Source: Hydrogenophilales bacterium 16-61-112
GTDB lineage: Bacteria > Pseudomonadota > Gammaproteobacteria > Burkholderiales > Thiobacillaceae
NCBI GenBank assembly: GCA_002257045.1
Contig: NCHD01000009.1
Location: 1-62,195, forward strand
Direction: 5' to 3'
DNA: 62,195 bases
Both the position numbers and the translations under genes were made by a program. Position 1 is the first letter of the stretch. Each line of letters begins with the position of its first letter. Positions 1 through 62,195 of the stretch are shown here, one piece after another. A model generated the notes under the pieces. The model had not been told where the DNA came from. It worked only from the letters and a program-made list of their open reading frames with translations, and did no database searches.

Positions 1-37
1 TGATGTACTCACCGGAGGAAGCGTATTCCGTAGCCAT
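1..37 (-). CDS. atpB: ATP synthase F0 subunit a, N-terminal fragment (gene runs off the window)
   Basis: The complement of the first 37 bases reads MATEYASSGEYI, which resembles the start of betaproteobacterial F0 subunit a (often M..E..SSEYI). Subunit a is the membrane proton-channel subunit of ATP synthase. Only 12 codons are visible, so the call leans on position: atpI lies immediately upstream on the same strand, as in normal atp operons (atpI-atpB-atpE-...). The start is ATG at 35-37 (complement). About 100 bp separate it from the atpI stop, and that gap holds a strong hairpin. Confidence 0.75.
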   Translation of the reverse strand, partial: MATEYASSGEYI

Positions 38-59
38 GATGATCTAGTTCAATTAAGTG

Positions 60-98
60 GGTTTTGAATGCGCACATGACCGGTGCGCATTCAAAACC
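60..98. repeat. 16-bp perfect inverted repeat between atpI and atpB
   Basis: Bases 60-75 and 83-98 are perfect reverse complements (GGTTTTGAATGCGCAC and its complement) around a 7-nt loop. In the atp transcript this forms a strong hairpin about 20 nt upstream of the atpB start. No T-run follows on the - strand, so it is not a classic terminator. An attenuation, mRNA-processing or stability role is possible but is inference. Confidence 0.75.
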
Positions 99-137
99 TC
101 CCTCGCCCAACATAAAAACCTTAGTAACAACGATGCG

Positions 138-509
138 TCACTTGCGGCCCGGCGCTGCGGCCAGCCAGCCCAGCTGCGCGGCCAGCATGCCCAGCAACAG
201 CGGCAGTGGCGCCAGCTTGAAGCCTGCCAAACCCAGCCCGAGCAAGCCGACCAGTACCAGCAAACGCTCAATGCCGGTGCGGATAAAGTGCTTGAACAGC
301 CGGTGCTGATCCCATTCGGGATGCCTCATCGCCTGCCGCTCTCGCCACACCAGCACGCCACTGACTGCCAGCGCAACCAGTCCGCCGAACAGCGCCGCCA
401 GCGCCGTGCCGAACCCGGCAGACAGGCCGCCAATCAGCGCCGCGATTGGCGCGATTACCGCTTGCGCCAAGGCCACGCGCTGGGTGACCGATTGAATGCC
501 GAAGAACAT
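138..509 (-). CDS. atpI: ATP synthase subunit I family protein
   Basis: This 123-residue, very hydrophobic protein has the four-helix layout of the AtpI/UncI family: two helices near residues 12-55, a short basic loop (WRERQAMRHPEWDQHRLFKH) and two more helices at about 78-118. AtpI is thought to help assemble the c-ring of the F0 membrane sector. It is not needed for catalysis and its sequence is poorly conserved, so the call rests on size, topology and position directly upstream of atpB on the same strand. The start is ATG at 507-509 (complement). The 116 bp upstream should hold the atp promoter. The family is fairly secure; exact function is by analogy. Confidence 0.8.
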   Translation of the reverse strand: MFFGIQSVTQRVALAQAVIAPIAALIGGLSAGFGTALAALFGGLVALAVSGVLVWRERQAMRHPEWDQHRLFKHFIRTGIERLLVLVGLLGLGLAGFKLAPLPLLLGMLAAQLGWLAAAPGRK

Positions 510-625
510 TAGCCGGCGATGATACTTGAATTAGTGGGGTCTATGCAATCATCAAGTGGTCTGATGAGGAACTCGGCTGTGGGCGCGCTGTCTGCGGGCC
601 TTCCGGACATGCCCCGCTGTTGCGA

Positions 626-1966
626 CTAGGGCTTATCGTCATCCTCGGCGAGCAGGTCGCTGCCCAGATCCTGCCATGTCAGACTTCCCAACGCCGCGTG
701 CTGGCACGCTTCGAGACGGCGCTCCAGTGAATTCAACGCTGGCTCATCCGCAAGGTCGTGCGAATGCAGCTGCTGCTGCTCACCTTGCAGTCGCAGCACC
801 ACGAGCAGGCGCGCGAGCGGCACGCTGGCAGGTTCGATCGCCGGCAGCCAACGCGGCAGCGGATCGTCGGTGCGGGCGAGCAGTTGCTGGTCCAGGAACG
901 GGGCAAGCACCTCTTCCAGCACGGGTTCGGGCAAACGCAAGCCCTGCGCCAGCTCGTGCGGCGTCAGTCCAGGCACCCCCTCGGCGTGCGCACGCGCGAG
1001 GCGGCCGAGGGTCGCCAGCGCAATTCGCTCGCGCTGCCGCGGACTGAATGCGGCGCCGGCGTCGTGGCCCGGGCTGTAGCCGGGATTCTGCATATAAAAA
1101 GCAACGCATGCGCCAAACAGCACGATGAGCCAGATAACATAGATCCACAGCATGAACACGATCACGATGGCGAAGCCGGAATACACCGCCACGTAACTGG
1201 ATGCGCCCGCAACAAATTGCGCAAACAACAAGCCGGACAGCTGCCACAGCAAGGCCGCAATGATCGCGCCGGTGATCGCGGGAAGCTTGCGTACGCGCGT
1301 GTTGGGGACCAGGGAATAAATAAAGCTGAACACGGCGATGAGTATCACCAGCGGCAGCATGCGTTGCAGTATCCGCAGGGCATCGGCCAGCACACCCCGC
1401 ACGCCAAGCCAGCTGAAAATGACGTCATCAAATACCGACGCTCCAATGCTGATGACGGCAAACAGCAACACCGGCGCGGTGAAGATGACCGACAGGTAGT
1501 TGCTGAAGCGTTGCGCAAAGGTGCGTTCGCGCCGCACCCGCCACACTTCGTTGAAGCCGTGCTCAACTTTTTGCACCAGCGATACGGCAGTGTAGAGCAG
1601 CATCGCTACGCCCACTACCCCGAGCACGCCGACCTTGATGTTGTCAACAAAACCGGTGATCTGGTCGACCATCATCACCCGCTCATCGCCGAGCGGGGCC
1701 AGCAAACCGAGCAGCGCAGGTCGCGCGGCGTTATGCACGCCAAACGCCTTGAGCACCGAAAAGCTCACGGCAAGCAAGGGCACAAGGGACAGCAGCGTGG
1801 TGTACACCAGGCTCATCGCACGCAGGTTCAGACGTTCGCCGGCAATGTCGCGCATCGCCAGCACCAGCGCGCGGAGCAGTACCAGGGGCCATGCCTGCCA
1901 GGCTGGCAAGGTATTGTGGCCCACGCGCCACAAGCGCGAGTGCAACAGGTCCATGCGTTTTTTCAT
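626..1966 (-). CDS. YihY/BrkB family inner-membrane protein
   Basis: A 446-residue protein of the YihY (UPF0761/BrkB) family, once mislabelled ribonuclease BN. About six hydrophobic helices lie between residues 50 and 300, with the typical stretch LRAMSLVYTTLLSLVPLLAV near residue 48 and the VEHGFNEVWRV element near 135. The C-terminal 140 residues are cytoplasmic and resemble a winged-helix fold. The family's molecular role is not established; membrane transport and envelope functions have been proposed. The gene stands alone between the reductase upstream and atpI downstream on the same strand, with a 46-bp gap to the reductase. The family call is secure and no function can be stated. Confidence 0.88.
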   Translation of the reverse strand: MKKRMDLLHSRLWRVGHNTLPAWQAWPLVLLRALVLAMRDIAGERLNLRAMSLVYTTLLSLVPLLAVSFSVLKAFGVHNAARPALLGLLAPLGDERVMMVDQITGFVDNIKVGVLGVVGVAMLLYTAVSLVQKVEHGFNEVWRVRRERTFAQRFSNYLSVIFTAPVLLFAVISIGASVFDDVIFSWLGVRGVLADALRILQRMLPLVILIAVFSFIYSLVPNTRVRKLPAITGAIIAALLWQLSGLLFAQFVAGASSYVAVYSGFAIVIVFMLWIYVIWLIVLFGACVAFYMQNPGYSPGHDAGAAFSPRQRERIALATLGRLARAHAEGVPGLTPHELAQGLRLPEPVLEEVLAPFLDQQLLARTDDPLPRWLPAIEPASVPLARLLVVLRLQGEQQQLHSHDLADEPALNSLERRLEACQHAALGSLTWQDLGSDLLAEDDDKP

Positions 1967-2012
1967 CTGTCCAGGCCTGTGCGGGTGAGCGGGGCGGCGC
2001 TGCGCTGCGGTC

Positions 2013-2975
2013 TCACATCACCTCCTCGTGCCACCCCAGGATCGACAGGTTTCTGCCAAGCGCTGCCTCGCGCAGGCTGGCCAGAAAACCTGCCGGACCG
2101 GCTGCATAGATGTCGCTGTGAGACAGATCCGGGTGCGCCGCCAGCACCTGTTCGACCAACTGCGCCGGATCGGCCCGGCCATCCAGCAGCGTGTATTCAA
2201 AATCGTCCAGCGCATCGGCCAGCGAGCGCACATAGTTTTCCTGATAGTGCGCAAGCGTGTCGGCCAGCCAGTAGAGATGCATGCTTTCAGCGACCTCCAG
2301 CGACATGGCATGCTGGATCAGGCTTTTGATCGGGGCAAAGCCGTCATCCCAGGCGACGAAAAGAATGGGGCGCCGCGAATCGAGCTGGATGACGAAGCCG
2401 CCATCGGGTCCGGTCAGCTGCACGACGGATTCCTTTGCGAGGCCGGCAAACACCTGTTGTGAAAAGGGCTGCGAATCGCGCCGGATATGCAGTTCGATAT
2501 GCCGGTCTTCGCAGGGACAGCTGGCGATGTAGTACTCGCCCGCCACACCGCCGACTTCGAGCAGGACCGACTGACCGGCCAGAAAACGCAAGCGCTGGCT
2601 GCGTGGCGTCATTAGGTGCAGGGCCCGTACCTGCTCATTGATCGGCTCGACGGCTTTCACCCGGGTGGCGATGGTTTGCCGCGGAATGTCGTCGGCACCG
2701 GCGATGCCGGCCTGGATCACGACTTCGTCCATGGCGGAATAGGCGCACATCAACACGGCGCCCTTGTTCTTGTCCGCTTCCTTGATCAGATAGTCGTGCG
2801 GGCGGACCTTGACCACCGTACCCGAGAGCACGCGTGCCAGACACTCCCCGCAGTTTCCGCTGCTGCAGCCGTAACTGAGCGGAATGCCGGCGCGCAGGGC
2901 GGCTTCCAGAAGTGTGTCGTTTTCTTCAGCCGAGAAGGTGTGACCGGACGGCATCACGGTTATATGCGCTGTCAT
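2013..2975 (-). CDS. 2Fe-2S ferredoxin-type flavin reductase (AscD/phenol hydroxylase reductase-like)
   Basis: This 320-residue protein has a plant-type [2Fe-2S] domain at about residues 1-95, with cysteines in the pattern CSSGNCGEC near 36-44 and a fourth in VLMCAYS near 76. A ferredoxin-NADP+ reductase-like FAD-binding barrel (about 100-200) and an NAD(P)-binding domain (about 205-320) follow. Proteins of this build pass electrons from NAD(P)H through FAD and the cluster to an oxygenase, dehydratase or other acceptor. No partner oxygenase is adjacent, so the acceptor is unknown. It is probably an orphan housekeeping reductase of the kind often annotated CDP-6-deoxy-glucoseen reductase. It sits 30 bp beyond the parB stop on the same strand. 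Length is normal for the family. Confidence 0.85.
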   Translation of the reverse strand: MTAHITVMPSGHTFSAEENDTLLEAALRAGIPLSYGCSSGNCGECLARVLSGTVVKVRPHDYLIKEADKNKGAVLMCAYSAMDEVVIQAGIAGADDIPRQTIATRVKAVEPINEQVRALHLMTPRSQRLRFLAGQSVLLEVGGVAGEYYIASCPCEDRHIELHIRRDSQPFSQQVFAGLAKESVVQLTGPDGGFVIQLDSRRPILFVAWDDGFAPIKSLIQHAMSLEVAESMHLYWLADTLAHYQENYVRSLADALDDFEYTLLDGRADPAQLVEQVLAAHPDLSHSDIYAAGPAGFLASLREAALGRNLSILGWHEEVM

Positions 2976-3005
2976 CGTGATGCCTCCGAATTCCGCACAA
3001 CGCCG

Positions 3006-3863
3006 TTACAGCGCGATGCCCAGTCTATCCAGCAAGCCCTGCAATTCGGCATGACTCGCAAAACTGAGGGTGAGGCGGCCTTTGCCCTGCCGGGTGGTTT
3101 GCACGCGCGCCGTCATGCCCAGCGCATCGGACAGGCTTTCCTCCAGTCGCAGCAGGTCGCGCGAAACAGCCGACGCGGCGGGAGCCGGCGCAACAGCGGG
3201 CTCTTTCAGTTTCGCCACGCGGCGCTCGACCTCGCGCACCGAGAGGCCGCGTGTTTCGACCTCGTGCGCCAGTTCGCGCTGCGTGCTTGCCGACAAGGGC
3301 AGCAACGCGCGGGCGTGGCCCATTTCGATCAGTCCGGCGGTGAGCATGTCCTGCACCGGGCGCGACAGATTCAGCAGCCGCAGCAGGTTGGACACCGCCG
3401 CGCGCGACTTGCCCACCGCCTGTGCCACTGATTCGTGGGTCATGCCGAATTCGTGGATGAGGCGCTGCAGGCCTTGCGCTTCATCGATGGCATTGAGGTC
3501 TTCGCGCTGGATGTTTTCGATCAGGCCCATCGCCGCCACCGCGTCGTCGGCCACTTCGCGCAGCAACACCGGCACCTCGTTCAGCCCGGCCAGCCGCGCC
3601 GCGCGCCAGCGCCGCTCCCCGGCGATGATCTCGAACCCATCCGCGACTTCGCGCGCCAGGATCGGCTGCATCAAGCCCTGCGCGCGAATCGAGTCGGCCA
3701 GTTCCTGCAGCGATTCGCTGTCCATCTGGGTGCGCGGCTGATACTTACCGGGCGCGAGTTGCGACACGTTCATCATGCGCAGTTCGCCCTGCGGCGGCGC
3801 GGTATTGTTCTCGCCGCCGAGCAGCGCATCAAGTCCGCGTCCCAATCCCTTGAGTCTAGCCAT
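3006..3863 (-). CDS. parB: Chromosome-partitioning protein ParB
   Basis: A 285-residue ParB/Spo0J protein. The opening [15 protein letters not shown] is typical. The CTP-binding ParB/Srx domain includes YQPRTQMD, the GERRWRAARLAG motif near 95 and ENIQREDLN near 128. A helix-turn-helix that reads parS follows at about 150-175 (SVAQAVGKSRAAVSNLLRLL), and the C-terminal 60 residues form the dimerisation domain. ParB loads at parS, spreads as a CTP clamp and is moved by ParA. Its start overlaps the end of parA, so the pair is translationally coupled. Three parS-like sites lie 2-6 kb away. The gene looks intact, unlike its partner parA. Confidence 0.95.
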   Translation of the reverse strand: MARLKGLGRGLDALLGGENNTAPPQGELRMMNVSQLAPGKYQPRTQMDSESLQELADSIRAQGLMQPILAREVADGFEIIAGERRWRAARLAGLNEVPVLLREVADDAVAAMGLIENIQREDLNAIDEAQGLQRLIHEFGMTHESVAQAVGKSRAAVSNLLRLLNLSRPVQDMLTAGLIEMGHARALLPLSASTQRELAHEVETRGLSVREVERRVAKLKEPAVAPAPAASAVSRDLLRLEESLSDALGMTARVQTTRQGKGRLTLSFASHAELQGLLDRLGIAL

Positions 3864-4587
3864 GTATTTTCTCCCTTGCTGTCAGACCGGCGCGCCTGAG
3901 CGTTTCTTCGGCCAATTCCATGTAGGCTTTCGCGCCCTTGCACTGGCGGTCGTAGGCCAGCACCGGCAAGCCGTGGCTGGGCGCTTCGGCCAGCCGCACA
4001 TTGCGCGGTATCACAGTGTCGTACACCTTGTCGCCGAAATGCTGCTTGATCTGATCGGATACCTGCTGCGCCAGCGTGCTGCGCGGATCGAACATCACGC
4101 GCAGCAAGCCTTCAATGCGGATATCCGGATTGAGGCGCTGCTTGACCTTCTTGATGGTGGCGACCAGATCGGTCAGCCCTTCCAGCGCGTAGTACTCGCA
4201 CTGCATCGGAATCAGCACCGCCTCGGCCGCCGCAAACGCGTTGACGGTCAGCAAATTCAGCGTCGGCGGGCAATCCATCAGGATGAAATCATAGTCATCG
4301 GCCACCCGCTCCAGCGCCGACTTCAGGCGCATGTCGCGTTGGTCCAGATTCACCAGATCGATTTCCGCCCCCGCCAGCTCGCGGTTGGCCGGAATCACGT
4401 CGAAATGCCCGGGTTGGGAGCGCACCCGCGCCTCGGCGACGCTCACCTGGTTGAGCAGGATCTGGTACACGAGGTCGGCCAGCAGCACGCGCTGCCCGAG
4501 TTCGGCCAGGCTCGCGGCCAGGTTCACCGCTGTCGTCGTCTTGCCGACGCCGCCTTTTTGGTTGGCAATCGCCAGGATACGGCTCAT
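3856..4587 (-). CDS. parA: Chromosome-partitioning ATPase ParA with an internal in-frame deletion
   Basis: The protein starts [10 protein letters not shown] with an intact deviant Walker A motif KGGVGKT at 11-17 and a later Walker B region [18 protein letters not shown]. ParA dimers bind DNA with ATP and drive ParB-parS segregation. It is 243 residues, shorter than the usual 255-265. The shortfall is at one place: after RVLLADL (residue 39) the text jumps straight to VYQILL. The family normally has DLDPQGN and about 13 further residues there. This segment carries the switch-I aspartate and P-Q-G-N residues needed for ATP hydrolysis. Reading frame is kept, so about 19-20 codons appear to be missing near 4470. 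The deletion is either real or an assembly error. It overlaps parB and rsmG by a few bases. Confidence 0.92.
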
Positions 4588-5210
4588 ACGACAGGCTCCA
4601 GAACAATCAAATGACGGCTCGCGTCCAGACCCGGGACGAGCAAGGCGTTGTTAGCGCTTACTTTCACTGCAGGCGGCAGAGCAGCGATCTCTTCATGCGG
4701 TATCAAGCCCTTCATCGCGAGCCAGCGGCCGCCCGGACCGATCAGGTGGTGAGTCAGCGCGACGAACTCCCGGAGGTCGGAAAACGCGCGCGAGGTGATG
4801 ATGTCGAACCCGGTTTCAGGCCGATAGTCCTCGACCCGGCTGGTGACCACGTGCAAATTGGCTAGCCCCAGTTCGGCCTTGGCCTGCAGCAGAAAGGCGG
4901 TTTTTTTGGCGACGCTGTCGATCAGCGTCACCTGAATTTCCGGTCGCGCAATGGCCAGCGGAATGCCGGGCAGACCCCCGCCGCTGCCCACATCCAGCAC
5001 GGCCTCTGACTGAAAAAAAGGCACCGCTGCCAGCGAATCCAGCAGGTGGTGGCTCACCATGCGCCCGGTCTCGCGCACCGCAGTCAGGTTGTAGACCCGG
5101 TTCCACTTGTCGAGCAAGGCCAGATAAGCCAGCAGCCTTTCTTCTGCACCCTGCGGCAACGCCAGGCCGAGCGCCGCGACACCGGCTGCGAGTTGGGTTT
5201 GCAAACTCAT
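4584..5210 (-). CDS. rsmG: 16S rRNA (guanine527-N7)-methyltransferase
   Basis: A 208-residue RsmG (GidB) protein that methylates G527 of 16S rRNA using S-adenosylmethionine; loss of it is known to give low-level streptomycin resistance. The signature [12 protein letters not shown] is at about 36-47, the SAM-binding glycine loop [17 protein letters not shown] at about 71-87, and the late motif [10 protein letters not shown] near 140. Its length is typical. The start overlaps the mnmG stop (ATGAG), and its stop overlaps the parA start, giving the classic mnmG-rsmG-parA-parB operon. Confidence 0.95.
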
Positions 5211-7126
5211 GCGCTTTGCTTCGCCAGTCCGGACGGGGCTGGCACAGGACCAGGCTTGAAGCCGCGCTTGGCATAGACCAGCAGCACCGAGATCGCCGCC
5301 GGGGTAATGCCCTGCAGTCGCGCCGCCTGCCCCAGGGTTTCGGGGCGCGCCTTTTGCAGCCGCTGACGCACTTCCATCGACAGTCCGGTGAGCAGGCCGT
5401 AATCGATATCGTCCGGAAAACGCAGGGACTCCTGATCGCGCTGGCGATCGACCTCATCGTTCTGGCGGTCGATGTAGCCCTGATATTTGGCGGCGATCTC
5501 GACCTGCTCGGCAACGCTTGCATCGTCGACGACCGCCCCGCCGCCGGGCAGGCTGATGACCTGCGCGTAGCTCAGGGTGGGCCGCCGCAGCAGTTCGAAC
5601 AGGCTGTACTCGTGATTGATCGGCTGACCGATCAGGCGGGTCGCGGCTTCGGCAGGCAGCAGGATCGGGTTGACCCAGGTCGCCTTGAGCCGCTCGGTTT
5701 CACGTGAAACAGCGTCGCACTTGCGGCTGAAAGCTTCCCAGCGCGCATCGTCCACCACGCCCAGCGCGCGACCAATCTCGGTCAAGCGCATGTCGGCGTT
5801 GTCCTCGCGCAGCTGCAGCCGGTATTCGGCGCGGCTGGTAAACATGCGGTAAGGCTCGGACACGCCGCGCGTGATCAGGTCGTCGACCAGCACGCCAAGG
5901 TAGGCTTCGTGCCGCCCGGGACTCCAGGCGTCTTTTTCCTGCACCTGCAGCGCCGCATTGACGCCTGCGAGCAAGCCCTGCGCCGCGGCTTCTTCGTAGC
6001 CGGTGGTGCCGTTGATCTGGCCGGCAAAAAACAAACCCTTGATCGACTTGGTTTCAAGCGAGGCCTTGAGGTTGCGCGGGTCGTAGTAATCGTATTCGAT
6101 GGCGTAGCCGGGACGCAGGATGTGTGCGTTTTCCAGCCCGGGAATCGAACGCACGATGGCCAGTTGCACATCGAACGGCAGCGAGGTCGAAATGCCGTTG
6201 GGATAAATCTCGTGCGTGGTCAGGCCTTCGGGCTCGAGAAAGATCTGGTGCGAAGCCTTGTCGGCAAAACGCGTAATCTTGTCCTCGATCGATGGGCAAT
6301 AACGCGGCCCCACCCCTTCGATCACGCCGGTGTACATCGGCGAGCGGTCCAGCCCGCCGCGAATGATCGCGTGCGTCTGCTCGGTGGTGTGCGTAATCCA
6401 GCAAGGGCGCTGCGCCGGATGCAGGGACACGTTGCCCATGAACGAGAACACCGGTTCCGGCCGGTCGCCCGGCTGGACTTGCGTGCGGCTGTAGTCGATG
6501 CTGCGACCATCGATGCGCGGCGGGGTGCCGGTTTTAAGCCGACCCACCGGCAGGCTCAACTCGCGCAAGCGCGCAGCCAGCGAGACCGATGGCGGGTCGC
6601 CCATGCGCCCGGCGGCAAAGTTTTCCAGGCCGACGTGCACCAGACCGGACAGGAACGTTCCCGTGGTCAGCACCACCACGCGGCTGCTGAACACGATGCC
6701 CAACTGCGTCTTGACCCCGGCCACACGGTCGCCTTCAAGCAAAAGATCGTCGACCGCCTGCTGAAACAAGGTGAGATTGGGCTGGTTTTCCAGCCGCTGG
6801 CGGATCGCCGCCTTGTACAGCAGGCGGTCGGCCTGCGCCCGGGTGGCACGCACCGCCGGCCCTTTGGACGAATTAAGGGTGCGGAACTGGATGCCGGATT
6901 CGTCGGTGGCAATCGCCATCGCGCCGCCCAGCGCGTCAACTTCGCGCACCAGATGCCCCTTGCCTATCCCGCCGATCGACGGGTTGCACGACATCGCGCC
7001 CAAGGTTTCGATGTTATGCGACAGCAGCAGGGTTTGCATGCCCATGCGCGCAGCCGCCAGCGCGGCTTCGGTGCCGGCATGGCCACCACCGACCACGATC
7101 ACATCAAAAGCATTCGGGAATTTCAT
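5207..7126 (-). CDS. mnmG: tRNA U34 carboxymethylaminomethyl-modification enzyme, FAD subunit
   Basis: A full-length 639-residue MnmG (GidA). With MnmE it installs the cmnm5 group at wobble U34 of several tRNAs, using FAD, 5,10-methylene-THF and glycine. The N-terminal dinucleotide-binding motif [21 protein letters not shown] is at about 9-29 and [15 protein letters not shown] at about 45-59. The conserved [21 protein letters not shown] is near 365-385, and the C-terminal helical domain that contacts MnmE and tRNA is complete. It heads the rsmG-parA-parB operon. A parS site lies inside the coding sequence (encoding VSRET) and another just upstream of the start. Confidence 0.97.
5696..5711. 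promoter_or_regulatory. parS centromere site 1 (inside mnmG)
   Basis: The bases GGTTTCACGTGAAACA match the widespread bacterial parS consensus TGTTTCACGTGAAACA at 15 of 16 positions, with a perfect 14-bp core. It lies about 2 kb from parAB and should be a ParB loading site. Within mnmG it encodes Val-Ser-Arg-Glu-Thr. Confidence 0.93.
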
Positions 7127-7153
7127 CGCGACATTTTACCCGTTGCCCGTCAG

Positions 7154-7169
7154 AGTTTCACGTGAAACA
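7154..7169. promoter_or_regulatory. parS centromere site 2 (upstream of mnmG)
   Basis: The sequence AGTTTCACGTGAAACA matches the parS consensus at 15 of 16 positions. It sits in the 60-bp gap between uup and mnmG, 28 bp from the mnmG start, so ParB binding there might also influence mnmG operon transcription (inference). Confidence 0.93.
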
Positions 7170-7186
7170 TCCACGCCTGCCCTGCG

Positions 7187-9076
<1,890 letters not shown>

Positions 9077-9106
9077 GATCTGGCAGTAAAAAGAGCAAGT
9101 GCGGGA

Positions 9107-9817
9107 TTATCCGCGATTGAGCACGGCATGGACGGCGCGCGCGATATTTAATGCGCCCGGGGTATCGCCATGCAGGCAAACCGTGTCGGCTTGCACCCGG
9201 ATGCGGCCTCCGTTCAGCGTGCCGATTGCCCTGCCCTGCGCCAACAACTCGGCCTGGGCGGCAGCGGCGGCCGGTTCCACGATCAGCGCGCCGTTGGTTT
9301 CACGTGAAACCAACTGGCCGTTGGTCTGGTAGCGGCGATCGGCAAAAACCTCGTTCATGACGACCAGCCCGGCGGTCTGTCCGGCGGCGACCAGATGCGA
9401 GCCCGACAATCCGAGCACGATCAACGCCGAGTCGAAGTCCGCTACCGCCTGCGCAATCGCGCGCGCCACCGTAAGATCGCGTGCTGCCACGTTGTACAAC
9501 GCGCCGTGAGGCTTGACGTGCGCCAGCGGGATGCCAAGCCGCGCGGCCTGTTCGGCCAAGCGCTCGGTTTGCTGCGTTACCCAGGCTGCGACTTCGTCAT
9601 TCGATGCCGCCAGCGCGCGGCGGCCGAATTGCGCGCGGTCGGGATAACTCGGATGCGCGCCCACCGCCACGCCATGATCAGCGGCCAGCTGCAAGGCGGC
9701 GCGCATGCTGGCCGCATCGCCGGTGTGTCCGCCGCAGGCAATCGACACCCGGTTGAGGTAGGGCATCAGGCCGGCATCGTCGCAGCCTTCGCCGATGTCG
9801 GCATTCAGTTCGATCAT
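9107..9817 (-). CDS. pxpA: 5-oxoprolinase subunit A (LamB/YcsF family)
   Basis: A 236-residue LamB/YcsF protein beginning MIELNADIGEGCDD, with SIACGGHTGDA near 24, GAHPSYPDR near 53 and HVKPHGALYN near 100; these are the conserved acidic/histidine active-site blocks. PxpA with PxpB and PxpC hydrolyses 5-oxoproline (pyroglutamate) to glutamate with ATP. The start at 9817 overlaps the pxpC stop by 4 bp, completing a pxpB-pxpC-pxpA operon on the - strand. An in-frame ATG further upstream (9922) would add about 35 residues that the family lacks. A parS site lies inside the gene. Confidence 0.94.
   Translation of the reverse strand: MIELNADIGEGCDDAGLMPYLNRVSIACGGHTGDAASMRAALQLAADHGVAVGAHPSYPDRAQFGRRALAASNDEVAAWVTQQTERLAEQAARLGIPLAHVKPHGALYNVAARDLTVARAIAQAVADFDSALIVLGLSGSHLVAAGQTAGLVVMNEVFADRRYQTNGQLVSRETNGALIVEPAAAAAQAELLAQGRAIGTLNGGRIRVQADTVCLHGDTPGALNIARAVHAVLNRG
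9296..9311. promoter_or_regulatory. parS centromere site 3 (inside pxpA)
   Basis: Bases 9297-9310 are a perfect GTTTCACGTGAAAC core; the outer bases differ from consensus on both sides (14 of 16 overall). It encodes Val-Ser-Arg-Glu-Thr in PxpA, the same pentapeptide as the mnmG site. Confidence 0.88.
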
Positions 9818-10725
9818 TCCACCTCCCCTTGTATCCAGGTTTGCCTTGCCAGCGTTTGAGCCGCATCGACGGCAATCGTTTCGAACTGCAGCGTGTCGCC
9901 TGGTTGCAGTTGCGCCAGCCACGGCCAGTCGGCTGCGATCACCCCGGCAATGACCGGATAACCGCCGCTGATCGGGCCGTCCCAGCCCAGGATGATCGGC
10001 TGGCCGTCCGGCGGCACCTGGATGGCGCCCGGCAGCACGCCCTGCGACGGCAATTCAAGCGAGCGATGCGACACGGCTGCGCCCAGCAGGCGCAAGCCGC
10101 GGCGGTCGGATGCGGGGCCGACCCGGTATGGGCTGCCGAAAAAGGCTGCCAGCCCGGCATCATCGAACTGGCCCGCCTGCGGCCCCGCGATGACGCGCAA
10201 AACCCTGCCAGACGAAGGCGCCGGCTGCAACGTGACCTTGCAGACCGCAGCCTCGGCAGCGTTTCCAGTAGGCAGCGCATCGCCGGATTGCAGTCTGCGC
10301 CCCTGCAGCCCGCCGAAACCTGCCGGTAAAAAGGTGCTGCGGCTGCCCATCACCCGCGGGACAGCGATGCCGCCGCGCACCGCCAGCCAGCAGCGGCACC
10401 CCGCCTCCGCCCTGCCCAGCGTCAGGGTTTCGCCTGCCGCCAGAGCCAGCGCGGCATTCCATGGCGCCGCCGCGCCACTGCTGCGGCTGGCTGCAAAGCG
10501 CGCACCGGTCAGGGCCACCATGCCGCCGGCGGGAAAAAACAGCTGTGGGCCGGCCAGCGTGATTTCAAGCCCGGCAGCCTCCTTGTTGTTCCCAACCAGC
10601 TGATTGGCGTATACCAGCGCAGCCGGGTCGGCCGCCCCGCCGACCGGCACGCCCAGCGCCCCGTAGCCGGTTCGTCCCTGATCCATGACCAGATCGCAAA
10701 ACCCCGCGCGCAGGACGTCGATCAT
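9814..10725 (-). CDS. pxpC: 5-oxoprolinase subunit C (biotin-dependent carboxylase-like, KipA)
   Basis: A 303-residue PxpC/KipA protein. It begins MIDVLRAGFCDLVMDQGRTG, the usual N-terminal block, with GVPVGGAAD near 27-35, LAVRGGIAVP near 112 and LPSQGVLPGAIQVPPDGQPI near 230-249. Together with PxpB it forms the ATP-using part of 5-oxoprolinase, which disposes of pyroglutamate formed by spontaneous glutamine cyclisation. The start ATG at 10723-10725 overlaps the stop of pxpB, and its stop overlaps the start of pxpA. The operon order pxpB-pxpC-pxpA is a common arrangement. Length is normal. Confidence 0.94.
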   Translation of the reverse strand: MIDVLRAGFCDLVMDQGRTGYGALGVPVGGAADPAALVYANQLVGNNKEAAGLEITLAGPQLFFPAGGMVALTGARFAASRSSGAAAPWNAALALAAGETLTLGRAEAGCRCWLAVRGGIAVPRVMGSRSTFLPAGFGGLQGRRLQSGDALPTGNAAEAAVCKVTLQPAPSSGRVLRVIAGPQAGQFDDAGLAAFFGSPYRVGPASDRRGLRLLGAAVSHRSLELPSQGVLPGAIQVPPDGQPIILGWDGPISGGYPVIAGVIAADWPWLAQLQPGDTLQFETIAVDAAQTLARQTWIQGEVE

Positions 10726-11399
10726 GCGGCAACAAACCGCACCCGATCGCCCGGCAACAGCAAGGCGGGGCGGGGGCGGAGCGGATCGAACACGGTGACC
10801 GCTGCACGGCCGATGAGATGCCAGCCGCCGGGACCGCTGGCAGGATATATCCCGCAATAGACGCCGCCTATCGCCACGCTGCCGGCGGGAACGCGCACAC
10901 GGGGCGATGCCCGGCGCGGCACGTGTAGCGCGGCGGGCAAGCCCTGCAAATAGGCAAAGCCGGGTTGAAACCCCAGAAAAGCGACGCGGTATTCCACGGC
11001 TGTATGGCTGTTTATATAGGCGTCGCGGCTCAATCCCGCGCGCGCAGCGAGCGCATCCAGATCCGGCCCGGCAACGCCGCCGTATTCGACACGAATCGGG
11101 TGCAGCACGCCGCTCGCGCCGGACGGGCTCGTCGCATCCGCACACAAGGCCTGGCGCAAGGCCGCTGACATCGCAGCGCCCGGACGCAAGATCAGCAGCA
11201 GGGTGCCGTCTGCCGGAACAAGGTCCTCGACCTCCGGCCAATGCCGTGAGGACAGCGCCGCATACCGCGCCAACGTCGCGTCGCCTGTCGCCAGCAACAC
11301 GCCACGCTCACTCACCCAGCGCCAGGCCGCACCAGCAGCGGGGTGCAAGGATGACCGCCGGGCTAGCGGAAGAGCGTGGGGGTCGGTGTCGTGTGACAT
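10722..11399 (-). CDS. pxpB: 5-oxoprolinase subunit B (KipI family)
   Basis: A 225-residue KipI-family protein. The conserved block HTAVEYRVAFLGFQPGFAYL, PRRASPRVRVPAGSVAIGG and the GGWHLIGRAAVTVFDP block near the C-terminus identify it. It is the first gene of the pxp operon. The start chosen (MSHDTDPHALP, 11399) matches the usual length; an in-frame ATG at 11510 would add 37 residues not typical of the family. Homologues in Bacillus were first described as kinase inhibitors, but the pxp gene trio here supports 5-oxoprolinase. Confidence 0.92.
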   Translation of the reverse strand: MSHDTDPHALPLARRSSLHPAAGAAWRWVSERGVLLATGDATLARYAALSSRHWPEVEDLVPADGTLLLILRPGAAMSAALRQALCADATSPSGASGVLHPIRVEYGGVAGPDLDALAARAGLSRDAYINSHTAVEYRVAFLGFQPGFAYLQGLPAALHVPRRASPRVRVPAGSVAIGGVYCGIYPASGPGGWHLIGRAAVTVFDPLRPRPALLLPGDRVRFVAA

Positions 11400-11565
11400 G
11401 CGAACGGAGTTCGGGGGATCAGTGGCCGGCCAGTTTACCGGCTGGCGGCTCTCAAGCCGATGAAAACGCTGAAAAACCCTCGAACAAGTGGCGCGTTTTG
11501 CCCCGATCAAGCGCGGGCCCGCGGCCGGATCTACCCGCTAGCAACAGCCGACCGCTCACGCTGGG

Positions 11566-12780
11566 TCAGCTGGTCCAGAGTTCGTCCAGATTCGTGATGC
11601 CCCAGCGCGCCGCATCCTCGCGGCCGACGATCCTGTCGCTCGTACCCGGATGCGCAAGATCGAGCATCTCCGGCACGATGCAGGTCTGCGACTTGGTTGA
11701 GAAAAAGGCCTTGACGCGCGGCGCGAGCAGGGATTTTGCCGATTGCTCGATCACCACGCCCAGCCGGCCCGAGGCCAGCTTGACCAGCGAACCGTTGGGA
11801 TAGATGCCGATACTCTTGATGAAGGCTTGAAACACGCGCTCGTCATAATGGCTTTTGCTCCATTCGGTCATCTTGCGGATGGATTCGGCCGGGTCCCAGC
11901 CTGCCTTGTAGGGGCGATTCGAGGTGATGGCGTCGTAGACATCGCAGACCGCGCCCATTTTGGCAAACAGGCTGATGGTGTCGCCCGCGAGTTGGTGAGG
12001 GTAGCCGCTGCCGTCGATCTTTTCGTGATGGTGCAGGCACACATCCAGCACGATGGCGCTGGCGCTGCTGCTATCGACCAGCAAGCGGTGGCCCTCGACC
12101 GGATGCTGTTTGATGACGTCGAACTCAGAGTCGGTCAGCTTGCCGGGCTTGTTCAGCACCGCCACCGGCATCACGGACTTGCCCAGGTCGTGCAGCAGAC
12201 CCGCCATGCCGGCTTCGCGCACGGACGCTTCGTCCAGTCCCAGTTGGCGTCCGAGCGACACCATCAACGCACATACCGCCACCGAATGCATGTAGGTGTA
12301 ATCGTCGGCGGTCTTGATCCGCGCCAGGCTGACCAGCGCCCCTGGATTGCGCAGCACCGACGAAGAGATCTCTTCGACCAGCTCGCCGACCGCATCAGCA
12401 TTGATGGCGTTGCCCATACGCACTTCGTTAAACATGGACACCACCGCCCGCCGCGCCTTGGCGCAGATCATGGCGGCCTGCCGGAGCTCATCGCTCATCG
12501 CCACCGGTTCGGGCGGCTTGGCCCGCTGCGCTTTGATCGCTTCTGTCGCGTCGTCTCTTACTGATTGCGCCTCCGCCAGCGAGGGATCGGCCGGTCCATC
12601 GAGGCCCTTTTCGACATCGATCCAGACCTCGGTAATGCCGCTTGTGCGGATGCGCTGGATGTCTTCCGGATCGGTCAGCGTGAACTTGCTGCGCCAGAAC
12701 GGGTGATCCATCCACGAACCGCACAGCGCGTGCAGATGCATGCCCAACGTCAGTTCTTTTGCCTGGATTTTTTTCAGCAC
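11566..12780 (-). CDS. HD-GYP domain cyclic-di-GMP phosphodiesterase
   Basis: A 404-residue protein with an N-terminal DUF3391-type domain (about 1-130, MHLHALCGSWMDHPFWRSKF) and a C-terminal HD-GYP domain (about 140-330). The metal-binding motifs are complete: H-D in AGLLHDLGKSVMPV near 196, HHEKIDGSGYPHQL near 252, and DVYDAITSNRPYK near 280. Such enzymes break c-di-GMP to pGpG or GMP, favouring motility over biofilm. The GYP triad is present, so activity is likely. It appears to start with GTG at 12780; no close in-frame ATG gives a better start. It is monocistronic, with about 166 bp to pxpB on one side and a divergent arsR gene on the other. Confidence 0.9.
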   Translation of the reverse strand: MLKKIQAKELTLGMHLHALCGSWMDHPFWRSKFTLTDPEDIQRIRTSGITEVWIDVEKGLDGPADPSLAEAQSVRDDATEAIKAQRAKPPEPVAMSDELRQAAMICAKARRAVVSMFNEVRMGNAINADAVGELVEEISSSVLRNPGALVSLARIKTADDYTYMHSVAVCALMVSLGRQLGLDEASVREAGMAGLLHDLGKSVMPVAVLNKPGKLTDSEFDVIKQHPVEGHRLLVDSSSASAIVLDVCLHHHEKIDGSGYPHQLAGDTISLFAKMGAVCDVYDAITSNRPYKAGWDPAESIRKMTEWSKSHYDERVFQAFIKSIGIYPNGSLVKLASGRLGVVIEQSAKSLLAPRVKAFFSTKSQTCIVPEMLDLAHPGTSDRIVGREDAARWGITNLDELWTS

Positions 12781-12920
12781 GATGTCGTATCGGATAAATA
12801 GCGTTAATCAGTGTCAAGCGCCGCTATTGCTTAACGGTTATTCCCGGCATCTCTTGACCGCCTGCCGCCAACCGACGAACGGTCGTTGCCATTTATAACT
12901 ACATAACTAATCATATAGGC

Positions 12921-13253
12921 ATGAAAACCCACTACCTCAACCACGGCCTGCCGCCCGAATGGTCGGGCGTCGCGCAGGTCTTTACCGCGCTCGGCGACGA
13001 CTGGCGCCAGCGCATCCTGCTCGCATTCGAGCCGGGCGAACGGCTGTCCATCAAGGCAATCGCAGACCCCCTGCCGCTGTCGCGCACGGCCGTGGTGCAC
13101 CACCTCGACGTGTTGCGCGAGGCGGGCATTCTGATTGCAGAAAAATCCGGCCGCGCCGTGATGTACCACCTTGACGAAAGCCGTCTGCAGTGGGCGCTCG
13201 ACACATTGCGCACCTATATCGCCCTCCTTCATCCCGACAACCCCCATGCGTAA
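12921..13253 (+). CDS. ArsR-family winged-helix transcriptional regulator
   Basis: A 110-residue protein with a single winged-helix domain: VFTALGDDWRQRILLAFE near 22, the recognition region PLPLSRTAVVHHLDVLREAG near 52-71, and the wing GRAVMYHLDESRL near 80. This is the ArsR/SmtB layout. No metal-binding cysteine motif is visible, so it probably senses something other than arsenic or zinc. It is the first gene of a four-gene + strand cluster and its stop overlaps the start of the acyltransferase/ligase gene, so it likely controls that cluster and itself. Confidence 0.85.
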   Translation: MKTHYLNHGLPPEWSGVAQVFTALGDDWRQRILLAFEPGERLSIKAIADPLPLSRTAVVHHLDVLREAGILIAEKSGRAVMYHLDESRLQWALDTLRTYIALLHPDNPHA

Positions 13254-15384
13254 AGTCCTCAAGTTGCTGCTTAAAACCGTATTCAGCCTGCTCTTCCGCG
13301 TCCGCATCAGCGGAACGCTGCCACGCCGGCAACCCGGCCAGCGCCTGCTGATCGTGGCCAACCATGAATCGTTTCTCGACGGCATGCTGCTGGGGCTGTT
13401 CCTGCCGCTCGACCCGGTGTTCGTTGTCAACACCGGGATTGCAAAACGGCCGCTGTTCAGCCTCGTGCTTGGGCTGGTGGACCATCTTGCGGTCGATCCG
13501 ACCCATCCGCTGGCGATGCGCCGCGTGGTCAAGCTGCTGGAATCCGGCCGGCCAGTCGTGATCTTCCCGGAAGGCCGTATCACCACCACCGGCTGCCTGA
13601 TGAAGGTCTACGACGGCCCCGCGTTTGCCGCCGCCCGCACTGGCGCAACGATCCTGCCGGTCCGCATCGACGGCGCGTCGCGCACCTATTTCAGCCGGGT
13701 ATCAGGCCACTATCCAAAGTCGTTGCTGCCGCAGCTGACGCTGTCGATCCAGCCGCCGGTCCGCATCCCGGCACCGCTTGGGTTGACCGCAAAATCCCGC
13801 CGCAAGGAAGCCGGCGAGCACCTGCGCAAGATCATGCAGCACATGCTGTTTGCGTCGCACCCGCGGCAAACCCTGCCGGCTGCTTTTCTCAATGCGGTGT
13901 CGATTTATGGCCGGAACCGCGCGTGCCTGGAAGACATGAAGCCCTCACGTTTGAGCTACGGCGACACGCTGAAAATGGTGCTGGCTTTGTCACGCCTGAC
14001 GTCACGCATCACCCGGCCGGGCGAGACCGTCGGCGTGCTGATGCCGAGCGCGGCCACCACGCTGGGTTTGCTGCTCGGCCTGCAAACAGGCGGGTGCGTC
14101 CCCGCCATGCTCAATTTCACTGCCGGTGCGGAAGGCATGCAGTCGGCCTGCCACGCGGCCTGCATCCACACCCTCATCACCTCGCGCGCCTTCATCGAGA
14201 AGGCCAAGCTCGAACTGGTGGTCGCCGCGTTAAAGGGCATCGAGTTGCATTATCTGGAAGACCTGCGCGCGCAGATGACGCTGGCCGACAAGCTGTGGGT
14301 CGCTCTGGCCGTGCTGCTGCCGCGCCGCGTGATCCGCGCAGGCGACCCGGAGCAGCCGGCCGTGGTGCTGTTCACCTCCGGCACCGAGGGCAAGCCCAAG
14401 GGCGTGGTGCTGTCGCACCGGGCGCTGCTGGCCAACGTCGCGCAGATCCGCGCGGTAATCGATATCAACCCGACCGACAAGGTGCTGAACGTGCTGCCGC
14501 TGTTCCATTCGTTCGGCCTCACTGGCGGCGCGCTGTTGCCGATGCTGTCCGGCGCCGAGACCGTGCTCTACCCCACGCCGCTGCATTACAAGGTCATCCC
14601 CGAGCTGGCCTACGACCGCAACTGCACCGTGCTCTACGGCACCAGCACCTTCCTCGGCCAGTACGCCAGGAACGCCCACGGTTACGATTTCCACAAGCTG
14701 CGCTACGTCATCGCCGGGGCGGAAAAACTGGCCGACAGCGTGCGGGTGGCCTGGGTCGAAAAATTCGGCATCCGCATTCTGGAAGGCTACGGCGCGACCG
14801 AAACCGCACCGGTGCTGGCGGTCAACACGCCGATGGCATACCAGGCCGGCAGCGTCGGCCAGTTGCTGCCGGGCATCGAAGCGCAGGTGATCGCGGTGCC
14901 CGGCATAGAGCGCGGCGGCATGCTCCACGTGCGCGGGCCCAACCTCATGTCCGGCTATATGCGCTTCGAAGCGCCGGGCCTGCTGGATCCGCCGGCGAGC
15001 GAGGCCGGTGACGGCTGGTACAACACCGGCGACGTGGTCGAGATCGACCCCGCAGGCTTTGTGAGCATCCTCGGCCGGGTCAAGCGCTTCGCCAAGATCG
15101 CCGGCGAAATGGTGTCGCTGGAAGGGGTGGAAAGGCTCGCCGTTACCGCCTCCCCCGAGTGGGCGCACGCCGCCACCAGCATCGCCGATGAAAAACGCGG
15201 CGAAGCCATCATCCTGTTCAGCACCGATCCCGGACTCACCCGCGAACGCCTGCAACTGGCCGCGCGCGAACGCGGCCTGCCGGAAATCGCCGTCCCGCGC
15301 GCCATCCGCCTGCTCGACGCCCTGCCCGTGCTGGGCACCGGCAAGACCGATTATCAAACACTGAAAGCGATGGCAGCAGCATGA
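13246..15384 (+). CDS. Bifunctional glycerophospholipid acyltransferase / acyl-ACP (acyl-CoA) ligase, Aas-like
   Basis: A 712-residue fusion. Residues 1-200 form a PlsC-type acyltransferase with NHESFLDG near 38 (the HX4D-type catalytic block, here with H-E-S-F-L-D) and VVIFPEGRITTTG near 103. Residues about 230-712 form an AMP-forming ligase with VLFTSGTEGKPKGVVLSHRA near 374, EGYGATETAP near 510 and YNTGDVVEID near 590. In E. coli, Aas reacylates lysophosphatidylethanolamine with free fatty acid through an ACP-bound intermediate. The N-terminal transporter domain found in some homologues is absent. It starts inside the end of arsR and its stop overlaps the next gene's start, so it is translationally coupled in an operon. 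Confidence 0.88.
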   Translation: MRKVLKLLLKTVFSLLFRVRISGTLPRRQPGQRLLIVANHESFLDGMLLGLFLPLDPVFVVNTGIAKRPLFSLVLGLVDHLAVDPTHPLAMRRVVKLLESGRPVVIFPEGRITTTGCLMKVYDGPAFAAARTGATILPVRIDGASRTYFSRVSGHYPKSLLPQLTLSIQPPVRIPAPLGLTAKSRRKEAGEHLRKIMQHMLFASHPRQTLPAAFLNAVSIYGRNRACLEDMKPSRLSYGDTLKMVLALSRLTSRITRPGETVGVLMPSAATTLGLLLGLQTGGCVPAMLNFTAGAEGMQSACHAACIHTLITSRAFIEKAKLELVVAALKGIELHYLEDLRAQMTLADKLWVALAVLLPRRVIRAGDPEQPAVVLFTSGTEGKPKGVVLSHRALLANVAQIRAVIDINPTDKVLNVLPLFHSFGLTGGALLPMLSGAETVLYPTPLHYKVIPELAYDRNCTVLYGTSTFLGQYARNAHGYDFHKLRYVIAGAEKLADSVRVAWVEKFGIRILEGYGATETAPVLAVNTPMAYQAGSVGQLLPGIEAQVIAVPGIERGGMLHVRGPNLMSGYMRFEAPGLLDPPASEAGDGWYNTGDVVEIDPAGFVSILGRVKRFAKIAGEMVSLEGVERLAVTASPEWAHAATSIADEKRGEAIILFSTDPGLTRERLQLAARERGLPEIAVPRAIRLLDALPVLGTGKTDYQTLKAMAAA

Positions 15385-16625
15385 AGCGGCGCACGTTTTT
15401 ACTTGGGCTGGCGGGCACTGGTCTGGGCGCCGCCGTATGGGCCGGAAGCCGCTGGTGGCCGGACGGCGAATGGCGCAATCCTTGCCTGGCTGGCCTGCCG
15501 CCAGCGCTGGCCGATCACCCGCTGGTGCGCGCCGCTTGGGAAGGGCTCGATCCGGCCCGGGTCTGGGACATGCATGTGCATGTCGCCGGCAGCGGCGACA
15601 GCGGTAGCGGGATGCGCGTCAATCCGGCGATGGACAGCCTGACCCATCCCATCCTGTACACACAGAAGCGCGTGTTCATGGATGCGGCCTGCGCGTCCGA
15701 CGAGCACGGCATCGACGCCGCCTATCTTGACCGCCTGCTGCAGCTCACCACCGCGTTTCCCCCGGGGGTGAAATTCATGCTCTACGCCATGGAGGCGTTT
15801 CACGACGGCGGCGGCCACACGCAGGACGCCCACACCGGCATCCATGTTCCCAACGCCTACGTGCGCACGCTGGCCCACACCTATCCCGAACGGTTCAAGT
15901 GGGTTGCTTCGATTCATCCCTATCGCGACGACGCGGTGGCCATTCTCGAACAGTGCATCAAGGACGGCGCGCGCGCGGTGAAATGGCTGCCGTCCGCCAT
16001 GGGCATCCACCCGGCATCAAGGCGATGCGATGCGTTTTACGCCGCGCTCAAGCAGCACGACGTGCCACTGATCGTGCATACCGGCACCGAGTTGTCGGTC
16101 AACGGCGAAGGCCACAGCCAGGACCACAACAACCCGTTGCACTTGCGCCGTCCGCTCGCCGCCGGCGTGCGCGTGGTCGCCGCGCACTGCGCCTCGCTGG
16201 GGCGGGATGTCGACTGGGACGCGGGCGACAAACCGGCCAAGGTATCCAGCTTTGCCCTGTTCACCCGCCTGTTGGGCGAGCCAACCGGCGTCAATCTGTA
16301 TGGCGACCTGTCCGCCATCCCGCAATTTCACCGTTACCGCATCCTGCCCGGGCTGCTGGAAAACACCGACTGGCAGAGCCGCCTGCTCAACGCCTCCGAC
16401 TATCCGCTGCCCGGTATCCTGCCGATCTATCTGCTGAAGGAGCTGGTGCGCGCGGGCCTGCTGCGCGCCGCCGACGCCGAGGTGCTGCACGCCATCCGCC
16501 GCCACAATCCGCTGCTGTTCGACTTTGTAATGAAGCGCTCACTCACCTGGAATGGCAATAAATTCACCGCGCGCTGCTTTGAAACACGCGCCTTCTTCGA
16601 CCGCACTACAGGACTTCCCACATGA
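15381..16625 (+). CDS. Amidohydrolase-family metal-dependent hydrolase with Tat-like leader
   Basis: A 414-residue protein. The N-terminus MKRRTFLLGLAGTGLGAAVW looks like a short twin-arginine signal with a hydrophobic stretch. The core resembles a TIM-barrel amidohydrolase of the PF04909 type: WDMHVHVAG near 62 (the first metal histidine pair), VKWLPSAMGIHP near 200, VHTGTELS near 232, AAHCASLGR near 268 and NASDYPLP near 345 with the late aspartate. These positions fit a mono- or binuclear metal site. Substrate unknown. It is coupled by start/stop overlap to the Aas-like gene before it and the DUF2339 gene after it, hinting at a joint envelope-lipid role (inference). Confidence 0.8.
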   Translation: MKRRTFLLGLAGTGLGAAVWAGSRWWPDGEWRNPCLAGLPPALADHPLVRAAWEGLDPARVWDMHVHVAGSGDSGSGMRVNPAMDSLTHPILYTQKRVFMDAACASDEHGIDAAYLDRLLQLTTAFPPGVKFMLYAMEAFHDGGGHTQDAHTGIHVPNAYVRTLAHTYPERFKWVASIHPYRDDAVAILEQCIKDGARAVKWLPSAMGIHPASRRCDAFYAALKQHDVPLIVHTGTELSVNGEGHSQDHNNPLHLRRPLAAGVRVVAAHCASLGRDVDWDAGDKPAKVSSFALFTRLLGEPTGVNLYGDLSAIPQFHRYRILPGLLENTDWQSRLLNASDYPLPGILPIYLLKELVRAGLLRAADAEVLHAIRRHNPLLFDFVMKRSLTWNGNKFTARCFETRAFFDRTTGLPT

Positions 16626-19288
16626 ACTGGCTATGGATCATCCTCGGCGCCCTCGGCGGCGCGCTGCTGCTGCAGAATAGCGGCGGCCTGCTGCTGGGCG
16701 CGATTCTGGGCGGCATGGCCAGTCGCCTGGCGCACAGCCGGCAAAACGAACTGGCCTTCGAAAAGCGCCTGCGCGCACTGGAAAAGCAACTGACCGGACT
16801 CACCCCAACCCGCGCGAATGGCATACCGCATGACGAAGCAGAGGCGGTGGCCGAACCTGTCGCAGCCGTCCTGTCGCAGGCAGCGGAGAGCCTGCCCGCC
16901 GCCGCACAGGTGCCCGCCCAGCCCCCCGCCCAGCCCCCCGTCCAGGCGGCGAAACCGGGCCCGATCCACACAGCGGAGTCAGCGCCCCCTTACGCCGATC
17001 CTGTCTGGCCACGTGAAGCCTCCCCCTGGCTCAGCCGCCTGCTCAGCGGCAACCTGCTGGCCAAGGCCGGCGTGGTCTTGCTGTTTTTTGGCGCCGCGTC
17101 CGGACTCAAGATGGCGGCAGACTATGGTCTGTTTCCACCCGGCGTGCGGCTGCTGCTGGCGGCGCTGGCGGGCGTGGCGCTGGTCGCTTTCGGCTACAAC
17201 CGCGCGCGCCTCAGCGCGCAGCAAGCCTTCGGTTTTGCCTTGCAGGGCGGCGGCTTTGCGCTGCTGTACCTGAGTCTCTACTTCGCTTTTTCACGTTATG
17301 GCTACATCGACGCGACGCTGGCGTTTGCCGGTTTTGCGCTGCTGGGCGTGGGCTGCGCGCTGCTGGCGATGCGGCAGGACAGCGAAGTGCTGGCCTGGCT
17401 CGGTCTGGCCGGGGCATTTTTCGCGCCCGCGCTGGCGTCCAGCGGCGGCAATCAGTACCGCATCCTGTTCAGCCACTTCCTGCTGCTCGACCTGTTCATC
17501 GTGGCGATCAGCAGCCGCACCGGCTGGCGCAGCCTCAACCTGCTCGGCTTCTTCCTCACCACGTTGTTCGGCTTTGCCTGGGCCCTGGGGCGGTTTGAAA
17601 CGGCGTTCCGCTCCGACATCGAAGCCTTCCTGCTGGGGTTTTTCCTGCTGTACACGCTGGCGCCCGCCCTGCTCGCGCACTACCGCCAGCCTGCAGGCCG
17701 AGCCTGGATGGATGGCACGCTGCTGTTTGGCGTGCCCGCGGTGGCCGCCGTGGTGCAGGGCGCGCTCGGTTATGAGCGCGACTACCTGGCGCTGACCGCG
17801 CTGCTGGCCGGGCTGTATTACCTGGCCCTGGCCGCGCTCACCCGCCGCAGCGACAACCCGGTGCTGCCGCGCGCGTTTACCGCACTGGCGATCACCTGCC
17901 TCACCGTGGCGATCCCGCTGTACTTTGGCGCCGCCGTCACCGCCGTGTTCTGGGCGCTCGAAGGCGCGGCCGTACTGGCGTTCGGTCTGCATCAACAGCG
18001 GCGGCTGGCGCTGCTTGCCGGAGCGGCGATCCAGGCGCTGGCCGCATTGCGGTTGCTCGATGCAGGCCAGTTCCTGGACCCCGGCACGCCGTTCCTCAAC
18101 GATTTTTTCCCCGCCGCGCTGGCGCTGGCCGGCGGCTATAGCGCATGGCGGCTGCAGCGGCATGCGCGCGCGCTGTCCTGGCAAGGAATCGCCCTCGGCT
18201 GGGCCGTGATCGCGTGGCTGCTGGCAGGCTGGAACGAAGCAGCGGGCACGCAGACGCTGACGGTGTTCAGCGAAGGCCTGATCCTGCTGTGGATGATGGC
18301 AGGCGCGCTCGCGCTCGAAATTCTCGCCAGCCGCCTGAACTGGGCAGCCGGACGCTACACTGCGGTTGCCCTGTGGCCGGTCACGCTGCTAGCCGTGCTG
18401 TTGTCCACGGCCAGTCATGGCCATCCACTGGCGGGCGGCATGGCGGCGGCCCTGCCGCTGGCACTCGCGGCCGGCTACTGGATCCTGCATCGCCAGCAAG
18501 CAGCCGGCCTGAGCGGCTGGCTGCAGGCGCGCCATCTATCGATATTCTGGCTGCTGATGCTGGCAGCCGTGCTCGAAGCCGGCTGGCAGGCCGAGCGGCT
18601 CGCGCCCGCCACCCCGCTGTGGGCGCCGGTTGCCATCCTCGCGGTGCTGTGCGCCGGCTTACTGGCCTTGCGCCAGCTACAGCAGCGCACGCTGTGGCCG
18701 GCGGCCGGCCTCGAGTCACTGTACGACCTGGTTGCGCCCGCGCCGCTGGCTGCCGGCCTGGTGCTCGGCGTGGCGCTGCTCAACCTCAATTTCAGCGGAA
18801 GCTGGAGCCTGCCCTATCTGCCCCTGCTCAACCCGCTCGACCTCGTCAGCCTGGTCGCGCTGGCCTGCCTGTGGCTGCGCTGGAACACGCCCGCCTGGCA
18901 ACAGTACACCGGTCACATCGGACTGGCTGGATTGAGCAGCCTGGGCCTACTGTGGCTGACCGCGTTGTGGGCACGCATCGCCCATCACTTCCTCGATGTT
19001 GCGTTCAACGGCGCGGCCTTGAAGCATTCCGCGCTGTTCCAGGCAGGCGTGTCGCTGCTGTGGACGGCCGCGGCCATCGCCGCGATGCTGCTGGGATCGC
19101 GGCGCGGGATGCGGCAGACCTGGTTTGCCGGCGTCGGCCTGCTCGGCATCGTCGGCCTCAAGCTGCTGTTTGTCGACTTGGGCCAGGCCAGCCTCGCCAC
19201 CCGCACCGCCACTCTGCTCGGCATGGGCGGCCTGATTTTGATCGCGGGCTATTTCGCCCCTGCGCCGCCGAAAAGCGAGCCCGCCTGA
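16622..19288 (+). CDS. DUF2339 family polytopic membrane protein
   Basis: An 888-residue, extremely hydrophobic protein. An N-terminal helix is followed by a short cytoplasmic charged coiled segment (about 40-60) and a Pro/Ala-rich linker (about 65-115). The marker WLSRLLSGNLLAKAGVVLLF near 135 is typical of DUF2339, and more than 20 membrane helices then run to the end. No catalytic motif is recognisable and no function is established for the family. It is the last gene of the arsR cluster and starts within the stop of the amidohydrolase gene. A strong palindromic terminator follows at 19355-19384. Confidence 0.85.
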   Translation: MNWLWIILGALGGALLLQNSGGLLLGAILGGMASRLAHSRQNELAFEKRLRALEKQLTGLTPTRANGIPHDEAEAVAEPVAAVLSQAAESLPAAAQVPAQPPAQPPVQAAKPGPIHTAESAPPYADPVWPREASPWLSRLLSGNLLAKAGVVLLFFGAASGLKMAADYGLFPPGVRLLLAALAGVALVAFGYNRARLSAQQAFGFALQGGGFALLYLSLYFAFSRYGYIDATLAFAGFALLGVGCALLAMRQDSEVLAWLGLAGAFFAPALASSGGNQYRILFSHFLLLDLFIVAISSRTGWRSLNLLGFFLTTLFGFAWALGRFETAFRSDIEAFLLGFFLLYTLAPALLAHYRQPAGRAWMDGTLLFGVPAVAAVVQGALGYERDYLALTALLAGLYYLALAALTRRSDNPVLPRAFTALAITCLTVAIPLYFGAAVTAVFWALEGAAVLAFGLHQQRRLALLAGAAIQALAALRLLDAGQFLDPGTPFLNDFFPAALALAGGYSAWRLQRHARALSWQGIALGWAVIAWLLAGWNEAAGTQTLTVFSEGLILLWMMAGALALEILASRLNWAAGRYTAVALWPVTLLAVLLSTASHGHPLAGGMAAALPLALAAGYWILHRQQAAGLSGWLQARHLSIFWLLMLAAVLEAGWQAERLAPATPLWAPVAILAVLCAGLLALRQLQQRTLWPAAGLESLYDLVAPAPLAAGLVLGVALLNLNFSGSWSLPYLPLLNPLDLVSLVALACLWLRWNTPAWQQYTGHIGLAGLSSLGLLWLTALWARIAHHFLDVAFNGAALKHSALFQAGVSLLWTAAAIAAMLLGSRRGMRQTWFAGVGLLGIVGLKLLFVDLGQASLATRTATLLGMGGLILIAGYFAPAPPKSEPA

Positions 19289-19354
19289 ACGCATACCGCC
19301 CGCTTGCAGGCGCTCCGGGATGACGCGCTGATCTGTCAGGCTGAAGCCGCCCAT

Positions 19355-19384
19355 AAAAAAGGGTTCCACGTGGAACCCTTTTTT
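19355..19384. terminator. 30-bp perfect palindrome, bidirectional terminator with parS-like centre
   Basis: Bases 19355-19384 form a perfect 30-bp palindrome: six A, then GGGTTCCACG and its complement, then six T. It lies between two convergent genes (DUF2339 and the helicase), so each strand gives a GC hairpin followed by a T-run, a textbook bidirectional terminator. Its central 14 bp, GTTCCACGTGGAAC, differ from the parS core at only two symmetric positions. Confidence 0.9.
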
Positions 19385-19409
19385 GTCCTGCCGGAATCAA
19401 GCGTGCAGC

Positions 19410-21128
19410 TTAATCCTTGAAACGACCCCGCACACCGGCGCGCGCAGGCGCATTGCCCGGGCCACGGTTGTTGTCGCTGCCATAGCTGCGACCTGCGCCG
19501 GGGTTTGCGCTGCGCGCAGGACGGTCGCCATAGGCACGCGCCTGGGGCCGCGCCTTGGCTTCGGTTTCGCGCTTTTTCCAGTACTCGACGCTGTTGCCGT
19601 CAACATCGGGACGCGGCGCGCGCTCGGGTTCGAGGCGGTTGCCTTCACGCGGTGCAAAGGTGCGCGGCGCCTTGTCGAACGAGCCACGCGCAGCGTTATC
19701 GAAACGATTGCCACGCGGAGGAGCATCCGAACGCGGACGATCGCCTGCGGGACGCTCGCTGCGTGCGCCACGATCACGGTTGTCCTGGCTGTCGCCACGC
19801 GGCGGACGGTCGCCGTACGCACGCGGAGCGCCTTCGTTGCGCGGCGCACCGTAGCCGCCGGCCGAGTGATTGCGCTCGCCGCCGCCAAAGCTGCGTTTCT
19901 CACCAAAACCGCCGGTGCTGCGATTGCCGCCGGTGCTGGTGCGCGGACGGCCATTGCCAGCCGGACGACCGCCACCGCTCTGCGGACGCTGCTGCGGCTC
20001 CAGACCCGGCAAGGTGTGGATTTCGATGCGGTTGCCCGTGTAACGCTCGATGTTCTTCACCAGACCGCCTTCGCGCATGCCGGCAAAGCTCACCGCGATA
20101 CCGGTGCGGCCGGCACGGCCGGTACGGCCAATGCGGTGCACGTAGTCTTCAGCCTGACGCGGCAGGTCGAAGTTGATCACATGGCTGATGCCGGCGACGT
20201 CGATGCCGCGTGCGGCGACGTCGGTCGCGACCAGCACCTTGGTACGGCCTTCACGCAGGCGCTGCAGCGAACGGTTGCGCGCGCTCTGCTGCATGTCGCC
20301 GTGCAGCGAATCCGAAGCGAAGCCGCTTTCAGACAGCATGTCGGACAACTCTTCTGCACTGCGCTTGGTGGCAGCGAACACGATTGCCTGCGTCATGTCG
20401 ACATCGCGCAACAAGGCATCCAGCAGACGCTGTTTGTGGTCCATGTTGTCGGTGTACAGCAGGCGCTGTTCGATTTTGGATTCGGTGTGCGGAACGGCCG
20501 CGATTTCGATGCGCTCGGCGTTGCGCGTCAGTTCACGCGCCAGGTTGCCCACCACGCCGTCGAGGGTGGCCGAGAACAGCAGCGTCTGACGATCGGTCGG
20601 GCAGCGCTTGGCGATGGCCTGGATGTCATCGACAAAACCCATGTCGAGCATGCGGTCGGCTTCGTCCAGCACCAGCACTTCAATGCGCGAAAAGTCGATC
20701 TTGCCGCGTTCCAGGTGATCGATCAGACGACCCGGGGTGGCCACTACCACGTCAACCGGCTGGCTCAAACGCTTGAGCTGCAGACCATACGGCGCGCCGC
20801 CCACCAGGCAGGCGGTGCGGAAACGGCGCAGCCCACTACCGTAGGTGATGGCGGCCTTTTCAACCTGCAGCGCCAGTTCACGCGTCGGGGTCAACACCAG
20901 CACGCGCGGGCCGATGCTCTTGCTGGGCGATTCGGTCAGCAGACGCTGCAACGACGGCAGCAGGAACGCAGCGGTCTTGCCGCTGCCGGTGTGCGACGAC
21001 ACCAGCAAATCGCTGCCGTTCATGGCAGCAGGAATGGCGAGCTGTTGCACCGGCGTAGCGGTCGTGTAACCGGCGCCCGAAACAGCATTGAGGATGATGG
21101 GGTCAAGACCCAGATCGGAAAATTGCAT
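19410..21128 (-). CDS. rhlE: DEAD-box ATP-dependent RNA helicase, RhlE type
   Basis: A 572-residue DEAD-box helicase. The Q motif region is FSDLGLDPIILNAV; motif I SSHTGSGKTAAF is near 45; motif II VLDEADRMLDMGF is near 145; SAT is in LLFSATLDG near 175; motif VI is YVHRIGRTGRAGRTG near 315. The last 200 residues are low-complexity Arg/Gly/Asn/Pro-rich repeats (for example RSFGGGERNHSAGGYG), typical of RhlE-like helicases in ribosome assembly and RNA decay. The start chosen is MQFSDLG at 21128; an in-frame upstream ATG at 21278 would add 50 non-conserved residues. The gene has a long untranslated leader and no partner genes. Assignment to RhlE rather than another DEAD-box type is by similarity. 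Confidence 0.9.
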   Translation of the reverse strand: MQFSDLGLDPIILNAVSGAGYTTATPVQQLAIPAAMNGSDLLVSSHTGSGKTAAFLLPSLQRLLTESPSKSIGPRVLVLTPTRELALQVEKAAITYGSGLRRFRTACLVGGAPYGLQLKRLSQPVDVVVATPGRLIDHLERGKIDFSRIEVLVLDEADRMLDMGFVDDIQAIAKRCPTDRQTLLFSATLDGVVGNLARELTRNAERIEIAAVPHTESKIEQRLLYTDNMDHKQRLLDALLRDVDMTQAIVFAATKRSAEELSDMLSESGFASDSLHGDMQQSARNRSLQRLREGRTKVLVATDVAARGIDVAGISHVINFDLPRQAEDYVHRIGRTGRAGRTGIAVSFAGMREGGLVKNIERYTGNRIEIHTLPGLEPQQRPQSGGGRPAGNGRPRTSTGGNRSTGGFGEKRSFGGGERNHSAGGYGAPRNEGAPRAYGDRPPRGDSQDNRDRGARSERPAGDRPRSDAPPRGNRFDNAARGSFDKAPRTFAPREGNRLEPERAPRPDVDGNSVEYWKKRETEAKARPQARAYGDRPARSANPGAGRSYGSDNNRGPGNAPARAGVRGRFKD

Positions 21129-21450
21129 GACTAACCTTTTTAATGAGCGCACCGGCCAAAGGCCACAAAAACGCGCTATCCAGACCCGTCCGAAACCAGA
21201 CAGGTCAAATATACGAACCGGATATTGAAGCGGCGTTTGGATGGCTGAATCCTGAAGGATCAATCCATGAACGCCCACGGGTCGCGTCGATCACATCGGC
21301 GCCAACCACAAGACTTGTCACTGCCCGCAAGGTGCGAACGGTACAAAAGAGAGGTCGAAGACGATGGGGCTGTGAGAACAGTCCCGAGGCACGGCGGTTA
21401 AAAAAACTTTGCCTGCCCACTTGCTGTATGCACAACGCTGCGCAGTATAT
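21129..21450 (-). promoter_or_regulatory. Long leader/promoter region of the DEAD-box helicase gene
   Basis: About 320 bp upstream of the helicase start contain no convincing gene. The A-rich, AGGT-containing stretch AAAAAGGTTAGTC just before the ATG is the likely ribosome-binding site. Cold-regulated DEAD-box genes often have long structured leaders, so a cis-acting 5' UTR is plausible here. No exact promoter can be fixed by eye. Confidence 0.4.
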
Positions 21451-21522
21451 CAGAAAACACTGATTTTGTGACGGTTTTTAAACCGCCGGCCACAGGCCGC
21501 GGTTTCAACGCCGAAATCCGGG

Positions 21523-23307
21523 TCAGGCCGGTTGATACAGCTTGCGATACAAGCCGCCGCGCTCAATCAGTTCGTCGTGCCCGCCCGCTTCCACCACACG
21601 GCCATTTTCGAACACCAGAATGCGGTCGGCCTCCCGCACCGCGGACAGCCGGTGCGCGATGATGAGCGTGGTTCGGCCGGCCAGAAACGCGTGCATCGCC
21701 TGATGCAGCTGGTGCTCAGTGGCGCTGTCGAGCGCCGAGGTGGCTTCGTCGAGAATCACGATGCGCGGGTTGGCGACGATCATCCGCGCAATGGCCAGGC
21801 GTTGCCGCTGGCCGCCCGACAGCCGCACGCCCTGTCGTCCCACCATCGTGTCGAGCCCATGCGGCAGGCTGCCAATCACGTCTTTCATCTGCGCGATGTC
21901 CAGCGCCTGCCACAGGGTGGCATCGTCCACTTCGCGGCCGAGCGTGAGATTGGCGCGCACGCTGTCGTTGAACAAAACCGGGTGCTGCAACACCACCCCC
22001 ACATGCTCGCGCACCGTCTCCCAGCCGATGTCGGTGACCGGCGCGTCGCCATACGCAATCTGTCCGGCTTTCACTGGATACAGGCCCAGCAGGGCCTGCA
22101 CCAGCGTCGACTTGCCGCCGCCCGACGCCCCCACCAGCGCGACTTTCTCGCCCGGCGCAACCGTGAGGCTGACGTCGTCGAGCACGCTCTCGCCGTTTTC
22201 CTCGTAGGAAAAGCTCACGTGCCGCAGCGTTACGCCAACGGTCACCTGGCCCGCAAAGGGATTCAGCCGCGCCGGGTGCGCAGGTTCGTCCTTCAAGCCC
22301 AGCAGCGCGTTGATCCGCCCCAGCGCCGCGTTGGCGGCAAACCAGGAATACTGCATGTTCACCAGTTCCTGCACCGGCGTCATCATGAACCACAGGTAGC
22401 CGAACACCGCCAGCATCTCGCCGATGCTGAGGTTGGAATACACCACCATCAGCATCGCCAGCGCGCGAAATACATCGAAGCCCGCCAGAAAAACGAAGAA
22501 GGAAATCCGGCTCATCGCGTCCGACTTCCAGGCGAACGCGGCGGCATGCTGGCGGATATCGGCCGCGCGCTCGGTGACACGCGCGAGGTAATGCTTCTCG
22601 CGGTTCATCGCGCGAATTTGCGTCAGCGCATCGAGCGTTTCGGCGAGCGCATCCTGAAACACTTCGAATGCGCGGTTCTCGTGTTTCTTCAGGTCCTTGA
22701 CCCGCTTGCCGAGCCGGGTGGAAAACAGGATCACCAGCGGATTGAGCAACAGGATGAACAGCGCCAGCTGCCAGTGCATCCAGAACAGCACCGCCGCCAC
22801 GCCGATAAGCGTGAGCACCGACACCACCAGACCGGATATCGACGCGCCGAGAAAGCTGTCAATGGCGTTGAGGTCGGTCACGAAGTGCGACGTCACCCGC
22901 CCCGCGCCCACCGTTTCAAATTCCGACAGCGCAATCTTCGACAGCCGGTTCAGCATCTGCACCCGAATGCGGTAGACCACCGCCTTCGCCAGCAGTGAAA
23001 ACGTTCGCCCCTGCCACACATTCAGCAGGATCGAAGCCAGCCGCAGCAGCACCGTCAACAGCAGCGCCGCGCCGATGAACAGCACCGGCCCGTGCCAGGC
23101 AGCCGGCGTCCAGCCGGCGATGCGGGCGACGAAGCCGGCAGGATGCTGCAGCAGCACCTCGTCCACCATCAACGGTAGCAACAGCGGCACCGGCACCGCC
23201 GCCATGACTGCCAGCAACGCGATGAAATTGGCCTGCGCGAGATGCGTTCGATAAGTGCGGATTTCGGCGTAGATCGATTGCCAGGTCAGCATGAATGAGT
23301 CGCCCAT
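21523..23307 (-). CDS. ABC transporter, fused permease-ATPase exporter
   Basis: A 594-residue half-transporter. A six-helix transmembrane domain occupies residues 1-310 and an ATPase domain 345-590. Walker A is GASGGGKST, the signature is RLSGGQRQRLAIARMI and Walker B is VILDEATSALD, with the switch histidine in IIAHRLS. The layout is that of lipid A/multidrug exporters (MsbA/LmrA-like), working as a homodimer or heterodimer; cargo is unknown. Start chosen at MGDSFMLTW (23307); the open frame extends upstream to 23406 but that part overlaps mnmE. MLTWQSIY at 23292 is an alternative start. It lies 37 bp beyond the mnmE stop on the same strand and may be co-transcribed. Confidence 0.88.
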   Translation of the reverse strand: MGDSFMLTWQSIYAEIRTYRTHLAQANFIALLAVMAAVPVPLLLPLMVDEVLLQHPAGFVARIAGWTPAAWHGPVLFIGAALLLTVLLRLASILLNVWQGRTFSLLAKAVVYRIRVQMLNRLSKIALSEFETVGAGRVTSHFVTDLNAIDSFLGASISGLVVSVLTLIGVAAVLFWMHWQLALFILLLNPLVILFSTRLGKRVKDLKKHENRAFEVFQDALAETLDALTQIRAMNREKHYLARVTERAADIRQHAAAFAWKSDAMSRISFFVFLAGFDVFRALAMLMVVYSNLSIGEMLAVFGYLWFMMTPVQELVNMQYSWFAANAALGRINALLGLKDEPAHPARLNPFAGQVTVGVTLRHVSFSYEENGESVLDDVSLTVAPGEKVALVGASGGGKSTLVQALLGLYPVKAGQIAYGDAPVTDIGWETVREHVGVVLQHPVLFNDSVRANLTLGREVDDATLWQALDIAQMKDVIGSLPHGLDTMVGRQGVRLSGGQRQRLAIARMIVANPRIVILDEATSALDSATEHQLHQAMHAFLAGRTTLIIAHRLSAVREADRILVFENGRVVEAGGHDELIERGGLYRKLYQPA

Positions 23308-23344
23308 GAAAGTGGAGTGGGCCGCATCGCGCGGCCAGACCGGT

Positions 23345-24679
23345 TTATTTGCCGATACAGAATTTGCTGAAGATCTCACCCAGCAAATCGTCAGCCGTGA
23401 ACTCACCGGTGATCACGGCCAGCGCCGCCTGCGCCAGCCGGAGTTCCTCGGCGAACAGCTCCAACTGGCTGACGGCACCGCGCGCTGCCGCCACGTGCGC
23501 CGCCGCGCGCTGCAGCGCATCGAGATGGCGCGCGCGCGCCATGAACGCGCCCTCGCCCGCCGCCTGCCAGCCCGCCACCGCCAGCAGCTTTTCGCGCAGC
23601 AAGTCCACGCCGGCGCCGGTTTTGGCGGACAGCCAGATTTCATCGGCCGTGGCGCGCGGCGCTTCGTGCGTGGCGTCGATCTTGTTGTGCAGGGTCAGCC
23701 GCGCCACGGCAGGCAAGCGCGCCAGAATCGCCCGCTCGTCCGCGCCCACGCCATGTGCCGCATCGACCAGCAGCAGCGCCACGTCGGCCTGGTCCAGCGC
23801 CGCCCAGGTGCGCGCGATGCCGATTTTTTCCACCGCGTCGTCGGTTTCGCGCAAGCCCGCCGTATCGATAATGTGCAGCGGTACGCCCTGAATCTGGATC
23901 GCCTCGCGCACCGTGTCGCGCGTGGTGCCGGCTATCTCGGTCACGATCGCCGCCTCGAATCCGGCCAGCTGGTTCAGCAAGCTCGACTTGCCCACGTTCG
24001 GCTGGCCAATCAGCACCACCGTCAAGCCTTCACGCAGCAGCGCACCCTGACGCGCCTGGCTGCGCACACCTGCCAACGCCGCCTCAATGCGATCCAGCCG
24101 CCCAAACGCATCCGCCTGCTTCAAAAAATCGATTTCCTCGTCGGGAAAATCCAGCGTCGCTTCCACCAGCATGCGCAGCCGCGTCAGGGCCTCCAGCAGC
24201 TCGTGCACCCTCGCAGAAAACGCGCCCGACAGTGAACGCACCGCCGAGCGCGCCGCCTCGGTTGACGCCGCATCGATCAGGTCGGCCACCGCCTCCGCTT
24301 GCGCCAGATCCAGCTTGCCGTTGAGATATGCACGCCGCGTGAACTCGCCCGGCCCGGCCAGCCGCGCACCGAGCTCGATGCAGCGCTGCAGAATCAGATT
24401 GAGCACCACCGGCCCACCATGCCCCTGCAGCTCCAGCACAGACTCGCCGGTAAAGGAATGCGGCGCCACAAACAGCAGCGCAATGCCCTCGTCGAGCGTC
24501 GAGCCATCGGCATCGAGAAAACGCGTGAATGTCGCGTGACGCGGTGTGGGCAGCCGACCGAGCATTGCAACAGCAAGCGCGGCAACATCCGCCCCCGATA
24601 CCCGCACGACCCCCACCCCGCCACGCCCGGGGGCAGTGGCGATGGCGGCAATCAGATCAGGGGTTGGCAGGTCGCGCAT
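23345..24679 (-). CDS. mnmE: tRNA modification GTPase MnmE
   Basis: A complete 444-residue MnmE (TrmE). The N-terminal folate-binding domain contains [14 protein letters not shown] and the QGHGGPVVL and [15 protein letters not shown] blocks. The inserted G domain has [12 protein letters not shown] near 222, the G3 motif DTAGLRET near 270 and NKID near 333. The C-terminus ends in the obligatory FCIGK, whose cysteine is needed for activity. It forms the cmnm5U34 tRNA modification complex with MnmG, also encoded in this window. It follows yidC at about 120 bp, with a palindrome in the gap. Confidence 0.97.
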
Positions 24680-24732
24680 GACTCGGTTTCAAAATGGCGG
24701 AAGGGAAAAGACCTTACAGTGCCACAAATGGA

Positions 24733-24758
24733 AAGACCCGATGCATGCATCGGGTCTT
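24733..24758. terminator. 26-bp perfect palindrome between yidC and mnmE
   Basis: Bases 24733-24758 read the same on both strands (AAGACCCGATGCA and its complement). On the - strand the hairpin is followed by TTTCCATTTG, a weak T-run, so it could be the yidC terminator or an attenuator before mnmE. Confidence 0.6.
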
Positions 24759-24800
24759 GAATTACAACAACGGTTTAACGCACGGACTCAAGCACCTGCG

Positions 24801-26435
24801 TCAGGCTTTTGCTGGCGCAGGCTTGCTGCCCTCGACCTGTTTGTTGATCCACCACTGCTGCGCAATCGACAGGATGTTGTTGACGACCCAGTACAGCACC
24901 AGACCCGACGGGAAGAACACGAACATGACGGTGAACATCACCGGCATGATCATCATGATCTTGGCCTGCATCGGGTCCATCGGTTGCGGGTTCAACTTGA
25001 CCTGCAGAACCGAGGTGATGCCCATGATGATTGGCAGGATATAAAGCGGATCCGGAGCGGTCAGGTCGGTAATCCAGCCAAGCCAGGGTGCGCCACGCAT
25101 TTCGACGGCGGCCAGCAACACCCAGTACAGGGCGATGAAGACCGGAATCTGGATCAGGATGGGCAGACAGCCGCCGAGCGGATTGATTTTCTCGGTCTTG
25201 TACATATCGGCCATGGCCTGATGCAGCTTGGCGCGGTCATCGCCATAGTTTTCCTTCAGCTTTTGCAGGCGCGGCGTCAGCGTTTTCATTTTGGCCATCG
25301 ACTTGTAGCCGGCGGCCGACAATGGATACAGGGCCAGCTTGAGGAAAATGGTCAGAATGATGATGGCCCAGCCCCAGTTTCCGACGATGCGCTCGATCTT
25401 GTCCAGCGCCCAGAAAATAGGGAAAGCAAGCGGCGTCAACCAGCCATAGTCACGTGCCAGATCGAGGCCGGGTGCGGTTTGTTCGAGTACGGTCTGGGTT
25501 TGCGGGCCGGCATACAAGGGAACGGTGAAGGTTTTTTGCTGCCCGGGCGCGAGCAGACCTTCGGCGAGGATTACGCCGGCGGAATAAATGCCATCGGACG
25601 AACGCGCATAAAACTCGCGTTTGATCGTGCCTTCGGGCAACCAGGCCGCAACGAAATGATGCTGGACGATGCCGACCCAGCCATTGTCGGCGTTCTTCTC
25701 GAACTCGGCCTTGTTTTCAGCGACCTTGTTGAAGGGGACTTTCTGGAATTTTTTGGCATCGGTATAAACCGCTGCGCCAGTGTAGGTCGGCAAGAAGAAC
25801 TGCGATCCGCGTGGCGGTTCGCCATGGCGAGACAACTGGTAATAAGGCGTGAGATCGACAGGCTGCGTGCCACCGTTGATGACCCGCATCCTGACGGCAA
25901 TCTCGTAACTGCCGCGCTTGAAAATATAGGTCTTCTCGACCCGCACACCGGTAACCGGGTCGGTCCAGCTCAAAGGCACTTCCAGTTGCGCGGCGCCTCC
26001 GACCAGTCGGTAGGTCCCGGGATTGAGCTGGAACAGGCTGCGGTGCGTGGGCAGGTTCTTGCCGATCAGACCGCTTTGCGCCATGTAAGGCGTGGTCTGG
26101 TTGTCTTCAAACAGGGTAAAAACCTGATTCCTGTCGTCCGTTTCACGATAGGGCAGAAGCTGTAGCTGGCGCAAATCGCCACCATTCGCATCGATGACCG
26201 CGTGCAGCACATCGGTTTCCACCACGGCGCGCTGGCCTTTGGCAAACCCGGCCTGCGCCGGCGTCGGCGCAGGCGCATTCAATGCCTGGCTTGGCGTCGG
26301 CACCGCCTGGCCGGCGGGCGTGCTCATCGCACTCGGGGGGACCGGTACCGGTGTATTTTTGTCCTGCCAGGCTTCCCACAACAACAGCAGCGAAAAGGAA
26401 AAGACGATAAATAAAATCAGTCGCTGATTATCCAT
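24801..26435 (-). CDS. yidC: Membrane protein insertase YidC
   Basis: A 544-residue YidC of the Gram-negative type. An N-terminal anchor (MDNQRLILFIVFSFSLLLLW) is followed by a large periplasmic beta domain (about 75-330) and the five-helix insertase core at the C-terminus, including the amphipathic region KMKTLTPRLQKLKENYGDD and the conserved helix GGCLPILIQIPVFIALYWVL. YidC inserts Sec-dependent and Sec-independent inner-membrane proteins such as F0 subunit c. The start ATG is at 26433-26435 (complement); an open extension upstream runs into rnpA and is not used. Only 17 bp separate it from rnpA: the yidD gene usually found between them is missing. Confidence 0.96.
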   Translation of the reverse strand: MDNQRLILFIVFSFSLLLLWEAWQDKNTPVPVPPSAMSTPAGQAVPTPSQALNAPAPTPAQAGFAKGQRAVVETDVLHAVIDANGGDLRQLQLLPYRETDDRNQVFTLFEDNQTTPYMAQSGLIGKNLPTHRSLFQLNPGTYRLVGGAAQLEVPLSWTDPVTGVRVEKTYIFKRGSYEIAVRMRVINGGTQPVDLTPYYQLSRHGEPPRGSQFFLPTYTGAAVYTDAKKFQKVPFNKVAENKAEFEKNADNGWVGIVQHHFVAAWLPEGTIKREFYARSSDGIYSAGVILAEGLLAPGQQKTFTVPLYAGPQTQTVLEQTAPGLDLARDYGWLTPLAFPIFWALDKIERIVGNWGWAIIILTIFLKLALYPLSAAGYKSMAKMKTLTPRLQKLKENYGDDRAKLHQAMADMYKTEKINPLGGCLPILIQIPVFIALYWVLLAAVEMRGAPWLGWITDLTAPDPLYILPIIMGITSVLQVKLNPQPMDPMQAKIMMIMPVMFTVMFVFFPSGLVLYWVVNNILSIAQQWWINKQVEGSKPAPAKA

Positions 26436-26452
26436 GGGGCGGAGTGTCGTTT

Positions 26453-26869
26453 TTAAGTGGGGAGGGGATCGGGCGAAAGATCGCCCGCTTGTGCGTTTGG
26501 CCATTTTGCCATGGCACGATGACCGGCACGTTTAAAGGTGCGCGACAAGTCGCGTGCTTCATCGCCGGGAACCGGCCTGGCAATCAAACGAACCACGAAA
26601 TCACAGGCTGGCAGTTCCGGCAGGACCTGCCGGAAGCTTTCGCGCACGCATCGCTTGACACGATTGCGGTCGACCGCACGCGCAAGCAGGCGCTTGGCCA
26701 CAATCATGCCCAAACGCGGGTGTCCCACCTGATTAGGGCGCACCATCACCATTACAAAATCGGTTCGAGCGCGCTGATTTTCGGCAAAAACACGATCAAA
26801 GTCGGCTTTATTGACCAGCCGCGCGTCGTGGAAGCGAACGCTTCCAGCCTTTTCAGGATGCGTGTCGAT
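26453..26869 (-). CDS. rnpA: Ribonuclease P protein component, start codon unclear
   Basis: The frame encodes a typical RnpA: FHDARLVNKADFDRVFAENQ, then PRLGMIVAKRLLARAVDRNR and RVKRCVRESFRQV, the RNR motif that contacts P RNA. It is the protein cofactor of RNase P, which trims tRNA 5' ends. The conserved N-terminal half has no ATG, GTG or TTG in frame: between the rpmH stop (26873-26875), which is in the same frame, and the conserved text there is only CTA-ATC-GAC-ACG... The first in-frame ATG (26752) lies after about 39 codons of clearly homologous sequence and would remove part of the fold. A non-standard ATC start at 26869, or a lost start codon, are the options. The stop is at 26453. Confidence 0.85.
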   Translation of the reverse strand: MDTHPEKAGSVRFHDARLVNKADFDRVFAENQRARTDFVMVMVRPNQVGHPRLGMIVAKRLLARAVDRNRVKRCVRESFRQVLPELPACDFVVRLIARPVPGDEARDLSRTFKRAGHRAMAKWPNAQAGDLSPDPLPT

Positions 26870-26872
26870 TAG

Positions 26873-27007
26873 TTAAACGGCCAGACGAGCGCGGCCTTTG
26901 GCACGACGTGCATTGATGACGGCACGACCCGATTTCGTTTTCATGCGGGCACGAAAGCCGTGGGTACGCTTGCGACGAACGGTAGAGGGTTGATAAGTAC
27001 GTTTCAT
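26873..27007 (-). CDS. rpmH: 50S ribosomal protein L34
   Basis: A 44-residue, highly basic protein that reads [18 protein letters not shown]... to KGRARLAV, an unmistakable bL34. It binds 23S rRNA in the large subunit. A good ribosome-binding site (AAAGGA) precedes the ATG at 27005-27007 (complement). It is the first gene of the rpmH-rnpA-yidC cluster and is divergent from dnaA, the standard arrangement at bacterial origins. Confidence 0.98.
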
Positions 27008-27153
27008 GTCTTGTCCTTTCCAGAGTAGCGCTGACCGCAATCCTGCTTGACAGGCCGGGCCAAACACAAAAAAATGTGTTGAAAAACCGCGCATTAGACC
27101 CGCCTTTACCAAGGCATGTCAAGTTACTGCGTTTTACGGCCTGCCGTCCTGCC

Positions 27154-27162
27154 TGTGGATAA
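27154..27162 (-). promoter_or_regulatory. Perfect DnaA box upstream of dnaA
   Basis: TGTGGATAA is the exact complement of the DnaA box TTATCCACA. It lies 75 bp before the dnaA start in the rpmH-dnaA gap and probably serves dnaA autoregulation. The rest of this gap (27008-27229) should contain the divergent rpmH and dnaA promoters. Confidence 0.85.
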
Positions 27163-27229
27163 CCTCATCGAAGGGGAGTAAGATTCGGCCTCGAATCCTA
27201 TGCCGCTATCCGCACCCCGCCTCCCTACT

Positions 27230-28576
27230 ATGGATTCCTTCTGGGACCTTTGCCAAGAGCGCTTTCGCGCCAACCTCACCCAGCAGCAATTCAGCACATG
27301 GATCAAGCCCCTGGTGTTCGATGACTCGAACGGGGAGGTGCGCATTCTTGCGCCCAACCATTTCGTAATGGACTGGGTGCGTGAAAAATTCGCCGAGCAC
27401 ATCAGTGAGTGGGCGCTGGAGTTTTATCCGGAGCAAGTTTCCATTGTGTATGCGCTCGGAAAAAAGCCTGCTGCAAGCCGCCCCCCTGCTCCCCCGTCTC
27501 ACATCGAACCCCGATCGTCACAACCTGAACGCGCAGTCGTTGCACCCGTTCAATCGGGCATGCGCATCAATCCAGCGTTCAATTTTGATAATTTTGTGTC
27601 GGGACGCGCCAACCAGCTGGCCCGCGCGGCTGCCTTGCAAATCTCCAATAATCCGGGGGCTGCCTACAACCCGCTGTTTGTTTATGGCGGCGTCGGCCTG
27701 GGAAAAACCCATTTGCTACAGGCCATCGGCAATACGGTGCGCGAAGCCAACCCGGACGCACGCATCAGCTACATCCACGCCAATGATTATGTGGACGATG
27801 TGGTCAAAGCCTATCTCAACAAGCAGTTCGATGACCTCAAGCGACGCTACATGTCACTGGATCTGCTGTTGATCGACGACATTCAGTTTCTGGCCAAGAA
27901 GGACCGAACCCAGGAAGAGTTCTTCTATGTTTTCAATTCCCTGATCGAAAACAAGAAACAGATCGTCATCACCTGCGATACTTTCCCCAAGGAAATCAAC
28001 GGCCTGGATGACCGGCTGAAATCGCGTTTTGCATGGGGTTTGACGGTCGCTGTCGAACCGCCCGAACTTGAAATGCGGGTCGCCATCCTGTTGGCCAAGG
28101 CGCAATCCGAAAACACCACGCTCGATGAAACGGTGGCTTTTTTCATCGCCAAGCAGGTGCGTTCCAATGTGCGGGAACTGGAAGGCGCGCTCAAGCGCGT
28201 AATCGCGTTTTCGCGCTTTCATGAAAAGCCCATCACCCTAGAACTGGTCAAGGAAGCCCTGCGCGACCTCATCGCCTCGACGTCACGGATCGTATCCATA
28301 GAAAACATCCAGAAAACCGTCGCCGACTTTTATAAAATCAAGGTCGCCGACATGTTTTCCAAAAAAAGAACCCGCAATCTGGCCCGTCCGCGTCAGATCG
28401 CGATGGCCCTGTCCAAGGAACTGACCAACCAGAGCCTGCCTGAAATCGGCGAATCGTTTGGTGGACGCGACCATACAACCGTGATTCACGCATGCCGAAA
28501 AGTCGCTGAATTACGTGAAACAGAAGTGGATATCGGGCGTGATTATTTAACCTTGTTACAGATCCTGACAGGCTAA
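27230..28576 (+). CDS. dnaA: Chromosomal replication initiator protein DnaA
   Basis: A 448-residue DnaA (458 if the ATG at 27200 is used). Domain I begins MDSFWDLCQERFRANLTQQQ, followed by a Pro-rich linker (about 85-120). The AAA+ domain has Walker A YGGVGLGKTHLLQAIGN near 160 and Walker B LLLIDDIQFLAKKDRTQEEF near 218. Domain IV carries the DnaA-box-binding signature GGRDHTTVIHACRKV near 424. It is complete, with no sign of the short deletions seen in dnaN and parA. Neither candidate start has a clear ribosome-binding site; 27230 gives the normal betaproteobacterial N-terminus. Confidence 0.96.
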   Translation: MDSFWDLCQERFRANLTQQQFSTWIKPLVFDDSNGEVRILAPNHFVMDWVREKFAEHISEWALEFYPEQVSIVYALGKKPAASRPPAPPSHIEPRSSQPERAVVAPVQSGMRINPAFNFDNFVSGRANQLARAAALQISNNPGAAYNPLFVYGGVGLGKTHLLQAIGNTVREANPDARISYIHANDYVDDVVKAYLNKQFDDLKRRYMSLDLLLIDDIQFLAKKDRTQEEFFYVFNSLIENKKQIVITCDTFPKEINGLDDRLKSRFAWGLTVAVEPPELEMRVAILLAKAQSENTTLDETVAFFIAKQVRSNVRELEGALKRVIAFSRFHEKPITLELVKEALRDLIASTSRIVSIENIQKTVADFYKIKVADMFSKKRTRNLARPRQIAMALSKELTNQSLPEIGESFGGRDHTTVIHACRKVAELRETEVDIGRDYLTLLQILTG

Positions 28577-28755
28577 GGATGAAATGTGGATAAAACAGGT
28601 TAAAAACCCAAAGCATAAAATCTGTCCACAATCAGACAGCGCTGCCAAGGTTTTACCCACACCCCAAAATGATCAATAACAAACTGTTTTAATTGAGTAA
28701 TAAGGCTTATCCCCAGATTTAGGCTGCCTTTATTATTGTTCTCAGGAATATATAA
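28577..28755. other. oriC: Predicted replication origin (oriC), dnaA-dnaN gap
   Basis: The 179-bp gap holds four DnaA boxes: TGTGGATAA at 28585-28593 (perfect, complement), CTGTCCACA at 28622-28630 (7/9), TTACCCACA at 28653-28661 (8/9) and TTATCCCCA at 28707-28715 (8/9). AT-rich tracts near 28666-28705 and 28728-28754 could be the unwinding element. With the perfect box before dnaA, this gives a likely bipartite origin around dnaA. Confidence 0.85.
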
Positions 28756-29801
28756 ATGCTATTAATACAAAGCGAACGTAACGCACTGCTTGCAGCACTG
28801 ACTTCTGTGGTAAAGCCGGCAAGCTCACCCTGCTGGCAACCGATCTTGAATTGCAGATCAGCACCCAACTCGACGCACAGGCGGGTGAGGACTTTGCGAT
28901 TACCATCGCAGCCCGCAAGCTGTTTGATATCGTTCGTGCACTGCCCGATTCAGCCAAGGTCAAGCTCGACACCAAGGACAGCCAGGTGGTGGTGAGCGCG
29001 GGCAAATCGCGCTTCACCCTGCAAACCTTGCCGGCGGCCGATTTCCCCCGCGTTGAAACTGGATCAGGCCTCGGCGAAGCCATCCATTTGCCGCAAAAGA
29101 AGCTCAAGCGCCTGCTGCAACTGGTGCAGTTCGCAATGGCAAGCCAGGACATCCGTTATTACCTCAACGGCATGCTGCTGGTGCTGGAAGGCAAGCAATT
29201 GCGTGTGGTGGCAACCGACGGCCATCGCCTGAGTTACGCTGAAACCGAGCTCGACATGGATGCGGGCACGCGCGAAGTCATCATTCCGCGCAAAACCGTG
29301 GTTGAGCTGTCCAAGCTGCTGGCCGATGTCGATGACGCGGTAGAACTCAGGATCGGCGCCAATCAAGTCACCATTACGCTGCCGGGTACTGAACTGGTCA
29401 CCAAGGTGGTGGACGGCAAGTTTCCCGATTACCAGCGCGTCATTCCGCTCAACCAGCCGCGTCACCTCAAGGCCAATCGCCAGACCGTGATTCAGGCACT
29501 GCAGCGCGCGGCCATTTTGTCGAATGAAAAGTTTCGCGGCGTTCGTCTTGTGATGAGCGAAAACACCCTGGGCATCGTGTGCAACAACAACGAGCAGGAA
29601 GAAGCCGCCGACGAGATCGAGGTCAGCTTCACGGGCGAACCACTCGACATGGGGTTCAACGTAACCTACCTGCTGGATGGCTTGGGCGCAGTCAACAGTG
29701 AAGAAATTACCCTGTCGCTGGGCGATGCCAACAGCAGCATGCTGCTCACCAGCGAAGGCGAACCCGGTTTCAAATATGTCGTGATGCCCATGCGCATTTA
29801 A
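28756..29801 (+). pseudogene. dnaN: DNA polymerase III sliding clamp, interrupted by a short frameshifting deletion
   Basis: The gene starts correctly (CAGGAA ribosome-binding site, then MLLIQSERNALLAALTSVV) and continues as a typical beta clamp from KLTLLATDLELQISTQLD to the usual C-terminus KYVVMPMRI. Between them the conserved block that normally reads TGIVERRHTLPILSNVL is absent, and the frame changes by one base. The break is at about 28809-28815; the missing piece must be 3n+1 bases, about 67-73 by comparison with the family. As written only residues from an internal ATG (28851) could be translated, giving 316 residues without the first strands of domain I. The clamp is essential, so an assembly error or a second copy elsewhere is likely. 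It lies between oriC and gyrB as usual. Confidence 0.9.
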
Positions 29802-29829
29802 ATTAACCGGCGCCGAACCAGATATTTAA

Positions 29830-32355
<2,526 letters not shown>

Positions 32356-32645
32356 ATTGTCGGGTGACACAACAAATGAAATTTGTGACAAGTTAGTGCA
32401 AAACTACTGACACAGATAATGAAATTAAAAGCCCCTCATGGAGCCTTGCCAATCTAATAAGATTTAAATGGGTCTCGTCGCCTGCATGGAGCTCGTGTCC
32501 AACAGGCATGGTTTTGGCGCCCTGGAACTACCACGCCCGATCAACTGAATTCAACAACTCGGCTTGCCAACAGCGGCAGCTCAAGCGGCGTTGCACTTTG
32601 GCTGTTCTTCGGCCTTAGCTGCCATTCCATCCAACAAGACAATGC
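32356..32645. other. Intergenic stretch between gyrB and the restriction operon
   Basis: These 290 bp between convergent gyrB and hsdR hold no convincing gene. The first 100 bp are AT-rich. No clear terminator hairpin with a T-run was found. It marks the junction between core chromosome and the accessory island, but no attachment-site repeat could be identified by eye. Confidence 0.5.
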
Positions 32646-35600
32646 CTATCCTTCTGCCCAGCCTGCTGACAGCAACTCAGCCTGCGCGAGCACTGTTTTA
32701 ACAGCCTCCTCCTGCAAGTCCGGCGGGTAACCATACTTGTTCAGGATGCGCTTCACCATCACGCGAATCTTTGCCCTTGCGCCTTCGCGCAGTGTCCAGT
32801 CTATCGTCACGCTCTTGCGCACCTGCGTAATGAGTTCGGCGGCGATGACTCTGAGTTTGTCGTCGCCCATGGCGATGACGGCGCTCTGGTTGGCGGCAAG
32901 CGCGTCGTAAAAAGCCACCTCGTCATCCGCCAGGCCAAGCGCTTCACCGCGCTTGGTAGCGGCGTCGAGGTCCTTGGCGAGCTGGATCAGCTCTTCGATC
33001 ACCTGCATCGTCGAGATGGCGCGGTTGTGGTACGCGTTGAGGGTCTTCTTGAGCTTCTCGCTGAAGACCTGGCTCTGCACAAGGTTGCGCCTGGAGCGAA
33101 CCTTGAGTTCGTCCTTGAGCAGTTTCTCCAGCAACTCGGCGGCGACGTTTTTGTGCTTCAAGCCGCGCACTTCGGCGAGGAACTGGTCGGAGAGGATCGA
33201 AATGTCCGGCTTGGGCAAGCCGGCAGCGGTAAAAACGTCGATCACCTGGCCCTCGGTGGTGATGGCTTTGGAGACGAGCTGGCGGATGGCGGCGTCGACC
33301 TGCTCCGGCGCCTTCCGGTTGTTGCTGCTCTGCTTGTTGAGCGCGGCCTGGATCGCCTGAAAGAAACTCACGTCGTCGCGAATCTGGGTCGCTTCATCGC
33401 TGGCAGCGCAGAGGGCGAAGGCGCGGGAGAGTTCCGTCACCACCTGCACCCAGCGCTTCTTGCCGTCGTCCTGTTCGAGGATGTGCTCCTGCCCGGCGGG
33501 GATGAGGGCGAGGCGTTCGGTGGGTTTGCCCGTGATCCACTTGTCCCAGTTGAAGCCATGCATCATGTCGCAGGCGATGCCATGTTTCTCCAGCATCACG
33601 GCGATGGCCTGCGCGGTATCGAAGGTCGGATTGCCCTGGCCGCCGCTCTCGGTGTAAGTCACCAGCGCCTGCTTGAGTTGATCCGCCAGCCCTAGGTAAT
33701 CCACCACCAAGCCCCCCGGTTTGTCGCGAAACACGCGGTTCACCCGCGCGATGGCCTGCATCAGTCCGTGGCCCTGCATCGGCTTGTCGGCGTACATCGT
33801 GTGCAGGCAGGGCGCATCGAAGCCGGTCAGCCACATGTCGCGCACGATGACAATCTTGAAAGGGTCTTTGGCATCCTTGAAGCGATTCGCCAAATCACGC
33901 CGCTGCTTTTTGTTCCCGATGTGCTTCTGCCAATCCGGGCCGTCGTCGGCGCTGCCGGTCATCACCACTTTTAGCGTGTCCTCGCTCCAGTCCGGGCGCA
34001 GCGCGATGAGCGCGTTGTAAAGGTCTACGCAAATGCGTCGGCTCATGCAGACAATCATCGCCTTGCCGTCCATCGCCTCCACGCGCTTCTCGAAATGCGC
34101 CACCAGATCGGCGGCAATCAGCGCGATGCGTTTCGGGTCGCCCACCAGCGCCTCCAGCGCGGCCCATTTGGTTTTGAGCTTTTCCTTTTTGGTCAGCTCA
34201 TCGCCTTCGGTGATTTCCTCAAACTCCGCGTCGAGCTTCGGCAGCTCGGCGGCGTTCAGGCTCAGCTTGGAAATCCGGCTCTCGTAATAGATCGGCACGG
34301 TAGCCTTGTCGGCGACCGCGCGCTGGATGTCGTAGATGGAAATGTAATCGCCGAAAACAGCCCGCGTGTTCGCGTCGGTTTTCTCGATCGGCGTGCCGGT
34401 AAAGCCGATGAACGACGCATTCGGCAAGGCATCACGCAGATTGCTGGCGAAGCCGTAGGACATCTCGCCGGTCTTCTCATTCACCTTGCCGCCAAACCCA
34501 TACTGGCTGCGGTGCGCTTCATCGGCGATGACCACGATGTTCTGCCGCGCACTCAGCTCGGGCATCGCCGTATTCTTTTCCGGCATGAACTTGTGGATGG
34601 TCGTGAACACCACGCCGCCGCTTGCCCGGTTCAGCAGCGCCCGCAAATCCTCGCGCCCGTCCGCCTGCACCGGCATCTGGCCGAGGATGTCGTGGCAGCG
34701 CTGAAACTGGCCGAAAAGCTGGTCGTCGAGATCGTTGCGGTCGGTCAGCACCACCAGCGTCGGATTCTGCATCGCAGCGTGCCGCACCACGCGCGCAGCG
34801 TAGAACAGCATGGAGAAACTCTTGCCGCTGCCCTGCGTGTGCCACACCACGCCCGCGCGCCGGTCACCTGGCTTGCCGCCGTGCATGCGGCCTGCCCAGT
34901 AGGTGCCCACATCCTGCTTCGCCGTGTTGGCCTCGGCCATGCCCGCAGTCATACCACTGGCGCGCACCGTTTCCTCCACCGCCGCATTCACCGCATGGAA
35001 CTGATGGTAGCCCGCGATAATTTTATGCAGCGCGCCTGAGTCCGGGTCTTCCTCGAAGACGATGAAATGCTGGAGCAGATCTAGGAAGCGCTGCCGCCCG
35101 AACACGCCGCGCACCAGCACCTCCAGCTCCAGCGCCGTCTTCGGCGCATCGCCCTCACCATCAATCGTGCGCCAAACCTTGAACCACTCCTGGTTCGCCG
35201 TCACCGAACCCATGCGCGCCTGCAAACCGTCGCTCACCACCAGCGCCGCGTTGTAGTGCAGCAGCGAGGCAATCTCCGCCTTGTAGGTTTGAAGCTGCGC
35301 GTAGGCGCTCCAGATCGTCGCGTCCTCATCCGCCGCATTCTTCAACTCGATCAAGCCCAGCGGCAGCCCGTTCACGAAAACCACGATGTCCGGCCGGCGG
35401 TTGTGCTGCGCCCCACCCGACGTTTCGATCACCGTGAACTGGTTCACCGCCAGCCAGTCGTTCGCCCGCACATCGCCAAAATCCACCAGCCGCACGTGAT
35501 CGCCCGCGATGCTGCCGTCCCTGCGCGGGTATTCCACCGGCACGCCATCGCGCAGCATCCGGTGAAAGGCGCGGTTGGTTTGCGTCAGCGAAGGCGTCCC

Positions 35601-35828
35601 CACCCGCAGCACACGGCGCACAGCGTCCTCGCATGCCTCCTCGGGAATGGTCGGGTTCAGCCGCCGAACCGCCTCGCGCAAGCGCCCCACCAGCACCACA
35701 TCGCCAAACGAATCCCGTTCCGCCGCCGGTTCGCCGGGCGCAATATGCGGCCCGTGGCCGATGGCATAACCCAGCGCCTCGAACCATTCGAGGGCGGCGT
35801 CTTCGACGATGGATTCGTTGAGGCTCAT
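32646..35828 (-). CDS. hsdR: Type I restriction endonuclease subunit R
   Basis: A full-length 1060-residue HsdR. The nuclease domain has the PD-(D/E)XK elements D147 (RRPDIVVFV) and E161-L-K163. The superfamily 2 translocase has Walker [12 protein letters not shown] near 330-340, DEAH at 436-439 in [15 protein letters not shown], and [10 protein letters not shown]. The C-terminal helical part assembles with HsdM/HsdS. It would cleave unmodified DNA far from the recognition site after ATP-driven translocation. It is the last gene of the - strand defence operon, and its start overlaps the rhuM stop (ATGA). Its first 158 bp are also present as a diverged copy at 36974-37131. Confidence 0.95.
35671..35828. 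repeat. Direct repeat copy A (5' end of intact hsdR)
   Basis: This 158-bp segment, the first 53 codons of hsdR, is matched without gaps by 36974-37131. By eye the copies are roughly 80-85% identical in DNA, and about 43 of 54 residues agree in protein. Confidence 0.85.
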
Positions 35829-36874
35829 GGTTTCGGTGTCTTGGGTTTTTTGGGGCGAGACAGCTTCTTCAATTCCTGCGCAGCCTTCTCAAAATCCGCA
35901 TCCACGCGCTGTGGCTGCGCATCCAGCAAGGCTCGATACCGGAAATACTCCAACTCGGCCTTCGCGCGGGCATCATCGGCGGAAACCTTCCCCGCATGGT
36001 CCAGCAGCTCGCGCCCCGAGATTTTCAGGAACTCGTCCAGCTTCGTAATCCAGTCGCGCATCGTCATCGGCTTGCGCTCCAGCGCCTGTAGCTCCGCGTA
36101 TTCGATGTAGAGGTTCACGATGCGGTTGAGCACCTGAAGCTCATCTTGAGTGAGGTAATTCTTGGCGACAGCCACGTCGTCCTTCCGCACGATGCCGCCT
36201 GGCCGCGTGGTTTGCAGACCCATGAAAGGCTTCGCCGCATCCGCCCGCTCCGCGATGACCTCAGCGGCGGTGTGACCATGCGTCGCCCAGTGCATCTTGT
36301 TCTGCACGGCGGCAAAGAAACGGTGAGAAGTCTCCGCGTCCGGCGTGTAGTCCACACTCGTTGCGTAAATATCCAGCACCTTCTGGTAAAACCGCCGCTC
36401 CGACGAGCGAATATCGCGGATACGCTCCAGCAGCTCGTCGAAGTAATCCTTCTGGCCCTTGCCCGGTGGGTTTTTCAGCCGCTCGTCGTCCATGGTGAAG
36501 CCCTTCACCAGATACTCGCTCAAGCGCGCCGTCGCCCACTGCCGGAACTGCGTGCCGCGCTGGCTGCGCACGCGGAAGCCGACGGCGAGAACAGCCTCCA
36601 ACCGGTAATGGCGGAGCTTCCGAGAGACCTCGCGCCCGCCTTCCAATCGAACTTGTAAGTAATCCTTACAAGTTGCCGCTTCGACCAGCTCACCCTCGGC
36701 AAAGATGGCTTTCAGGTGCAGCGTCACGTTCTGAGGCGTTGTCTGAAACAGCTCCGAAATCTGAGCCTGCGTCAGCCACAGGGTCTCGTCCTCAAACCGA
36801 CACTGCACGCGCGTCCGCCCATCTTCCGTCTGGTAGAGGATGATTTCAGATTGGGGTAAAGGTTCGTCGCTCAT
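35825..36874 (-). CDS. rhuM: RhuM family protein associated with type I restriction systems
   Basis: A 349-residue RhuM-family protein. It contains [20 protein letters not shown] (a helix-turn-helix-like N-terminus), [20 protein letters not shown] and [20 protein letters not shown], the signature of PF13310, then a helical, positively charged C-terminus rich in Lys/Pro. RhuM was named from a Salmonella pathogenicity island. Its relatives are frequent passengers in type I restriction operons, where their role is not known; an accessory or regulatory role in defence is inference. The start overlaps the stop of the fossil hsdR fragment and its stop overlaps the start of hsdR, so translation is coupled. 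Confidence 0.88.
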
Positions 36875-37131
36875 GGTTTCTGATTACCCTCAATTCGAAC
36901 TTGTAAGTAACGCTTAATAGTTGGCCGAGCGTCCGCTGGAATGGCCGATCCCGCGTTTGCTGGACGCCAGATAGCCTCGCGTAAGCGCCCCACCAGCACC
37001 ACCTCGCCAAACGACTCCCGCACCGCCGCCGGTTCACCTGGCACGAGCTGCGGCCCGTGCCCGACCGCATAGCCCAGCTCCCCGAACCATTCGAGGTCGG
37101 CATCTTCGACGATGGATTCGTTGAGGCTCAT
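36871..37131 (-). pseudogene. Fossil hsdR N-terminus joined to a rhuM-like scrap (86-codon ORF)
   Basis: The ORF starts [20 protein letters not shown], about 80% identical to the start of the intact hsdR, and follows it for 54 residues (to GRLREAI). After a short unrelated joint, the tail KRYLQVRIEG resembles [10 protein letters not shown] in RhuM. It therefore looks like a deletion or recombination scar that fused an older hsdR start to a rhuM scrap. It starts 2 bp after the preceding stop, and its stop overlaps the rhuM ATG, so it may still be translated and act as a coupling peptide. No domain is complete. The copy is diverged, so it comes from another system, not a recent duplication. Confidence 0.8.
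36974..37131. repeat. Direct repeat copy B (fossil hsdR 5' end)
   Basis: The diverged partner of 35671-35828 in the same orientation and of exactly the same length. It begins with the ATG of the fossil hsdR and ends where homology to hsdR stops (after GRLREAI). Confidence 0.85.
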
Positions 37132-37133
37132 AC

Positions 37134-37979
37134 TTAAACTAGCGTAACCATTCCTCTGTTTGCTTTCAGCCCGATAAGGGCCGCCCGCAAGACTTGCATG
37201 CAAATTTGAGCGGTGTGTTGGTCTGGGTGGAAACTCGACGCCATCTGCTCATACGGGTGGATATAGTTTCTGAAGTCACGGACAGCGTGCCCAAACTTCT
37301 TTACATCAAGTCGTAGCACTCCGACTTCGTGGGAAACGTCGATGAGGTTAGCCAACGTCCACTCGTGGAATGGCCTGACCTTCCCCGTTTCCTTCTGCTT
37401 CGGGCTTGCCGAGGCTCGATTGAAATCAGCGGGATTCTTCAATGCCACCGCCATCAAGATTCCTTCCAAGACACTCCCACACATGAAGATTGCGGATAGC
37501 GGAGCGCCCGCAGCCACGCACTCGACTGCCTCTTTAACCCTTGCGGCTAGAATCTTCTCAACGCCGTGATCCAAGCCCAATCCTTCCACCGAAATTGCAC
37601 CGAAGTCGCGTTTGAGAAAGTCCGACTCCGTTTCCTGCTTTAGCTCCCTGCCCAAAAGACGGGCCGCAGTCCGTGTGCAATCTTCAAACTGGCGGTCTGC
37701 CCGCGCGTCCTTTCCCGGCTCGTTGAGATACCGCCAAACCTCCAGCAACCGCTCCAACGCCCTGCCTAAGTTCGCCGGTTCTTCGATCTCCCAGAACGCA
37801 CGTAATCGCTTCGCCTTTGATGTGCCGTTGTAGGCATAGCGTGGATCGTAAATATTGATTCCGACGTCTTGCCGAAAGAACTCGGCAAATTTTTGGTCGG
37901 AGAAATTTAAGACATATCCGCTAGACATCCCGAATAGGTCTTCAAATCGCTGCTTCTCAATGGTGGAAAGGGAGCTCAT
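37134..37979 (-). CDS. Hypothetical defence protein with HEPN-like motif, first gene downstream of Abi
   Basis: A 281-residue soluble protein without membrane segments that I cannot assign to a named family with certainty. The C-terminal third contains a helical region ending FGHAVRDFRNYIHPYEQM; the R-N-x-x-H element followed by P-Y is reminiscent of HEPN/DUF4145-type and other abortive-infection-associated proteins. The middle (GVEKILAARVKEAVECVAAG, MCGSVLEGILMAVAL) is alpha-helical. The start MSSLSTIEKQRF (37979) overlaps the stop of the Abi gene by 4 bp; an upstream in-frame ATG (38024) lies inside that gene. Position inside the restriction operon suggests an anti-phage role, possibly RNA cleavage, but this is inference. 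Confidence 0.6.
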   Translation of the reverse strand: MSSLSTIEKQRFEDLFGMSSGYVLNFSDQKFAEFFRQDVGINIYDPRYAYNGTSKAKRLRAFWEIEEPANLGRALERLLEVWRYLNEPGKDARADRQFEDCTRTAARLLGRELKQETESDFLKRDFGAISVEGLGLDHGVEKILAARVKEAVECVAAGAPLSAIFMCGSVLEGILMAVALKNPADFNRASASPKQKETGKVRPFHEWTLANLIDVSHEVGVLRLDVKKFGHAVRDFRNYIHPYEQMASSFHPDQHTAQICMQVLRAALIGLKANRGMVTLV

Positions 37980-39097
37980 TGCGTTGCTTGGTTCGTGTCC
38001 GCAGGCGCACTCACCTTTAGCCAAGTGAGAAGCCGTTCCGATGCGTCCGTTATCTTGCTCGCATCAATTCCTTCTTTCCCCAGAACGCGGCGAAATCCGA
38101 CTTTAATCCGTGCCCGTAAGTTTTCGCGGGTCTGCCAATCAACGCCGCTGTTTGATTCGGCGGTTGCAAGCAGTGAGTTAATAAGTTCGTCGTTCGGTGC
38201 GGCGTTTATGCCCTCGCTGACTACGAAAGCACGAAGGCCATCGCGCAGATTTGCGAACACACCCGAATACTCGCCCACAACAACGACCGCTGGCGGCTCA
38301 GTGGCGGTGGCAGCTTCTGGTTGCGGTGTTGGCGTTGCAGTATGCTCGACCGGTTCTTCTTCCTCATCCTCGTCGCCTTCCTCAAGCGTATCGGGCGCAT
38401 CGGTCAACACTCCCACAAATGCGGTTCGGTCGATGCCGTAGAGAAGACGGCTTGGTTCGATGCGAAGCTCGAGTTTCTCTGTTCTTCCGAAAATGCTCAG
38501 TGACAGAACCAGCATTGGACCGCCGCCTTCATCATCGACTTCTGCCTCGATCCCGACCGAACGATCAATCCGGTCACAAAGGTGTTTGAAGCGTTCGTAT
38601 GGCTCACGCGTGAACAGGAGATTGGGCTGCTTCCCTTCGAGAGCGTTCAGCAGCAGACCAACAATTGCGTCCCCGGTATGGAGAAAAGCACGTGCATGGT
38701 CCTCCTCGATTACGTCGAGAAAACCATCTTTGCCGTGAGCAACTAGCCCGTTCTCATTCCGCATTTCGCTCAAGGCATCTGAGAGCCGGTTGAATGCCGA
38801 GAGAACCTTATCCAGCTTGCTTGCTCCGCGTGAATTCTGGAGCCCCAGTGGCTTGAGGGCTGCGACAAGCAGCTCTGTCGAAGTGGGGCCCGACGATGGA
38901 AGCGGTTCTCCAAACTCGCCCAGGATCGTGATGCAAACGCACTCGATGAAAGACTTCACATGCTCGACGACGCCGTGCCCATCACCAGCGATGCAGTTGG
39001 ATATTGCCTCGTGATACTGCAAAAGCGCGGGAGCCTGCGGCCAGCGTTCGCTTGCACGGCGATAATTCGGTAGCGGCAATGTCGCGTCGAGGTTCAT
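37976..39097 (-). CDS. Abortive infection C-terminal-domain-like protein in the restriction operon
   Basis: A 373-residue soluble protein. Residues 85-130 hold the pattern LSDALSEMRNENGLVAHGKD; the R-N...H-G motif (R113, H121) matches the hallmark of Abi_C (PF14355), a HEPN-like family linked to phage exclusion. After it comes a beta-rich region (about 180-235), an acidic linker (EEGDEDEEEEPVEH, near 245), an Ala/Thr-rich stretch and a helical C-terminal domain (about 280-370). The start ATG overlaps the hsdS stop by 4 bp and its stop overlaps the next gene, so both extra genes are locked into the hsd operon. It may act if restriction fails, but no experiment is implied by sequence. Confidence 0.62.
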   Translation of the reverse strand: MNLDATLPLPNYRRASERWPQAPALLQYHEAISNCIAGDGHGVVEHVKSFIECVCITILGEFGEPLPSSGPTSTELLVAALKPLGLQNSRGASKLDKVLSAFNRLSDALSEMRNENGLVAHGKDGFLDVIEEDHARAFLHTGDAIVGLLLNALEGKQPNLLFTREPYERFKHLCDRIDRSVGIEAEVDDEGGGPMLVLSLSIFGRTEKLELRIEPSRLLYGIDRTAFVGVLTDAPDTLEEGDEDEEEEPVEHTATPTPQPEAATATEPPAVVVVGEYSGVFANLRDGLRAFVVSEGINAAPNDELINSLLATAESNSGVDWQTRENLRARIKVGFRRVLGKEGIDASKITDASERLLTWLKVSAPADTNQATQ

Positions 39098-40415
39098 GCG
39101 CTAGGCTGAAGGTCTGACACGCTCAACTCCCCGCTTAGCAGCTTTGGCAGCAGACTGTCACGCAGGGTAGCGAGGGTGCGGGATTGTTCTTCGTTCCGGT
39201 GAATCTGTTCCGTCCATGCGGCGAGGAATTTCGCGGCGGCTTTTTGAATGGGGAGCGGTGGGAGAAGCACTGACACCCGGCGAAGCTCGGATTGCCTGAT
39301 GCCCTCAACGGTCGTTCCTGTTCCGCGATTGATGATGTCCGTCTGACATGCCGGCGATTCGAGCCAGTAGTAAAGGAACGCCGGTTCACACACGCCCGGA
39401 TTCGCCCGCATCGCGAAGATGCGTTGGCTCAGACAAAAGCGGGCATCTAGTGCCAAATAGTAGAGTTCTCCGAGCGGAGCCTCGGAGGTCATCAAGATGT
39501 CGCCGAGCGCGAGCTTGTCCTTCATCCATCGTTCGTAGAGTTCCTCGCTCACGAAGTTGAACATGTCGTGCCGCACCAGTCGGCCGCCTTTCACGTTCTT
39601 CGCTGACACGGCGGGAATCCCGGTCGGTGACCAATCGCTACCCATCTTCTTCGGCGTCCTGCCGCGATAGTCGATGATGAGGGAAGTGGCGTCTTCAATG
39701 GTTCCAACTCTCCAACCGACCGGAACCTGCCCGAGAGAGGAGTCTTGGAACGAGTCGGGAAGAGGGCGGCGGTGGCTGGGTCGAGGGCGGCGGCGGGGCG
39801 GCCGTCGAGTTTGGCGCGGACGGGGTCGAAATCCACGAACCAGCTCTGGAACAGCGCCCGCGCCATCACCTCCAGCGTCGCGTTCATCCGCCGGTTCAAC
39901 TCGATCTTGTCGTCCAGCGCCCCAAGGACCGCCGCGATGGCTTTTTGCTCGGCGAGGTGTGGAACTTCCACCTCCATCTTCGCGAGGTCGGAGCCGTTAA
40001 TAAATGGAAGCGCCGTTCCTGAGACAACCTCGTTGAAGTCCGTAGCCTTGAGAAGGTAGTAGAGGAACAGCGGCTCAACCTCCGACTCGATAGGCACAGC
40101 GGCCATCATGTTGTTGTCCACGATGGTCGGGCGCGAAAGCAGACGCCGCCGGTTGTAGGTCAGCGCAATTCCGATTTTGGCGAACACGGTGCTCGTCGCA
40201 GGATGTGGCTTTGCGCGTAACTCCTTCCGAGTTGCCTCGTCAATCCAATGGTTGGCGCGGGTAATTCGGTGCCGATTCCCCGGCAGTTCCATGTCGCTGA
40301 CCTTGATAAACGGATATTCGCCGAAAATGGCACCTTGATGCTTTTGCGGGAAACCTTGCCCGCCTCGAAACTCACATATTTCGCCAAGGCGTTTTAGTGT
40401 GCGTTCACCCGCCAT
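39094..40415 (-). pseudogene. hsdS: Type I restriction specificity subunit, broken by a one-base frameshift
   Basis: Two overlapping frames together encode one normal HsdS of about 440 residues. The first part (start [16 protein letters not shown], 40415) covers target-recognition domain 1 and the first conserved helix (LGALDDKIELNRRMNATLE), up to AALFP. The second frame resumes as DSFQDSSLGQVPVGWRVGTI, covers target-recognition domain 2 and ends with the second conserved helix (AAWTEQIHRNEEQSRTLATL). The shift is at about 39757-39762; one base is missing. Unrepaired, the protein would stop after 274 residues with only one recognition domain. A half-HsdS can sometimes dimerise and give a new specificity, but a sequencing error is equally possible. 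It overlaps hsdM by 11 bp. Confidence 0.9.
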
Positions 40416-42027
40416 AACCCAGCCCCCTCAGGTTTGCGTTGATGGCCTGCTCCAGTTTCGCGGACTCCTCGAACTGGGCGTGCAGTTCGGCGACGAGGCG
40501 CGGCATCTTTTCCTCGAAGGGTTCGCCGTCGTCTTCGACTTCCTCGGCGCCGACGTAGCGGCCGGGGGTGAGGACATAGCCGTGCGCGGCAATCTCCAAG
40601 GTGGTGGCGGATTTGCAGAAGCCGGCGAGGTCTGCATACGGTGCGGCCCCCTCTCCCCGGCCCTCTCCCACGAGGGGAGAGGGGGAAAGACGATCCCCAC
40701 GCCAAGCGTGATAGGTGGTGGTGATTTTCTCGAGGTCGGCGTCGGTCAGCTCGCGGTGGACGCGGTCGATGAGGGTGCCCATTTTCCGCGCGTCGATGAA
40801 GAGGGTTTGCTTTTTACGATTGCGGAAGCCGCGTTTGGCATCGGCGTTTTTATTTTTCGTGACGAACCAGAGGCAGACGGGAATTTGCGTGCTGTAGAAG
40901 AGCTGGCCGGGCAGCGCGACCATGCAGTCCACCAGATCGGCCTCGATGAGGGCGCGGCGGATGTCGCCTTCGCCAGACTGATTAGAACTCATGCTGCCAT
41001 TGGCGAGGACGAAGCCGGCCATGCCGTGGGGCGCGAGGTGGTGGATGAAGTGCTGCACCCAGGCGAAGTTGGCGTTGCCCTTGGGCGGCACGCCATACTG
41101 CCAGCGCACGTCGTCGTCGCGGCGGTGCCAGTCGGAGTCGTTGAAGGGCGGGTTGGCGAGGACGTAGTCGGCGCGCAGGTCGGGATGGAGGTCGCGGCGG
41201 AAGGTGTCGGCGTGCTCTGCGCCAAAATCAGCTTCTATCCCGCGCAGGGCGAGATTCATCACCGCGAGGCGGCGGGTGGTGGCGTTGCTCTCCTGGCCGT
41301 AGATGCTGATGTCGCCGAGCTTGCCGCCGTGGGATTCGACGAATTTTTCCGACTGCACGAACATGCCGCCGGAGCCGCAGGCGGGGTCGTAGATGCGGCC
41401 TTTGTAAGGGGCGAGCATTTCGACCAGGCAGCGCACGATGCAGGACGGGGTGTAGAACTGACCGCCGTTTTTGCCCTCGGCGCTGGCGAAGCGGGTGAGG
41501 AAATACTCATACACGCGGCCGAGCAGATCGACCGAGCGGTGGGTCTTCTCACCCTCGCTGGCGGCGGTGAGTTCGATGGTGGCGATGACGTCGATGAGCT
41601 CGCCGAGGCGTTGTTTGTCGAGGCCGGGGCGGGCGTAGTCCTTGGGCAGCACGCCCTTGAGGCGCGGGTTGTCGCGCTCGATGGCGACCATGGCGTCGTC
41701 TACGATCTTGCCGATGGCGGGCTGTTTGGCCGATGCCTGGAGGTGCGGCCAGCGGGCGTCGGCCGGCACCCAGAAAACGTTCTCGGCTTTGTATTCGTCG
41801 GGGTCTTCGGGGTTTGCGCCTGCGTAGTCGCCCTGGCCTTTGATGAGTTTGGCGCGGTGTTCCTCGAAGGTGTCGGAGATGTATTTGAGGAAGATGAGGC
41901 CGAGGACGACGTGCTTGTATTCCGCCGCGTCCATGTTGTTGCGCAGCTTGTCGGCGGTGAGCCAGAGCTTGGCCTCGAAGCCGAGATTGGCCGAGGAATC
42001 GTTCTTCCTGGTTGGCGTTTTCGCCAT
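40405..42027 (-). CDS. hsdM: Type I restriction-modification DNA methyltransferase subunit M
   Basis: A 540-residue HsdM. The helical N-terminal domain ([20 protein letters not shown]) is followed by the methyltransferase fold with SAM motif [16 protein letters not shown] near 208 and catalytic motif IV NPPFND near 280, which marks an N6-adenine methylase. It would methylate adenine in the HsdS-defined site and also support HsdR. It is the first gene of the operon. Near residue 450 an in-frame insertion encoding [14 protein letters not shown] replaces the normal short loop; this peptide is the usual translation of a widespread palindromic intergenic repeat. The insertion lies before the C-terminal [11 protein letters not shown] motif and keeps the frame. 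Confidence 0.94.
40649..40685. repeat. REP-like palindromic repeat inserted in frame in hsdM
   Basis: A C/T-rich then G/A-rich palindrome: CCCTCTCCC at 40661-40669 pairs with GGGAGAGGG at 40675-40683, preceded by a second CCTCTCCCC. It matches the kind of CTCTCCC/GGGAGAG element common between genes in many proteobacteria; here it sits inside a coding region. Confidence 0.75.
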
Positions 42028-42425
42028 CAGATTGCCTTTTTATTGGTGTGGATGCTCATGTGCGCTTTAAACACATTGCCTGCGGCATCTTAGCCGATTT
42101 GGGTGGTCTGCTTTGCCTGTTTCGCGCCAGAAATCGCGATACAGGCCTTTGAGTAGCGATCAAATATCGGGCGAAAAATGCCGAATTCGATGCCTGTATC
42201 GGACGAATTTAATACCCATCAGGTGTCGGCTACAGCAATGACCGCAAAGGCCGAAGACGCGACGGTCGACAAGCCATCCATGGCAGGCAGGTCATCGGCC
42301 TGAACCGCCGTTCATCCTGACCTAATACCGGCTGTTCCTCAGTGTCCGCTTCGCCCGGCATCGAACGGGCGTTCCCGACCCAACTCCGCCAGTCGAGAGA
42401 AATGGAAGCGGCCATTCCCCATGTT
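42028..42425. other. Gene-free stretch upstream of hsdM
   Basis: About 400 bp with no convincing coding sequence. The part next to hsdM should contain the defence-operon promoter; AAAGGCAAT just before the ATG is a possible ribosome-binding site. The part from about 42230 to 42415 has the feel of a dispersed non-coding repeat seen in many proteobacterial genomes, but this could not be checked. Confidence 0.45.
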
Positions 42426-42998
42426 TTATCGGCCTAGCTGACTGACCCAGCTTTCCAGTTGCGCTATTTCATGCCGTAGCAACTCAGTGTCTTGATAAAC
42501 ATGCGCGATGACCGCCACGCCCTGAGCCCGTCCGATTAGATGCAGTGCCAGGGCAGCGGCTTTGTCGCCGTAGCCGAGACCACGGAACTGCTCGGCCAGC
42601 CAGTCGCGGAACAGATCGAATAACGCACGCGCTGACTGTTGCAACTCAGGCCGGTCCTTGCCCAGTTCGGTATTCAGCGTACCGATGGGGCAACCATAGC
42701 GGGTCAACGCGGCCTGGCGCTCCGCAATCATGTGGACGAAGTCGATGAGGCGGTCGCGTGGGTCCGCATGGCGCGCCGTCCATTCGGCCAGTAGTGCGCC
42801 GAATTCCTCCAGATGCCGGTCAATCACCGCCTTCAGGATGTCGTCCTTGGTCTTGAAGTAGTAATTGATGTTGCCGCGATAGACCCCGACAGCATTGACG
42901 ATGTCGGTGAACGAAGTGCCGTCGTAGCCGCGTTCATAGAACAGGGATTTGGCGTGTTCCACGATCTCGGCACGGGTTTTATCGCCTTTGCTCAACAT
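42426..42998 (-). CDS. TetR/AcrR-family transcriptional regulator
   Basis: A 190-residue TetR-family repressor. The N-terminal helix-turn-helix is classic: TRAEIVEHAKSLFYERGYDG, then TSFTDIVNAVGVYRGNINYY and FKTKDDILKAVIDRH. The C-terminal helical domain (about 60-190) binds an unknown ligand and contains one notable cysteine (RYGCPIGTL). It lies 68 bp downstream of an epimerase gene on the same strand and so may be co-transcribed with it. A palindromic candidate operator lies upstream of that gene, suggesting autoregulation of the pair. Confidence 0.9.
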   Translation of the reverse strand: MLSKGDKTRAEIVEHAKSLFYERGYDGTSFTDIVNAVGVYRGNINYYFKTKDDILKAVIDRHLEEFGALLAEWTARHADPRDRLIDFVHMIAERQAALTRYGCPIGTLNTELGKDRPELQQSARALFDLFRDWLAEQFRGLGYGDKAAALALHLIGRAQGVAVIAHVYQDTELLRHEIAQLESWVSQLGR

Positions 42999-43066
42999 GG
43001 CACTGTGGTGGTGATGGAGAGCGGCAATGCTACGGCACTGAGGCGGTGGATGGCTAACCCCATCGG

Positions 43067-44077
43067 CTAGGTGACCGGCCGCGCCATCGCCATCGGCCGT
43101 TTCTGGCGCACGGCCATTTCTGCCATTTGCGTACGCACTGTCTCACGCCAGCCATGCACAGGACGGTAGCCCAGCAGGCGTTCGGCTTTGCTGTTATCGA
43201 CGCCGACTTCTTCCATAAGATGGATGATACTGCGCGTTACCAATGGCTCCCAAGGCACTATCGGATCAAGCTTTTCCATCAACCAGGCGAAGGGATAAGC
43301 CATTGCGAAGGGCACGCCGAAATGGGGTTTCGGCAGACCGAACTCTTCGTGCAGCAGCGTGACCACCTGACGCACGCTCGGCACTTCCGGTCCGACGATA
43401 TTGAAGCCCTCGTAGTCGGCTAGATCCGGTGCCGTGGCCGCTAGGGAAAATGCCTGGCCGATATCGCGACCGTCGATGATGGGTAGACTGGTCCGCCCGC
43501 CCGCCACCCAGGGCACCAAATGGGTCTTCAAACGTGGCGCCAGGATTGGCAACAAGCCAAGGCTATAGCGCCGCCCAGCGAAGATGCCGAGGCGCAGGTT
43601 AACCACCTGGAAGCCCGAGGCAGCGGCATTCCGCAACGCATTTTCGAGCGCAATAACGTTGCCCAGATGCGGCCAGAAGGCACGTGGAACACCCTGACTC
43701 ATCGGGTCGCCGGAATGCTGAGGCGCTGCTGCGCTGGTCGTACTGGTGTAGACGAATCGCTTCACCCCGGCAGCGCGCGCGGCTTTGATCAGCTCCAAGC
43801 CAGGCTCCAGAAACAGGTGCTGCGAATTCTCCGACTGACCCCACATCGAGGTCCACGCTGCCGCATGGCAGAGGACATCCACCCCTTTCACCACTGATTT
43901 CAAGTACTCCGGATCACGCAGGTCACCCACCCGCACTTCGCCTGCGAAATTACCTGCCAACTTGCCCGCATCACGGCAAGCGGCGATCAAGCGTAGTTCT
44001 TCACGTTGCCCCAAAGCCTCCAGAACATGACTGCCGACGAAACCATTCGCGCCTGTGACTAGAACCGTCTGTTGCAT
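43067..44077 (-). CDS. NAD(P)-dependent epimerase/dehydratase (extended SDR family)
   Basis: A 336-residue short-chain dehydrogenase of the extended type. The Rossmann motif is TGANGFVGSHVLEALG near 8-23. The usual catalytic YxxxK is not obvious: after the serine/threonine block RFVYTSTTSAAAP, where the family has Y-x-x-x-K, the text reads FWPHLGNVIALENAL. The enzyme may therefore be an atypical reductase or a binding protein. The C-terminal part (PVHGWRETVRTQMAEMA) is also typical of such SDRs. It is paired with a TetR regulator gene on the same strand. Substrate is unknown. Confidence 0.82.
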   Translation of the reverse strand: MQQTVLVTGANGFVGSHVLEALGQREELRLIAACRDAGKLAGNFAGEVRVGDLRDPEYLKSVVKGVDVLCHAAAWTSMWGQSENSQHLFLEPGLELIKAARAAGVKRFVYTSTTSAAAPQHSGDPMSQGVPRAFWPHLGNVIALENALRNAAASGFQVVNLRLGIFAGRRYSLGLLPILAPRLKTHLVPWVAGGRTSLPIIDGRDIGQAFSLAATAPDLADYEGFNIVGPEVPSVRQVVTLLHEEFGLPKPHFGVPFAMAYPFAWLMEKLDPIVPWEPLVTRSIIHLMEEVGVDNSKAERLLGYRPVHGWRETVRTQMAEMAVRQKRPMAMARPVT

Positions 44078-44092
44078 GATGAGCCCTTAAAT

Positions 44093-44128
44093 GGATGAAC
44101 GTCCAAATATAATGAGACGAACATCCAA
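44093..44128 (-). promoter_or_regulatory. Candidate TetR operator/promoter of the epimerase-tetR pair
   Basis: Just upstream of the epimerase start lies TGGATGAACGTCCA (44093-44106), a partly palindromic site, followed by a related half, GACGAACATCCA (44117-44128). A TATATT-like -10 element lies between them on the - strand. Two similar sites straddling a promoter are typical of TetR-family operators. Confidence 0.5.
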
Positions 44129-44388
44129 TTAAGTAAAGAGCCAATTTTTGACGAGATACAGCGGAGATTGTTGAGCGAACAGCCGCTAGGCTTGGGGTAA
44201 CGTGGTTGCATGCATCGTATGACCGCAATGGAGAAGAAACGTAACTGGCAGGAATGGCCGGCTTCTGCCCGATGCTGGCATTCCCCATTACTGACATTCA
44301 CGCGATCTGACAGCACCGATTCGACAGTCTCTTGAGGCCGATGACCAGACGGCTGCTGTAATTACCCCGATCACCTGAAATGGGTTGC

Positions 44389-44766
44389 TTACTTCCTGCG
44401 GACCTTTCGCCACTCCCATGGCGGCACCGGTTCATGATCCGCCCATAGGCCAACCTTACTAGCTCTGGCTGATTCTTCAGCAGCGTTGTAGATGAGTCGG
44501 TCATCAAGAATTTGCTCGTTCTGATATTTCTTGTAGTGCCATCCACAGCCGCGTCGGACTTGTTGCAAGTTCACGTCTTGGCCGTTCACCAGCACCTTGC
44601 CGATTACCCGTCCATACCTATCCAATTTGGTCGATTCGACAGACGCCACATGATCATAGGCAAGGTCTGACAAGCTCTTTTTGCAGACTTGGCCGAATGG
44701 TTGGCTTTTCTCAGGACTATCTATTCCGGCTAATCGGATTTTGTGCTGAGTGTTGGTCGCATCCAA
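44389..44766 (-). pseudogene. Thermonuclease (SNase-like) gene lacking its 5' end
   Basis: The 125-residue frame matches the middle and end of staphylococcal-nuclease-like proteins: KIRLAGIDSPEKSQPFGQ, LDRYGRVIGKVLVNGQDVNL and ASKVGLWADHEPVPPWEW. The family normally has a signal peptide and the metal-binding block VxDGDT before this. Here the upstream frame reads QLTLLDATN and then turns into unrelated sequence (GCRA) near 44790, so the D-G-D-T residues are lost. It was therefore probably a secreted nuclease, common on conjugative elements, and is now inactive. The break lies about 30-50 bp from the next gene and may mark a recombination junction. Confidence 0.75.
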
Positions 44767-44817
44767 TAGGGTGAGTTGCGCGCGGCATCCAAAGCACCTT
44801 GACTACACTCATGCCGT

Positions 44818-45084
44818 CTAACGTCCCGCCTCGGCTCGCCTTGACCGAAGATCGGCAACCAGTTCAGCAATTTCATTAACTACCCGGGTCAAACCCCGCC
44901 TCGCCTCGGTCGTCGATTCTCTCAGCGCGGAGGTCAGGCGAGCCAGCTCAAGCTCGTCGTCGTTCGGCTCGAAACGCTGGCGGATCAACTCTCCGACGCT
45001 CATTTTGGATTTAGCGGCCTCCATTTTGAGCCGCGACTTGAGTCCCGGCGGAGCCACGAATTCAATACGTTCAGTTTTCATCAT
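44818..45084 (-). CDS. Small possible ribbon-helix-helix protein with a helical tail
   Basis: An 88-residue protein starting MMKTERIEFVAPPGLKSRLK. Residues 5-40 (ERIEFVAPPGLKSRLKMEAA, then MSVGELIRQRF) fit a beta strand followed by two helices, the pattern of ribbon-helix-helix DNA-binding proteins such as plasmid mobilisation or partition accessory factors. The rest is an amphipathic charged helix. I do not recognise a specific family. An in-frame start 28 codons upstream (45168) exists but would add a hydrophobic Cys-rich leader that looks unnatural. Its neighbour, a truncated nuclease, also suggests plasmid or ICE debris. Confidence 0.5.
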   Translation of the reverse strand: MMKTERIEFVAPPGLKSRLKMEAAKSKMSVGELIRQRFEPNDDELELARLTSALRESTTEARRGLTRVVNEIAELVADLRSRRAEAGR

Positions 45085-45170
45085 CGACACCGTTTCTGTA
45101 ACCGTTACCGTAGCACAGCCAGGAAAAAATGATTCGCTGAAGCAGGTGAGGCAGGATACGGTCAACAATG

Positions 45171-45189
45171 TGACCTGACCTGACCTGAC
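45171..45189. repeat. Short tandem repeat of a 5-bp unit (CCTGA)
   Basis: The sequence TGACCTGACCTGACCTGAC contains more than three consecutive copies of the pentamer. It lies upstream of the small possible ribbon-helix-helix gene and could be its iterated binding site, or simple slippage. Confidence 0.6.
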
Positions 45190-45379
45190 AATCAGGCACC
45201 ATCAAAACGGGTCAATTGCCAGATCAGGTTTTGGTTTCTACACAATATACGCATCCGCCAAGGCATCGCTGTCAAGCGAATAAGATTGACAAATAAGTAT
45301 TTGATCTATAACAAGAATTTGACATTGCTGTTGGACGTGCTTAGTCTTTGTACATCAAGATACGTTTTAGGTTTTAACA

Positions 45380-45802
45380 GTGAGTCCGTTCGCCGAGCTT
45401 CTTTACTCAATTCGTACCCGTCAAGGCATCAGCCAAAGCGTACTGGCGAAACTAACCGGGTACGAGCAAACGTATATTTCAGCAATCGAAATCGGAAAAA
45501 AGGGACCGCCGACACCTGCGTTTGTTGAACGTCTGATCGTGGCTTTAGACCTTTCCTCAGAAGAGCAAGACCGACTGCGTGATGCTCTAGATGCTTCCCA
45601 GCGGAAGTTGGTGATTGACGGCGAAATGCCCTCGAACGTTTTTTGGATGTTCAGAGAGTTACGTCATCGTGTTTCGAACCTAATCCCTGAAGAAATTCAG
45701 TTGATTCGCCAAGTTCTCGCCCTGAAAGAGACTTTTCATAAAGCGTGCGACGAGCCTAATCAGAGATTGAAGCGGCGTAGAAAAGCGGAGGCTCCAATGT
45801 AA
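45380..45802 (+). CDS. XRE-family helix-turn-helix regulator
   Basis: A 140-residue protein with a Cro/CI-type helix-turn-helix at residues 5-60: ELLYSIRTRQGISQSVLAKL followed by TGYEQTYISAIEIGKKGPP. The C-terminal 75 residues are helical and end in a basic stretch (QRLKRRRKAEA). The start is probably GTG at 45380. It is upstream of and in line with the Tn7-like genes, with 239 bp between them and a hairpin after its stop. It could regulate the transposition module or be the gene next to the element's insertion point. No specific family member is recognised. Confidence 0.75.
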   Translation: MSPFAELLYSIRTRQGISQSVLAKLTGYEQTYISAIEIGKKGPPTPAFVERLIVALDLSSEEQDRLRDALDASQRKLVIDGEMPSNVFWMFRELRHRVSNLIPEEIQLIRQVLALKETFHKACDEPNQRLKRRRKAEAPM

Positions 45803-46041
45803 AACGGGACAAAACCTTGCGGCTTGCCCCGTTTGGATACATCTGACAGTACTACGAATTCGCAACTCCAGTATCGTCACTGCTCCAGCCTGAGTCAAGT
45901 CCCAGTCACTTTTCACCCCTGTTGAACGTCGGATTTAGAACCCGACGCGGACGTTGTTACGCCTAAAAACAGGGATATCCGACGGACGTTGTGGCGTTGG
46001 AGGGAGCGGTACGCCCTCCTGCTACGTGGCAAGGAGTAATC
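45803..46041. other. Gap before tnsA: terminator-like hairpin and possible TnsB-binding repeats
   Basis: A hairpin AAACGGG...CCCGTTT (about 45803-45834) follows the XRE gene. Then come TGTTGAACG at 45920 and two direct repeats, GCGGACGTTGTTACGCC (45947-45963) and ACGGACGTTGTGGCGTT (45982-45998), 35 bp apart and sharing CGGACGTTGT. Tn7-like ends begin TGT and carry repeated transposase sites close to tnsA, so this is the best candidate for one element end. It is not proven. Confidence 0.4.
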
Positions 46042-46764
46042 ATGCCTTCAAATTTATGGCAGGGGCGTTGGCAAGGTCGCGCTCCAATGGGCGATACCCA
46101 TCAGCGGGCAAGGCAAGTCATCAGCCCATCAGGCGGCATCGTTCGCGGCAAGTTTCCCAGCCGCAAAAACGGGCGGATGGTGCATCACGAGGGTCTGCTC
46201 GAACTGGAAGCGATCTATCTGTTCGAGACCTCGCCGCTGATCGTTCGTTACCGGGAGCAACCCGCAACGATTCATTTCCCGGACGGCGCACGGCTGCGGC
46301 GCTACACACCTGACTTCGAGCTGGTGCTGGCGTCTGGGGGCGTCGTGCTGATCGAGGTAAAGCCCGTCCGCAGCCTTCAGGACGAGGAGGTGCGGCACAA
46401 GCTCAACAGGGTAGCGGAACACATGCAACGCTCGGCCATGCCGTTCATCATTCTGACGGACGCAGAGATTCGTCAGGAGCCGCGCTTGTCCAGTCTGCGT
46501 TGGGTTTATCACCGTGCCGCGCGTGTGCCGCCGTCGCCTGACGCAGTGACTCTCGCTGCATTGCGCTACAGCAGTCACTTTCCCTTGGCGATTCACGCCG
46601 CCGCCAACCTGCTTGGTGAGTGCGGCATAGACCCCTATAGCCTGCTTCTTACGGGGCTTGCGCAATGCCCTCTGCATGAAGGGCTAACACCCGAAACGTT
46701 GATCCACCTGACCGAGGAGACACAGGATGCCTGGTTTTACATTGCGCAAGAACATGGCTTTTGA
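46042..46764 (+). CDS. tnsA: Tn7-like transposition endonuclease TnsA
   Basis: A 240-residue TnsA-family nuclease. In Tn7, TnsA cuts the 5' strands while TnsB cuts the 3' strands, giving true cut-and-paste movement. The endonuclease core is visible: a helix with conserved glutamate (GLLELEAIYLFE, 51-62), then YTPDFELVL with D91 and VVLIEVKP with E105 and K107, matching the E-D-K catalytic triad of Tn7 TnsA. The C-terminal half (about 150-240) is the helical domain that contacts TnsC. The start has a strong ribosome-binding site (CAAGGAGTAATC); an earlier in-frame ATG at 45991 has none. It overlaps tnsB by 38 bp. Confidence 0.9.
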   Translation: MPSNLWQGRWQGRAPMGDTHQRARQVISPSGGIVRGKFPSRKNGRMVHHEGLLELEAIYLFETSPLIVRYREQPATIHFPDGARLRRYTPDFELVLASGGVVLIEVKPVRSLQDEEVRHKLNRVAEHMQRSAMPFIILTDAEIRQEPRLSSLRWVYHRAARVPPSPDAVTLAALRYSSHFPLAIHAAANLLGECGIDPYSLLLTGLAQCPLHEGLTPETLIHLTEETQDAWFYIAQEHGF

Positions 46765-48718
46765 CTGGGATGGAACGACATTCCGGATTGATCGTTTGCA
46801 GCCGAACGGCGACATCTTGCTGGAGCGGGTGAAAGACTGCCAGCTTACGTTGGTGACGCGTGATAGGCTCCTAGCAGAATACGCGCAGGGCAAGGTTTCT
46901 GCTCGCATCGCCGAGAGTCTTCCGGCGCATATTGCTGTCCCGGTATTCTCAAGACCGCTGGATGAGTTGCCAGAGCGCGTCAGAAATGAAGCGCTGCGAC
47001 GGCGGCGATACATTGATGCCATTCATGCTGACGGTGCTCCGGTTTTCACGAAGCGGTATCTCGCGCCATTGATTAAGCAGGTCGCCGCAGAATTCAATGA
47101 TAAGAAGCCGCCGAGTGTGTCATCGCTAATTCGTTGGAATGATCGCTTTCGAACTACGCGTGACACACGGGCGCTGATTCCGCGCACAGACCTTCGTGGA
47201 AGGCGGGCGTCACGGCAAAGTGAACGGGTGCTCGAACTGGCAGCCGAGGCCATTGAAGAAGCGTTGAAAACATCGCCTCAAGCAACGGGCACGAACATCT
47301 ACTCGCGCCTGCTTGCCAAAATCAAGACAGAAAATGCCCGGCGACTTCCAGATCAACCGCTTCTGGCACCGAACATCCGCACGCTGTACCGGATACTTGA
47401 GCGCACAGATGCTTATGAAAAGGTCTGCCTCAGGGAGGGCAAAGCCGCTGCCGACAAACGTTTCCGGGTTGGCAAAGCTGCCACTCGCGTTTTGCGTATT
47501 CTTGAGCGTGTCGAAATGGATCACACGCCGCTCGATTTATTCCTGATCGACGAAAAAACCTGGCTTCCGCTGGGGCGGCCCACGCTGACCATCGCGATGG
47601 ATCGTTACAGCCGAATGCTGCTTGGCTATTACCTCAGCTTCGGTAGCCCCTCGACAGCGGCGGTGATGGGTGCGCTACGGCACGCGATTTTGCCGAAGAC
47701 GCTTTCCAAAGCGGCCATGCCCGGCCTGCCTATTGAGCACGCCTGGCCATGCTACGGCCTTCCTGCTCAGATTGTGGTCGATAACGGCATGGAGTTTCAT
47801 AGCGACGATCTTGACAGCGTGGCCTATGACCTGGGCATACATATTCAGTTTTGCCCGAAGCACCAGCCGCGGTTCAAGGGGGCTGTCGAGCGCTTTCTTG
47901 GAACCATCAATTACAACTTTGCGCATCAGCTACCCGGAACTAGTTTTGCGCGGTTTTATCAGCGTGGCGACTACGATCCGCAGAAGTGCGCGCTGCTGAC
48001 GTTTGCCGAGTTCAAGCACATTTTTGAGAAGTGGGTTGTCGATGTCTACGCGCAGACGGTGCATCGCGGCCTGGGTACAACCCCGTGGGCGCGCTGGCAC
48101 GAGGGTCTGGCCAAACATGAACCCGAGCTGCCCGAAGATTTGCGTCTCTTGCAGCGCCGCATCGGTCTCGTCAAAACCCGCTGCCTGCGCCGCGATGGCA
48201 TACAGCTCAACGGCATTCGCTACAGCGGGGACGCACTTCAGCCAATCCTGAGCGCCTACGGAGAAGGCGTGCAGGTGCGGGTGTCTTACGACGCCGAAGA
48301 CTTGGGCGAGATACAGGTTTGGGGGCCAGACGACACCGACCCGGTCGCTGTGCTGGCGCTCGATCAGTCTTACGCGCGTGGCTTGACGCTGCGGCAGAAC
48401 GAAACGATCCGCGATTTATTGCGCGAGCAGGGAGCATCAGCCGAAGACCCTGCTGCGCTCCAGCGTGCGCGGAGCGAACTCTCGCAATCCATCAGCGCGC
48501 TGATGGTCAGCCGCAAGCAAACGGCGCGTCGGCGAGGCGCTGCGTTGAAAGGCTTCAGTAGTAACCTGCCGACTGGCACCGTCGTGCCATCCGTATCGCC
48601 GCCAAAACCGCGTCCGGCAGCCAAGCCGCGTAGCGCTCAGGCCGATGCGGTCAAAGATGCACCTCCGCAGCCGCTGGAAACCTTCCAGTTGAAGCGCCAC
48701 AACGGGAGGGTATTTTGA
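46727..48718 (+). CDS. tnsB: Tn7-like DDE transposase TnsB
   Basis: A 663-residue transposase of the retroviral-integrase/Mu type. An N-terminal DNA-binding region (about 100-240) precedes the catalytic core: D265 in VEMDHTPLDLF, D352 in IVVDNGMEFH and E388 in FKGAVERFLG, with 35 residues between the second Asp and the Glu as expected. A beta-barrel domain follows (about 500-560), and a basic C-terminal tail (about 590-663) should recruit TnsC. It binds the repeated sites at the element ends and joins 3' ends to target DNA. It starts within tnsA after a good ribosome-binding site (AGGAGACACAGG). The triad is complete, so it looks functional. Confidence 0.94.
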   Translation: MPGFTLRKNMAFDWDGTTFRIDRLQPNGDILLERVKDCQLTLVTRDRLLAEYAQGKVSARIAESLPAHIAVPVFSRPLDELPERVRNEALRRRRYIDAIHADGAPVFTKRYLAPLIKQVAAEFNDKKPPSVSSLIRWNDRFRTTRDTRALIPRTDLRGRRASRQSERVLELAAEAIEEALKTSPQATGTNIYSRLLAKIKTENARRLPDQPLLAPNIRTLYRILERTDAYEKVCLREGKAAADKRFRVGKAATRVLRILERVEMDHTPLDLFLIDEKTWLPLGRPTLTIAMDRYSRMLLGYYLSFGSPSTAAVMGALRHAILPKTLSKAAMPGLPIEHAWPCYGLPAQIVVDNGMEFHSDDLDSVAYDLGIHIQFCPKHQPRFKGAVERFLGTINYNFAHQLPGTSFARFYQRGDYDPQKCALLTFAEFKHIFEKWVVDVYAQTVHRGLGTTPWARWHEGLAKHEPELPEDLRLLQRRIGLVKTRCLRRDGIQLNGIRYSGDALQPILSAYGEGVQVRVSYDAEDLGEIQVWGPDDTDPVAVLALDQSYARGLTLRQNETIRDLLREQGASAEDPAALQRARSELSQSISALMVSRKQTARRRGAALKGFSSNLPTGTVVPSVSPPKPRPAAKPRSAQADAVKDAPPQPLETFQLKRHNGRVF

Positions 48719-49683
48719 ATAGCAACGACGCCTACGGTGCGCTGAAGCGTTTCGACGAGGAATACATCCCGTTTCCACCATTTATCGCGGCGGCGAATTC
48801 GATTGACGCCAACATCGCGCAGTATCGTGAAACCGGCCTCGCCCAGCATCTGCTGGTGCTCGGCGAAAGCGGCACGGGCAAAAGCAGCCTGTGCCGCTGG
48901 GTCGGCGAGAAATATCCGCGCAGCGTGTTGCTGGATCGCGACCTTGTGCCGTCGCTGATTGTTGCAGTACCACCTGCGGCGACGATAGCCAGCGTGGCTG
49001 AGGCGATGCTCGCCCGGCTCGGTGACCCATCACCTTCCACCGGTAGCATTTCGGCAAAGACCGCGCGCGTGATTACCCTGTGCCGCGGCTGTCGCGTCGA
49101 AATGGTGTTGTTCGATGAGGCTCAGCATATTCATGACCGGGGGCAAGTCGCCACGCACTATATGGTCGGCGACTGGTTGAAAAATCTGATCGACGAAATG
49201 GGCGTCCCGACAGTCTTTTTGGGTTTGCCGCGTCTGGAAAACCTGTTGCAGGTGAACGAACAGTTGCGACGGCGTTTTTCTCGGCGGCTCAGGCTGGCCT
49301 TGGGGCAGAGCGATACCGAAACCATCGATACCGAGTGCCTGCAATTATTCGTGACGCTCGGGAGCTGTCTGCCTTTACGGCTATCGACTGGTGACTATAG
49401 CTGGCCGGAGCTGGGTCGCCGACTTTATTTCGCGAGTGACGGTCGGGTGGCGTACATCAAGCGCCTGCTGGCGGGCGCGCTGCGGCACGCGATGGAAACC
49501 GATGCCGAGCAGATCGGGCCGACGCAGTTGGAGCGCGTGTTTACCGAAGAAATATGGTGGGAAGGCATCGGTGCGCTCAACCCATTTAACACCGAGTTTA
49601 AGTTCCGTCGCCTGGATCGAGGTAACGAGCCGTTCGAGCGCGGCAGTTACAAAACACCCGCGCGTGGCAAGTCCTCATGTTAA
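48715..49683 (+). CDS. tnsC: Tn7-like AAA+ target-selection regulator TnsC
   Basis: A 322-residue AAA+ ATPase. Walker A is GESGTGKSS at 50-58 and Walker B is MVLFDEAQHIHDRG with D134-E135, followed by VPTVFLGLPRLENLL and RRFSRRLRLAL (sensor and arginine region). TnsC/TniB forms ATP-dependent filaments on target DNA that link the TniQ-type target selector to the TnsAB transposase and impose target immunity. It probably starts with TTG at 48715, preceded by GGGAGGG and overlapping the tnsB stop. The short length is closer to TniB of Tn5053-like elements than to Tn7 TnsC (555 residues). Confidence 0.92.
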   Translation: MNSNDAYGALKRFDEEYIPFPPFIAAANSIDANIAQYRETGLAQHLLVLGESGTGKSSLCRWVGEKYPRSVLLDRDLVPSLIVAVPPAATIASVAEAMLARLGDPSPSTGSISAKTARVITLCRGCRVEMVLFDEAQHIHDRGQVATHYMVGDWLKNLIDEMGVPTVFLGLPRLENLLQVNEQLRRRFSRRLRLALGQSDTETIDTECLQLFVTLGSCLPLRLSTGDYSWPELGRRLYFASDGRVAYIKRLLAGALRHAMETDAEQIGPTQLERVFTEEIWWEGIGALNPFNTEFKFRRLDRGNEPFERGSYKTPARGKSSC

Positions 49684-51068
49684 GACCCTTTGCCGACTAT
49701 CCGGTGCGCCTTCGCATGGAGGAAGGCGAGAGTCTGGCGGGCTACCTCCGCCGGTTTCATGCGGCCAACGGCCACAAAATGCCGCGCGAACTGTACAACG
49801 GGCTGCGTGCCTTGTATCGCGGAACAAAAAGCGTTTCAGGCGCAGCGTTTGATGTCGTGCAGGCGACGTTTGGCGATGCGGTGACGATAGATCGTTCCTG
49901 GTGGCTCGGGCGTCCTTCGCAAAAGGGAATTCCCGGCGGTGGTAGCCACCCGTCAGCCTGGCTTGTATTTCAACTCGACCCGCTACGTTTGTGCCCCGCG
50001 TGTTTGCAGGATGGCGGTATTCATTTTGCGCTCTGGGAGCTCCCATTGATGGAGGCGTGTCCCCTGCATCATTGCGCGTTGCTGACAGCTTGCACGACGT
50101 GTTCAAGAACGCTCCATTGGCAGGACTGCTTGCCCGATTGGCATTGCCAGTGCGGTGTGCCGATTTCGGCAATGCCGCTCGCGCCACCCAAAGCAGGCGC
50201 GCTTGAGCTTGCGCGCGTTCTGGCGAATTCGAGCGACCTGACGCTACCCCAGGCATATCGGGCTCATTTCACCGCATCGGATGGTCACCAATATCGCCTC
50301 AAAGAAGTCTACAAGGGGCTTGAGTGGGGAACGGAATTGCGGGAGCTGTTTTCTGGCCGTGGAACGCTGCTTGGCGAGCCAAAAGCCAAACCGCGCCCGA
50401 AGAAGGAACGCCGGGCAAGGTGGGGGAGTTGGGAACGCCGGTTGATTGGAGATTCGACCGACAAGTTGATCGCGCGCCTGGTGCGAGCGCAGAGCAAGCA
50501 TTTTGCTAGTCCCCAGCGATTGAGCTACGTCTTTCCCCGCGACAGCCTGTCTCGGGCAAAGGTGTTCGTGCGTGAGTCGGCTCCTGGCGTGGTGCAGACG
50601 AAAATCCAAAAAGCGCTGGATCATTTCCTTGCGGACTACGCGCTCGAAATTCCGTTGTCGCTGTTTGTGTGGTTTGCCGACGCCAAGCATTCCGAAAAGC
50701 GCGTGGTTTACATGCGCCAATTCGCAACGTGGTGGGCAGTACTCGCCTCCCGACTGGGCGATCTCGATCCGACAATGCAACGGCTTGATTTAGCGTTGGC
50801 TCAACAAGCGCGGACGCAAGACGCCTCCTCGCATGAAGTGCATGTCGTGGATGTGCTCAACCTGTTGTTTGAGGGTGCCAGGCAGCAGCTGGATGTAGAC
50901 AATTTTTGGGCGTTTACCTACTGGTGGCGCATCCCGCCAGCGCTGCGCGATGCCAGCGATCCTGAGGAATTGTTTCGACGTATTGGTCTGCACTTGGCGT
51001 CAATACCTGCGGAGGAGATTATGTTTGTTCTTGCTCTCGTCCAGAGAGCACACAAGGGCGAGTGTTAA
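49677..51068 (+). CDS. tniQ: TniQ-family target-selection protein 1
   Basis: A 463-residue TniQ protein. The N-terminal TniQ domain starts YPVRLRMEEGESLAGYLRRF and carries zinc-binding cysteines in CPACLQDGG (106, 109), CPLHHCAL (128), ACTTC (139, 142) and CQCG (157, 159). The rest is helical, with a basic patch KAKPRPKKERRARWG near 240. TniQ proteins, including TnsD, recognise the target or couple a target-recognition module to TnsC. It overlaps the tnsC stop by 7 bp and the next TniQ gene by 1 bp (TAATG), so all five genes form one operon. No CRISPR effector is encoded nearby. Which TniQ chooses the site cannot be told from sequence. Confidence 0.88.
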   Translation: MLRPFADYPVRLRMEEGESLAGYLRRFHAANGHKMPRELYNGLRALYRGTKSVSGAAFDVVQATFGDAVTIDRSWWLGRPSQKGIPGGGSHPSAWLVFQLDPLRLCPACLQDGGIHFALWELPLMEACPLHHCALLTACTTCSRTLHWQDCLPDWHCQCGVPISAMPLAPPKAGALELARVLANSSDLTLPQAYRAHFTASDGHQYRLKEVYKGLEWGTELRELFSGRGTLLGEPKAKPRPKKERRARWGSWERRLIGDSTDKLIARLVRAQSKHFASPQRLSYVFPRDSLSRAKVFVRESAPGVVQTKIQKALDHFLADYALEIPLSLFVWFADAKHSEKRVVYMRQFATWWAVLASRLGDLDPTMQRLDLALAQQARTQDASSHEVHVVDVLNLLFEGARQQLDVDNFWAFTYWWRIPPALRDASDPEELFRRIGLHLASIPAEEIMFVLALVQRAHKGEC

Positions 51069-52912
51069 TGAGCAGAGAGGTGTCGATTCACGATGCGCAA
51101 CCGGGTTGGCCTTGGCCGGTACGCCCCCGTCCCATCGATGGCGAAGCCACCTTCAGTTACATGGTGCGCGCAGCGTGCGCCAATGGCTACGAGTCGCTGC
51201 GTCAGTTGCATACGGGAGTAAAAAGCGTTGACGCGCTTTACGAAGGCGTCCGCTTGTCGGCTCCTGAGAGGCAACGCCTATTCGGGCCGCATCCCAGCTA
51301 TTGGGGCGGTAATGACTTTGCGCTGGGCCTGCTCCCTGCCGACTTCAATCACCACTTCATGCGATGGTGTCCCATCTGCCTTCGGGACTCGGCACATTTG
51401 CGCGGGCAGTGGATGCTGAAGCTGTGTTGTGTGTGCAGCCAGCATGCAATACACCTGCACGACCAGTGCCCGGTTTGTGGGCTTGTGCAGCGACTGGAAC
51501 GGACAGACTTCGAGCGTTGCGCCTGCGGTGCCCGGCTTGCCGTTGCCCCGGTGCGGCGCGCGGCTCCATCGTTGGTTCGTGTGACGCGCGCCATCGAGGC
51601 GTCCATTTTCTGCAAGCCGGAAACGTCCACCTGGCCCGTTTTATCCGCGCCGGATTGGCTTCGTTTGGCAGGCTATCTCGGCCAGTTTTCTGAAGCTTTC
51701 CAGCCAGCTCGGCCCGGCAAGATTGCGAATCTTCATCATCTGGAACAGGCCACGACCTTGATGACTGGGGTCAGCCAACTGCTCGATGATTGGCCGACCC
51801 ATTTTCATGCGGTGATGGCGGCGATTCAGAACAAGGCTGAAGCATCCCCCAGTATCCGGCGAGCTTTCGGGGCGCTGTATCGCGTGCTCTACGACGATCT
51901 TCGGGGCGACGGATTTCAGTTTCTGCGAGACGAATTCGAGCGTTATTTGCGCGAGCACTGGTGGGGCGTGGTCTGTAAGCGTAATCGGTCGTTCAAGAGC
52001 CAGACCGTCGCCGATCACCCCCGCGTAACATTGAAACACGCGGCGCAACAAGCGGGTGTTGCGCCTGCGACCGTGCGCCGCCTCTTGCAGGCCGAGCTGA
52101 TTCCTAGCGACCAGTTCGTATTTCCTTCTGGCCGAAAGGTTCGGTCACTTCATCAAGACGATCTTGCACAGCTTGCCACGCTGGCGAATAACTGTGTGAC
52201 CCTCAGCGAGGCCGCGCGGCAGCTTGTGCTGCCAGAGCGCCGCGTCCGTGAGCTGATTGCGGGCGGGATCATCTTGCCCCTTGTGTCACGCACGCACGAC
52301 AAGGCAGCAGCTTGGCTGATTCCGAAGCAAGTTATCCAGTCACTGTGTTTCGCCGGGTGTGCAATATTCGATGCGTCATCGTCTATCGCAGTCGGCAGGC
52401 TGCTTCGATTCTGGCGGCTGCTCGACGGCGAATTCATCGCACTGGTTCAGGCAATCGTGAACAGGCAGTTGGTGACCGTAGCCACTCAGTCAGGGATGAT
52501 GCCGTTGGGAAACGTGGCGCTCGACGTGTCGAACGTACGCAACTGGCTGTCCTCGTATCGACTCGCTTCCGGGCCGAGTATGACCATCGATCAGGCATCG
52601 CAACACCTCGGCCTGAAGCAACAGGTTGCCTATGATTTGGTGCGGCGCGGCCTGCTGGTCACTGTCAAAAATCAATCAAGTGGTAGCCGGGTTCAACGGG
52701 AAGCGATCGAAACCTTTCGCTCGGCTTACATCTCGCTGGCCGAGTTTTCCCGGCACCTTCAGCACTCACCCAGATGGGTGCTTCAAAACACGTGCGCGAC
52801 ACCAGTCACCGGACCATCAGTCGATGGTTGCAGGCAGTATTTTTTTCGCCGGTCGGAAGCCATCCCCTTGATGGGCAACGCAGTGAAGCAGGAGAAATGC
52901 CATAAGGATTAA
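51068..52912 (+). CDS. TniQ/TnsD-family target-selection protein 2 with several C-terminal helix-turn-helix units
   Basis: A 614-residue protein. The N-terminal TniQ domain has zinc ligands in RWCPICLRDSAH, KLCCVCSQHAIHLH, QCPVCGL and RCACGARL. The C-terminal half contains at least three similar helix-turn-helix segments: VTLKHAAQQAGVAPATVRRL, then VTLSEAARQLVLPERRVREL, and MTIDQASQHLGLKQQVAYDL; ISLAEFSRHLQHSPRWVLQN may be a fourth. Such an array suggests sequence-specific reading of a long attachment site, the role of TnsD in Tn7. The start is ATG at 51068, fused to the upstream stop (TAATG); a GTG at 51062 is an alternative. It is the last clear transposition gene of the operon. Confidence 0.85.
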   Translation: MSREVSIHDAQPGWPWPVRPRPIDGEATFSYMVRAACANGYESLRQLHTGVKSVDALYEGVRLSAPERQRLFGPHPSYWGGNDFALGLLPADFNHHFMRWCPICLRDSAHLRGQWMLKLCCVCSQHAIHLHDQCPVCGLVQRLERTDFERCACGARLAVAPVRRAAPSLVRVTRAIEASIFCKPETSTWPVLSAPDWLRLAGYLGQFSEAFQPARPGKIANLHHLEQATTLMTGVSQLLDDWPTHFHAVMAAIQNKAEASPSIRRAFGALYRVLYDDLRGDGFQFLRDEFERYLREHWWGVVCKRNRSFKSQTVADHPRVTLKHAAQQAGVAPATVRRLLQAELIPSDQFVFPSGRKVRSLHQDDLAQLATLANNCVTLSEAARQLVLPERRVRELIAGGIILPLVSRTHDKAAAWLIPKQVIQSLCFAGCAIFDASSSIAVGRLLRFWRLLDGEFIALVQAIVNRQLVTVATQSGMMPLGNVALDVSNVRNWLSSYRLASGPSMTIDQASQHLGLKQQVAYDLVRRGLLVTVKNQSSGSRVQREAIETFRSAYISLAEFSRHLQHSPRWVLQNTCATPVTGPSVDGCRQYFFRRSEAIPLMGNAVKQEKCHKD

Positions 52913-52931
52913 TCGTTTACTGAAGTCAGAT

Positions 52932-53276
52932 TTGGCAAAGCTCCAGCAGGAGGTTTTGGCGTTGCCCTGCAATCTTCCTGGCCATTGGCTGGATATGATC
53001 GCCCGCGATTTAGAGGCCACAATGACGGAAGGAGAGGACGGCTATGCGGCTGCGCCGCTGATGCTCGTTGTGCATATCCTTCAGGGAAAGACGCCGGGAC
53101 AATCAGGCCATGGAATCCAAATCCCGCTGGATACGCTCAACGATTATTTCTGCGACTTGCGAGTCGAGATCAACTTGGAAATTGTGAGCCGCAGGACACG
53201 ATCCAGGGTAGAGCCGGCAACGCTCGATTCGATTTTTACGGGTCATACAGTCAGAGTCGTACCAAGCGGTACATGA
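52932..53276 (+). CDS. Small hypothetical protein downstream of the tniQ genes
   Basis: About 114 residues, probably starting with TTG at 52932, 20 bp after the last TniQ gene and in line with it. The sequence (LPCNLPGHWLDMIARDLEAT, then PLMLVVHILQGKTPGQSGHG) has no motif I recognise, no membrane segment and no cysteine cluster. It could be an accessory gene of the transposition operon or the first cargo gene. The frame has no better start; sequence upstream reads into a stop in this frame. Followed 56 bp later by a truncated mqsA-like gene. Confidence 0.45.
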   Translation: MAKLQQEVLALPCNLPGHWLDMIARDLEATMTEGEDGYAAAPLMLVVHILQGKTPGQSGHGIQIPLDTLNDYFCDLRVEINLEIVSRRTRSRVEPATLDSIFTGHTVRVVPSGT

Positions 53277-53332
53277 TGATTGACCAGTTGAATACCGTAA
53301 CGTTCTAGTTGTCTCGTTAAGGAGCAATAGCC

Positions 53333-53536
53333 ATGAATTGCCCGAGCTGCGGAGCTGATGAGTTGATCCGTGACACCCGCGACATGCCCTATACATACAG
53401 TGGTCAAACCACCACGATTCCGGCGGTGACTGGCGACTTTTGCCCAGCCTGTGGCGAGGTCATCCTGAACCGCGAGCAAGGTGACCGATACAGTGAACTG
53501 ATCGGGCAATTTCAACGTGAAGCGAGTTCTGGCTGA
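53333..53536 (+). CDS. MqsA-like antitoxin N-terminal zinc domain, C-terminus missing
   Basis: A 67-residue protein: MNCPSCGADELIRDTRDMPY and then FCPACGEVILNREQGDRY. Two CxxC pairs and the DMPYTYSGQTT segment match the zinc-binding N-terminal domain of MqsA antitoxins. Full MqsA has about 130 residues with a C-terminal helix-turn-helix that represses its promoter; here it stops after QREASSG, so the DNA-binding half is gone. A good ribosome-binding site (AAGGAGCAATAGCC) precedes the ATG. No MqsR toxin gene is visible next to it. It may be a decayed toxin-antitoxin pair or a stand-alone zinc-finger protein. Confidence 0.7.
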   Translation: MNCPSCGADELIRDTRDMPYTYSGQTTTIPAVTGDFCPACGEVILNREQGDRYSELIGQFQREASSG

Positions 53537-53571
53537 GTCAGCTCTGATGATTCAAACTGATCCTTGCAACT

Positions 53572-53979
53572 TCAACCGGCAAACACCCCGACCCCTACGC
53601 CGAAGCACTTCGCCAGCGCGCGTGCCTAACGCAGGTTAATCTTGCGCTTACCGGATAAAGTCTCTAAATCCTTGGCCTGATTGCCGATCTTCGGCAGATC
53701 GGATTAGCGTAAGCCGTGTTGCTTCATCAAGCAGGCCAGCGCTTCGGCCGCGTTTCTCGCGACGGGCATGGGCTGGCGCCGAGCTTCGTAACCCGAAATC
53801 AGGTTGCCCATCGCCGCAGCCAGTCCGGCCAAGGGGTGCGTCTCGTCCGCCCCGCCTGCGTCCAGAACCGCATCATGGGATTCTGCCAACTGCGGATAAT
53901 CGGCATCGGAGGCGGGCGGAGTCAACAGTGGCGCAACATAAGGCCAATGCGCCAGCGCGGTGTCCAGTCGAGTTGTCAT
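53572..53979 (-). pseudogene. HigA-like antitoxin gene with two in-frame nonsense codons
   Basis: The first 91 residues (MTTRLDTALAHWPYVAPLLT..., ADETHPLAGLAAAMG, LMKQHGLR) match the N-terminal part of HigA-type antitoxins. After a TAA stop (53704-53706) the same frame continues SDLPKIGNQAKDLETLSGKR, which is the helix-turn-helix part of the same family (usually DLPEIGSQ...LSGKRELN). A second stop, TAG (53626-53628), interrupts before the usual ARALAKCFGV ending, and the normal stop is at 53572. Both stops fit C-to-T changes of glutamine codons. The gene starts after AAGGAGA. No HigB toxin gene is adjacent. It is a decayed antitoxin. Confidence 0.8.
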
Positions 53980-54051
53980 TGCTGGTCTCCTTTGTTGTAA
54001 GCGCGGGTGACGGAATGTCCAGAGAGTTTTCAGGAGCCTATAATTTAAACC

Positions 54052-54354
54052 ATGACATCAATGATAGATAAACGACGCGAGGCTATTGGGCAAGCAATTG
54101 CCAATAATGCCTTGAGCGGTTTCAGCCCCAGCGCTTACGCACATTCGGTTTATGAACAATGGATTCATGGCAATTTGACAATCGACGTGGCCGTGCGTTT
54201 AGTCATGCAGCACCACCGAGACAACCCCCGCCCAGATAGTGATAACGCGGCCCGGGAAAACACGATGAACCTTACAGACAGCCGCCAGTTACACATGGCT
54301 GAAGCGGATATAACGACATTGCGTTTAGCTGAGCTTGAAGTCGATCCAGTTTGA
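54052..54354 (+). CDS. VbhA-like antitoxin, orphan
   Basis: A 100-residue protein. Residues 6-55, DKRREAIGQAIANNALSGFS then VYEQWIHGNLTIDVAVRLVM, fit the small helical VbhA family (PF18495), antitoxins that bind the Fic toxin and block its AMPylation of target proteins. Normally a fic gene follows; here none is found, and the next kilobase has no clear gene. The C-terminal 40 residues are not typical. The start ATG at 54052 is 72 bp from the divergent higA pseudogene. The family call rests on pattern only. Confidence 0.55.
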   Translation: MTSMIDKRREAIGQAIANNALSGFSPSAYAHSVYEQWIHGNLTIDVAVRLVMQHHRDNPRPDSDNAARENTMNLTDSRQLHMAEADITTLRLAELEVDPV

Positions 54355-54726
54355 AATTTACGGGATGCCGACCTCGCCTACAGTAGTCGACAATATGGGC
54401 ACTCGAAATATTACCCCCCAGCACCTCTGCAAAGGGATGCACAATCACCGGGGCATGATTGCTTACCTACCGTCAAATTGTAGCCAGAGCAGGCCGGGAC
54501 GAATATACAAACGTGGGCTGCCGGAAATTTCATTTGTAGTGTCGCAGACGCCGGAGTTTCTCACTTTCCATGTCACGACGCCTAAACCGCTATGACAGAG
54601 AAAGTGAAAGTTGCCTTGTGAATCAGAGGGGAGCTTTTCACTTGTTGTGTCACACGACATGAATGTGTAGGATCCCATTGAAATCTAGATTTTTCCCAAA
54701 TCTTTAGATTTCATGAGAATTGATAG

Positions 54727-54760
54727 AAAGGCCAGCCAGAACGGTTGGCCTTTTCTTTTT
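54727..54760 (+). terminator. Rho-independent terminator-like hairpin
   Basis: AAAGGCCAGCC, a 5-nt loop and GGTTGGCCTTTT form a stable stem with one mismatch, followed by CTTTTT. It reads as a terminator on the + strand, but no gene obviously ends into it; it may be left from a deleted one. Confidence 0.6.
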
Positions 54761-54770
54761 CCTGGCGAAT

Positions 54771-54854
54771 CTTGGTTTCGTCGATACCGACATGGGTACG
54801 ATCCCGGACGGTTGGCTGATTGTTCTACGCGTTCGGGATGTTCTAGGGATTTAA
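54771..54854 (+). pseudogene. Relic of a type I specificity gene (hsdS-like, about 27 codons)
   Basis: The frame encodes LGFVDTDMGTIPDGW followed by LIVLRVRDVLGI and a stop. HsdS recognition domains commonly open with a phrase such as F-x-D-T-E-x-G-x-I-P-x-x-W, so this resembles the start of one such domain. Nothing before or after continues it. It is distinct from the hsdS at 39-40 kb and so would be the remnant of another system. The match is short. Confidence 0.4.
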
Positions 54855-55368
54855 CGGCTATGGGTAATCCTGTGTTTAGCGGACGCAAGCTTGAGTGCCC
54901 TAGCCGGACCCACATCGGTCGTCTTCACCAGCGCGCAGCACGTCCGGTGTTCGGCCTTACCGGCCTGTCACGCTCACCACATTGCGGCCGTTCGCCAATG
55001 TCCGCTCCCACCCGCCCGGCGGGTCTGCAATCCAGACACCTTCCCCAAAAGCTATTTTCTGTGCGGCTGGGGTCGCGCAAGTGGCGCAGAGGCCAAAACA
55101 TACCGATGTCGGAAAATTTTACAGCCCCCAACAAATCACCGCACACCGGCTGACATCGCCGCTTGCCAGAACCATCTAACCCATTGAAAGAAAATAAAGT
55201 AACAACACTCAGGCAAAGATGGCATGGTATGTGCTTTATATCATTCACACGCTTAGGCCGATTGCAGTTTCAAAAAAAAATCGTGTCTGACCTTATTTAT
55301 TCGGCCGTGAAACACGAAGACGTATAGATGGCCAATCAATTGAAATCTAATTTTATAGGTGCTGTGAT

Positions 55369-56019
55369 ATGAAAAAACGCTCTCTACTCTCTGCGACTGT
55401 GGTTTCTTTGGGATTGATTTCTGCTGGGTCTGCAAATGCATTTTCCATCTCAATGATCGGTGACAACGACTTTGCGATTTTTGGCGGAACGGCCACTGGA
55501 ATCAATAATATTTTGTACCAGAATAATCAAGTTTGGATGGATCAGATTCCAAGTCTATCAACGTTGAACTTTACCTTGGCGGCCGGCGATACAATGTTTT
55601 ATGTGCTCGGCATGGGCGGCGGCGGTCCGGAAGAAAATATCAGCGGTACGGTCAACGGTGTAAACATGACCTCCGCGTCCGTCTCTGTTCTGATGAGTCA
55701 GGATATCAAGAGTTTCCTAACCGGTTACAACAACACAGACGTGACGAACGGCTCTTTTAATGTAAATCTGGCGGATGTTCAAACGGCATTTTCCCAGTCG
55801 ATTTGGGGCGCTCCTGATCTTAATACGACCCAAACTGTTATTGTTCAAGGGGGATTCGGCTCTGGATTCCGTTTCGATACCAGCACGGCCCATTTATTTA
55901 GTTTTAATGCGTCGGATGTCGGGGTAGTGACTAACCCTGTACCAGAACCGGCTAGCCTTGCCCTTCTCGGCATTGGACTAGTCGGTTTAGTTGCTTCCCG
56001 CCGTCGCAAGACAGCATAA
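55369..56019 (+). CDS. PEP-CTERM sorting domain protein
   Basis: A 216-residue exported protein. The N-terminus is a Sec signal (MKKRSLLSATVVSLGLISAG, cleavage near SANA-F), the middle is rich in Asn, Gly, Ser and Thr with few charges, and the end is a classic PEP-CTERM tail: VPEPASLALLGIGLVGLV then ASRRRKTA. Such proteins are processed by exosortase and are typical of biofilm- and EPS-forming environmental betaproteobacteria. The core domain is not recognised. Codon use is more AT-rich than the surrounding core genes, which suggests foreign origin or relaxed selection. It is monocistronic with a clear terminator after it; the exosortase is not in this window. Confidence 0.92.
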   Translation: MKKRSLLSATVVSLGLISAGSANAFSISMIGDNDFAIFGGTATGINNILYQNNQVWMDQIPSLSTLNFTLAAGDTMFYVLGMGGGGPEENISGTVNGVNMTSASVSVLMSQDIKSFLTGYNNTDVTNGSFNVNLADVQTAFSQSIWGAPDLNTTQTVIVQGGFGSGFRFDTSTAHLFSFNASDVGVVTNPVPEPASLALLGIGLVGLVASRRRKTA

Positions 56020-56040
56020 GCAAACAGCACTCAATACAGA

Positions 56041-56063
56041 ACCCGCCTTCGTGGCGGGTTTTT
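56041..56063 (+). terminator. Terminator of the PEP-CTERM gene
   Basis: ACCCGCC, a short TTCGT loop and GGCGGGT are followed by TTTTTA, 22 bp after the stop codon: a typical intrinsic terminator. Confidence 0.9.
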
Positions 56064-56064
56064 A

Positions 56065-56796
56065 TTTCTGGTATTGCGAAATAGAATTCTCCTTGAAACC
56101 TCAGTTGGACGCGGTTGTCGGTACGTCTGAGCGGGATGGCGGGCGCGACAAAGCGGGGTGTCAAACTAGGAGTGCCAGCAGCCACGTAGCACTATTACCC
56201 CGAGGGTGAATCTCCTTAGAGGCACAGAAATTAGTAATCATGCGGATTCTCACAGACTAATAAGCGGTTAATTGAGGTTTCAAGGTTTATACGTATTGGT
56301 CAGCCATCCGGTTCATAGCCTCTAGCCGAATCTCGACCAGTCCAAGGAACTTAGCCATTCCTGCCGGCGAAGTACCGGGGCAAGCATCATGCTCCGCCAT
56401 CAAACGCTCGAAAGTGAGGTCGCAAACGGCCGCTTCGGAGCATTCCAGTTCGCAGAAACTGGATGGGCTGACCGACCGCTCAGGGGAAAGCTGTATAGCC
56501 AGAATGAGCGCGGGAGAGACCGAGGTGCTGGAAACCTGAACGGCGCTTATCAGCCTTCAAGAGTCATCGCGTTCGCGGCCCCAATGGCTGCAGATGGCCG
56601 AGAACTCATTGCCGACGCTTCCACAAAGCAGCCGCTCAGCACGAATTGAGTGGCGAATCTGGATGGCTGGATTGGCCGATGAGCTGCCGGTCAGGGCTAA
56701 TTACTTACTGGCGTTGGCTGAATCCTGGTGATGTTCAACTCCATCGGTAGTCTGTTTACAGGCGTTGGATGGAAGGGTCGTATGCACGTTTTTGAG
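56065..56796. other. Gene-poor stretch at the right edge of the accessory island
   Basis: About 730 bp with no convincing full gene. On the - strand a short frame ending at about 56294 reads LTFERLMAEHDACPG and MAKFLGLVEIRLEAM, which looks like a gene tail, but I cannot name it. An 86-codon + strand frame (56389-56649) overlaps it and looks spurious. No insertion-sequence ends were recognised. Confidence 0.45.
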
Positions 56797-56991
56797 TCAG
56801 CGCGGGCGTTTTTCCAGCATCTTTTCCCAGTCGAGCGGCGGTGTGCCCTGCACCAGTCGCACGATGCGGCCCACTTCGTTTTCATACCAGCCGTAGTCCT
56901 GTTTGTTGGGTTCGGCTTCATACCCCCAGAGGGCGCCATCGGCGTCTTGAGCCAGCCAGTTCACCCAGTCCGGAGGGGTCGGGTGATCCAT
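56797..56991 (-). CDS. Small conserved-looking protein coupled to dacB
   Basis: A 64-residue acidic protein beginning MDHPTPPDWVNWLAQDADGA and continuing LWGYEAEPNKQDYGWYENEV, rich in Trp and Tyr and ending EKMLEKRPR. The composition (six Trp) suggests a folded small protein, but the family is unknown to me. Its ATG shares an A with the dacB stop (TGATG), so it is translationally coupled to the carboxypeptidase gene. Because dacB is frameshifted as written, its frame also runs on into this ORF, which might mislead an annotation into one long fused gene. It was recognised as a separate ORF by its own start and stop. Confidence 0.6.
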   Translation of the reverse strand: MDHPTPPDWVNWLAQDADGALWGYEAEPNKQDYGWYENEVGRIVRLVQGTPPLDWEKMLEKRPR

Positions 56992-58392
56992 CAAGGAGGT
57001 CCTGCATGCACAGGCAGGTCGTTCCATACCCATTCCAGCAACGCTTGCTGGGCGCTTTGCGCCTGTTTGGCATTGGCGTGATTGACCAGCATGACGAAGG
57101 CCATGCGGCGTCCGCTGGCGGTGTACACATAGCCTGGCACGGCCTGCCAGCGGGCTGTCGTTGAAGCGACGCTTGAGCGTGCCGTCGATCGCAAGCAGCG
57201 GCAGGCTCGATTCGAACTCGGAAAACAGCGGGCTGGCGTAAGCCGCGCGAAGCAGCTGGTTCAGGGTCGTTGCGCTGACGCGTTCGATACGCGACAAGCC
57301 AGCACCGTTTTCCAGCACCAATTTATGGGTCGACACGTTGCGGCTGGCTAGCGCCGCAGTGACCGCGCGTGCGCCCTTGTCCAGCGTCGCCGGTGCGCCG
57401 TAGGCTTGCGCGCCCAGGGCCAGGAACAGGTTGCGTGTCATCAGGTTGTTGGAATGCTTGTTGAGGCTGGTCAGTATGTCGGTCAAGGGCGGCGAGCCAA
57501 ACCGCAGCAGCGGCGGTGTCGAAGGGGCCATGCCCGGCAGGGTCGATCCGGCGAGCGTGCCGCCTGCTTCTGCCCACAATCCGCGAAAGATGAAATCAAA
57601 GGTGACAACGGGCTCAAACAGGTTCAAGGACAGCGTCTGCTCGCCGCATCGCGCCGGATAACGGCCGCTCACCACCAGTTCCTGTCTGGCCGGATCGGGG
57701 ATGGCGGGCGTTACCGCTTCCTTCCAGCCATTGCAAGGCGCGCTGTCGGACAGCACCAGTTCGGAACGGGTGCTGATTCCGGGCAGCGCGACATCGGGAA
57801 CGATATCGACCCCTTGTCCGTTGGGTTTGAGATGCAGCAGCGTGGCATTGAAGTTGGCAAGCAGCGCGCCGGGAATGGCGTTGTAGAGCGCCAGGGGTTC
57901 GCCGTCAAACGCGCCGGGGTCGAGCGGCGGCAAGGCAAAATGGCGGGTATCGAGCAGCAGGTTGCCGCGTATGTGGCGCACCCCAAGCGCACGCAGTTCG
58001 CGCTGCAACAACCACAGGCGTTCCAGCGTCAGGCTCGGGTCGCCATGGCCCTTGACGATCAGGTCGCCTTCCAGCACGCCCTCCCTGATCGGACCGTCCG
58101 CCCAGATATCCGTCGACCAGGAATAGGCGGGGCCTAGCTGTTGCAAGGCGGCAAAACTGGTGACCAGTTTCATTACCGAAGCGGGGTTCATCGCCGCGTC
58201 GGCGTGATGCGCCAGAAGCGGCTCGGCTGCGTCCAGGTCCTGCACCACGACGGCCACATGATCGAGCGGGATGCGCGCCTGCTTCAGCGCGTCGATGAAA
58301 GCGGGCGGAAGCGCGGCGGCGTGCGCCGAAACCTCAAGGACGGCGAGCAGCAGGAGGGTGGCAAGGCGCGGAAAAATTCGGAGACTGGGCAT
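56991..58392 (-). pseudogene. dacB: D-alanyl-D-alanine carboxypeptidase/endopeptidase (PBP4), broken at the KTG motif
   Basis: This is a PBP4-type peptidase for cell-wall trimming. A signal peptide (MPSLRIFPRLATLLLLAVLE) is followed by the serine active site SVMK in MNPASVMKLVT near 70, and SNN in LNKHSNNLMTRNLF near 315. The third box (normally H-x-K-T-G-T-L) is missing: after NDSPLAGR (about 57145) the frame jumps into AVPGYVYTASGRRMAF in another frame. About 38 or 41 bases seem to be gone (3n+2). Without K-T-G the enzyme could not be active. The end, VNHANAKQAQSAQQALLEWV, is normal. Either a real deletion or an assembly collapse; parA and dnaN show the same kind of lesion. Confidence 0.9.
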
Positions 58393-58505
58393 CGCCTCAT
58401 TATGCCGGAAGCCGATTTTGGATGGCGCGGAGGAAGTGGGCGTTCTGCAAACCGCGTCTTATACTTTGAGCAGGAATACTCACCGACGATGGAGCGCTGC
58501 CCACA

Positions 58506-59123
58506 ATGAAAACCGGACGCTTTAAATCCCTGTTGCCGCTGGTGATGGCATCCGCCTTGCTGATGATGGGCGGCTGCGCCAGCGGACCCGATGTGCGGGT
58601 CGAATACGACTCGTCGACCCGGTTCACGCAGTATCGGACCTTTGGTTTCGTCAAGCCACTCGGCACCGATCGCGACGGCTATCAAAGCATCCTGTCGCAG
58701 CGGTTGGTGGCGGCGACGAAGCGCGAACTGGAAGCGCGCGGGATGCGCTACGCCGGCAGCCATCCGCAACTGCTGGTTAATTTCAATACCGCCGTGGCAG
58801 ACAAGGTGCAGATCCGTACCGTGCCGTCGACCATGATCGGAATCGGCGTGGGGTCAGGCCGGTTTGGTGGCTATTACGACTATCGCGTGGGGATGTATGG
58901 CGCGTGGCCGCTTTATCAGGACCAGACGCTGGCGAACCCTTACCGGGAAGGCACGCTGAACATCGACATCATCGATGCGGCGCGCAAGCAGCTGGTTTGG
59001 GAAGGCGTGGTCACCGACGTCGTGACGCAGAAAATGCTGGACAACCTGCAGGCCAGCATCAATGCGGCGGTGAAGGCCGCCTTTGCGAAATACCCGGTTG
59101 AGCCCTTGGCCAAGCCCAGATAA
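58506..59123 (+). CDS. DUF4136 family lipoprotein
   Basis: A 205-residue lipoprotein. The signal peptide ends in the lipobox LLMMGGC (cysteine at about residue 24), so it should be anchored in the outer membrane. The mature part resembles DUF4136: DVRVEYDSSTRFTQYRTFGF near 28 and DIIDAARKQLVWEGVVTDVV near 155. No enzymatic motif; the function of the family is not known. It is divergent from dacB with a 113-bp gap and convergent with the HDOD gene, only 1 bp apart. Confidence 0.88.
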   Translation: MKTGRFKSLLPLVMASALLMMGGCASGPDVRVEYDSSTRFTQYRTFGFVKPLGTDRDGYQSILSQRLVAATKRELEARGMRYAGSHPQLLVNFNTAVADKVQIRTVPSTMIGIGVGSGRFGGYYDYRVGMYGAWPLYQDQTLANPYREGTLNIDIIDAARKQLVWEGVVTDVVTQKMLDNLQASINAAVKAAFAKYPVEPLAKPR

Positions 59124-59124
59124 C

Positions 59125-60624
59125 TTACAGTGACTGGCGTATGGCCAGCACGGCCTGGTTGCGCAGCGACTTCAGCAGGGAGAGTTCCTTTTCGGGGATG
59201 GCGATGTCGCCCGGGTGCGGGCTGTCGGCAATGTCGGCATTGTTTTGCAGCGCGACGAGAAACACATCGGGCGGCGCCGCCAGCGAAAAGTCGAAAGCCT
59301 TGACCAGGGTCTGTACGTCGTCGCCAAAACCGAACTTGCCGCACATCGTGTTGTGGCGGCCATCCTTGATGCACAACAGCACATGCGCAAAGCCGATGCC
59401 GCTGTACATGGCTTCCAGAATCATGCGCAGGATATCGTTGATGGAGACCGTGTCGTCGATCAGTGAGTTGCTGATGTCCTGCAAGCCTGACGTGAGAATC
59501 GACTGCGCCCGGGCACTGCTGTGTTCGGCGGCGTGCTCGGGGTCGTCAGCGGCATCGTCGAGAATCGGCGAGCGCTCGTGCAGCACGCTGTCGTCCAGCG
59601 CGGTCTGCGCCGAGCCTGCTGCGCCCGGGATGCCGTCTTCCAGCCTGCTCTCGGCCGGTGCCGGCATGCCGGCCCATTTCGTTGCCTGGTGGGCAAACGC
59701 GCTCTGCTTCAGGTTCACGTTCACGGCGAGGGCGAACTGCGCGATGTCCTGCATCGATTTTTCCATCAGCCCGGTCAGCTGTTTTTCGGAAACCGGCAGG
59801 CAGTCGCCAAAGCGCGTGGTGAGTTTGGCCAGAGCCTGGCTGCGGTCGGCGTCCGGCGTATTGAGGATGACCTCGCACAACGCGTTTGCAAATCCGGCCA
59901 GCACCCGCAGCGGTTCGGCGCTGATGGCGGTTTTGCGGATTCTTTCGTCCGGCAGTTTTTTCATGCTCTGGACGAGCGGGTCCGGAAACCCCCAGTTTCT
60001 GGCAACGCCCATCCCCAGGTTTTCATACGAGACCCCCAGCACCTCGATCGAGGCCTTGGCTTCGCTCGCAGTGTCGGACGCAAGCCGTTGCCGGATCGTT
60101 GCGGCTTCCATCGGAAAATAGAACGTCGCCAGCATGCGGCCCAGGTGATGCAGCATGGCGCTGATGAACGCCTCCTCGGCATCCCTGAGCTGGGTTCTGC
60201 CCGCCAGCTCGCGCGCCAGCATGGCGGCGTAGAGGACTTTGACGAACTCTTCCTTGAGCTGCTGCGCGTGGGCCTTGTTTTCCAGGTTGTCGAACAGGAT
60301 CAGGCTCAGCGCAATGGAGCGCACCGTATCGAACCCGAGTATGACCACCGCACGCGAAATCGTGCTGATCTTGCCGCCGCCGACCTGGTTGTAGAACGCC
60401 ACGTTGGCCAGCTTCAGCAGCTTATTGGTGAGCGCAAAGTCGCGCAGGATGTTGTTGGACAGTTCATTGACGCCTTCGCGGTCGGACGAGGCGATGCGGT
60501 TGATCGCGCCGATCGCCTCGGACAAGGCGGGAAAGTCGCTTTCGGTCTGCATGCGCCGCAACAACACCTCCAGCGCGCCGGGCTTGGCGTCGCTGCCGGG
60601 TTCGGCTTGGGGTGTAAGCGTCAT
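59125..60624 (-). CDS. HDOD domain signalling protein with C-terminal GAF-like region
   Basis: A 499-residue soluble protein. Residues about 20-230 form an HDOD domain: DFPALSEAIGAINRIASSDR, ILRDFALTNKLLKLANVAFY, RAVVILGFDTVRSIALSLIL and AFISAMLHHLGRMLATFYFP, lacking the metal-binding HD residues as usual for HDOD. The C-terminal part (about 375-499, DTVSINDILRMILEAMYSGI then GFAHVLLCIKDGRHNTMCG) resembles a GAF-like sensor. HDOD proteins act in c-di-GMP, motility and stress networks, without known catalysis. The window also encodes an HD-GYP enzyme. It is monocistronic. Confidence 0.87.
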   Translation of the reverse strand: MTLTPQAEPGSDAKPGALEVLLRRMQTESDFPALSEAIGAINRIASSDREGVNELSNNILRDFALTNKLLKLANVAFYNQVGGGKISTISRAVVILGFDTVRSIALSLILFDNLENKAHAQQLKEEFVKVLYAAMLARELAGRTQLRDAEEAFISAMLHHLGRMLATFYFPMEAATIRQRLASDTASEAKASIEVLGVSYENLGMGVARNWGFPDPLVQSMKKLPDERIRKTAISAEPLRVLAGFANALCEVILNTPDADRSQALAKLTTRFGDCLPVSEKQLTGLMEKSMQDIAQFALAVNVNLKQSAFAHQATKWAGMPAPAESRLEDGIPGAAGSAQTALDDSVLHERSPILDDAADDPEHAAEHSSARAQSILTSGLQDISNSLIDDTVSINDILRMILEAMYSGIGFAHVLLCIKDGRHNTMCGKFGFGDDVQTLVKAFDFSLAAPPDVFLVALQNNADIADSPHPGDIAIPEKELSLLKSLRNQAVLAIRQSL

Positions 60625-60680
60625 GTTGCGTTCAAGCCATTGCAGCAGATGTCATGTGCGCGCCTGCCGCCGCCATGCGC

Positions 60681-61711
<1,031 letters not shown>

Positions 61712-61712
<1 letters not shown>

Positions 61713-62195
61713 CACAATCTCCAGAGCTTGAAGCCGGCTGCCTGGACGACGGCCGGATCGTAGGCCGATTTGACGTCGGTGAACGCGCCGCCCGGATTCA
61801 GTTTGGCGCTCAGTTCGGCAAAGGATTTTTCCATATACGCGCTGTGCGAGACGGCAGCGACGATGGCGTCGCAGGCGGGCAGGTCGTCCCACGCGGTGAG
61901 GCGGATGCCGTATTCATGCTCGGCCTCTTTGGCTTCGCCGAGTGGGTCGTGCACATGCACGTCGCAGCCGAAGCTCTGCAGTTCGCGGATGACGTCGACC
62001 ACTTTGGAGTTGCGCAGGTCGGGGCAGTTCTCCTTGAAGGTGAGGCCGAGCACGTTGACCTTGGCGCCCTTCACCTGCACGCCGTTGGCGATCATACCCT
62101 TGACGGTTTCCTGCGCGACATACGCGCCCATGCCGTCGTTGATGCGGCGCCCAGCCAGGATCACCTGCGGGTGATAGCCCAGCATGTCGGCCTTG
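61712..62195 (-). CDS. UDP-N-acetyl-D-glucosamine/galactosamine 6-dehydrogenase, C-terminal part
   Basis: The window edge cuts this gene; the last 160 residues are present. The text matches the end of the TviB/WbpO family: [40 protein letters not shown] (the late NAD/UDP-sugar-binding block) and [20 protein letters not shown]. The catalytic cysteine lies in the missing N-terminal region. The enzyme oxidises C6 of a UDP-HexNAc to the uronic acid. It overlaps the epimerase start by 1 bp and should be transcribed with it. Confidence 0.9.

Follow-up and report, generated by a model that had tools for sequence, protein, structure and literature searches.

A frame-breaking hole in the dnaN gene of a draft genome related to Thiobacillus is almost certainly a local assembly error

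The dnaN gene in the draft genome of Hydrogenophilales bacterium 16-61-112, which lacks a conserved block and changes frame at the resulting joint, almost certainly reflects an error in the local assembly of a fragmented draft rather than any real feature of the organism. This reading is favored because the losses seen in this draft ignore the reading frame, fall in unrelated conserved genes, and leave clean joints, while the remainder of dnaN bears the marks of continuing selection, all of which fits false joins. The assembly would have joined two pieces that lie apart in the actual chromosome and lost the intervening 58 bp, probably through a false join made during contig building or scaffolding; the 58 bp would then be present in the reads. 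In the organism itself, a single normal and unbroken dnaN most likely lies between dnaA and gyrB.

The draft genome comprises 2.90 Mb in 206 contigs, with a completeness of 94.35% and a contamination of 0.61%. It is related to Thiobacillus, and the named records closest to it are drafts of Hydrogenophilales and Thiobacillus. The window, i.e., the whole stretch of DNA that was analyzed (62,195 bp), is an entire contig of this draft (C112). The nearest relative was Hydrogenophilales bacterium 12-61-10 (locus L032, genome G041), to which the window aligns near dnaN over 9.3 kb at 95.0% and over a further 3.5 kb at 93.1% DNA identity; around the dnaN break, this alignment is otherwise interrupted by just three gaps (4, 1, and 1 bp). 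For comparison, 110 other dnaN loci were used, of which 30 came from whole genomes and 80 from named records; some genomes are represented in both sets.

Codons 20 to 38 of dnaN are absent from the draft, so that codon 19 leads into codon 39 with a change of frame after position 28811 (Table 1). The loss of a conserved block and the shift in frame had been recognized in the initial annotation, as had a missing length of the form 3n+1; its estimate of 67 to 73 bp was wrong, and the alignment with L032 sets the length at exactly 58 bp. The block had also been named correctly, but it reads VGVVERRHTLPILSN or VGVVERRQTLPILSN in the same-genus loci and not TGIVERR. The 58-bp gap is visible against all 19 same-genus loci aligned, and the two sides of the joint share no homology (0 bp). 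The intact dnaN of L032, which encodes 367 amino acids, carries the 58 bp, and its product covers positions 5 to 366 of the TIGR00663 profile. In a tblastn search with this protein, 109 of the 110 other loci proved to be full length, in a single frame, and with no more than 2 gap columns between residues 15 and 60. The one exception (L068) starts 3 bases from a contig end and is therefore cut there. Among the 111 loci examined, the window is thus alone in having an internally broken dnaN, which makes the break no ordinary variation; the only other incomplete locus is L068, at its contig end.

Table 1. Positions of dnaN, its neighbors, and the holes detected in the window
Feature	Position	Strand	Basis or remark
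Hole, 60 bp missing	4469..4470		Piece present in G042 and G043
dnaA, upstream neighbor	27200..28576	+	458-aa open frame; named from sequence by eye
dnaN, 5' part: codons 1-18 plus 2 bases of codon 19	28756..28811	+	Alignment with 19 same-genus loci; 1 difference in 56 bases versus L032
Joint, 58 bp of relatives absent	28811..28812	+	L032 alignment ends at 28811/9903 and restarts at 28812/9962
dnaN, 3' part: codons 39-367 and stop, different frame	28812..29801	+	99.1% identical to L032 residues 39-367
Open frame from TTG, 316 aa; proposed short clamp, rejected as product	28851..29801	+	Mechanical ORF finding
gyrB, downstream neighbor	29878..32355	+	825-aa open frame; named from sequence by eye
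Hole, 41 bp missing in dacB/PBP4-type gene, frame changed	57136..57137		Piece present in G042 and G043
Hole, 129 bp missing	59230..59231		Present ungapped in G043 and with 11 gap columns in G042

Downstream of the joint, purifying selection on the dnaN codons is strong. Comparison of 329 codons with those of L032 revealed 55 synonymous and 3 nonsynonymous changes, and 51 of the 60 nucleotide changes fall in third positions, which indicates that the gene was under selection until very recently and is no old pseudogene. The missing block spans loop I of the clamp. According to a passage in PMC5042465, residue R24 of this loop contacts DNA in E. coli, and the R24A replacement alone is viable; given that this single change is tolerated, any damage would come from losing the whole block and the frame.

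The strongest support for an assembly error, one of the options raised in the initial annotation, comes from the recurrence of similar holes in unrelated conserved genes throughout the draft. Ten draft contigs, including the window, were compared with those parts of the L032 genome that had been retrieved, and 8 of them (268.5 kb) aligned. A hole was defined as a clean single gap of 30 to 200 bp whose flanks showed at least 86% identity. Gaps of this length numbered 27 on the draft side and 11 on the L032 side before the flank filter and 19 and 6, respectively, after it. Two of the 19 were left out, one (C101:78095) that faces a run of N in L032 and one in glgB (C101:19471), where L032 seems to carry a duplication. 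This leaves 17 holes in 268.5 kb of the draft, approximately 1 per 16 kb. Apart from the apparent glgB duplication, L032 has holes of its own, the 6 clean gaps on its side being 31 to 88 bp long. The lengths of the 19 draft-side gaps, sorted by their remainders on division by 3 (8, 4, and 7), are close to equal thirds, so the holes ignore the reading frame; in contrast, 75 of the 140 gaps of 3 to 29 bp are multiples of 3. With 8 of the 19 lengths being multiples of 3, some holes may be real.

Conserved genes with holes include glk, yhdP, tldD, dacB, ccoO, lptD (essential in most Gram-negative bacteria), and katG, and the intact L032 versions of the hole-bearing genes run unbroken through their family profiles. 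The hole changes the frame in glk, yhdP, dacB, lptD, and katG; tldD and ccoO each lose a multiple of 3. Two further genomes (G042 and G043) were used to check the four holes of the window (at 4469, 28811, 57136, and 59230), and all four pieces were found in both. The holes of the other contigs rest on the comparison with L032, which has holes itself, and some of them could be insertions in that genome. When another contig (C100) was compared with G043, four such gaps were seen with flank identities of at least 0.75 (at least 0.86 in three of them), all on the draft side. The dacB/PBP4-type gene of the window contains, apart from its 41-bp hole, a further frame change at residue 118 (positions 58416 to 58419).

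A control scan was made on public loci around dnaN, each compared with its nearest partner. Among the 43 loci L032 to L074, 39 were over 9 kb long, and 29 of these had a partner with at least 86% identity. Only 4 missing pieces were detected in these 371 kb, so the hole rate of the draft is ∼6 times that of the control, a rough ratio, since the control represents one genome region with reciprocal pairs. Two natural routes to deletion were considered and rejected. Deletion between short repeats does not fit the joints: homology is 0 bp at dnaN and close to chance over 25 gaps, being absent in 14 of them (54% expected), although it reaches 3 to 4 bp in four, more than the ∼1.7 expected. With regard to deletion at hairpins, no clear folding tendency was seen in the missing pieces, whose mean rank among random pieces was ∼0.42 (24 gaps, RNA energies).

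A different reading, which we consider very improbable, is that the deletion is real in the sampled strain and that replication is carried by a second dnaN, unassembled or unbinned. Equally improbable is its more specific form, in which that clamp gene is divergent or unassembled and the dnaN beside dnaA has only just been lost. The completeness of 94.35% does leave a small part of the genome unseen, and this unassembled part is the only place where such a gene could sit. Contrary to the suggestion in the initial annotation, the 2.90-Mb draft yielded no second dnaN: a search with PF00712 gave a single match at the known locus, an N-terminal peptide of a relative matched just the two halves at that locus, and 81 bp of L032 DNA spanning the missing piece gave no convincing match among 20 short, weak ones. 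The best of these weak matches (E value of 0.009) falls at the end of contig C116, within an open frame that by eye does not resemble a clamp. Within the window, a degenerate pattern for part of the block had no matches with up to 3 mismatches, so the missing piece was not recognized elsewhere in it. PF00712 was matched in 37 of 41 genomes (the draft and 40 relatives) and in all 25 of those with at least 90% completeness and at most 5% contamination. Many genomes show second matches, which are weaker and lie directly beside the first, inside the same gene; among the best PF00712 matches, complete relatives as a rule have a single clamp locus each. A second dnaN would, moreover, leave the many other holes of the draft unexplained.

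No more probable is a real minor variant, in which the contig would follow a deletion present in part of the cells or in a lineage that is dying out within a mixed population. Mixed strains do confuse assemblers, as described in a passage of PMC7111523, but holes in unrelated genes would require the same chance every time, and the downstream dnaN codons show no relaxed selection. Production of a sufficient shortened clamp from the TTG at 28851, also proposed in the initial annotation, has a negligible probability: the 316-aa frame is open and scores 285.1 bits against TIGR00663 (curated cut-off, 137.65), but it matches only profile positions 53 to 366 of 367, its product would lack 51 residues, among them loop I, at the start of a domain that is kept in 109 of the 110 other loci, and the intact DnaN of L032 aligns end to end with the solved clamp 8xla. 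A ribosomal frame change at the joint, yielding a clamp short of 19 residues, can be dismissed with similar assurance, since a one-base step back would indeed reach the downstream frame, but a classical slippery heptamer is not apparent by eye at the joint, the conserved block would be missing from the product all the same, and no such step is needed by the 109 intact loci.

The window contains a better lead than the dnaN break, namely, a Tn7-like transposon of 22,302 bp (32358 to 54659) located exactly at the end of gyrB. Its Pfam-identified genes (45991 to 52912) encode TnsA-, TnsB-, and TnsC-like proteins and two TniQ proteins. The element has near-identical inverted ends that start with TGTCG and is flanked by a 5-bp direct repeat, TGAAT (32353 to 32357 and 54660 to 54664), that takes in the gyrB stop codon; in G042, the corresponding site at the gyrB end is uninterrupted. 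Relatives of the five Tns/TniQ proteins were not found in the 80 named loci. Among the matches listed for two Tn7 surveys (PMC8649781 and PMC10293859), there is no occurrence of gyrB, so the end of this gene may deserve a look as a target. The cargo (32646 to 42027) includes a type I restriction system, with HsdR at 32646 to 35828 and HsdM at 40405 to 42027, as well as one gene of the RhuM family and another that encodes an Abi_C domain. The HsdS-like gene, named by eye (39094 to 40415, minus strand), is split into two overlapping frames, which may represent one more hole or frame error. On the other side of dnaA, an rnpA-like frame (26435 to 26900, minus strand) seems, by eye, to extend farther upstream than its first ATG, and a yidD gene is not apparent by eye between this frame and yidC; the L032 alignment is ungapped at 26435 to 26900, so this region is not one of the holes.

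If the holes are assembly errors, the draft misleads anyone inferring gene loss or pseudogenes from it. A plain extrapolation from 17 holes in 268.5 kb gives ∼180 over 2.90 Mb, and the completeness and contamination scores of this genome provide no hint of them.

Local assembly errors in metagenome assemblies are described in passages of PMC7111523 and PMC5079060 as short stretches of wrong consensus that result in incorrect protein-coding genes and are suspected to be prominent in IDBA-UD assemblies; a passage of PMC5079060 also reports scaffolding errors in short regions of wrongly joined contigs. The dnaN hole resembles these errors in that the missing piece is kept in close relatives (109 of 110 loci) and in that such holes recur regardless of gene and frame. 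It differs in the kind of evidence, since the two papers define such errors by missing read support and the one proposed here is inferred from sequence comparison; the passages concerned mention no typical size of the lost pieces. With respect to the bacterial beta sliding clamp DnaN (TIGR00663, PF00712), for which an uninterrupted full-length frame is expected, the gene of the draft is distinguished by the absence of codons 20 to 38 and by the frame broken at 28811/28812, and it shares with this family the position between dnaA and gyrB and a strong match over all that remains of the gene.
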